From Lachnospiraceae bacterium (GTDB lineage Bacteria > Bacillota > Clostridia > Lachnospirales > Lachnospiraceae), in the NCBI GenBank assembly GCA_017436865.1, contig JAFSCH010000010.1, positions 1 through 34,929 on the forward strand: a stretch of DNA of 34,929 bases, read 5' to 3'. The translations under genes were made by a program, and so were the position numbers. The notes beneath the pieces are model-generated. The model searched no databases. It was given only the letters and a program-made list of their open reading frames with translations, and was not told the origin of the DNA. This document shows, one piece after another, positions 1 to 34,929 of this stretch. Position 1 is the stretch's first letter. Every line of letters begins with the position of its first letter.

Positions 1-164
1 AACTGGCTAAATATCCGTTGCAATTTTACTTGCTGTTATAAAGGATTTGTTCTCTGAATTTTCTTTGAACGAGTTCCTTATGAACTCTTTTCTCAATAGA
101 ATTTTCAGGGTTGCATTACTGTTTATTTGTCAATGTTCTATCTTCATTGTTTGTTTGACACAAC
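1..164 (-). other. Probable rRNA operon leader (transcript runs off left edge)
   Basis: Read leftward, this is the untranslated stretch downstream of two tandem strong promoters, and it carries no credible ORF. It contains a perfect 6-bp inverted repeat (GAGTTC at 71-76, GAACTC at 82-87). Tandem consensus promoters, a long non-coding leader and a neighbouring tRNA gene are typical of Firmicutes rRNA operons, so a 16S gene probably begins just outside the window. The 16S itself is not visible, so this is inference; another stable RNA or tRNA cluster is possible. Confidence 0.5.
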
Positions 165-170
165 TCTGTT

Positions 171-199
171 AGAATAACACATTGTTTTGTCTTTGTCAA
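171..199 (-). promoter_or_regulatory. Sigma-A promoter P2 (leftward, proximal)
   Basis: On the minus strand a perfect -35 TTGACA (194-199) is followed after exactly 17 bp by the -10 TATTCT (171-176). The predicted start is near 164, transcribing leftward. It is the downstream member of a tandem pair. Confidence 0.7.
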
Positions 200-256
200 C
201 AACTTTTTTAAATTTCTTTTTTGTTTTTCACTGCTCGATTTTCGCGGTAGATTTTT

Positions 257-285
257 ATTTTACCACAACTTTCTTGCGATGTCAA
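257..285 (-). promoter_or_regulatory. Sigma-A promoter P1 (leftward, distal)
   Basis: On the minus strand -35 TTGACA (280-285), 17-bp spacer, -10 TAAAAT (257-262). It lies 86 bp behind P2 and points the same way. Two near-consensus promoters in tandem with no ORF between them suggest a stable-RNA operon. Confidence 0.75.
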
Positions 286-334
286 CAACAATTTTACATA
301 AGTGCAATCATTTTATCACTTCGCATGTTTTGGG

Positions 335-371
335 CGAAAAAAAAGAATCTCGATGTAACTAAGATTTCTTT
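335..371 (-). terminator. Terminator after tRNA-Ser
   Basis: On the minus strand an AT-rich stem (AAAGAAATCT paired with AGATTCTTT, one bulged A) is followed by a run of T (335-344 are A-rich on the plus strand). It lies just downstream of the tRNA and before promoter P1. The stem is weak in GC, hence moderate confidence. Confidence 0.5.
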
Positions 372-392
372 TTATTAGTTAATAAAACGAAA

Positions 393-480
393 CGGAGAAA
401 GAGGGATTTGAACCCTCGCGCCGGTTGCCCGACCTACACCCTTAGCAGGGGCGCCTCTTCAGCCTCTTGAGTATTTCTCC
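393..480 (-). tRNA. tRNA-Ser (anticodon GCU)
   Basis: The minus strand folds as a class II tRNA. The acceptor arms GGAGAAA and TTTCTCC pair perfectly, and G73 is the serine-type discriminator. The anticodon stem CGCCC/GGGTG encloses loop CTGCTAA, giving anticodon GCT (plus-strand 444-446), which reads AGC/AGU. A long variable arm and a T arm GAGGG-TTCAAAT-CCCTC follow. The 3' CCA is not encoded. The gene has its own promoter and a weak terminator, so it is probably a single transcription unit placed just behind the presumed rRNA operon. Confidence 0.95.
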
Positions 481-541
481 CTGGTACTGAATTAAATCCT
501 CTACCAATTCAAAATTGTACGTCTTACTCAACGCAAAATTT

Positions 542-570
542 ATTATACATATATCCTATATTATTGTCAA
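542..570 (-). promoter_or_regulatory. Promoter of tRNA-Ser
   Basis: On the minus strand -35 TTGACA (565-570), 17-bp spacer, -10 TATAAT (542-547): a perfect consensus promoter about 60 bp upstream of the mature tRNA 5' end at 480. Confidence 0.85.
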
Positions 571-635
571 CAGTTTTTTGCTTTTTATTTCAATTTGATT
601 ATTATTTTATTTTCTAACCTCAATATAAGCAGTTT

Positions 636-1187
636 CTATTCTTCACAGAACTCTTTTATAGCAGTTTCATATAGATTATTTCCCTTTGCATCTATAACAA
701 CAATCACTGGAAAATTATCTACTTTCAATTTACGAATTGCTTCGGTTCCTAACTCATTATACGCTACCACTTCTGAAGATGTGATTGATTTTGATAATAA
801 TGCACCCACTCCTCCTACTGCTGCAAAATAAACAGCACCATTTCGAACAATAGCCTCTTTTACTTCATTACTCCTTTTCCCTTTACCTATCATGCCTATT
901 AATCCCACATCAAGCAAACGAGGCGCATATTTATCCATTCTGCTAGCAGTTGTTGGTCCCGCAGAACCGATTGGTCTTCCTTCTCTTGCTGGAGACGGAC
1001 CCATATAATATATTATGTTATTTTCTATATCAATGGGCAATTTTTCTCCTCTGTCTAAAGCTTCATCCATACGAAGATGTGCTGCATCTCGTGCAGTATA
1101 AATGGTTCCTGTTATATATACATAATCTCCTATATTTAAAGAAGCAACTTCTTCTTTACTAATTGGTGTCTTGATATATTTATCCAT
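636..1187 (-). CDS. Fumarate hydratase class I, beta subunit (two-subunit Fe-S type)
   Basis: This 183-residue protein matches the C-terminal (beta) half of class I [4Fe-4S] hydro-lyases, which in many anaerobes are encoded as two genes. Family landmarks are the N-terminal region with IYTARDAAH and the GPTTASRMDKY segment near residues 77-87. With the alpha subunit it would interconvert fumarate and L-malate in the cytoplasm; the related L-tartrate dehydratase has the same architecture, so the substrate is inferred. It is the last gene of the operon. A 314-bp gap containing a palindromic repeat separates it from the alpha gene, which is unusual for subunits needed in equal amounts. Confidence 0.88.
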   Translation of the reverse strand: MDKYIKTPISKEEVASLNIGDYVYITGTIYTARDAAHLRMDEALDRGEKLPIDIENNIIYYMGPSPAREGRPIGSAGPTTASRMDKYAPRLLDVGLIGMIGKGKRSNEVKEAIVRNGAVYFAAVGGVGALLSKSITSSEVVAYNELGTEAIRKLKVDNFPVIVVIDAKGNNLYETAIKEFCEE

Positions 1188-1222
1188 ATTTTTGTCTTGT
1201 AACTTTTTTAGATAAACTTTAC

Positions 1223-1357
1223 GTAATTATTCAGTACCTTCATAATTACGATTCGCAAATCCATTCTAAATCAGCTTTGCTGATGGGATTTGCTCACTCC
1301 TGAATCATGTTCTTACGGTCTCAGTAACAAGTGCTTCGACCTGTCCTGAATAGTTAC
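1223..1357. repeat. 135-bp palindromic intergenic element between the two fumarase genes
   Basis: The ends are imperfect inverted repeats, GTAATTATTCAG (1223-1234) and CTGAATAGTTAC (1346-1357), with 11 of 12 positions complementary. Inside are a perfect 9-bp hairpin (CGTAATTAT 1222-1230 with ATAATTACG 1242-1250) and a nested hairpin (GCAAATCC 1255-1262 with GGATTTGC 1286-1293, enclosing ATCAGC/GCTGAT at 1270-1284). There is no ORF. It looks like a MITE or REP-type element inserted between co-transcribed genes. The rest of the gap (1358-1501) shows nothing I can support. Confidence 0.6.
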
Positions 1358-1501
1358 AACTTTACAATAATGTCTCTTTAATATCTTTTTATCTTCTAAT
1401 TAGTTACTTTATCCTTTCATAATTATTCGTCTTTTCCTATACCCTGTTGTGCAATAAGCATGTGTTGCTTCATTGTTTCCATATTTTTTGCAGAAAAACA
1501 T

Positions 1502-2344
1502 TTACAATTCTCTTACTGCGTGTCTGTTTACATGACAACAAATGTTAATTGCTACCGGAAGTCCTGCAATGTGGGTTGCATAGGTATTTATGTTTACTGC
1601 CAATGCCGTTGTTATTCCACCAAGTCCACCAGGTCCGATTCCTGTTTTATTGATTTTTTCTAGCAATTCTTCTTCCATTTCTCTTACATATGGAATCTCG
1701 GAGCGTTCATTTATAGGTCTTGTGAGTGCCTTCTTTGCCATAAGTGCACACTTTTCAAAGGTACCACCTATACCTACTCCTATCACCATAGGAGGACACG
1801 CATTAGGACCGGCATCCTTTACTGCTGTTAAAATTGCATTTTTAACACCTTCTATACCATCTGCCGGCTTTAGCATAAATACACGACTCATATTTTCACT
1901 TCCAAAACCTTTCGGTGCCAGAGTAATCTTTACCTTGTCTCCTGATACGATATTATAATGAATGACCGCAGGAGTATTATCTTTGCTGTTTTCACGAATA
2001 ATAGGATCTTTTACCACCGATTTGCGCAAATAACCTTCTACATATCCTTGACGTACGCCTTCATGTATGGCTTCTTCCAAAATGCCTCCCTCAAAGTGCA
2101 CTTCTTGTCCAATTTCCATGAAAACAACCGCCATTCCCGTATCCTGACAAATCGGTATCATTTCCTCACCGGCTATTGCAAGATTGTCCTGCAATTGATT
2201 TAGAATCTGCTTCCCTAATTTACTCTTTTCTGTAAATACGGCATTTTTTAATGCCTCATTCATGTCCGTCGTAAGAAAATGATTTGCTTCCATACACATT
2301 TCCTTTATGTTATGTGTTATTTGTGATGTCTGTATGGTTCTCAT
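1502..2344 (-). CDS. Fumarate hydratase class I, alpha subunit
   Basis: This 280-residue protein is the Fe-S cluster-bearing alpha subunit of a two-subunit class I fumarase. The three expected cluster cysteines are visible: Cys66 in PICQDTG, Cys183 in GPNACPP, and Cys269 or Cys270 in NICCHVNRH near the C-terminus. The GGTFEKCALMAKKAL segment is also typical. The start is supported by GGGGAA about 10 bases upstream. It follows the YbaK gene by 33 bp in the same direction. It probably serves the reductive (fumarate-forming) branch of a fermentative TCA pathway; tartrate dehydratase is the main alternative. Confidence 0.9.
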   Translation of the reverse strand: MRTIQTSQITHNIKEMCMEANHFLTTDMNEALKNAVFTEKSKLGKQILNQLQDNLAIAGEEMIPICQDTGMAVVFMEIGQEVHFEGGILEEAIHEGVRQGYVEGYLRKSVVKDPIIRENSKDNTPAVIHYNIVSGDKVKITLAPKGFGSENMSRVFMLKPADGIEGVKNAILTAVKDAGPNACPPMVIGVGIGGTFEKCALMAKKALTRPINERSEIPYVREMEEELLEKINKTGIGPGGLGGITTALAVNINTYATHIAGLPVAINICCHVNRHAVREL

Positions 2345-2377
2345 TCTTATATTCCCCTTCTTAATTACTTATACCTT

Positions 2378-2863
2378 TTACTTTACTATAATATCTGCAT
2401 ATTCTGCATTGCTTGCCTTACACAAATCATCCGGTGTCAATTCAAGCTGTGTACCGAGCTTTCCACCACTTACTATTATTTGCTCTAGATTCTTTGCCGC
2501 TTCTTCGATTCTTGTAATGTATTGCTTTTTCATGCCAATTGCCGTGCAGCCTCCTCGAATATAACCGGTTACTGCATTAATGTCTTTTACATGTAACATA
2601 GCAACGGATTTCTCTCCCACGGACTTTGCTGCCTTTTTCATATCAAGTTCTTCTGCAATAGGAATCACAAAAACATAATAATTTTTGCTGTTTCCTTGCG
2701 TTACGAGCGTTTTATATACTTTTTCATGCGGAAGAGAAAGCATATCCGCTATCTGAATTCCATCAATGAATTCATCACATTCATAAGTATGTGTGGTAAA
2801 CGGGATTTTTTTGGTTTCTAACATTCTCATTGCATTTGTTTTTGTTTCTTTACTTTTTGCCAT
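2378..2863 (-). CDS. ybaK: Cys-tRNA(Pro)/aminoacyl-tRNA deacylase, YbaK family
   Basis: This 161-residue protein belongs to the YbaK/ProX editing-domain family, which hydrolyses mischarged Cys-tRNA(Pro) in trans. Seen here are FTTHTYE near the N-terminus, the conserved lysine in KVYKTLV, the CTAIGMKK segment near residues 105-112 and IIVSGGKLGTQLEL near the C-terminus. Length fits the family. Its ribosome-binding site GAGGA overlaps the end of the upstream amidase gene (14-bp gap), indicating translational coupling. Confidence 0.9.
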   Translation of the reverse strand: MAKSKETKTNAMRMLETKKIPFTTHTYECDEFIDGIQIADMLSLPHEKVYKTLVTQGNSKNYYVFVIPIAEELDMKKAAKSVGEKSVAMLHVKDINAVTGYIRGGCTAIGMKKQYITRIEEAAKNLEQIIVSGGKLGTQLELTPDDLCKASNAEYADIIVK

Positions 2864-2877
2864 TTTTAAGTCATCCT

Positions 2878-3705
2878 CTACTCTGTCATTTCTATCTTTT
2901 CTTCTTCCTTTATAGAAAGAAAATACTTGTCTATGCCATTTGCCATACCTTCTGCCATTTTCTTCTGATAATCTTCTGTTGCCATGAGCTTATCTTCCGT
3001 AGGATTGGACATAAACCCCATTTCTACAATTGTAACTGGAACTTGACTCCAATTTATTCCCGTCATCGTATCCGTCTCCCATACTTTTCGTTTCTTACAG
3101 CCTGTTGCTGCAACCATTTCATCTAATACATACGTTGACAGGCTCCTACTTTGTTCGTATAAAAAACTATTATATGGATTGGATGCTGTCTGACAGACGG
3201 TCATAGCTCCACTTACATAAGACTTCTCAAAGCTATTCGCATGAATTCGGATGAAAACATCTGCGTGTGCCTCATTTGCCATTTGTGCTCGCTCTGCATT
3301 ACTTATGTCTACATCATGGCTATCTCTTATCATGTATACTTCATATCCTCTGCCTAATAATTCTTGTTCCAGCTTTTGTGCAACCGTCAGTGTTAATTCA
3401 AACTCTGCTAGTCCCGTAGTATTTCCTTCTGTTCCATACGTTACCTTGGTCTTTTTAGTCGTTGCACCAGGACCTATGGGTTCTTTCTCTAGATTGCCTT
3501 TTGCCTGATGGCCTGCATCTATGGCAATTAATGGTTTTTCCTCTTTTGCTATTATAGCATATTCTCCATCATCCGGAATTGGTAAATTGGGTATATTGTA
3601 ACCTTGCATAGGTAATTCCATCTCTTGCGCATAACTTATATTTGTATTTGTTAATAACGTCACTAGAAGCATTGTTCCTAACGCAATTTCTTTTAAACCT
3701 TTCAT
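2878..3705 (-). CDS. Secreted N-acetylmuramoyl-L-alanine amidase (Amidase_3 family)
   Basis: This 275-residue protein begins with a signal peptide (basic start, hydrophobic residues about 7-20, then SYA-QE as probable cleavage site). The catalytic domain from about residue 58 shows Amidase_3 zinc and catalytic residues: His66 in DAGHQ, a glutamate at 101 or 103, His155 in RIHANS, and Glu228 in VEMGFMSNPTED. The enzyme cleaves the amide bond between MurNAc and the stem peptide outside the membrane. No separate cell-wall-binding repeat is present. It is the first gene of the operon with ybaK and the fumarase genes, with the repeat array of 3739-4119 upstream. CwlD-like proteins are the closest family I can name. 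Confidence 0.88.
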   Translation of the reverse strand: MKGLKEIALGTMLLVTLLTNTNISYAQEMELPMQGYNIPNLPIPDDGEYAIIAKEEKPLIAIDAGHQAKGNLEKEPIGPGATTKKTKVTYGTEGNTTGLAEFELTLTVAQKLEQELLGRGYEVYMIRDSHDVDISNAERAQMANEAHADVFIRIHANSFEKSYVSGAMTVCQTASNPYNSFLYEQSRSLSTYVLDEMVAATGCKKRKVWETDTMTGINWSQVPVTIVEMGFMSNPTEDKLMATEDYQKKMAEGMANGIDKYFLSIKEEEKIEMTE

Positions 3706-3738
3706 TCTCTACACCACGCCTTTCCTAAGTATTAAAAT

Positions 3739-4119
3739 AGTGCAACCTCGAAGCTTGCACTCAAAAAATTTACTTCGTAAATTCTTTATTAACTGCCACT
3801 ACGTTACAGCAATTTCATATTACTTAAAAAGACACAAAATCCCTTTTTCAAGCAATTCTGTGTCTGTCACTATAATTTTATAACAATTCCTGTATGCATT
3901 CAATAAAAAGTGATTGCCCAGCAGCATTCACTCAAAAGAATTTCTTACGAAATTCTTGTCTAACTACCGCTACGTTACAGCAATTTCATATTACTTAAAA
4001 ATAGTGCGTGCCAACGCACGCACTTTGGCAAGAATTTCTTACGAAATTCTTGTCTAACTACTGCTACGTTACAGCAATTTCATATTACTTAAAAAGAAGA
4101 GCCCGTGACGGCTCTTCTT
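3739..4119. repeat. Array of three 64-66 bp structured repeats separated by variable hairpins
   Basis: Three direct copies of a near-identical unit lie at 3767-3830, 3936-4001 and 4030-4095; all share GTTACAGCAATTTCATATTA. Each unit begins with a small hairpin. In copy 1 it is AATTTAC-ttc-GTAAATT, while in copies 2 and 3 it is AAGAATTTC-ttac-GAAATTCTT, so both arms changed together (covariation). Between and around the units are hairpins unrelated in sequence: 3739-3761, 3830-3865, 3909-3932, 4003-4024 (perfect 9 bp) and 4094-4119 (perfect 10 bp). Read on the minus strand several of these are followed by T-runs, like terminators. This fills the 502-bp gap between the amidase and ABC permease genes. 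I see no ORF. Confidence 0.75.
4091..4119 (-). terminator. Rho-independent terminator of the Nat-type ABC operon
   Basis: On the minus strand a 10-bp stem AAGAAGAGCC/GGCTCTTCTT is followed by TTTTT (plus-strand 4091-4095). It lies about 90 bp past the permease stop codon and is also the rightmost hairpin of the repeat array. Confidence 0.7.
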
Positions 4120-4207
4120 GGCTGTGTGATATAAGTGAAAGGAAAGAATATTCCTCGTACCGCGAAATACGTATTACTTTCAACAATCATAGGTTAGCAC
4201 AGACTAA

Positions 4208-6247
4208 CTATTCTGTCAACACTTTATTTTCTACTTTTACATTCTTCTTATTGTTCATAAGAAGAATGCCTGCTACTAACGCAATTGCGCCTATGGTAGT
4301 CATAGCTACAAGCTCTATACTAGATAACTCTTCTTTTACTAATACTGGTAATACATTTTCTATGAGTTCTGGTTTTTTCATGCTGACAACCGATATAAAA
4401 TTATTCAGAAAATGTAATGACATGGTGATATAGATACTTCCACCCTTATAAACGATATACGCAAAGCACGCACCTAACATGGACGTTGGTAACAATTTCA
4501 CAACACTTCCATGGTATAATCCAAAAACAAGTGAGGACACAAGAATTGCCCAAACTGCTTTATATTTACTATTTAAGCTTCCAAATGTAAGTCCACGAAA
4601 CAGTAGTTCTTCTCCAATAGCCGGCATCACAGCAACTACAAAAACCACTGCTAAAAAGGAATGATTCATAAGCTCCTCAAAGGCCATATTCAAATTCTCT
4701 GTGCTCTGCGGAAACACTTTTGTTAAACCATACACTACAACAAGTTCTAAAAGGAAACATCCAATATATAAGAAAGCACTAGCAGGAATCATATATCGTT
4801 TTGGTGCCTTTAACGAAAAGAGCTCCTTTTTATCCGTCTTCATATACCATGTTAATAATAATGGTGTTGTCAATATGATAAGCTGAGTAACAATGGTACC
4901 TACAAATACGTCTCTTGCTGAGAAAATGCTTCCAATATATACTATAAGCATAAAAACAACAACGAGACAAATAACCACATCTCCTGTTGCAGGAATGGTT
5001 CCCTTTTTTATGTCGGAGCGTTTTTGGAATAAACGGAAGCTACGGAATCCGTCGGAAAACATAATATCTTCGCTGTCATACATTTTTGCAAGAATCCAAA
5101 TAGTTAAAACACTGTATCCCAGATTTACACCAACGGTTATTAATGCAAGTGACAGATCAAGATGCTGTGATAATACCTGTTTAATTAGTAACGATACATT
5201 AACAATTGGAATAATGGCATAGGTGTAATTCAGCTCTATCGTTGGAATCATTCCTACCATAGAAAGTATCATAATTACCAGCATAATAGGTGTCATGTAG
5301 TTATTGGCTTCTTTTGAGCTCTTTGCAAATACGCAAAAGCACATACTTAATGCGGTAACAAAAAGTGCTGTTGCAATGAGCGCAAACAATAACACCGGAA
5401 TACTACTTAAAATGGTTTCTAACGGAAATTGTGTCACTTCACTTGTCATATCTTCCGGAACTCCCAACATCAAAAAGAGAACCGAACCACCAATTGCCAG
5501 CAAGGAAACCGTGGCCGTTACACAAGCAACAATAGAAACAGCAATAAATTTACTCATAATCATCTGAAAATTCGTAACCGGAAGTGTTAATAAGGTTTCC
5601 AGTGTTCCTCGTTCCTTTTCTCCTGTGGTAACGTCCACTGCAGGGTAAAAGGCACCAAGCATAATCATGGAAATCAATACCATACCTATTGTTCCACCAT
5701 AATACATTCCTACACTTTCTGACTCACTTACAGAATCAACAGATTCATAAACTACCGGATATAAAAAGTCCTCTGTCAGTCCCTTTTTTTCTAGATTTCT
5801 TGCCATAATCTCATCACGATAGAGCTCTGCAAGCTCCTGCATGGTATCCTCTGCATAATTAGAATCCATGTTTGTCGAAGTATAATCTACCTGTATCTGT
5901 ATGTTGCCTTCCTTTTCGGTAAAGCTTACCCATACATCAGCCTCTTGGCGAACTGCTTCTTCATTACTCTGATCTGCTCCTTGAAAGGCTATCTCACTTT
6001 CAAGTTCCTCTTTTTCCTTCTCATAGAGAGCTTTTATCGGCTCCATGTATGCTTCATTCTCCAGACTATATCCGACAATCTGACTTTCCTGTGTTTGAGA
6101 TTCCATAAGCATTGTCACACCAAAGCTTACTCCGATTAACATTGCCGGATAAAGAATCATTGGCATTACTAACATCATAATCAATGTCTTTTTATCACGA
6201 AGGATTTCTGTCATTTCCTTCTTTACAAGAATTCCAATCTTTTTCAT
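4208..6247 (-). CDS. ABC-2 permease fused to a CPBP intramembrane protease domain
   Basis: This 679-residue membrane protein has two parts. Residues 1-400 form an ABC-2/NatB-type permease: one N-terminal helix (about 22-48), a large extracytoplasmic loop to about 180, then a helix bundle with the TTGEKERGTLETLL signature near 207-220. Residues 420-679 form a CPBP (CAAX protease/bacteriocin-processing) domain with all three motifs: EELLFRG (Glu546, Glu547, Arg551), FGLYHG (His579) and HFLNNF (His612). All catalytic positions are intact. The start overlaps the stop of the ATPase gene by 4 bp. The substrate is unknown; sodium extrusion or self-immunity are family possibilities, and peptide cleavage is inferred only from the motifs. 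Confidence 0.88.
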   Translation of the reverse strand: MKKIGILVKKEMTEILRDKKTLIMMLVMPMILYPAMLIGVSFGVTMLMESQTQESQIVGYSLENEAYMEPIKALYEKEKEELESEIAFQGADQSNEEAVRQEADVWVSFTEKEGNIQIQVDYTSTNMDSNYAEDTMQELAELYRDEIMARNLEKKGLTEDFLYPVVYESVDSVSESESVGMYYGGTIGMVLISMIMLGAFYPAVDVTTGEKERGTLETLLTLPVTNFQMIMSKFIAVSIVACVTATVSLLAIGGSVLFLMLGVPEDMTSEVTQFPLETILSSIPVLLFALIATALFVTALSMCFCVFAKSSKEANNYMTPIMLVIMILSMVGMIPTIELNYTYAIIPIVNVSLLIKQVLSQHLDLSLALITVGVNLGYSVLTIWILAKMYDSEDIMFSDGFRSFRLFQKRSDIKKGTIPATGDVVICLVVVFMLIVYIGSIFSARDVFVGTIVTQLIILTTPLLLTWYMKTDKKELFSLKAPKRYMIPASAFLYIGCFLLELVVVYGLTKVFPQSTENLNMAFEELMNHSFLAVVFVVAVMPAIGEELLFRGLTFGSLNSKYKAVWAILVSSLVFGLYHGSVVKLLPTSMLGACFAYIVYKGGSIYITMSLHFLNNFISVVSMKKPELIENVLPVLVKEELSSIELVAMTTIGAIALVAGILLMNNKKNVKVENKVLTE

Positions 6248-7026
6248 ACCTGGACACCTCCCTCAATTGCTTCATCGTATATAGCATGGAATGCTTCTCT
6301 AAGATTTGCTGTATTGGTCTGTTCTTTTAAGTCCTGCGGCGTTCCATGTGCTACAATCTTACCCTGACAAATCATGTAAATACGATCACAGAGCACTTCT
6401 GCTTCTTCCAAATAGTGTGTAGAATACAATACTGTTTTGCCATTTTCTTTCTGCTCCTGCATAAAACGAATAATGGCATCTGCACTTACAATATCAAGTC
6501 CTAACGTTGGCTCATCCAAAATATAGAGCTGAGGGTCTGCCATCAGACAGCGTGCTATGGATGCTCTTTGTGTCTGTCCTGTAGAAAGCTTCTCGATACG
6601 GTTATCTGCAAAGCTGTTCATATCGAGCACTTCGAAGATTTTATTGGTGCGCTCTTCGATTTCCTGTTTACTATATCCATACAAGTCTCCTAAAAAAGCG
6701 AGATATTCACGGATGGAGAAACGTGCATACAGTTTTGTATTGTTGGATAAGTAACCAATGGTCTGCTTTCTCTTTGTCACATCGGTAATCACTTCACCTG
6801 TTGTATCGGTAAGTGTCAATTCACCCTGTGTTGGTGTCATAAGCATACCGAGCATTCTAAGGAGTGTAGTCTTTCCTGCACCATTTGGTCCAAGAATTCC
6901 TACGATTTCACCTTCTTTTGCTTCTAAGGAGACATGGTCTACTGCCATGAACTCTATCTTTTTGTTCTTTTTTCCTTCTTTTACATTCTGTTCAAACTGT
7001 TTACACAGATTGGTTGCCTGTATCAT
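6244..7026 (-). CDS. ABC transporter ATP-binding protein, NatA-like
   Basis: This 260-residue nucleotide-binding domain powers the fused permease encoded immediately downstream with a 4-bp overlap. Walker A GPNGAGKTT spans residues 46-54, the signature LSTGQ is at 147-151, Walker B ends in Asp171 with catalytic Glu172 (ILDEPTLGLD), and the H-loop reads YSTHYLEEA. Length and the atypical signature LSTGQ fit drug/sodium exporters of the NatA class. A strong ribosome-binding site GGAGGAG lies upstream, and a TATACT -10 element (7071-7076) with a CTGTTT-N5-AAACAG palindrome (7050-7066) lies just before the gene. Confidence 0.9.
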   Translation of the reverse strand: MIQATNLCKQFEQNVKEGKKNKKIEFMAVDHVSLEAKEGEIVGILGPNGAGKTTLLRMLGMLMTPTQGELTLTDTTGEVITDVTKRKQTIGYLSNNTKLYARFSIREYLAFLGDLYGYSKQEIEERTNKIFEVLDMNSFADNRIEKLSTGQTQRASIARCLMADPQLYILDEPTLGLDIVSADAIIRFMQEQKENGKTVLYSTHYLEEAEVLCDRIYMICQGKIVAHGTPQDLKEQTNTANLREAFHAIYDEAIEGGVQV

Positions 7027-7049
7027 AATGTGTTGCTCCTCCTTTACAT

Positions 7050-7076
7050 CTGTTTTATGTAAACAGTTTTAGTATA
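7050..7076 (-). promoter_or_regulatory. Candidate -10 and operator palindrome before the Nat-type ABC operon
   Basis: On the minus strand a -10 TATACT (7071-7076) is followed by the inverted repeat CTGTTT-tatgt-AAACAG (7050-7066) before the ribosome-binding site. A palindrome between -10 and gene suits a repressor operator. No good -35 is visible and no regulator gene is adjacent. I see no other structure in 7077-7279. Confidence 0.4.
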
Positions 7077-7279
7077 GCACAGCAATTGTAGCTAAAAAAG
7101 AAGAGCTAATTCTATTTTCTAGAATTTTTAGAAAGATTATGTTATACTCCCTCTGTTGTCCATTGCAATCTTCTTATACTCAAGGTTTTTCATTCATCTT
7201 GATATAAACTATTGCCATTCAATTATTGTTATTGAGAGTTGACAATATTGTAAAGTTTATTACAAAGGAGGATTATTGA

Positions 7280-9298
7280 ATGAAAAAAATTATTATTATG
7301 TTAACTGCAATTACGTTAACTGTAAACTTAGCTGCCTGTGGCAAAACGCCAGCCGGCTCCGTAACTAATGAAGGTGTTTATGAAAATATGAATTCCGAAG
7401 TTGCCAAAGCTGGCAGTGTAGAAATGGAGCCTTATGTGTCTCCATTTTCCGAGTATTATACTGACCCTGATACCGGACTTGAGTTTAAGCTTCGGTCTAC
7501 TTCTTCTTGGGATACTGTTAATCAATACAAATATGAATCCCAATATATAACTTATGAAGGACCTTATTCCAATATTTTTTCTAATCAACTTACCTATTAT
7601 TTAAAGAAAGACAATTTTAATGATGATTACTATAATATTTTTGAACTCGGTCATCCCAGCCCACACCTAATTAGTTGTCACGAAGATTTCTTCTCGTGGT
7701 TAAAGGATGAAACTAATCCAGAATCTAACCAATGTAACTTCAAGCTATACAAATTTGCATTTGACAGCTCCGATTCAAGTATTCAGCTCGAAAAAAAATC
7801 TTTAAAAAAGAGTCTTTCACAAACAGATGATGTCGAAGAAGAAACGACTATCGCTTACTCTGAAGATTCTGATGATACGGAAAAATCTACTATCGAATAC
7901 ACCGATGACCAGCTAGAAAGATTTGATCGCTATCGTGAAGAATCTGATACAGAATTTATTGAAGATTATATGACAAATGACCTTGATCATTACGAAGAAG
8001 ACCTTGATACCATTATGGAAGCAATTGATGTTGCTATTCAAGAAGCCGAAAACGAGAAAGAAGAAAGACTTCGCTTGCGTACGAAAAGCGAAAAGCTTCC
8101 CGACTCCGAAAACATTGGCTATTTACTTACCTACGAATATAAGGATAGGGATGACTTAACGAAGGCCTGCGAACCTACTTACTTTAATATTATTTACGGT
8201 TATGAAAAAAGTCTTGATGAATTTTGTGTGTCTATAAGCGGAATTCATTATGCAAAAGAACACAATTATAATACAGATTCCTATGAAAATACAGCATATG
8301 ACTTTGAAAGCTATCTTGCTGCACTATTAAGCAACTTAGTCAAAGTTCCTAATAAAGAAGTACCACAAGAAGAAGGTTCTACCAAAACACTTTATGTACT
8401 AGAAAATATCAATTGTGGAAATACCATTAAAATATATGATAAAGATACTTATGAATTTACCCATAAACCAAGTTTTTACCTCTTTGAGAAAACCGATTAC
8501 GGTATCTTTGATGATACCTATAAAGAAAAATATTTTATCTGTGAATATAATTTACTGAATGATGATGAAATTGAATTCTTAGTAAAAGATTATCATTCAA
8601 AAGATTATTATGCTACTTGCTATACGGATAATTCGACTCCTTTCATTGCTCTATATTTTAAACCATTACTTGAATTAAAGCCCGGTGATCCAATTATTCG
8701 CTTTGAGCTAAAACGGGAAACAGAAGCATCTACAGAATTAATAGAACAAGTCATTGATGAACTGAACACTATGGAAGTCATCTATTCCTATACTGAGCAG
8801 TATTATAACCAGCAATTACCAGATCATAATAAAGAAATGAATATTCACACCGGAATGTTTAAGGAAAGTGATGTAAAAGCTTATTATACCTATGAACTTC
8901 TTAATGATGTTGGCATAAAGGTTACTGTTCCTGAATTTCATAATTCTGATTTTGATAACTCTGAAGGTATTAGTAATGTAGTAGAATATCTTGAAAGAAC
9001 AACAATTTTTGGATACTCCCAAATGTCTCTTGGTTTTTACAGATTTTGTCGTAGCAAGGAAGATATCGAAAGTGAAAAACAATATTCTAACATTATAGAA
9101 GAATGGGATATTAATAATCACCATTGCTATCTTTTAGGCAAGGAATACAATGATTCTTGTTATTATTATGTATATATAGAAGCAAAACCATCTCAATATA
9201 TAGAAGTTAGTATTATATTAGAAGGCTCCTATTACTATGACAAAGAAACTCACAAAGAAGCTATTAAAAATTTAATTTCTTTAATTAGAATAAAATAA
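7280..9298 (+). CDS. Large lipoprotein of unknown function
   Basis: The 672-residue product starts with a lipoprotein signal: lysines at 2-3, a hydrophobic stretch, and lipobox LAAC with lipidated Cys20. I do not recognise the rest. Residues about 170-265 are low-complexity and very acidic (Ser/Thr/Asp/Glu-rich, then a charged helical segment). Segments before and after are rich in Tyr, Phe and Asp and look beta-rich. No catalytic motif or repeat unit is evident. The ribosome-binding site AAAGGAGG is excellent. It is a single gene on the plus strand between two minus-strand operons and ends inside a 20-bp hairpin. The acidic linker suggests a cell-envelope protein. Confidence 0.75.
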   Translation: MKKIIIMLTAITLTVNLAACGKTPAGSVTNEGVYENMNSEVAKAGSVEMEPYVSPFSEYYTDPDTGLEFKLRSTSSWDTVNQYKYESQYITYEGPYSNIFSNQLTYYLKKDNFNDDYYNIFELGHPSPHLISCHEDFFSWLKDETNPESNQCNFKLYKFAFDSSDSSIQLEKKSLKKSLSQTDDVEEETTIAYSEDSDDTEKSTIEYTDDQLERFDRYREESDTEFIEDYMTNDLDHYEEDLDTIMEAIDVAIQEAENEKEERLRLRTKSEKLPDSENIGYLLTYEYKDRDDLTKACEPTYFNIIYGYEKSLDEFCVSISGIHYAKEHNYNTDSYENTAYDFESYLAALLSNLVKVPNKEVPQEEGSTKTLYVLENINCGNTIKIYDKDTYEFTHKPSFYLFEKTDYGIFDDTYKEKYFICEYNLLNDDEIEFLVKDYHSKDYYATCYTDNSTPFIALYFKPLLELKPGDPIIRFELKRETEASTELIEQVIDELNTMEVIYSYTEQYYNQQLPDHNKEMNIHTGMFKESDVKAYYTYELLNDVGIKVTVPEFHNSDFDNSEGISNVVEYLERTTIFGYSQMSLGFYRFCRSKEDIESEKQYSNIIEEWDINNHHCYLLGKEYNDSCYYYVYIEAKPSQYIEVSIILEGSYYYDKETHKEAIKNLISLIRIK

Positions 9299-9346
9299 TA
9301 AACAGCTCTGATACATTCTTTTCGTGATGTATCAGAGCTGTTTATT
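9297..9346. terminator. Strong bidirectional terminator (20-bp stem)
   Basis: A perfect 20-bp stem (9297-9316 with 9327-9346) and a 10-base loop lie between the convergent lipoprotein and HlyD genes. The arms begin AATAAACAGC and end GCTGTTTATT, so A/T-rich ends give a U-tract in both directions. It overlaps the stop codons of both genes. Confidence 0.85.
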
Positions 9347-11459
9347 AGTCTACTAAATTAATTTTCTCCAACAAGAATCGCAGTACGCTCTTCTGTTCTA
9401 CAACAATCTTTGTTTCACAATACATACCAAGTTTTAAATCGAGCTTTTCGCCAATCTTATTATAAAGCTTGGTATTATCAATGGATGTTTCTACAACATA
9501 GTATGCACTACCATCCTGGCTGTTTGCCTTTAAATCTGCAGAAACAAATTCTACCATACCTGTCATAGTTCCATATTCGCTGGAAGGATATGCTGCTACT
9601 TCATATTTTACTTCCATAGCTGGCTTAATCTTGGCAATATCTTGATTATCGATATAAGATTTAACCACAAAACCGTCTTCTTCCTGTGGAATAATGGTCA
9701 TAACCTGTGTTCCTGTTGCTAAATAATTACCTTCTACCAGCTCACTTGTCAGATTTACAACACCAGAAATTGGAGCCTTTACAATCGTATTAAGCTTTCC
9801 ATTTTCTACTTCTAAGATTCCTGCTTCTAATTCCTGTTTCTTCTGATTATAATTACTAATCTCTGTAGAAACGGTCTGAATCTCTGTCTGAATTACGTTT
9901 TCTCTATTATTCTGGATTCCCTGATCTATAATATTGCTCTGTGCAGTCTGTGCTTCTACCTTTGAACCATTTGTTGATAATATACTTTGCTGATACTGTA
10001 AGATTGATGCTTCGATTCCTGCAATAGTCTCCGTTTCTAAGCTAGACAAAGCTGTCTTTTTTTCCAATGTTTTAGCTGTAATAGCATCCTGCTTTGTTTG
10101 AATCAGACTTTCCTGCGCTTTTTTCTGTGCTTCTGCTGTTGTTTTTTCACTTTTGGCCGCAGAAATCTCTGCCTGCTTCTCTGCAATTAAGGCTTCATCT
10201 GTTGAAGTATCAATTACCTGAATTGTCGGCTGTTTTGGAGTATCTTCTTCATTTATGGTTGTATCTTTTTGTGTATCACTTGTATCATCCTTACTCGCAT
10301 CATTAGTAGATGTAATGGCATTTTCTTTTTTTGTATCTGTAGCAGAAATATTCGTATCCTCTTTACTTATATCTATGGCAGAAGCATTACTATCATCTTT
10401 GCTTGTATCCGTTATCTCACTTACTGGAGATGGTGTATCTTTTACAGCCTCTTCTGATGCAGGTGTTGGTTCTGACTTATCTTGCTGTGAATCTGATACT
10501 CCTGCTCCATCCTGAGTTGATTCATCATTGGTAAGACATTTATAAGTAATCTTTCGACTTCCTGTCATTGCTATTGGCATAGATACGATTTGAATATCAA
10601 TACGAGTAATCTGTGCCTGTGCGATTCTTGTCTTTGCATCATTAATTTCTTTTTCTGCCTGTGATATTTTGCTATCTGCATTTGAAATATCTGTTTTTGC
10701 TTCTTCTAAATCTTTTTTTGCCTGATCTAACTCTCTTTGCAGGCTTGCAAGGGTTGTATCATACTGAGATACGGTATTATTGTACTGTGTAATATAGTTG
10801 TTTAATTTTGCATAGTAATAAGAATCTGTCTCTGCAAAGGTATTGGTACGTGTTCTGATTCCTACTGATAACTGATTGAGCTTATTAATTTCTTCTTCAT
10901 AATAAGTAATCATCGTACTGCCTGATGCAAGCTTAGCATCATAAGCTTCCTTTTGCGTACTAAATTCAGACTGAGCCAAATCCATCTGTAAAGAAACGAT
11001 TTTCTGTCTTGCTGCATATTCGTCATAGTACGGATTGTCTGTATATCCGCTTAAATCTACACTATTATCCATCAGCCATGAAAGATACGCTTCCATCATA
11101 ACAAGTCTGTCTTCGTTCTGCCCCAACTGCATATTATAGTTATTCAACTGTAAGTCCCAGTTCTTTGCTTCTACTTCATATAACACATCGCCTTTATTCA
11201 CGATTTGTCCATCTACAATATTGCACTTCGTAATCGCACCTGCATAGGTATTCGTTACAATAGACGAATCCTCTCTTGCTGAAACAGTTCCTGTTCCCTT
11301 TACTACAATATCAATTTTAAAGAAAGCCGCCCATAAAAGAGCGACTACAACCATTACCATCAATAAATATATAAATAAAACAAAAAATGGATGAGGTCTT
11401 GATTCATATACCTCACGGCTGTCTGACATATCATTCATGTCTAACAGAATCGGATTCAT
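9345..11459 (-). CDS. HlyD-family secretion (adaptor) protein of the peptide exporter
   Basis: This 704-residue protein partners the C39-ABC exporter encoded just upstream (4-bp overlap). It has one membrane helix (about 27-47), a biotinyl-lipoyl segment with the VNKGDVLYEV motif, long coiled-coil regions (about 120-290 and 430-570), and a C-terminal beta-barrel with APISGVVNLT and MTIIPQEE. It is longer than usual. An insertion of about 110 residues (roughly 320-430), rich in Ser, Thr, Asp and Lys with imperfect SKDD/SKED-type repeats, interrupts the coiled coil and is probably disordered. It probably spans the envelope to guide exported double-glycine peptides, in the same transcription unit as the inducing peptide. 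Confidence 0.88.
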   Translation of the reverse strand: MNPILLDMNDMSDSREVYESRPHPFFVLFIYLLMVMVVVALLWAAFFKIDIVVKGTGTVSAREDSSIVTNTYAGAITKCNIVDGQIVNKGDVLYEVEAKNWDLQLNNYNMQLGQNEDRLVMMEAYLSWLMDNSVDLSGYTDNPYYDEYAARQKIVSLQMDLAQSEFSTQKEAYDAKLASGSTMITYYEEEINKLNQLSVGIRTRTNTFAETDSYYYAKLNNYITQYNNTVSQYDTTLASLQRELDQAKKDLEEAKTDISNADSKISQAEKEINDAKTRIAQAQITRIDIQIVSMPIAMTGSRKITYKCLTNDESTQDGAGVSDSQQDKSEPTPASEEAVKDTPSPVSEITDTSKDDSNASAIDISKEDTNISATDTKKENAITSTNDASKDDTSDTQKDTTINEEDTPKQPTIQVIDTSTDEALIAEKQAEISAAKSEKTTAEAQKKAQESLIQTKQDAITAKTLEKKTALSSLETETIAGIEASILQYQQSILSTNGSKVEAQTAQSNIIDQGIQNNRENVIQTEIQTVSTEISNYNQKKQELEAGILEVENGKLNTIVKAPISGVVNLTSELVEGNYLATGTQVMTIIPQEEDGFVVKSYIDNQDIAKIKPAMEVKYEVAAYPSSEYGTMTGMVEFVSADLKANSQDGSAYYVVETSIDNTKLYNKIGEKLDLKLGMYCETKIVVEQKSVLRFLLEKINLVD

Positions 11460-13657
11460 GCAACTGCCTCCTTATCTAATGATTGTTGTGATGCCAGCAT
11501 TGCGTATTTACCGCCTGCAAGCTTTAATTCCTCATGTGTTCCTGTCTCAATAATCTTTCCCTTTTCCATCACAAAGATTCTGTCACAATCTTTGATCGTA
11601 CTTAACCTGTGTGCAATAAAGATAGTAGTCATATCCTTACAGTATTCATGAATTGTCTTATCCAACGCTCTCTCTGTAATCGCATCCAGATTACTGGTTG
11701 CCTCGTCTAAAATCAAAATATCCGGTTTTTTTAACATTGCACGAGCAATCGCAAGTCGCTGTCTTTGTCCACCTGATAGATTAGCACCATTTTCTTCTAA
11801 CATGGTTTCATAACGAAGGGGTAATTCATTGATGAACTCATGTGCCTGTGCAAGCTTCGAAGCCTCGATTACATCATCTACGCTGGCATCATCTATTCCA
11901 AGCATGAGATTTTCCATAATCGTCCCACTGAATAAAAAGGTTTCCTGTGATATATAAGCAATCCTCTCTCGAAGTATTTCAAGCTGTATATCTTCTATAT
12001 TATTGCCATTGATTAAAATATTACCTTCCTCCGGCTTATACAGATGTAATAACAGCTTGGTTAAGGTCGTCTTGCCAGAACCGCTTTCTCCGACAAAAGC
12101 AACCTTTTCGCCCTTATGAATCGTAATATCCACGTCATCCAAAACCAGCTTTCTCGTTCCATAACGGAATTTCACATTCTGGAAGGTAATGTCACCATCT
12201 AAATGCTCCGGCGCAAGCTTATGTGCTTCTCTCTCATCCTTTTCTGCCTCTAAGTCAAGAATCTCGCCCAAACGCTCTGCTGCCACAACTGCTGTCTGCA
12301 TCTGTGGCTGAAGATTTATCAGATTCTTAACCGGATCAAGAAAATAACCGAGAAGAGAGTTAAAAGTAATAAGTTGTCCTATGGTAATCTCACCATGAAT
12401 AACTGATACAGCACCAACCCACAAAATAACAACACCACCGATTAGCTCTGTTGCGCCTTTTAACGAGGTCTGCACATTACCAACCCAGCTTAGGTTGAAA
12501 ATACTTCTTAATAATCTTACAAACCGTTTCTCTGTCTCTTGGTCTGCCTTTCTCTCCGCATTATAGGCTTTGATGGTCTGCATGCCATTTAAAGACTCTA
12601 CTAAATAAGAGGTTAACTGTGCATTATCCTCCATCGTCCGTTCATTTAACTGCTTATAATGCTTATTAAAAGTAAGAACGATAACCCCATATAATAAAAC
12701 CACAATCAGAGCCACACCGAACATCTTCGTATTCTGCATATAGAGAATAATCGCTCCTGCAACTACCATAAAGGTATCAATCATAATCGTTAATGTCGCA
12801 CCTGAAATAGCATCCCGTACCTTCGATGCATCATTAAAGCGGGAAACAATCTCTCCAACCTTTCTCGTTCCAAAAAAGCTCATAGGAAGCTGAATCACAT
12901 GCCGATAATAGCCAAGGAGAAGAGCTATATCGAGCTTCTGACTCAGATACAGCAGTAAATGCGAACGAAATGCATTCAACATTACCTTGAATATATTCAA
13001 TGCAATAATACCAATGGATAACGTCATTAATGTCTGTGACAGTCCATCCGGCAAAATATCATCCAGCAACGCCTGATAATAAAAAGCACCCAATATACCA
13101 AATACCGTATATATTAATGATGCGACAAAGATATGTAACAGCATTTTCTTCTGTGGTACGAGCAAATATAGGAAACGCTCAAATAATCCCTTTGTATCGT
13201 TACCCTTTTGAAAGGTTTCATTCTTTACTAAAAGAATTAATATACCTGTCCACTGATATTTTGGCGGCTTTCCTTCTGCGTGCATCTCACCAAAGAATTC
13301 CTCCGGCTTAAGCTTCACAATGCCTTTTCCGGGGTCAGCGATAACAACCTGCTTCTTCGTTATCTTGTGAATCACGACATAATGCATGAGCGAACCGTCT
13401 ACGACTACATGAGCGATACAGGGTAGTGGAAACTCGGAGAAGAAAGCTTCCTGATTACCCTTTACACCCTTGGCAGAGAAGCCTAATGCTTCTGCTGCCT
13501 TGATGACTCCATAGGCATTCGTTCCCTGCTTATCTGTGCCTGCAATTTCACGAATCTTCGATATGCTGATTCGATAACCATTCTGCTTTGATATGGTCGC
13601 AAGACAGGCTGCACCACAATCGGTTATGTCATGCTGTCTGACACAGTAATATTTCAT
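11456..13657 (-). CDS. C39 peptidase-containing ABC transporter (double-glycine peptide processing and export)
   Basis: This 733-residue bacteriocin-type exporter removes double-glycine leaders and exports the cores. The N-terminal C39 domain is intact: Gln8, catalytic Cys14 (DCGAACL), His92 (HYVVIH) and Asp108 (ADPGKG). Six membrane helices follow (about 165-450). The C-terminal ATPase has Walker A GESGSGKTT, signature LSGGQRQR, Walker B ILILDEATSNLD and H-loop IAHRLST. It lies 43 bp downstream of a double-glycine peptide gene and overlaps the HlyD gene. It is the only C39 transporter in the window, so it probably processes all three double-glycine peptides. Confidence 0.93.
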   Translation of the reverse strand: MKYYCVRQHDITDCGAACLATISKQNGYRISISKIREIAGTDKQGTNAYGVIKAAEALGFSAKGVKGNQEAFFSEFPLPCIAHVVVDGSLMHYVVIHKITKKQVVIADPGKGIVKLKPEEFFGEMHAEGKPPKYQWTGILILLVKNETFQKGNDTKGLFERFLYLLVPQKKMLLHIFVASLIYTVFGILGAFYYQALLDDILPDGLSQTLMTLSIGIIALNIFKVMLNAFRSHLLLYLSQKLDIALLLGYYRHVIQLPMSFFGTRKVGEIVSRFNDASKVRDAISGATLTIMIDTFMVVAGAIILYMQNTKMFGVALIVVLLYGVIVLTFNKHYKQLNERTMEDNAQLTSYLVESLNGMQTIKAYNAERKADQETEKRFVRLLRSIFNLSWVGNVQTSLKGATELIGGVVILWVGAVSVIHGEITIGQLITFNSLLGYFLDPVKNLINLQPQMQTAVVAAERLGEILDLEAEKDEREAHKLAPEHLDGDITFQNVKFRYGTRKLVLDDVDITIHKGEKVAFVGESGSGKTTLTKLLLHLYKPEEGNILINGNNIEDIQLEILRERIAYISQETFLFSGTIMENLMLGIDDASVDDVIEASKLAQAHEFINELPLRYETMLEENGANLSGGQRQRLAIARAMLKKPDILILDEATSNLDAITERALDKTIHEYCKDMTTIFIAHRLSTIKDCDRIFVMEKGKIIETGTHEELKLAGGKYAMLASQQSLDKEAVA

Positions 13658-13700
13658 GGGTTTGTGTCCTTTCTGTTTGTTTTAATGCCCAAACTATAAA

Positions 13701-13835
13701 TTAAGAAAATATTTTATTAAATTCTGTTACAATTTTGATTGTTAGTTTTTCAATAGCTGTTTTTTCTTTAGTCTGACCACCTGCTATTTGCTCCAATTCT
13801 TGTAACTTCAATTCTTTTAATTCTTTTGTATTCAT
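13701..13835 (-). CDS. 44-residue double-glycine peptide, probable inducing pheromone
   Basis: This short ORF has a strong ribosome-binding site GGAGG 6 bases before ATG. The leader runs to residue 20 and ends LEQIAGG, with the LKELxLxELEQIxGG pattern of C39 substrates. The mature part (24 residues, starting QTKEKTAIEK and ending EFNKIFS) has five Lys and three Glu, no Cys, and alternating hydrophobic and charged residues, suggesting a cationic amphipathic helix. It lies between the AgrC-like kinase gene (divergent) and the exporter, as inducing peptides do in class II bacteriocin loci. It is controlled by one of the three direct-repeat promoters, which implies positive feedback. It could instead be a small bacteriocin; the role is inferred. 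Confidence 0.75.
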   Translation of the reverse strand: MNTKELKELKLQELEQIAGGQTKEKTAIEKLTIKIVTEFNKIFS

Positions 13836-13875
13836 TATGAACCTCCACCCTTATTTATGTTTCTCCTTGCTTGCA

Positions 13876-13938
13876 ACTTTACATAATTTTTTTTATAATT
13901 ACAATGTACATGTGCTATTTGGTATTTTTCATGTGCTG
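13876..13938 (-). promoter_or_regulatory. LytTR-type promoter of the pheromone-exporter operon
   Basis: Minus strand, upstream to downstream: half-site CAGCAC (13933-13938), 15 bp, half-site TAGCAC (13912-13917), 7 bp, -35-like TTGTAA (13899-13904), 17 bp, -10 TAAAGT (13876-13881). The half-sites are 21 bp apart, two helical turns, the spacing typical of LytTR response regulators. The same layout occurs before the regulator gene and before precursor 1. The divergent kinase gene starts at 13963, so its own promoter must overlap this site. Confidence 0.75.
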
Positions 13939-13962
13939 ATTGAAAATGTTTGAGGTATTATC

Positions 13963-15285
13963 ATGAAATTAACTTATATACAATCTTTTTTATTAGATTT
14001 AATTAATAATTATATTGAATTTTTTTTATTAGAATTATTTACTACTGCTTTTTTTTCTTATAAATACCAAAAGCAATATTCTTTTCTACGCACTATTTAT
14101 TTATTGATTTATTTTGTGATTGCATTAATTCCTTCTATCCCTTATCATTTTCTTCTATTTAGAAGTTTAGAATTTATATATATTTTATTTGTTTCTGCTT
14201 TTCATTGGAAACACAGCTTATTATTCTTTATCAAGTATGTACTTTTTTATAATTTCCTATATTTTGCCTGTTCTCTTATCAGTACCATTATAAACATAAA
14301 TAATTCTACTAAGTTTATTACTACAGATATTTACATATATTATCAAACTATTATTAATACTACTTTTGTCTTTATTTTGCTAAATCTCTTTTTATATCAT
14401 AAACGCCTGAAAAACATAAATAAACATAGCACTTTATCCTTAAATTTCTCTTTGTTTGCTATTTCCAGCATTATTCTTCTTTTGTTTTACAACCGTTTTC
14501 TCTTAGAGAACCAAGAATTGAATGCTACCTTTTCTTATCTATTCTTGTTTGTTATAGGTGTTACCATATTCAACACTCATAACTACAGAAAGCTTATTGA
14601 AATGATGGATGAACAAATTCAGCAAAGGGTATTAATCGAGAAATACTCTATGCAGCTATCATATACAAAGGATGTTGATGAATCCTTAAAGGCTCTTTCT
14701 AAGCTTCGTCATGACTTCAAGAATCACCTGCTCATTATAGATGGATATGCAAGAAAGAATGAATTTGATAAACAGAAAGAATATATTTGCAAATTAAATG
14801 ATGAGATAGGTGCCACAAAAATCTATGACACCCAAAGCACATTGCTTTCCTCTATCCTGAATACCAAGAATGCTGTTTGCGAAAAACAAGGTATTATCTT
14901 ATCTGTAAATAACCAATTTCATACTATTAATATTGATGATTTTAACTTGATTACTATTCTTGGAAATATCTTAGATAACGCAATTACTGCTGCTGCGAAA
15001 ACCGGAAAAGGCAGGATTGATTTGTCCATGATACAATTGGACTCTTATCTGGAGATTACTTGCAAAAATAATCATTGTGAGAAAATCAAGAAAAGAAATG
15101 GTTCACTCCTGACCACTAAAAAAGTTGATACCGATAACCATGGACTCGGTCTTGGAAATGTCATAGATAGCGTTGAAAGATTACACGGACATTTGAATCT
15201 GGAATATGATGAGAAGTATTTTTCTATTAGGATTGTACTTCCGAATTATTCTGCTAAGGCAGAAAAGAAAGAAGCGGAAAACTGA
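13963..15285 (+). CDS. Membrane sensor histidine kinase, AgrC/HPK10 type (GHKL ATPase)
   Basis: This 440-residue kinase has about six N-terminal membrane helices (residues 10-205), a dimerisation/phosphoacceptor helix with His250 in LRHDFKNHL, and a C-terminal GHKL ATPase with N-box GNILDNAI (Asn335, Asn339) and G-box HGLGLGN (393-399). This is the peptide-pheromone receptor class that pairs with LytTR regulators. It lies divergent from the 44-residue double-glycine peptide, its probable ligand, and the only LytTR regulator nearby is at 18993-19793. Upstream GAGG serves as ribosome-binding site. Its base composition is clearly more AT-rich in the membrane half, as is common for such receptors. 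Confidence 0.9.
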   Translation: MKLTYIQSFLLDLINNYIEFFLLELFTTAFFSYKYQKQYSFLRTIYLLIYFVIALIPSIPYHFLLFRSLEFIYILFVSAFHWKHSLLFFIKYVLFYNFLYFACSLISTIININNSTKFITTDIYIYYQTIINTTFVFILLNLFLYHKRLKNINKHSTLSLNFSLFAISSIILLLFYNRFLLENQELNATFSYLFLFVIGVTIFNTHNYRKLIEMMDEQIQQRVLIEKYSMQLSYTKDVDESLKALSKLRHDFKNHLLIIDGYARKNEFDKQKEYICKLNDEIGATKIYDTQSTLLSSILNTKNAVCEKQGIILSVNNQFHTINIDDFNLITILGNILDNAITAAAKTGKGRIDLSMIQLDSYLEITCKNNHCEKIKKRNGSLLTTKKVDTDNHGLGLGNVIDSVERLHGHLNLEYDEKYFSIRIVLPNYSAKAEKKEAEN

Positions 15286-15306
15286 ATCTCTGCTTCTTTC
15301 TTTTCT
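15261..15306. terminator. Bidirectional terminator between kinase and radical SAM genes
   Basis: A perfect 15-bp inverted repeat (AGAAAAGAAAGAAGC at 15261-15275, complement at 15292-15306) with a 16-base loop overlaps the end of the kinase gene. The pyrimidine-rich 3' arm supplies the T-rich tail on the plus strand. It lies between convergent genes. Confidence 0.65.
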
Positions 15307-15315
15307 GTAAAAATC

Positions 15316-17145
15316 CTATTTTATATACTCTTCAAATGGTCCTATAAAAACATTTAAACCTTGCTTTACTAATTCATTTGTAAGAGCATAACCTGATAAA
15401 CGACTCTCTAATGAAGAAAATCTAAGACAACCATTTTCATCCTTTTTAACTAAACAATATTCATGAACACCATTTTGTCCTCTGTAATAACAAATTAATG
15501 GGGAATTTATATCCGGCAAATCATCTATATTTTTTATCTGTACAACACAGTCCCCCTCATTATATTTTTTTATTAGTGATTGAACATCATAAACATTCGG
15601 TCCAACATTTACTACTTCATTTTGTTCGCATGGCATGTTCTCTAATACCGAAGCGATTTCTTTATACGATACCCTTTGCGAAGAATGATTTAAATACTGA
15701 ATTACTGTCCAAACCACCGGATTCGTTTGATGATTATTCCTTGTTCCAACAATATGTTTCATCAACTCATTATATGCCTTGGGTATATTCCTTTTCACAT
15801 ACTCTACAAAGGATATCGCTAATGCAATTAATTTTTTGCGTATTTCACACATATATTCATTTGGCTGATACAATTCACCTGTATGTAAATATGAAATTGT
15901 CATACATTCTCCACGACAAATATTTTTACACCAGCAATTCTGACACTTAACAGATTGCTCCACATTGCACTTAATAAATTTGTTTCTCTTCTCTGAATCT
16001 ATTCCATCGAAAATGTTGCCAATGCAAAAATCTTCATTTCCGTTCATTACAGAACATGCATATAATTTACCATCATTATCAACAGCAATCCTGTTCTGAC
16101 CTGCATCACATCTACATTTTGCAATTAAGCCTTTTTGCACTGCCATCAAAATGAATCCGCCATATAAATCATCACCATTCAATATAGGCTTAATATAATC
16201 AAAATTCCCCATTTTTAACTGTTCTATAAATTGTTCTGTAAGTTTTCTATAACCTAACAATAAATTATCAATATTTATTTTATAGAGTGATGTTTCTGAT
16301 TGTCCAAAATCCCTTACAAGATGTGTACTAATTGCGTCACCTTTCTTAAGCGAATATAGATAGTTATATATTTCATCTACGTTTTCATTATTCTTTGTAA
16401 CAGTAACTGCAAATCCACAATGTTCATTTGTAGTAATATCAATTCCTCTTAACACATCATTAAATGTGCTTTTCCCATTATGATATATTCTATTTGAATT
16501 TCCTTTTTCATCACCATCAATGCTAATTCCATACAAAATATCTGAATGCTGTTCAAAAAAGCGTATATGCTTTTGATTCAGCATTGTGGCATTTGTCGGA
16601 AAAGTAATAATTACTTTTTTTCCCGTTCTGTTTCGTATTGTTTCACAATGATTTTCTATTTCCTGAATAAAATCAAATCTAAGTAATGGTTCACCTGAAC
16701 CAGCTAAATCAATCGTATACATCTTAGCGTTTTTTCCATAATCAAAAACCATAAAATCAATTGCCTTTATAGCTGTATCTATTGATATTTCCTGTTTTGG
16801 AAGATAATCTTCACCACCGAAGCAATATTTGCAATTCAAGTTACATCTTCGAGTCGCATGTATGCATAAAGTAAAATCACTCTTTCCCTCTAAAATATCC
16901 TTTTTGGATTCGTTCGCAAAATCCTCTTCTGCACTTTCTATTTTCTTTCTGCTACTTATTATTTTTTCATATTTTTCTATTTCTTCCGGGTAAAAATTTT
17001 CAATTATTTGCAAAAACTGTGATTCACTTAATTCATTTTTACTGCAAAAACTATCATAAATCTCTTTATTTATCAAAATACTATTATTAATATCTGTAAC
17101 ATGCATTATATAAAGCCCAAAATCGTTTATTAAATTAAATCTCAT
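15316..17145 (-). CDS. Radical SAM/SPASM peptide maturase with C-terminal C39-like domain
   Basis: This 609-residue enzyme probably modifies the two Cys-first precursors. The radical SAM cluster motif CNLNCKYC supplies Cys101, Cys105 and Cys108, and AGSGEPLL (148-155) is the SAM-binding segment. A cysteine-rich SPASM region follows (Cys344, 346, 364, 374, 393, 401, 404, 406, 410, 414, 433), able to hold auxiliary Fe-S clusters. Residues 1-90 may include a precursor-binding element. Residues about 470-609 resemble by eye the order of a C39 peptidase (helix, SYKEIASVL, VYDVQSLIKKY, SPLICYY, HEYCLV), but the catalytic Cys is replaced (PVVWTV where DCGAAC is expected). The start has GAGGAG upstream. 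It follows the CPBP gene by 35 bp. The crosslink type is not predictable from sequence. Confidence 0.88.
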   Translation of the reverse strand: MRFNLINDFGLYIMHVTDINNSILINKEIYDSFCSKNELSESQFLQIIENFYPEEIEKYEKIISSRKKIESAEEDFANESKKDILEGKSDFTLCIHATRRCNLNCKYCFGGEDYLPKQEISIDTAIKAIDFMVFDYGKNAKMYTIDLAGSGEPLLRFDFIQEIENHCETIRNRTGKKVIITFPTNATMLNQKHIRFFEQHSDILYGISIDGDEKGNSNRIYHNGKSTFNDVLRGIDITTNEHCGFAVTVTKNNENVDEIYNYLYSLKKGDAISTHLVRDFGQSETSLYKINIDNLLLGYRKLTEQFIEQLKMGNFDYIKPILNGDDLYGGFILMAVQKGLIAKCRCDAGQNRIAVDNDGKLYACSVMNGNEDFCIGNIFDGIDSEKRNKFIKCNVEQSVKCQNCWCKNICRGECMTISYLHTGELYQPNEYMCEIRKKLIALAISFVEYVKRNIPKAYNELMKHIVGTRNNHQTNPVVWTVIQYLNHSSQRVSYKEIASVLENMPCEQNEVVNVGPNVYDVQSLIKKYNEGDCVVQIKNIDDLPDINSPLICYYRGQNGVHEYCLVKKDENGCLRFSSLESRLSGYALTNELVKQGLNVFIGPFEEYIK

Positions 17146-17180
17146 TATTTTTTTACTCTCCTCTATGTAAATTAATCACT

Positions 17181-18002
17181 CTATTTCCAAAAGATACATT
17201 CCTCCGGCTTAAGCCTTTTTAAAATCATTAATGATATTATTATGTTCGGAATACTAAATAATAACACAGGTATTATTGTATAAAAGACTGTCACTGAATT
17301 CATTGTTTTTGCCACATCCACGTACTGTATATCCGAAACTCCTCTCTGCAAAAATAGCATTGCTAATGATGCAATAAAATCATTCAGAGCATGAATTATC
17401 ATACATATCCAGATATTCCTTGTCTTCAAATAAATAGCTGCTAACAACATACCAAATGCTCCCGTAAATAGAGTTTTGTTTGTCATTTGCACTATCACTG
17501 ATATCGAATTTATCCCAATGTTAAATAAACATTCCCATACATGTATAAAGCCAAAAACAAATCCACTTACCACTAGCACCCAACATAAACCTGCTTTGTT
17601 TTTTGGCAAAACCTTTACCAATCCATTTACAATAATCCCTCTAAACAATACTTCTTCTGAAAAACCAACACACAAAGTGAATATAAATAAAGAAATAAAT
17701 AAATATAACCAATTATCATTTAATTTTCTAGCATTTTCTATACATAATACAGATGTAATACTCTCTAATATAAACTGATAAAAACTTCTTGAAATCGCAT
17801 ATGCGCCGCTCTTTTTAGTCCATATAAAAATTTCTCTTCCTGCTACATAATACATAATTCTAAGCATAATTAATCCCATGAACAATCTATTAGGTATCAT
17901 TCCCCATGTGCTATCTCCTATATCAAAATGAATACCAATTGCATAGGTAATCAATGTCGCAATCATTACAATATTAGGATGTTCACAAATATTCTTTTTC
18001 AT
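17181..18002 (-). CDS. CPBP-family intramembrane metalloprotease (immunity or processing)
   Basis: This is a multi-helix membrane protein of 273 residues from the second of two adjacent ATG codons, chosen because AAGG is then better spaced. The CPBP motifs are intact (numbered from the first ATG): SEEVLFRG (Glu117, Glu118, Arg122), FGFIHV (His155) and HALNDF (His205). CPBP proteins in bacteriocin loci commonly act as immunity proteins or process peptides. Here the gene lies between precursor 1 and the radical SAM gene in the same direction. A decayed relative lies at 23152-23712, sharing nearly identical blocks (GINSIS, AAIYLKT) and the same C-terminal ending. Confidence 0.85.
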   Translation of the reverse strand: MKKNICEHPNIVMIATLITYAIGIHFDIGDSTWGMIPNRLFMGLIMLRIMYYVAGREIFIWTKKSGAYAISRSFYQFILESITSVLCIENARKLNDNWLYLFISLFIFTLCVGFSEEVLFRGIIVNGLVKVLPKNKAGLCWVLVVSGFVFGFIHVWECLFNIGINSISVIVQMTNKTLFTGAFGMLLAAIYLKTRNIWICMIIHALNDFIASLAMLFLQRGVSDIQYVDVAKTMNSVTVFYTIIPVLLFSIPNIIISLMILKRLKPEECIFWK

Positions 18003-18090
18003 CATTTACCTTTCCACATATACTATATCATTTTTTGCTATTTCTATAACTTAAACCCAAAATTATTATTATATTTTCTATTTGTAACAA

Positions 18091-18116
18091 GAGATAGCTA
18101 GAAATCTAGCTATCTC
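18091..18116 (-). terminator. Hairpin after precursor 1 (partial terminator or stabiliser)
   Basis: A perfect 11-bp stem GAGATAGCTAG/CTAGCTATCTC with a 4-base loop starts 10 bp past the precursor stop codon. On the minus strand only TTGTT follows, so it is unlikely to terminate fully. Such hairpins after precursor genes often raise precursor mRNA over downstream genes. The rest of 18006-18125 is featureless. Confidence 0.6.
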
Positions 18117-18125
18117 CTCAATACA

Positions 18126-18290
18126 TTAACTATGATCAGCTGCAAGACTCATAAAGAAAAATATTATAGCAGCCTTTTCTTCAGCACTAAGACCGTTTGA
18201 ACATCCACCATTAATTGCTAACTGGCATTCTTCTGATAATTCTACAAGACCATTATTTGCTAACTTAGCATCTTCTGTATATCTTACCAT
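18126..18290 (-). CDS. RiPP precursor peptide 1 (54 residues, double-glycine leader, Cys-first core)
   Basis: This small ORF has a strong ribosome-binding site (GGAAGGAG). The leader (residues 1-29) contains LVELSEECQLAINGG, a C39-type double-glycine leader. The 25-residue core begins CSNGLSAEEK, has a strongly hydrophobic middle (AAIIFFFMSLAA) and ends DHS. The only core Cys is at position 1; another Cys is in the leader at residue 22. The leader is nearly identical to that of precursor 2, while the cores share only Cys-Ser. It lies at the head of the CPBP-radical SAM operon, so it is the likely substrate of that enzyme and of the C39 exporter. An unmodified bacteriocin is the alternative. 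Confidence 0.82.
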   Translation of the reverse strand: MVRYTEDAKLANNGLVELSEECQLAINGGCSNGLSAEEKAAIIFFFMSLAADHS

Positions 18291-18450
18291 TCTTCTCACT
18301 CCTTCCTTTTGCTATTTACACTCCCTCGAAAAAGCTGTATACTTACCTAGGTACTTTTTCATAAGTGCTGTTTTGGTTGGAATCCGATGAGGTATGCGCA
18401 TAGTTCATCGGATTCTTTTTTATATAAAACAGATTTTTATCTGCCTTATA
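18198..18450. repeat. Copy 1 of the duplicated precursor leader plus 5' untranslated region
   Basis: From the Cys-Ser codons of precursor 1 back through its leader and about 160 bp of upstream DNA, this block is nearly identical to 18734-18983. Sequence identity stops abruptly at the core-coding part and at about 18450. It contains a ribosome-binding region, CCTAGG palindrome, and an 11-bp perfect hairpin GAATCCGATGA (18380-18390)/TCATCGGATTC (18405-18415). A possible extra promoter, -35 TTATGA (18359-18364) and -10 TATACA (18336-18341) on the minus strand with 17-bp spacing, is conserved in both copies. Confidence 0.85.
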
Positions 18451-18466
18451 TCGTTTTACTTTTTAA

Positions 18467-18529
18467 AAGTTATACTATTGTTTGTATTTTTACAATATCT
18501 TTGTGCTGTTTGGGTGTTTACTCGTGCTA
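18467..18529 (-). promoter_or_regulatory. LytTR-type promoter of precursor 1
   Basis: Minus strand: half-site TAGCAC (18524-18529), 15 bp, half-site CAGCAC (18503-18508), 7 bp, TTGTAA (18490-18495), 17 bp, -10 TAACTT (18467-18472), with an alternative TATAAC (18469-18474). It matches the promoters at 13876 and 19829 in every spacing. It would produce a long (about 170 base) structured leader before the precursor ATG. Confidence 0.75.
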
Positions 18530-18589
18530 TTCTGCATTAATTTAAACGTTAATCATTCATTCTGATAGTTTATCACAATATTTATCCAT

Positions 18590-18627
18590 AAAAAAATGGT
18601 TCTGAATAAATTATCCAAAACCATTTT
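18590..18627 (-). terminator. Terminator of the response regulator-precursor 2 unit
   Basis: On the minus strand stem AAAATGGTT/AACCATTTT, loop of 17 bases, followed by seven T (plus-strand A at 18590-18596). It lies 44 bp after the precursor 2 stop codon and upstream of the precursor 1 promoter, so the two precursors are probably separate transcripts. Confidence 0.75.
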
Positions 18628-18670
18628 ACTTATATTTTAAGAAAGAACTTTGTATATTTTTCTTATTTCA

Positions 18671-18826
18671 TTATAATCTAATTGGTCCCCATGGTCCCAA
18701 TCTTATTATATCCGACCAATCTATGTTATTCTTCGAACAACCACCATTTACTGCTAACTGACATTCCTCTGACATTTCTACAAGACCATTATTGACTGAC
18801 TTAGTATTCTCTGTATATCTTACCAT
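18671..18826 (-). CDS. RiPP precursor peptide 2 (51 residues, double-glycine leader, Cys-first core)
   Basis: This small ORF has AGGAG upstream. The 29-residue leader matches precursor 1 almost throughout (LVEMSEECQLAVNGG). The 22-residue core starts CSKNNIDWSD and ends in a Gly/Pro/Trp-rich, basic tail (LGPWGPIRL); it contains two Trp and one Cys at position 1. It lies 166 bp downstream of the response regulator gene, likely co-transcribed with it, and is followed by a good terminator. Different cores on one leader suggest either a two-component peptide or diversification on a shared maturase. The product's structure and activity cannot be inferred from sequence. Confidence 0.82.
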   Translation of the reverse strand: MVRYTENTKSVNNGLVEMSEECQLAVNGGCSKNNIDWSDIIRLGPWGPIRL

Positions 18827-18983
18827 TCTTATTCACTCCTTTAACTATTTACACTCCCTCGAAAAAGCTGTATACTGTCCTAGGTACTTTTTCATAAGTG
18901 CTATTTTGGTTGGAATCCGATGATGTATGCGCATAGTTCATCGGATTCTTTTCTATATAAAACAGATTTTCATCTGTCTTATA
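18734..18983. repeat. Copy 2 of the duplicated precursor leader plus 5' untranslated region
   Basis: This is the partner of 18198-18450, offset by 533-536 bp. It carries the same hairpin GAATCCGATGA (18913-18923)/TCATCGGATTC (18938-18948), the same CCTAGG segment and the conserved -10-like TATACA (18869-18874, minus). It ends about 10 bp past the response regulator stop codon, marking a duplication edge. The hairpin is followed by a T-run on the plus strand, i.e. antisense to the genes, so it is not a terminator for the precursor transcript. Confidence 0.85.
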
Positions 18984-18992
18984 CCATCTTCT

Positions 18993-19793
18993 CTACTCCT
19001 CCGTAATACCCATTCTCTCTCTTTCCTTTTCCGCCCGCAGTCTGTATATTTTATCCATGTGTCTGTCACGCATGTCATTATGATACTTGCGGCTTACAGG
19101 AACCTCTAACGCTCCTGTTACAACTATTACTTTTTCCTTGACTTCCCATATATGATTAAAGTTCACAATATAGCCCTGATGAACATAGAAAAACACGTTT
19201 GGATTCAATCTGTCGTAAATGTCAGAAAGTGTCTTATAGCAAGTCAGCTCACCCTCTGTTGTGTGAAGAATACATTTATTACGCAGTTTTTCGATATAGA
19301 TTATCTTCTTTACAGGAATGATAAACGGCTCTTTTCCGAACGAAATCTGCAAATAGGTATCCTCTGCCATCTCTCTGTCCTTGATATAGCGAACCTCACG
19401 AATACATTTATTGAGCATTTCTTTTAACTCCAAATAGGAAACCGGCTTTTCTAAGTAGCCGGATGCATTAACCTTAAAGGCATCAAAGGCATAATTGCGA
19501 TGACTGGTTACAAAACATATGATTATTTCTTTATTGAATTTACGAATTTCCGTTGCAATTTCCATGCCTGTGTATACGGGCCAATCCTCAGACATTGGCA
19601 TTTCTACATCCAAAAGAATTATGTCAAGATTTTTGCCATTTTCCCGCATATCATCTAACAGCTCTATGCCGGAATGATACTTTGATACATGCAGCTCTAC
19701 CTCTTCCTCACTCATAAAGGCTTTCAAATATCCGCAGATGTCTTCAATCCAATATTCCTCATCATCACAGATTGCCATTTCAAAGACTCTCAT
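18993..19793 (-). CDS. LytTR-family response regulator
   Basis: This 266-residue regulator has an N-terminal receiver domain with acidic pocket CDDEE (Asp10, Asp11), phosphoacceptor Asp62 (ILLDVEMP) and Lys116 (LEKP). A C-terminal LytTR DNA-binding domain covers about residues 145-250 (IIYIEKLRNKCILHT and VHQGYIVNFNHI are typical). This is the AgrA/ComE/PlnC class, which binds paired direct repeats 21-22 bp apart, as seen three times in this locus including upstream of this gene. The likely partner kinase is at 13963-15285. The first ATG is used (GGGGA upstream); an internal Met6 is a possible alternative. Confidence 0.92.
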   Translation of the reverse strand: MRVFEMAICDDEEYWIEDICGYLKAFMSEEEVELHVSKYHSGIELLDDMRENGKNLDIILLDVEMPMSEDWPVYTGMEIATEIRKFNKEIIICFVTSHRNYAFDAFKVNASGYLEKPVSYLELKEMLNKCIREVRYIKDREMAEDTYLQISFGKEPFIIPVKKIIYIEKLRNKCILHTTEGELTCYKTLSDIYDRLNPNVFFYVHQGYIVNFNHIWEVKEKVIVVTGALEVPVSRKYHNDMRDRHMDKIYRLRAEKERERMGITEE

Positions 19794-19828
19794 TACTCTA
19801 TCCCCATTCTATTCTTCATTTTGGTGTT

Positions 19829-19891
19829 ATTTTAGCTTTTATATATACAATTTACAATATGCTTGTGATATTTGGTATCAAAAACGTGCTA
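19829..19891 (-). promoter_or_regulatory. LytTR-type promoter of the response regulator gene
   Basis: Minus strand: half-site TAGCAC (19886-19891), 15 bp, half-site TATCAC (19865-19870), 7 bp, -35-like TTGTAA (19852-19857), 17 bp, -10 TAAAAT (19829-19834). The start would fall near 19822, about 29 bases before the ATG. This predicts autoregulation. The second half-site has one deviation (T for G). Confidence 0.75.
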
Positions 19892-19941
19892 ATTGGTTTT
19901 CTGTTATTTTACCTCAAAGTCGCTATTTTTGAAGTATCAGC

Positions 19942-19970
19942 TTGCTTAACCCTTGCTTTCCTTATATAAT
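19942..19970 (+). promoter_or_regulatory. Promoter of the ABC-F gene
   Basis: On the plus strand -35 TTGCTT (19942-19947), 17 bp, -10 TATAAT (19965-19970), about 50 bp before the ATG at 20022. The -35 is a weak match; the -10 is perfect. Confidence 0.55.
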
Positions 19971-20021
19971 GTTTGAGGTAACAATTTTTGATTGATTTAT
20001 ATATAGAAGAGGTTTGAATCT

Positions 20022-21575
20022 ATGAGTATTTTAAATGTAGAGAATCTTTCCCACGGTTTCGGGGATAGAACGATTTTTACCAATGTGTCCTTCCGTCTCC
20101 TTAAGGGCGAGCATATCGGGCTTGTGGGAGCTAATGGCGAAGGAAAATCTACTTTCATGAATATTATTACCGGAAAGCTAATGCCGGATGAGGGTAAGGT
20201 AGAATGGTCAAAGAATGTGCGTGTTGGTTATTTAGATCAGCATACTGCTTTGCAAAAGGGCATGACGATTCGTGATGTACTTGCTTCTGCTTTTGACTTT
20301 TTATATGAAATGGAAACACGTATGAATGAAATCTGTGACAAGATGGGTGAGGCTTCTGAGGAAGAATTAGAAGCTTATATGGAAGAGCTTGGAACGATTC
20401 AGGAGCTTCTGACCCAGCATGATTTCTATATGATTGATTCCAAAATTGAGGAAGTGGCAAGAGCGTTAGGTATCTTAGAGGTTGGCTTGGATACAGATGT
20501 TACTGATTTAAGTGGTGGTCAGAGAACGAAGGTATTATTGGCAAAACTGTTATTGGAAAAACCTGATATCTTATTATTGGACGAGCCGACAAACTATCTT
20601 GATGTGAATCATATCGAATGGTTAAAGAGATATTTACAGGAATATGAGAATGCATTTATCTTGATTTCGCATGATATTCCTTTCTTAAATAGTGTAATTA
20701 ATTTAATCTATCATATGGATAATGCACAGCTGAACCGCTATGTAGGCGACTATGATAAGTTCCAAGAGGTTTATGCCATGAAAAAGGCTCAGTTAGAGGC
20801 CGCCTATAACAGACAGCAGAAGGAAATTGCTGATCTTAAGGACTTCGTTGCCCGTAACAAGGCGCGTGTTGCTACGAGAAATATGGCAATGTCCCGTCAG
20901 AAGAAGCTGGATAAGATGGAAGTCATCGAGCTTGCGGCTGAAAAGCCAAAGCCAGAGTTCTATTTTAAGGAAGCAAGAACGAGCGGAAGATATATCTTTA
21001 CAACTAAGAGTCTTGTTATCGGTTATGATGAAGCACTTTCCAAACCGCTTAACCTTTCTATGGAACGTGGTCAGAAGATTGTTCTTACCGGTGCAAACGG
21101 TATCGGTAAGACTACTCTGTTAAAGAGTATTCTTGGTCTGATTCCACCATTAAATGGCGGTGTAGAGCTTGGCGATTACTTGGAAATCGGCTATTTTGAG
21201 CAGGAAATGGACCAGTCGGTAACAACCACCTGTATCGAAGAGGTATGGAATGAATTCCCATCCTTTACCCAGTATGAGGTTCGTTCTGCTCTTGCTAAAT
21301 GTGGCCTTACCACAAAGCATATCGAAAGCAAGGTTAAGGTACTTAGCGGTGGCGAACAGGCTAAGGTCAGACTATGTAAGCTGTTAAATAAAGAAACTAA
21401 TATTTTATTGCTCGACGAGCCTACCAACCACTTAGATGTAGACGCAAAGACAGAATTAAAGCGTGCTTTACAGGATTACAAGGGCAGCATCTTAATGGTA
21501 TGTCATGAGCCGGAATTCTATGATGGACTGGCTACCGACGTATGGGACTGCTCACAGTGGAGTCTGAGAATCTAA
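20022..21575 (+). CDS. ABC-F family ATPase (ribosome-associated type)
   Basis: This 517-residue protein has two ABC ATPase domains and no membrane helices. Domain 1 has Walker A GANGEGKST, signature LSGGQRTK and Walker B ILLLDEPTNYLD. Domain 2 has GANGIGKTT, LSGGEQAK and ILLLDEPTNHLD. A basic linker (about residues 245-320, rich in Lys, Arg and Gln) joins them, as expected for ribosome-binding ABC-F proteins acting as translation factors. Length and lack of long extensions suit the YbiT/YkpA group better than an antibiotic-protection subtype. It is a single gene with its own promoter and terminator, next to but pointing away from the RiPP locus. Confidence 0.9.
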   Translation: MSILNVENLSHGFGDRTIFTNVSFRLLKGEHIGLVGANGEGKSTFMNIITGKLMPDEGKVEWSKNVRVGYLDQHTALQKGMTIRDVLASAFDFLYEMETRMNEICDKMGEASEEELEAYMEELGTIQELLTQHDFYMIDSKIEEVARALGILEVGLDTDVTDLSGGQRTKVLLAKLLLEKPDILLLDEPTNYLDVNHIEWLKRYLQEYENAFILISHDIPFLNSVINLIYHMDNAQLNRYVGDYDKFQEVYAMKKAQLEAAYNRQQKEIADLKDFVARNKARVATRNMAMSRQKKLDKMEVIELAAEKPKPEFYFKEARTSGRYIFTTKSLVIGYDEALSKPLNLSMERGQKIVLTGANGIGKTTLLKSILGLIPPLNGGVELGDYLEIGYFEQEMDQSVTTTCIEEVWNEFPSFTQYEVRSALAKCGLTTKHIESKVKVLSGGEQAKVRLCKLLNKETNILLLDEPTNHLDVDAKTELKRALQDYKGSILMVCHEPEFYDGLATDVWDCSQWSLRI

Positions 21576-21610
21576 GTTTTGGATTTGTCTTACTTTTTGA
21601 GGTATATAGC

Positions 21611-21642
21611 AAGGGGGCGTTCATACGAACAGCCCCCTTTTA
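21611..21642 (+). terminator. Terminator of the ABC-F gene
   Basis: Stem AAGGGGGC-GTTC with GAAC-a-GCCCCCTT and loop ATAC, followed by TTTT. It separates the ABC-F gene from the convergent AAA ATPase gene that ends at 21643 and could also act weakly for that gene. Confidence 0.85.
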
Positions 21643-23034
21643 CTACGATAACAATATAACATTTTCTCTCTTTTGTGCCAGTTCCAGTAGTTCTTTTGTA
21701 AAACCGCTTCTACTAAAAATGCAGTAATATTCTTTTCTGTTATCCTTTTTCCAATCAACATAGATACTCTTTTGCTCCAGACTATAGAGCACATCTACGC
21801 CTTTTGGATTTACGGAATACTTACACTCTCCCAAAATCATATCATTTCCAAAGGAATCATATGCCACAATATCTATTTCCACATCCTGATTGCCCCAAAA
21901 ACGACCAACCCGATTAAAGGAAATATGTGAAAGCTTTTGCTCGCTCCACAGCTTTTCCCTACAAATATTTTCATATACATAAGAAACATGATTATCAATA
22001 AAGTTTTTCTTTATCTTTTCATAGACAAATTCTTCTCTTCCAGCTTCTAACAACCCTTTATTTGGATATACAAACTGAAACCAGAACTTAATAAAATTAT
22101 CCTTGATGATATAAAGTCCCTTTTTGCTTTTTTCCGGATTTTCTTCTGTAATCGGAACCTCTCTCTCCACCAAGTCAAGTTCCATCAATGTTTTTAAATA
22201 TTTACTCAGATTCGTTTGCTTTACTTCCATGACTGCTGCCATTTTGCCAAGCTTATGATTGCCTGCTGCAATGGTTTTCAACAACGTAAAATAGCTCCCT
22301 ATTTCCGTCACTTCTTTTTGTAGAAGAAAGGTTGGCTCCTCATACAAAAAGGAGGTATCTGATAAAATATTATCCTTTATTCCCTCATAAATATCTTCTG
22401 TTTGCTGAAACAGCTCAATATACTTAGGAACCCCACCTGTTACCGCATAATGAAGAATCTGTGAGTCTTCGGATTCTTCGGGCATAAACTCTTTATAATG
22501 TTCAAACCCTATCTGCTGTAGCTTAATCTGTGCTGTTCTTCTTCCATATAGCGGGCTATCGTAATTGAGAACCTGCGATGTCATCATATGAATTAAGGAA
22601 CCACACAAAATTAACATGATATTTTGCTCCTTTAATTTCTCATCCCATATTTTCATTAAAATGGATGGAAACGCTGGATTTGCTTTTCCTAAGTATTGGA
22701 ATTCGTCCATTACTAATATCATTCTATTTTTTGAACTTTCACATTCCTTAGCAATACGCTCAAAAATTGTTTCCCAACGATTTATCTGTGCCTCTCGCAA
22801 TAATGAGTCATCCAGTGCTTCCGCAACTGTTTCCTTAAATGCAGTTCTGTTCTCGTTCTCACTTTCTTCTGTCGCCAGAAACATGATTTTTCTCTTATCT
22901 TTGCAAAATTCCTTGATTAATGACGTTTTTCCTACACGTCTTCTTCCATATATAACGACAAAGGAGGCTTCTTTTCTGTTGTATTCTTTTCTTAATGTTT
23001 CCAATTCTTTTTTGCGATTTATAAATTTTGACAT
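21643..23034 (-). CDS. AAA ATPase with C-terminal DUF234/nuclease-like domain
   Basis: This 463-residue protein has an N-terminal archaeal-type AAA ATPase (Walker A GRRRVGKTS at 30-38, Walker B MILVMDEFQ with Asp110-Glu111), a central winged-helix-like part (about 270-330), and a C-terminal DUF234 domain with EIDIVAYD and GECKYS, a PD-(D/E)xK-like pattern. The biochemical role of this widespread prokaryotic family is poorly known; some act in mobile or stress contexts. GGAGG lies 7 bases before the ATG. Two tandem 15-bp repeats lie upstream (23086-23115). Convergent with the ABC-F gene; no functional link to neighbours is evident. Confidence 0.85.
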   Translation of the reverse strand: MSKFINRKKELETLRKEYNRKEASFVVIYGRRRVGKTSLIKEFCKDKRKIMFLATEESENENRTAFKETVAEALDDSLLREAQINRWETIFERIAKECESSKNRMILVMDEFQYLGKANPAFPSILMKIWDEKLKEQNIMLILCGSLIHMMTSQVLNYDSPLYGRRTAQIKLQQIGFEHYKEFMPEESEDSQILHYAVTGGVPKYIELFQQTEDIYEGIKDNILSDTSFLYEEPTFLLQKEVTEIGSYFTLLKTIAAGNHKLGKMAAVMEVKQTNLSKYLKTLMELDLVEREVPITEENPEKSKKGLYIIKDNFIKFWFQFVYPNKGLLEAGREEFVYEKIKKNFIDNHVSYVYENICREKLWSEQKLSHISFNRVGRFWGNQDVEIDIVAYDSFGNDMILGECKYSVNPKGVDVLYSLEQKSIYVDWKKDNRKEYYCIFSRSGFTKELLELAQKRENVILLS

Positions 23035-23085
23035 GGAATTACCTCCAACACATATTATTAACCTTATATCAATTATTATAATTCA

Positions 23086-23115
23086 AAGTATAATAATTAC
23101 AAGTATAATAATTAC
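23086..23115. repeat. Two tandem copies of a 15-bp AT-rich repeat
   Basis: AAGTATAATAATTAC occurs twice head-to-tail (23086-23100 and 23101-23115) about 50-80 bp upstream of the AAA ATPase start, within its likely promoter region. It could be a regulator-binding site or simple slippage; no further copies are seen. Confidence 0.6.
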
Positions 23116-23151
23116 TCTTCTCGTATGCCATTTAATATTACAATCATAGTA

Positions 23152-23712
23152 CTACTTCCAAAATACACATTCTTTAGGATTGAGCTTTCTTATTACAAAG
23201 ATAGCAATGATGATATTAGGTAATACCCTTAAAATCATATAATGCATGAACCATAACACATGTCCATATATTCTTTGTTTTTAAATAAATAGCTGCAAAC
23301 AGCATGCCTACTGCCCCTGTCACTATTGTCTTCGCAGCCATTTGTATTATGATAGATATCGAATTTATACCAATATAAGGTATGTAACCCATAACATGAA
23401 TAAAACCGAAAAGGAAGGAACTAATGATAACTGCCAGCCATAATCCTACTTTTGTATTGGGAAATATCTTGATAAGACCATTTAGAAAAATACCTCTCAT
23501 AAATCCTTCTTCATATAATCCGACACAAAAAGCTAATACTAAATTGGAAAGCACGACGAACAACCAATCACTTTTTACTACTTTGGGACCATCCATATAT
23601 GTACAGTTTGTGCCTGTATGCTCTGCCCTACATTAATAGAAAGTCCAAATATTCCTATCGCAATCAAAATCACCGTTATTACCATATATTTTATAAAACT
23701 AGCTAACTTCAT
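23152..23712 (-). pseudogene. Decayed CPBP protease gene, relative of the RiPP-locus CPBP
   Basis: An open middle part (23216-23596) encodes YEEGFMRG, FGFIHV and HALYDF, the three CPBP motifs. The N-terminal start (MKLASFIKYMVITVILIAIG, ATG at 23710-23712) is in another frame and hits a stop near 23590. At the other end, after HALYDF, the frame breaks; in a shifted frame the final 22 codons (PNIIIAIFVIRKLNPKECVF then WK and stop at 23152) match the C-terminal end of the CPBP protein at 17181. About 48 residues between are missing. So there is at least one frameshift and one internal deletion. The middle could still be translated as a short remnant, but I call it a pseudogene. Confidence 0.8.
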
Positions 23713-23725
23713 TCTGTCTTCTTAC

Positions 23726-23749
23726 AAAAAGAGGCATTTCTGCCTCTTT
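23726..23749 (-). terminator. Terminator of the XpaC-TelA operon
   Basis: On the minus strand stem AAAGAGGCA/TGCCTCTTT with loop GAAA is followed by TT to extend the T-run (plus-strand 23726-23730 are A). It starts 8 bp past the TelA stop codon. Confidence 0.85.
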
Positions 23750-23756
23750 CTTATCC

Positions 23757-24914
23757 TTACGCTCTTGACATCTCAAGAAGCTTTCCTTTTAATTGATTCT
23801 CCATATCGGCAAGCTCTGCTTCTGCAACTCTTCTCTTTTCCTTACCCTCTGTCTGAATCTTGAGTACTTCATCAAGGGTAGAGATTAAGGTCTGGTTGGT
23901 ATGCTTCAAGGTCTCCATATCCACGATGCCACGCTCTGCTTCCTTGGCACTTTCAATGGTCGCTACCTTTAGGGCATCTGCATTCTTCTTTAATAAAGCA
24001 TTGGTCATATCGGTAACTTCACGCTGTGCTCTTGCTGCCTGTGTGGAATGTTCCACACCAATAGCAATTACCATCTGATTCTTCCACAATGGAATGGTAT
24101 TTACAATGGTAGACTGAATCTTTTCTGCCATAACAGTATCTGACTGTTGCACCATACGAATCTGTGGTGCAGTCTGTACCGATACAGTTCTGGTAAGCTC
24201 TAAGTCATAGATTTTCTTTTCAAATCGGTCACATAGATTTGCCAAATCCTTGGCTGCCTGTGCATCCTCCGGCAATCCACTTAAGGTTGCTTTATTCTGA
24301 AGCTCTTTTAGCTGTGTATTACGAACCTCCATAAGCTTCTTCTTACCAGCTAGAATGTACATGGATAATTCTTTGAAATAAGCAAGGTTCATGGCATACA
24401 TGCGGTCTAAGACTTCTACGTCCTTTAACAGCTGAATCTGATGTCCCTCTAATAACTTCACAATATCATTCACATTGGTTTCTACTTTATTATACTTTGC
24501 TTTAAGAGCATTTAATCTGTTTTCACTTTTTTTGAAAAGTCCAAACAAGCCCTTGGATTCTTCCTCTGCATCGAAGCTTTTTAATTCTGTGACAAGTCCG
24601 GCTATCATATCGCCTACTTCTCCCATGTCCTTGGTGCGGACATTTTCTAATGCCTTCTCAGAGAAATCAGCCATCTTCTTCTGTGTCCCTACACCGTACT
24701 GTAAAATAGCACCGGAATTATGCAAATCAATTTGTGCTGCAAAGGACTCTACCATCTTCTTTTCTTCATCATTCAGCATAGAATCATCTAGGATTTCCTG
24801 CTTTGGCTCTTCTACAGGAAGCTGTGGTTCCTCTCCTACGGTATCAAATACCAAGGATGGTGCTACACTCATAGTTGCTGCTGTTTTTGCAAATTCTTCA
24901 AAATTTTCTGTCAT
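23757..24914 (-). CDS. TelA/toxic-anion-resistance family protein
   Basis: This 385-residue, mostly helical cytoplasmic protein contains the TelA-family core: GLFGLFKKSENRL near residues 122-134, the KNQMVIAIGVEHS-like segment near 280-292 and a long C-terminal coiled coil. The name comes from tellurite resistance, but the molecular function is unsettled; family members often occur with XpaC and are linked to envelope stress. It lies 40 bp downstream of the XpaC-like gene, forming a two-gene operon that ends in a clear terminator. Confidence 0.88.
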   Translation of the reverse strand: MTENFEEFAKTAATMSVAPSLVFDTVGEEPQLPVEEPKQEILDDSMLNDEEKKMVESFAAQIDLHNSGAILQYGVGTQKKMADFSEKALENVRTKDMGEVGDMIAGLVTELKSFDAEEESKGLFGLFKKSENRLNALKAKYNKVETNVNDIVKLLEGHQIQLLKDVEVLDRMYAMNLAYFKELSMYILAGKKKLMEVRNTQLKELQNKATLSGLPEDAQAAKDLANLCDRFEKKIYDLELTRTVSVQTAPQIRMVQQSDTVMAEKIQSTIVNTIPLWKNQMVIAIGVEHSTQAARAQREVTDMTNALLKKNADALKVATIESAKEAERGIVDMETLKHTNQTLISTLDEVLKIQTEGKEKRRVAEAELADMENQLKGKLLEMSRA

Positions 24915-24954
24915 GTAAATACCCTTACCTTTCTTATACTCTCTCTTACTCTAT

Positions 24955-26208
24955 TTATTTCATACTATTTTTAAAATCTTTATTCTCTGTTAAGCCTTCC
25001 TGCGCCATCATGGTCTTCATGACAGATATGTCAGAAGAAATATCCCATGCCGTATCTTGGAACATACTATCTAGAAGCTTCTCAAATGCCACATTAATGA
25101 CATCCAATACATCCTCAATTTCCTTTTTGGTCGCTGAAATGTTTTCTCCTACGATTTCCTGCTTGTCCAAATCGACATAGGCATTTAATAGCTTTATTGT
25201 TGTTGGCAGATAGTAATCCATAAGCTTATGCAGGTCTTCTGCACTTTCCGGATGTTTTTCGACCTGTTCGAAAATTCGCTTCATGATAGTTTCAAGCTTA
25301 TATAACTTATTGGAAACCTCTTCATTTGGTATCAAGTCATTACATTCATGAACGGTGCGAATATATGCATTTCCATCTGCTAAAATCTTTTCGGCCTCAG
25401 AATTATAGGTCTTTTGCTTCTGTTGACTTTGTTGCTGTACATCTTGTTTTTGAGGTTCTGCCTTTTGTTGTTTTTGGAGTATTTCTTGTAATTCTCTGTT
25501 TCTACGATTCTGTTCTGCCTGCTGATACTGTTGATATGCTTCATCGGTAAGCATAAAAGTTGTTTCTCTAGCATCAAGACGTCCTTGCAAAAACATTCTT
25601 TTTTCTGTCATCACCTTTAAATCCCGCAAAACCTTCTTTTTCTTTCTTCCGGTCATACTTGCCAAATCATCTATAGAAATAAAACTTCTATTTCCTATCA
25701 TTCTTGCATAATGCCGGAAACGATTCACTAGCCCTATTTTCTTACTGCCACCTACGATATTGGATATACTTCCAAAAGTAACTGCTCCAAAAATAACGGT
25801 TAATACCAAGAAAAGTGCGTCACCTAATGCCACCAATAAAATCAGCATTACTAAAGCAGCAACACCAAATCCTGTGGTAAAAATAATACCACTAATAAGC
25901 TGAATCACGCCTGATATTCTTCCTGCCGGCTTTTGGTTTATAATCTTTTGTATTGGTATTTGAACTACCTCTTGTCTTGATTCCTGAAATGGTCTGTAAT
26001 TTCCTCGTCTATTATCTGTATAGGGCTTTTTGATTGCCTGATTCTGAGCATTCTTAACCTCTTCTTTTACCTGCTCTACAACCTGATTCACGGTATCACT
26101 TACTTTATCACTAAGCCCTGTGTAATCATTTCGATTGATTGCATCTGCTACAGCATTTAATATATCTCCGCCTGCATTGCATATATCTTTTATGTCCATA
26201 TTTTTCAT
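24955..26208 (-). CDS. XpaC-like membrane protein (5-bromo-4-chloroindolyl phosphate hydrolysis family)
   Basis: This 417-residue protein has a soluble N-terminal segment, two membrane helices (about residues 100-150), a basic stretch GRKKKKVLRDLK (about 187-198), a Gln-rich low-complexity linker (about 225-270) and a helical C-terminal domain. The layout fits the XpaC family, commonly paired with TelA as here. The family name reflects an old phenotype, not a shown enzymatic activity. A good promoter (26250-26278) precedes it. Confidence 0.78.
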   Translation of the reverse strand: MKNMDIKDICNAGGDILNAVADAINRNDYTGLSDKVSDTVNQVVEQVKEEVKNAQNQAIKKPYTDNRRGNYRPFQESRQEVVQIPIQKIINQKPAGRISGVIQLISGIIFTTGFGVAALVMLILLVALGDALFLVLTVIFGAVTFGSISNIVGGSKKIGLVNRFRHYARMIGNRSFISIDDLASMTGRKKKKVLRDLKVMTEKRMFLQGRLDARETTFMLTDEAYQQYQQAEQNRRNRELQEILQKQQKAEPQKQDVQQQSQQKQKTYNSEAEKILADGNAYIRTVHECNDLIPNEEVSNKLYKLETIMKRIFEQVEKHPESAEDLHKLMDYYLPTTIKLLNAYVDLDKQEIVGENISATKKEIEDVLDVINVAFEKLLDSMFQDTAWDISSDISVMKTMMAQEGLTENKDFKNSMK

Positions 26209-26249
26209 CTGCTCTTTCTATATTTACATAATTTTACCTTTTACTATGA

Positions 26250-26278
26250 ATTATAAGAGATGTACATAAATTGTGCAA
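26250..26278 (-). promoter_or_regulatory. Promoter of the XpaC-TelA operon
   Basis: On the minus strand -35 TTGCAC (26273-26278), 17 bp, -10 TATAAT (26250-26255), about 45 bp before the XpaC start. Confidence 0.75.
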
Positions 26279-26354
26279 TAACTTTAAATGGATATTACGA
26301 TTCACTCCGTTCCAGTAACATGCAAAATACTACCTGTCGTTAAACAAAAATGAC

Positions 26355-26420
26355 AAAAAACCCCTTCTATAACACAAGAACCATTCCTCTTAAAGGATTT
26401 CCTTAACGCCATAGAAGGGG
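26355..26420 (-). terminator. Terminator of the MraY-like gene
   Basis: On the minus strand a perfect 10-bp stem CCCCTTCTAT/ATAGAAGGGG (26411-26420 with 26361-26370), a 40-base loop with a small inner hairpin, then TTTTTT (26355-26360). It lies 18 bp past the gene. Confidence 0.85.
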
Positions 26421-26437
26421 ATTATTATATTCCTATT

Positions 26438-27403
26438 TTATTTACATACAAATGATATCACTGCTGCCGATATCATAATCTGGATAATAGCAAACTTAAA
26501 TACTGTCTGCGCATTGGACCACTGCTTGTTCTTTCTCACATGGTCATGAAGAGGTGTACGAATCTTTGTTAATATCTTGATATGAAGAAAACGCAAAAGC
26601 GAAACCTTTACCAAGCCAATTCCGCCATCTACCATAAGTACGCTTGCTACAAGCAGATATAAAAACGGACTTCCTGTTTTCATCACAGCAATCGCAATAA
26701 ATAATCCAATGGCCCTCGAACCCGCATCACCCATCATCAAAGTACTCGGTGTTGCATTATACCACAGATAACCTAAGATACATGCAATAAATAATAAAAT
26801 CAAATATGCAAATTCCGGTGTAATTTCTCTTGCCTGCATAATAATATAAACAGTTCCAAGTGTCACACTTGCAAGTGTGCCGGATAAACCATCAACACCA
26901 TCTGCACAATTGGTTACGTTAATAGAACCCCAGACAAGAATGACTGCAAGAATTCCATAAACAACCGGATGTAACGTAAAAGTCTGTCCGGTTAACGCGA
27001 TCTGCACATCACTACCATTAAAGTTCACATAAGTAAAGGCTGTCATAACTGCTATTACAAGGTCTAAAAGTCCCTTTCGAAGCTCTCCCCACGAAACCTT
27101 TGCGCAATCATCAAGAAATCCTGTCATCATTGCCGCAACCACAAGAATGAGATAAATAATTATCTCTCTCTCCAGACCACCAAAAATAATTGCTGCTGCT
27201 ACAAATACCAATATAAAAATAAATCCTGCTCCTCTTGGCTTGCCTGCAGACAATACACCATCATGCGCAAAGGCACGTCCATGGTCCTGTGGAAGTTTGT
27301 TAATAAACGCACCAAGTAATATACAAGTTGCAAGATATGCAAAGGCAACACCTATAAAGCCTAAAATGCTATACCCTGAAACATCCAAGAACTGATTAAT
27401 CAT
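26438..27403 (-). CDS. MraY-like phospho-N-acetylmuramoyl-pentapeptide transferase
   Basis: This polytopic membrane protein (321 residues from the ATG at 27403, which has AGAGGAG 6 bases upstream; an upstream in-frame ATG at 27421 lacks one) belongs to the polyprenyl-phosphate phosphohexosamine transferases. Diagnostic loops are FLDDCAK, NVTNCADGVDGLSG, MMGDAGSRAIG and TPLHDH near the C-terminus, the last typical of MraY. MraY moves phospho-MurNAc-pentapeptide from UDP to undecaprenyl phosphate (lipid I). It is alone here, outside a dcw cluster, so it may be a second copy or a related transferase. Confidence 0.85.
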   Translation of the reverse strand: MINQFLDVSGYSILGFIGVAFAYLATCILLGAFINKLPQDHGRAFAHDGVLSAGKPRGAGFIFILVFVAAAIIFGGLEREIIIYLILVVAAMMTGFLDDCAKVSWGELRKGLLDLVIAVMTAFTYVNFNGSDVQIALTGQTFTLHPVVYGILAVILVWGSINVTNCADGVDGLSGTLASVTLGTVYIIMQAREITPEFAYLILLFIACILGYLWYNATPSTLMMGDAGSRAIGLFIAIAVMKTGSPFLYLLVASVLMVDGGIGLVKVSLLRFLHIKILTKIRTPLHDHVRKNKQWSNAQTVFKFAIIQIMISAAVISFVCK

Positions 27404-27435
27404 GTTTTCTCCTCTTTTCATTACATCTACACAAC

Positions 27436-27479
27436 TCAGCCATACTATTCATATTATACAATAATTTCTGCATGGCTGA
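27436..27479 (-). promoter_or_regulatory. Inverted repeat flanking the -10 of the MraY-like gene
   Basis: On the minus strand TATAAT (27453-27458) lies between the arms of an 8-bp inverted repeat TCAGCCAT (27436-27443)/ATGGCTGA (27472-27479). A -35 is not clear. The arrangement could be an operator or an RNA hairpin. Nothing else is seen in 27404-27571. Confidence 0.35.
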
Positions 27480-27571
27480 ACTATTACATATTTTATGTAC
27501 AACCATTGATTATATGCTTGACTTTACAAACATGCAAGTTGAAAATTTTTATTACTATTGCTGTATTCCCG

Positions 27572-29311
27572 TTACATGCTAAACTGACTCTGATACAGAT
27601 TTGCGTAGAAACCATTCTGCGAAAGTAAGCTTTCATGATTACCTTGCTCAATGATATTTCCATCCTTCATAACCAATATAATATCCGCCTCTCGAATCGT
27701 TGATAAACGATGTGCTACAATGAAGCTGGTTCTGCCCTTCATCATGGTTGCAAATGCTTTTTGAATACGAATTTCGGTTCTAGTATCAATCGAAGATGTT
27801 GCTTCATCTAAAATAAGCATCGGTGGCAGACACAGCATAACTCTGGTAATACATAAAAGCTGCTTTTGTCCTTGGGAAAGACTTCCACCATCCTCGCTTA
27901 TTACTGTATCGTACCCTTGTGGCAGACGCTTTATAAAACTATGTGCGTGTGCTGCCTTTGCAGCCGCAATCACTTCCTCCATGGTCGCATCCGATTTTCC
28001 CATCGTTATATTATCTTTAATCGTTCCTGCTTTCAGCCATGTTTCCTGTAATACCATACCATAACCTTTACGAAGGCTCTCTCTTGTCATATCACGAATA
28101 TCCACGCCATCTACCTTAATACTTCCACTCTTCACATCATAGAAACGCATAAGAAGGTTAATAACGGTTGTTTTACCACAACCTGTTGGTCCTACTATTG
28201 CTACTCTCTGCCCTGGCTGAACCGTCAGATTTAAATCTGTAATCAGCTTCTGCTCATCTGTATAAGAGAAGGAAACATGCTCCATGGTAATCTGTCCCTT
28301 TGGTTGTTCCATCACAACTGCATCCTCTGCATCTGGAATCTGTGACTCTTCTTCAATAAATTCAAAGACTCTTCCTGCACAGGCAAGCGCGGTCTGAAGT
28401 TCTGTAATCACACCAGAAATCTCATTAAATGGCTTGGTATATTGATTGGCATAGCTTAAAAAACTTGATAGCTGTCCTACGGTAATCTTTCCGCTGATTG
28501 CAAGGTAAGCACCCAAAATTCCAACGCCTGCATAAACAAGACTGTTTACAAAACGAGTACATGGATTGGTCAGTGAGGAAAAGAAAATTGCCTTTACACT
28601 TGCCTTTTCCAAACGTTCATTAATCTCATCAAAACGTTCCATTATTTTATCTTCCTGTCCAAATGCTTTTACTACCTTCTCATTTCCTATCATTTCATCA
28701 ATAAGAGCTGTCTGCTCTCCTCTGGTTTGAGACTGAAGCTTTGACATACTAAAAGTGTTCTTTGCAATAAAGTTTGCTATAAAAAATGACAACGGTGTCA
28801 AAATGATAACTACTATGGTCGTTGTCACATTAATGGATAGCATGAACAACAATGTACCAACAATTGTTACCACGCCGGTAAATAATTGGGTAAAGCCCAT
28901 AAGCAAACCATCTGAAAATTGATCAACATCTGCAATAATACGGCTTACAATATCACCATGTGGATGTCCGTCAATGTACTTCAACGGAAGGCTTTCCAAC
29001 TTTTTAAATGCCTCATCTCTTACATCTCGTACTACTTGATAAGCAATTTTATTGTTGCAGGCATTCATTAACCACTGTATGATGGCTGTTAGTAAAATGA
29101 CAATCGCCATCTTCTGTAAAATAGCAAAAATACCTTCAAAATCAACATTTTTAGGACCAATAATACAGTCTACAACATCTCCTGTCAAAATCGGAATATA
29201 CAAAGTGAATGCAACCGATACGGCTGCCATAATAATAGAAACTAACAGGAAAAACTTGTATTTTCCTATATGGTGAAGCACTTTTTTTATAATTTGTTGA
29301 TTATTTTTCAT
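27572..29311 (-). CDS. ABC exporter half-transporter with canonical catalytic site
   Basis: This 579-residue half-transporter has six membrane helices (about 15-310) and one ATPase domain (about 335-575). Walker A is GPTGCGKTT, Walker B MLILDEATSSID with catalytic Glu intact, and the H-loop AHRLST is intact. The ABC signature is altered (LSQGQKQ instead of LSGGQ). This is the composition expected of the catalytically complete half of a heterodimeric TM287/288 or LmrCD-type multidrug exporter, where its deviant signature faces the partner's degenerate site. Its ATG overlaps the stop codon of the partner gene by one base. Confidence 0.9.
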   Translation of the reverse strand: MKNNQQIIKKVLHHIGKYKFFLLVSIIMAAVSVAFTLYIPILTGDVVDCIIGPKNVDFEGIFAILQKMAIVILLTAIIQWLMNACNNKIAYQVVRDVRDEAFKKLESLPLKYIDGHPHGDIVSRIIADVDQFSDGLLMGFTQLFTGVVTIVGTLLFMLSINVTTTIVVIILTPLSFFIANFIAKNTFSMSKLQSQTRGEQTALIDEMIGNEKVVKAFGQEDKIMERFDEINERLEKASVKAIFFSSLTNPCTRFVNSLVYAGVGILGAYLAISGKITVGQLSSFLSYANQYTKPFNEISGVITELQTALACAGRVFEFIEEESQIPDAEDAVVMEQPKGQITMEHVSFSYTDEQKLITDLNLTVQPGQRVAIVGPTGCGKTTVINLLMRFYDVKSGSIKVDGVDIRDMTRESLRKGYGMVLQETWLKAGTIKDNITMGKSDATMEEVIAAAKAAHAHSFIKRLPQGYDTVISEDGGSLSQGQKQLLCITRVMLCLPPMLILDEATSSIDTRTEIRIQKAFATMMKGRTSFIVAHRLSTIREADIILVMKDGNIIEQGNHESLLSQNGFYANLYQSQFSM

Positions 29312-31041
29312 TATGCATGCTCCTCCTTACGTTCATACTGTGAATAATAAATTTCCTGGTATACTTCATTTTCTGCAAGTAGCCATTCATGTGTACCGAT
29401 TCCTGCTATTTCGCCATCCTCCATAACAATAATTTGGTCTGCATGCTGAATGGAAGAGGTTCTCTGCGAAACAATAAATACGGTCATATCGTCTGTCATT
29501 TCACGAATTGCTTTTCTTAGCTTTGCATCCGTAGCAAAATCAAGTGCAGAAGCACTATCATCTAAGATTAAAATTTCAGGATTTCTAACAATAGCTCTTG
29601 CAATCGTTAATCTCTGTTTTTGTCCACCAGATAGGTTCTTACCTCCTTGTGCCACCCTAAAATCTAGTCTTCCCTCTTTGGTATCTAAGAATTCCTTAGC
29701 CTGTGCAATCTCAATTGCCTGCTCTATCTCTGCATCAGTTGCATTTTCATTTCCCCATAAAAGATTTTCACGAATTGTACCATGGAATAATACTGCCTTT
29801 TGTGGAACAATTCCTATCATATTACGAAGTTCTGCCATATCATAAGACATGACATCTTTTCCCTTGATAAGAACCTTTCCCTTTGTAGCATCGTAAAATC
29901 GTGGAATCAGATTAACAATAGATGTCTTTCCTGAACCGGTACCACCAATAATACCTATTGTCTGTCCTTTTTTCACTTTAAAATCAATATCTGTAAGCGA
30001 CTCCTCACCACCTCCATGATAAGTAAGGCTTACATGGTCAAAACAAACCATATCATCTGCTGTCTCTTCAGAAACTGTACATTCTTTCATCTGCTGAGAA
30101 TTCTCTACTGCAAATACGCCCTCAATTCTCTTTGCACAAGCTAGTGCTTTGGTAATCTGAATGATTAAATTAGCAAGCTTTACAAGCTCCACCAAAATCT
30201 GTGACATATAATTTACAAGGGCAACCACTGCACCTTGCGTGATGATTCCTTCATCTACTCGAATAGCACCTGTCCACAAAAGCACCACAAGCGCACCATT
30301 TACAATAATATATGTCACTGGATTCATAGCCGCTGATATTTTACCAACAAATACCTGCATCTGCAGTAACTGTTCATTGTCTTTCGTAAACTCTTCTATT
30401 TCTTCGTCTTCTTTGCAAAAAGCTCGAATCACTCTTGCTCCCGCAAGGTTCTCTCTTGTTCTGCCAAGAACCTTATCAAGTGCGGCCTGAACCTTCTTAT
30501 ATAAAGGCATACTGATAATCATAATGCCAAATACAACAATGGATAACAATGGAATTGTAACAACAAAGATTAATGCCGCCTTAACATCGACGGTAAACGC
30601 CATAATCATCGCACCAAATACAATAAACGGCGAACGAAGCAACAAACGAAGTGTCAGATTCACACCATTTTGTAGCTGATTCACATCACTTGTCATTCTA
30701 GTAATCAATGTACTCGTTCCCATCGTATCCAGCTCTGTATAAGATAAGCCCTGAATATGGGAAAAAAGCGCATGGCGAAGCTTGGTTGCAAATCCTACTG
30801 CTGCTCTGGCACTGAAAAACTGCGCCGTAACAGAACAAGTCAGTCCAACGATTGCAAGCAGTACCAAAACGCCTCCCATTTTTAAAATATAACCCTTATC
30901 CCCATTCGTAATACCTGTATCAATCATTGCTGCCATAACCAGTGGCACAAACAATTCAAAGGATGCCTCAAGCATCTTGAAGAAAGGGGCAAGAACGGTT
31001 TCTTTCTTATAGTCCTTTAAATATACTAATAAACTTTTCAT
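29311..31041 (-). CDS. ABC exporter half-transporter with degenerate catalytic site
   Basis: This 576-residue half-transporter has six membrane helices and one ATPase domain. Walker A GGTGSGKTS and signature LSGGQKQR are normal. The catalytic glutamate is replaced by Asp (ILILDDSASALD) and the H-loop His by Gln (VSQRTSS), so one of the two ATP sites in the dimer should be non-hydrolysing. This asymmetry is known for heterodimeric multidrug exporters such as LmrC, BmrC and TM287. The start has a strong GGAGGAGG. The divergent MocR-type gene and the palindrome at 31079-31101 suggest local control; substrate unknown. Confidence 0.9.
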   Translation of the reverse strand: MKSLLVYLKDYKKETVLAPFFKMLEASFELFVPLVMAAMIDTGITNGDKGYILKMGGVLVLLAIVGLTCSVTAQFFSARAAVGFATKLRHALFSHIQGLSYTELDTMGTSTLITRMTSDVNQLQNGVNLTLRLLLRSPFIVFGAMIMAFTVDVKAALIFVVTIPLLSIVVFGIMIISMPLYKKVQAALDKVLGRTRENLAGARVIRAFCKEDEEIEEFTKDNEQLLQMQVFVGKISAAMNPVTYIIVNGALVVLLWTGAIRVDEGIITQGAVVALVNYMSQILVELVKLANLIIQITKALACAKRIEGVFAVENSQQMKECTVSEETADDMVCFDHVSLTYHGGGEESLTDIDFKVKKGQTIGIIGGTGSGKTSIVNLIPRFYDATKGKVLIKGKDVMSYDMAELRNMIGIVPQKAVLFHGTIRENLLWGNENATDAEIEQAIEIAQAKEFLDTKEGRLDFRVAQGGKNLSGGQKQRLTIARAIVRNPEILILDDSASALDFATDAKLRKAIREMTDDMTVFIVSQRTSSIQHADQIIVMEDGEIAGIGTHEWLLAENEVYQEIYYSQYERKEEHA

Positions 31042-31078
31042 GAAGAACCTCCTCCAATATTATTCCTCATATTTTGCA

Positions 31079-31101
31079 CACTTAGTTATAAACACTAAGT
31101 G
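31079..31101. promoter_or_regulatory. Candidate operator between exporter and MocR-type regulator
   Basis: A perfect 8-bp inverted repeat CACTTAGT-N7-ACTAAGTG lies about 40 bp before the exporter start, overlapping a minus-strand TATAAC -10-like element. It is well placed for the divergently encoded regulator to block or activate the exporter. The remainder of 31042-31277 is AT-rich without clear structure. Confidence 0.55.
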
Positions 31102-31277
31102 GTGTCTGAACAGAAACATCATAGCATAGATTTTATAAAAGGAAAATCCTATGTTCCCCGCTATAAGCTTGTATGTATATAACTGTCATGCTAAAATATT
31201 TGTATTTAAATACTAATTAAGGATACAAAATCATATTGGCATTACTATCTTTTTTCACTTTACAGAAAGGGAATTTT

Positions 31278-32576
31278 ATGGAGACAAAATATTTACAAGT
31301 GTATGATTATTATAAAAAACTTATCTTATCGGGAAAGTTACCAGAAAACACCAAAATGCCTTCGATTCGTAAATGCGCCGAACAGCTTTCGCTTAGCCGC
31401 ACTACAATTGAAGCTGCCTATTTGTGTCTTGCTGCAGATGGCTATATTATCTCACGCCCTCAAAGTGGTTACTTTGTAACACCACGTCCTATAAAGAATT
31501 CCACAAAGAACTCTTCTGTTGCAAAAGATATCCACAATCAGAAAAAAGATATCCTCTATAACTTTACTTCAAACAATGTCGATGCTGACAGCTTTGATTT
31601 TAACTTATGGCGAAGATATATAAAAAGTGCTTTACGACAGGATAAACGACTATTAACCTACGGTGAATCTCAGGGCGAATATGAGCTTCGTGAAACGATT
31701 TGTAATTACGTTATAAATAAGCGTAATGCCGTGTGTCGTCCCGAAAACATTGTAATCGGTGCCGGTTCGCAGACTCTTCTCAATATCTTATGCCCGCTAT
31801 TAAAGGAAAGAAACAGTGTCTGCTTCCACGATACCAAATTTGCTCAAGGTATGGTTATCTTTGAAGATTATGACTTTGAAATTCTGCAAAATCCAAAAGA
31901 TGCAGATATATTATATATGACTCCCTCTCACATGACTTCTCTCGGTGACGTTATGTCCGTGGAAAGCAGACTTTCCCTTTTAAAAGAAGCTATTTCACAC
32001 AACAGAATGATTATTGAAGATGATTATAACAATGAATTTCGCTATTTCAGCAAACCTCGACCTTGCTTGCAAGGTCTTGCCGGTGGTGAACATGTCATAT
32101 ATTTAAGTACTTTTTCTAAGCTCCTGTTACCATCTATTCGACTTAGCTTTATGATTCTGCCAGACGAGCTTTTGCCTCTCTATGAAAAGAAAAAGGCTCT
32201 CTATAATCAGACTGCTTCTAAAGCGGAACAGCTTGCTTTATGCCAATTTCTTCGTGACGGACATCTTGACAGTCAGATACGAAAGTTAAAACGTCTCTAT
32301 GCTGGAAAAGCAAAAGTTCTTTGTAATGAACTGGAAATGGCCTTTGGAAGCCGTGCCAAAATATCTATGGGTGAATCCGTTTCTATGGTACATCTAAAGC
32401 TAAAAAGCAATATGTCAAATATCGAATTTCGTGACAAACTACAAAAAAAAGGCATCCTTGTCTTTGCCTCTCCAAAAGAAACAAAGGGGTACGCCCATAT
32501 TGCGCTTTCATGTTGCGAACTTCCTACAACGGATTTTTCTAAAGCAGTTTCCTTAATAAAAAGCGTTGCAGATTAA
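31278..32576 (+). CDS. MocR-type GntR/aminotransferase-like transcriptional regulator
   Basis: The product is 432 residues from the ATG at 31278, which has AAAGGGA upstream; an in-frame ATG at 31236 lacks a site. An N-terminal GntR winged helix (about 1-70, with KMPSIRKCAEQLSLSRTTIEAAY) precedes a fold-type I aminotransferase-like domain. PLP-binding landmarks are present: EDDYNNEFRY and the Schiff-base lysine, Lys281, in YLSTFSKLLLPSIRL. Such regulators sense PLP or amino-compounds and often control adjacent divergent genes, here the ABC exporter pair. Alternatively it may act elsewhere. It ends inside a 17-bp bidirectional terminator. Confidence 0.88.
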   Translation: METKYLQVYDYYKKLILSGKLPENTKMPSIRKCAEQLSLSRTTIEAAYLCLAADGYIISRPQSGYFVTPRPIKNSTKNSSVAKDIHNQKKDILYNFTSNNVDADSFDFNLWRRYIKSALRQDKRLLTYGESQGEYELRETICNYVINKRNAVCRPENIVIGAGSQTLLNILCPLLKERNSVCFHDTKFAQGMVIFEDYDFEILQNPKDADILYMTPSHMTSLGDVMSVESRLSLLKEAISHNRMIIEDDYNNEFRYFSKPRPCLQGLAGGEHVIYLSTFSKLLLPSIRLSFMILPDELLPLYEKKKALYNQTASKAEQLALCQFLRDGHLDSQIRKLKRLYAGKAKVLCNELEMAFGSRAKISMGESVSMVHLKLKSNMSNIEFRDKLQKKGILVFASPKETKGYAHIALSCCELPTTDFSKAVSLIKSVAD

Positions 32577-32597
32577 TTCCGCAACGCTTTTTATTAA
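32553..32597. terminator. Bidirectional terminator (17-bp stem)
   Basis: Perfect stem TTAATAAAAAGCGTTGC/GCAACGCTTTTTATTAA (32553-32569 with 32581-32597), loop of 11 bases. It has T-runs in both directions and serves the convergent MocR-type and antiporter genes, touching both stop codons. Confidence 0.9.
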
Positions 32598-33776
32598 CTA
32601 TACTTTTTCCGGTGCTTTTGTATACAAAAGCTTTAATAAAATAGGTACTGAAATAGAAGATATAATAATCAGTAAAATAACAGCCGTGAAGTATTCTGCA
32701 GACATTAAGCCAACAGAAAGTCCCTTCTGCGCCACAATTAACGCAACCTCACCTCTTGTCATCATACCTACACCGATTTTCAAGCAATCATATCCCTTAA
32801 AACCACATACTCTAGATACGAGACCGCACCCAATAATTTTAGAAATCAATGCTATAATAACAAAACCAATACAGAATAAAATAAGTGAAGAATCAATGTT
32901 ATTAATACTTGTCTTTAATCCAATACTAGCAAAAAATACTGGACCAAACAACATATAAGAATTAATATCAACCTTTTCTTCAATATAGTGGGAATCCTTA
33001 ATACTACAAAGAATAATACCCGCTACATAAGCACCTGTAATATCTGCAATCCCGAAAAATTCTTCCGCCACATACGCTAATACAAAACATAAGGCGAGTC
33101 CTGCAATTGGAATTCTTCTAGTATGCGGATATTTATTGTCGGCTTTTTTGAAGATAAAATATGCAATCACACCACCAATAATCGCTGCCACAAAGAATAG
33201 AACCGTATTCACAATAACCTTTATCGGATCAGAATCAGGATTCTTAAAGCCAATGACAAAGGTAAGCACAATAATACCAATAACATCATCAATAATAGCC
33301 GCACTCAGAATCGTTGTTCCGACACGTCCCTTTAAATATCCTAATTCTCGAAGAGACTGAACTGTAATACTTACGCTGGTTGCAGTCATAATGCAGCCTA
33401 TAAATGCAGCCTTCAAGAACTCCTCTGTTCCTGGTTGCGCCCATCCGTAGAACATCATATAAAGAATGGCACCCATTACAAGTGGTACTGCAACACCCGC
33501 ACAAGCAATCAAGGTTGCAATTGGACCTGTTTTTACAAGCTCTTTTAAATCTGTTTCCAATCCTGCTGAGAACATCAGCAAAATTACACCTATTTCTGCC
33601 ATCTGTGTCAGAAAATCAGTCTGTTCTACCAACCCCAGTACACTAGGTCCTATTAATAAACCTGCGACAATCATACCTACTACCTGAGGGGCTTTTAAGT
33701 GCCTTGCCAAAATACCACATGCCTTGGCTACTATAATAATGATCGCCAAATCTTTAAATATTGCATAAGCTTCCAT
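32598..33776 (-). CDS. CPA2-family cation/proton antiporter (Kef/NapA-like)
   Basis: This 392-residue protein has about 12-13 membrane helices and lacks the C-terminal TrkA-N/RCK domain of full-length Kef systems. The ion-binding pair Asp163-Asp164 (SAAIIDDVIG) and the unwound-helix motif TATSVS (131-136) are those of electrogenic CPA2 Na+/H+ antiporters such as NapA. FSAGLETDL near 69-77 is typical of the family. It would exchange sodium or potassium for protons for pH or salt balance. GGAGGA lies 7 bases before the ATG. It is a single gene with no visible regulator. Confidence 0.9.
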   Translation of the reverse strand: MEAYAIFKDLAIIIIVAKACGILARHLKAPQVVGMIVAGLLIGPSVLGLVEQTDFLTQMAEIGVILLMFSAGLETDLKELVKTGPIATLIACAGVAVPLVMGAILYMMFYGWAQPGTEEFLKAAFIGCIMTATSVSITVQSLRELGYLKGRVGTTILSAAIIDDVIGIIVLTFVIGFKNPDSDPIKVIVNTVLFFVAAIIGGVIAYFIFKKADNKYPHTRRIPIAGLALCFVLAYVAEEFFGIADITGAYVAGIILCSIKDSHYIEEKVDINSYMLFGPVFFASIGLKTSINNIDSSLILFCIGFVIIALISKIIGCGLVSRVCGFKGYDCLKIGVGMMTRGEVALIVAQKGLSVGLMSAEYFTAVILLIIISSISVPILLKLLYTKAPEKV

Positions 33777-33904
33777 GATAAATCCTCCATTAACTACTTA
33801 TCCTACTTAACATGAATTGTAAAAAAAATATAAATTTTTTCTTATCCTTCCATAAATATAGCACTTTAGATTTAGAATTCAAGAGTATTTATCACAAAAA
33901 TTTT

Positions 33905-34693
33905 TTACTTATTAATTGGTAACCATTGTAAAACCGTCTGAATCTTCTCGTCCCAATATTTCCACTGATGATCTCCTGATGACTCTTCATATACAAGATC
34001 GTATTCTAACTCATTTAATCTCTTATGGGCACTGACACTCAAATCATAAATAAAATCCTCTGTACCGCACCACATATACAATTTGGGTAATGGTTTTCCA
34101 CTTTTTTTCTTCTGCTCTGCCAAATATAAAACATCATTTTCAGAACCTCTTATCGCATTAAAATCTTCAAATATCGTCTTCCAAAGCTCACCATTTTCCT
34201 TTAGTCTATCCTCTCTTGCTAGCTCAATAGCCAAATCCACAGCACCAGAAAGAGATGCTGCTGCTGCAAAACGCTCTGTACCCAAGGCAAGCTTATACGC
34301 CCCATAACCTCCCATAGAAAGACCTGCTACAAAGGTATCTTCTCTTTTCTCGGAAATATTAGGAAAGAAATCATGTACAATTTCCGGAAGTTCTTCACTT
34401 AAGAAGGTCCAATATTTACGTCCATGCACCATATCTGAATAAAAAGAAGTATCTGCATCCGGCATCACCACAGCAATGCCCATGTCTGCTACATAACGCT
34501 CTATACTCGTCCTCCTCTGCCAGATTGTATAATCATCACTTAATCCATGCAGCAAATATAAAACAGGATATTTACCTTCTGGTCTTACTCCCTCCATACC
34601 AATCTGACACTTCGTTCTTTGTGGTAAAATCACATACATTGCTGTTGATTTACCTAATACATCGGAAAAAAAATTTACATGTAATAATGCCAT
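33905..34693 (-). CDS. Alpha/beta-hydrolase esterase (esterase D / tributyrin esterase family)
   Basis: The protein is 262 residues from the ATG at 34693, where AAGGA is properly spaced; the ATG three codons earlier directly abuts it. Oxyanion/core motif [10 protein letters not shown] and nucleophile elbow GLSMGG (Ser126) are followed by Asp213 (GTEDFIYD) and His242 (GDHQW), a complete catalytic triad. The family includes S-formylglutathione hydrolase-like and short-chain/feruloyl esterases; substrate not predictable. No signal peptide, so cytoplasmic. It stands alone. The region 34694-34896 shows no clear feature beyond AT-rich DNA. Confidence 0.88.
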
Positions 34694-34896
34694 AATCAAC
34701 ATCCTTTCTATTCATATTTTAAGTTACTCGTACTTTAAGTATAATCGAGATAATTACTTATTTCTACCTATTAGATATTTCCAAAAAATATCCAGCTCTG
34801 ACAGGTAAAAATAATTCGCAATAAATGTGCTTAATTTTAGCCATTTTCATTGTGATAAGGTAAAATAAAAGAAAAACTTTATCGCAGAGGAAAAAA

Positions 34897-34929
34897 ATGA
34901 GCAGAGAACAAGACAGAATTAAAAAGAAA
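34897..34929 (+). CDS. Start of an unidentified gene, cut by the window end
   Basis: ATG at 34897 preceded by AGAGG (spacing about 7) opens a frame of 11 codons, MSREQDRIKKK, that continues past the edge. Too short to identify; the basic, charged start suggests a cytoplasmic N-terminus. Confidence 0.5.
   Translation, partial: MSREQDRIKKK

Follow-up and report, generated by a model that had tools for sequence, protein, structure and literature searches.

Radical SAM/SPASM maturases of the SCIFF/ranthipeptide type, such as CteB and PapB, pair a radical SAM core with a seven-cysteine SPASM region. Three-component regulation in class II bacteriocin systems employs a double-glycine peptide, an AgrC/HPK10-type kinase, a LytTR regulator, a C39 exporter, and a repeated operator; in plnABCD/comCDE-type loci, the pheromone gene adjoins the kinase gene, and direct repeats with a 21-bp period are typical of plantaricin A/ComCDE-type regulation. 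Streptococcal RaS-RiPPs such as streptide and tryglysin combine radical-SAM modification with quorum-sensing control, exerted by Rgg/SHP (PMC13361665). Leader recognition by radical SAM RiPP enzymes is mostly credited to RRE domains, one of which forms the N-terminus of CteB (PMC8326336). PMC6363468 describes a canonical C39 leader with hydrophobic residues at −4, −7, and −12, as well as inactive C39 domains of secretion exporters that are used for substrate recruitment.

The 10.5-kb locus described here resembles these systems and departs from each of them. Its maturase shares the radical SAM core and seven-cysteine SPASM region of the SCIFF/ranthipeptide enzymes but differs in an apparent C39-like C-terminus, double-glycine-type precursors with cysteine at core position +1, and scores far below the family cut-offs. 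As in plantaricin A/ComCDE-type regulation, a linear double-glycine peptide, an AgrC/HPK10-type kinase, a LytTR regulator, a C39 exporter, and 21-bp repeats occur together, whereas the regulated structural peptides are here encoded next to a radical SAM maturase. In contrast to the streptococcal RaS-RiPPs, control would rest on a membrane kinase together with a LytTR regulator, the signal presumably being a peptide cut by C39. The C39-like domains (CLD) of HlyB-type type I exporters likewise belong to the C39 fold class and lack catalytic residues; however, a CLD is N-terminal on an ABC exporter, and the domain here is C-terminal on a radical SAM enzyme and so falls outside that definition. 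By their NCBI names, GG_samocin (TIGR04148) and lachnocin (NF038170) are also radical SAM maturases of peptide loci, yet the present enzyme scores only 66.6 bits (cut-off 300) and 80.5 bits (cut-off 550) against these models. On balance, we read the locus as a quorum-controlled, bacteriocin-type radical-SAM RiPP system representing a new and narrow family.

Gene content of the locus

The locus lies within a 34,929-nt stretch from a Lachnospiraceae bacterium (GCA_017436865.1, contig JAFSCH010000010.1), hereafter the window. Every gene of the initial annotation, which had listed precursors through LytTR regulator as one 10.5-kb locus, was recovered in place. The C39-like domain of the maturase and the repeated 21-bp-period box are additions to that inventory. 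Rfam at gathering scores matched only one tRNA across the whole window. The features are as follows.

9345..11459, minus strand: exporter accessory protein of the HlyD family, 704 aa (PF13437, 66.3 bits)
11456..13657, minus strand: peptidase-containing ABC exporter (C39 + ABC), 733 aa (TIGR01193, 710 bits, cut-off 523.85; PF03412, 121.9 bits)
13701..13835, minus strand: double-glycine peptide, 44 aa; leader MNTKELKELKLQELEQIAGG, product QTKEKTAIEKLTIKIVTEFNKIFS (24 aa)
13892..13941, minus strand: LytTR-type box AGCAC-N16-AGCAC, exact, 5' of the pheromone/exporter operon and before the divergent kinase gene
13963..15285, plus strand: AgrC-like sensor histidine kinase, 440 aa (PF14501, 65.6 bits; PF14689, 41.3 bits)
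15316..17145, minus strand: radical SAM/SPASM maturase, 609 aa (PF04055, TIGR04085)
15316..15738, minus strand: apparent degenerate C39-peptidase-like domain at the maturase C-terminus, about residues 470–609 (about 140–150 residues)
17181..18005, minus strand: CPBP (Rce1-like) membrane protein, 274 aa (PF02517, 66.6 bits)
18126..18290, minus strand: precursor 1, ATG at 18290, 54 aa; leader MVRYTEDAKLANNGLVELSEECQLAINGG, core CSNGLSAEEKAAIIFFFMSLAADHS
18293..18457, minus strand: 165-nt repeat 5' of precursor 1, with palindrome GAATCCGATGA...TCATCGGATTC and half-box ACCAAAACAGCAC at 18365
18483..18532, minus strand: LytTR-type box, exact, 5' of precursor 1
18671..18826, minus strand: precursor 2, 51 aa; leader MVRYTENTKSVNNGLVEMSEECQLAVNGG, core CSKNNIDWSDIIRLGPWGPIRL
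18826..18990, minus strand: 165-nt upstream repeat, second copy, with half-box ACCAAAATAGCAC at 18898
18993..19793, minus strand: LytTR response regulator, 266 aa (PF04397, 64.6 bits; PF00072, 49.8 bits)
19845..19894, minus strand: LytTR-type box, inexact by one mismatch across its two AGCAC words, 5' of the regulator gene

The HlyD and ABC genes share 4 bases, and the C39 domain of the exporter has all of its catalytic residues (Cys14/His92/Asp108). The kinase scored 30.5 bits against the NCBIfam AgrC model, below the cut-off of that model. All parts of the class II bacteriocin three-component gene set, including a repeated operator, are present at the locus. A PF02517 protein adjoins the maturase in all three loci described below; it is a putative immunity protein or membrane protease.

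The maturase and its C-terminal domain

Full-length homologues of the maturase were found in two other genomes only, here G276 and G308, the latter a congener. The radical SAM motif CxxxCxxC (C101-C105-C108) and seven SPASM cysteines (346, 364, 401, 404, 410, 414, and 433) are invariant in all three proteins. The window enzyme matched PF04055 at 50.1 bits (cut-off 29.5) and TIGR04085 (SPASM) at 50.2 bits (cut-off 27); Pfam's own SPASM model reached 16.0, below its cut-off of 21.5. By these features, it classifies as a radical SAM/SPASM peptide maturase. PapB (NF047865) was the highest-scoring NCBIfam model for each of the three members, at 195.8, 174.8, and 196.8 bits, short of its 340-bit cut-off, and scores against the SCIFF maturase (TIGR03974) of 147.7, 152.3, and 158.3 bits fell below the required 425. 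Three observations rule out a SCIFF maturase in a chance neighbourhood: the clade that the members form, with an SH-aLRT of 100 in a quick tree subject to a long-branch warning, the curated cut-offs, and the C-terminal domain. The host genome encodes another enzyme (L003), which groups in the tree with proteins that we take to be SCIFF-type enzymes.

Residues 16–442 of the maturase align to PDB 5wgg (E 2.2e-48), presumably CteB. A strand-strand-strand-helix-helix-helix pattern spans residues 2–78 in a low-confidence model, residues 1–84 were hardly covered in structure comparison, and the enzyme probably carries an N-terminal RRE-like leader-docking domain.

Several observations bear on the C-terminal region. 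PF03412, with a gathering cut-off of 22 bits, scored 24.2 bits on this domain alone in the G276 homologue, 20.3 on the whole protein, and 25.2 in a genome search; it found no match in the window and G308 maturases, and Pfam returned only sub-threshold, unrelated names for the G308 domain. An hhalign comparison with 13 C39 sequences gave E 5e-5, against 0.074–0.46 for eight controls; with just two C39 sequences, the match lacked significance, at E 0.069 and a probability of 0.8%. A PDB profile search with the C-terminal alignment produced eight matches at E up to 10, with no C39 chain among them. Structure comparison of the domain model gave middling Z scores, and its top row was a papain-like toxin rather than a C39 domain; both structure models were of low confidence (mean pLDDT 53.3 and 52.1). 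These individually weak lines of evidence converge, and the C-terminus looks like a degenerate C39-peptidase domain. Aligned to C39, the positions of the catalytic Cys/His/Asp read P/E/none in the window, S/Q/none in G276, and S/E/none in G308. Judged by these losses, the domain looks catalytically dead.

This domain is kept in all three members. Of 115 related enzymes, the remaining 113 had no match to it, and their open frames span 452–540 aa. Following the CxxCx5CxxxC SPASM motif, the window maturase has 195 residues, compared with 35–98 after the last such motif in 80 of 80 loci, the best 80 of at least 381 relatives. Searches of the open-licence PMC literature returned no report of a RiPP-modifying enzyme with a fused C39-like domain. 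A rather unlikely, though serious, alternative is that the domain is real but does not read the leader: an RRE would suffice for recognition, as in CteB, leaving the extra domain a structural or exporter-docking role. The alignment with 5wgg, the N-terminal strand/helix pattern, and the greater divergence of the domain (21–22% identity between window and G276, compared with 38–39% for the whole protein) are consistent with that alternative, whereas its retention in every member, its restriction to them among the related enzymes, and the recruitment role described for inactive C39 domains argue against it.

Genome contigs searched with the single maturase protein gave no relative; searched with the maturase alignment, they gave at least 381 in at least 591 stretches, and the 80 best, which reached at most 32% identity, were retained. 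Viral contigs gave no relative by this method, and 28 plasmid records matched at E ≤ 1e-20, although no match extended over 80% of the query. One of 391 genomes in a class-wide sample (E ≤ 1e-80) was positive, the window's own, as was one of five in the genus of G276, namely G276 itself. The class-wide and 115-enzyme searches scored the best three or four first-look candidates per genome, so that a member of low similarity may have escaped them; the precursor and G276-genus searches scored every candidate. At the G087 locus, an HlyD-like reading of one gene, made by eye, was discarded, as the gene had no Pfam match.

Precursors, pheromone, and shared operators

Precursors 1 and 2 are paralogues with 23 of 29 leader residues identical, and their upstream 165-nt repeats are 90% identical. 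Past the initial CS, the cores show no clear resemblance by eye and do not readily suggest one shared product structure. The paralogy, the repeat common to both upstream regions, and the recurrence of the leader in two other genomes rule out chance open reading frames. The leader consensus proposed initially, SEECQLA[IV]NGGCS, does recur in the relatives but must be widened to [ST]EECQ[LI]A[ITV][NE]GG|C, with cysteine as core position 1. That Cys1 and the leader cysteine are invariant in four of four precursors, and three of the four cores hold a single cysteine. The suggestion of an unrecognised precursor family has stood: all four peptides fall below every Pfam and NCBIfam cut-off, and at E up to 10, the matches were just YqfI (E 1) and CyaY (E 0.14), both far under threshold. 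Weak precursor matches in four genomes (E 0.005–0.01) were regarded as chance. Absence from the Pfam and NCBIfam copies used means that routine annotation likely misses such precursors.

Both full-length homologues adjoin such a precursor, in keeping with the enzyme–peptide linkage first suggested, and in each relative, the maturase lies beside a precursor with the shared leader and a CPBP gene. Two other elements did not generalize. Each relative has a single precursor next to the enzyme, not a pair, and neither a linked kinase nor a pheromone was seen beside the relatives' precursors.

The double-glycine peptide at 13701..13835 has L-12, E-8, L-7, and I-4 in its leader and thus fits the canonical C39 pattern (L, L, I), whereas the precursors, with L/M at −12, Cys at −8, Gln at −7, and I/V/T at −4, do not. 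The Cys and Gln depart from the C39 consensus, and cleavage of the precursors by the locus exporter is therefore uncertain. The double-glycine peptide scored 16.6 bits against PF03047 (ComC), below the cut-off of 20.4; its 24-aa product is likely a linear pheromone. It is quite improbable that the roles are reversed, with a cyclized Cys1 peptide as the kinase signal and the amphipathic 24-residue peptide as an ordinary class II bacteriocin that uses the exporter as well. Cyclic peptides are the classical ligands of AgrC-type kinases, and the 24-residue peptide gene heads the exporter operon, but this gene also adjoins, and diverges from, the kinase gene, as pheromone genes do in plnABCD/comCDE-type loci, and G308 carries the RiPP unit with no orthologous kinase found (best match, 24%).

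The three boxes of the locus are direct repeats with a 21-bp period. In the 4.2-Mb genome, among 150 of 2494 candidates that were scored, no other site came near their score. The bare AGCAC-N16-AGCAC word with one mismatch is expected 1.25 times per window and was seen four times; being common by chance, it leaves the site at 19865 to rest on the longer shared sequence. A common box at the exporter operon, precursor 1, and the regulator agrees with the original proposal of one system. The view that a class II quorum-sensing cassette (pheromone, exporter, kinase, and regulator) merely neighbours an unrelated radical SAM RiPP unit draws on the lack of linkage of kinase and pheromone to the RiPP unit in the G308 and G276 stretches examined. 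We consider it very unlikely, given these shared boxes, a further box 5' of the G308 precursor operon, and the presence of exporter, HlyD, regulator, CPBP, maturase, and precursor on one 17-kb contig in G276. No box was found at the maturase/precursor locus of G276, and the G308 regulator frame comprises the LytTR part only. Finally, unmodified class II bacteriocins alongside an enzyme with some other substrate would suit the lone cysteine in three of four cores and their short, hydrophobic look by eye, but this is highly improbable in view of the close co-occurrence of enzyme and leader in all three genomes and the invariance of Cys1 and the leader cysteine.

Proposed pathway and its implications

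The reading of a single quorum-controlled RiPP system builds on gene content, domain identities, loss of catalytic residues, the three boxes, and the maturase–leader–CPBP linkage in three genomes, all read from the sequences, with the C39-like identity resting on convergent though individually weak evidence; from these, we infer modification, induction, and activity. The C39-ABC/HlyD exporter would cut and export the 24-residue linear peptide, which the AgrC-like kinase would sense. The LytTR regulator would then bind the 21-bp-period boxes and raise expression of the precursor units as well as of two operons, its own and the one for pheromone and exporter. Docking of the precursor leader by the maturase would involve the N-terminal, probably RRE-like, domain together with the dead C39-like domain, which may in addition retain the leader for as long as modification is under way. 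The maturase would install at least one crosslink starting at core Cys1, most likely a ranthipeptide-type thioether from sulfur to a side-chain carbon of a downstream Asp or Glu, a prediction that follows from enzyme kinship. The active C39 domain of the exporter would subsequently cut after Gly-Gly and secrete the modified product, and the CPBP protein would provide immunity or a membrane processing step.

Evolutionarily, we tentatively propose that a radical SAM enzyme may have captured a C39 domain, which lost catalysis and could now serve as a second leader reader. Related domains would thereby let maturase and exporter recognize one and the same double-glycine leader, with a built-in sequence of modification before cutting and export, in a family induced by a linear pheromone. 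A stretch of about 195 residues past CxxCx5CxxxC in a radical SAM/SPASM enzyme offers a new marker for genome mining. If true, the fusion of a C39-like domain to a maturase would represent a new means of substrate hand-off from maturase to exporter, an idea directly testable with small soluble domains.

Composition of the locus

The initial annotation had proposed a quorum-sensing-controlled radical SAM RiPP locus at 9345–19891, and gene, Pfam, and NCBIfam checks recovered all of its named genes in the window at their assigned positions. Gene content, most domains, the putative operator, and linkage can be read directly from the DNA. All locus genes lie on the minus strand, the kinase gene excepted. 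TIGR01193 (710 bits versus a cut-off of 523.85) identifies the exporter as a peptidase-containing ABC transporter, and its C39 domain carries Cys14, His92, and Asp108. Upstream of it is encoded the 44-residue putative pheromone peptide, with leader MNTKELKELKLQELEQIAGG and a 24-residue product. Apart from what looks like a degenerate C39-peptidase (pseudo-protease) domain on the maturase, the building blocks are ordinary.

Adjoining the HlyD gene, 7280–9298 (+) encodes a 672-residue protein whose N-terminus is lipoprotein-like by eye and which matches nothing in Pfam or NCBIfam at E values up to 0.1. A 126-residue ORF 3.4 kb past the regulator (23216–23596, −; PF02517, CPBP, 68.2 bits) resembles the CPBP gene of the locus by eye and is perhaps the remnant of a gene. 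The same genome (G000) harbors a second peptide locus (L111, C61:1–17585) with two tandem radical SAM/SPASM enzymes, AgrB, AgrC-like, and LytTR regulator genes, and, by eye, additional radical SAM-like ORFs together with an ABC pair. Because estimated contamination of the G000 assembly is 7.68%, the host of the window contig is not certain, yet the family is also present in a congener.

Distribution of the maturase and its precursors

Full-length maturase homologues are rare. They occurred in 2 of 299 sampled genomes of the family (E ≤ 1e-60) and 2 of 38 of the genus (E ≤ 1e-45), G000 being one in each case, and solely in G000 among 391 sampled genomes of the class (E ≤ 1e-80); in the family and class scans, scoring covered the three or four top candidates of each genome. 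Identity to the window enzyme is 61% in G308 (same genus) and 40% in G276 (another genus). A profile of four precursors, run on 397 family genomes (a sample that left out G308), matched strongly only in G000 (two) and G276; four further genomes matched at E 0.005–0.01, with about four expected by chance.

Rather than lying away from such precursors, the maturase lies close to one in both relatives (2/2), and the enzyme–precursor linkage of the initial annotation is therefore not refuted. The G308 locus (L010) reads CPBP, LytTR-only ORF, precursor, CPBP, maturase. No exporter was found in the 20 kb read of the 26-kb contig bearing this maturase; window-like C39 domains lie at the ends of two other G308 contigs. 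In G276, one 17-kb contig (L008) carries regulator, HlyD, C39-ABC, CPBP, maturase, and precursor, interspersed with transposase-like ORFs.

Precursor leaders and predicted maturation

Precursors 1 (54 residues, ATG at 18290) and 2 (51 residues) share 23 of 29 leader residues, with no clear likeness between their cores beyond the first two residues. At the nucleotide level, identity is 86% across 99 nt of the leader region and 90% across the 165 nt upstream. The pair thus reads as one leader-and-promoter cassette that was duplicated and whose core has changed. Each 165-nt copy also contains a 36-nt near-palindrome (GAATCCGATGA...TCATCGGATTC; 18380–18415 and 18913–18948), after which the plus strand has a T-run; terminator, operator, and RNA hairpin are candidate roles.

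The four precursors (the window's two, G308, and G276) align over [ST]EECQ[LI]A[ITV][NE]GGC, with E19, E20, C21, Q22, A24, G27, G28, and C29 (alignment numbering) among the columns invariant in 4/4. One crystal structure shows C39 pockets accepting leader residues −4, −7, and −12, and for ComA the consensus comprises L(−12), E(−8), and L(−7) (PMC6363468). The pheromone leader has L−12, E−8, L−7, and I−4; in the four aligned precursor leaders, position −12 is L/M, −8 is Cys, −7 is Gln, −6 is L/I, and −4 is I/V/T. These residues place the precursor leaders in a modified double-glycine class, consistent with the leader having a second reader.

The radical SAM motif and all seven SPASM cysteines of the maturase are present and invariant in 3/3 members. 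Its best curated families (PapB, nif11-type, SCIFF, quinohemoprotein maturases, and a ScfB orphan relative) all scored below cut-off. The best solved relative, 5wgg (E 2.2e-48, residues 16–442), is titled for thioether bond formation; we take this entry to be CteB. A quick tree, in which long branches were flagged, unites the three members in one clade (SH-aLRT 100) within a set of seven (SH-aLRT 99) that includes lineages from G805, G087, G127, and an Acetatifactor MAG. Cys1 is the sole Cys in 3/4 cores, and Asp or Glu occurs at core positions 6 to 12 in 4/4. Since PapB links Cys to Asp or Glu (PMC9413430), we favor a single Cys1–Asp/Glu thioether as the probable, though unproven, product.

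Other peptide loci were seen, some of them near related enzymes. G087 (L173, 3774–11579) encodes a peptide with a DIDGG|CTVYYW junction, a radical SAM/SPASM enzyme, a BtrH_N protein (30.5 versus a cut-off of 29.7), and a C39-ABC exporter, adjoining adenylation-like and carrier-protein-like ORFs (by eye). Three tandem short Cys-rich CCNT-type peptides (RLAKAKAGE..CCNT..CCNTY..GC) precede the related enzyme in G127 (L174, 1977–2381), and a Cys-rich peptide lies near that of the Acetatifactor MAG. In G278 (L177), double-glycine peptides (2049–2312 and 4587–4796), one with repeated YGVP units, flank a C39-ABC exporter.

Repeated boxes and the putative pheromone circuit

A motif-free repeat search returned a 44-nt family at 13899, 18490, and 19852 (66–75% identity to the first copy) that contains a minus-strand direct repeat, AGCAC-N16-AGCAC, of 21-bp period:

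13912, minus strand: exact repeat, upstream of the pheromone/exporter operon
18503, minus strand: exact repeat, upstream of precursor 1
19865, minus strand: repeat with one mismatch, upstream of the regulator

Markov simulation of the window, repeated 60 times, gave the exact word once (0.017 per window). One-mismatch copies numbered four against 1.25 expected per window, so the 19865 site is not significant from the bare word alone. In G308, one exact copy lies at L010:914, upstream of both the LytTR ORF and the precursor. The 50-nt model built from these four sites was run on ten genomes. It recovered only the three window sites in G000 (E ≤ 1.4e-9, next 0.084; 150 of 2494 candidates scored) and only the L010 site in G308 (4.6e-11, next 0.37; 150 of 1689 scored). 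The four sites score highly by construction; what is informative is that no others appeared among the candidates scored. A half-box, ACCAAAAYAGCAC, lies in the 165-nt repeat of each precursor.

Counting against a pheromone circuit, no orthologous kinase was found in G308 (best 24%), the G308 regulator ORF is the LytTR part alone, and word and 50-nt model searches found no box at the G276 locus. In the window, boxes and half-boxes fit a self-amplifying pheromone circuit restricted to this locus. We infer modification, processing, induction, and activity of the peptides, and the whole reads as a coherent radical SAM RiPP locus, apparently under quorum control, representing a narrow new family.
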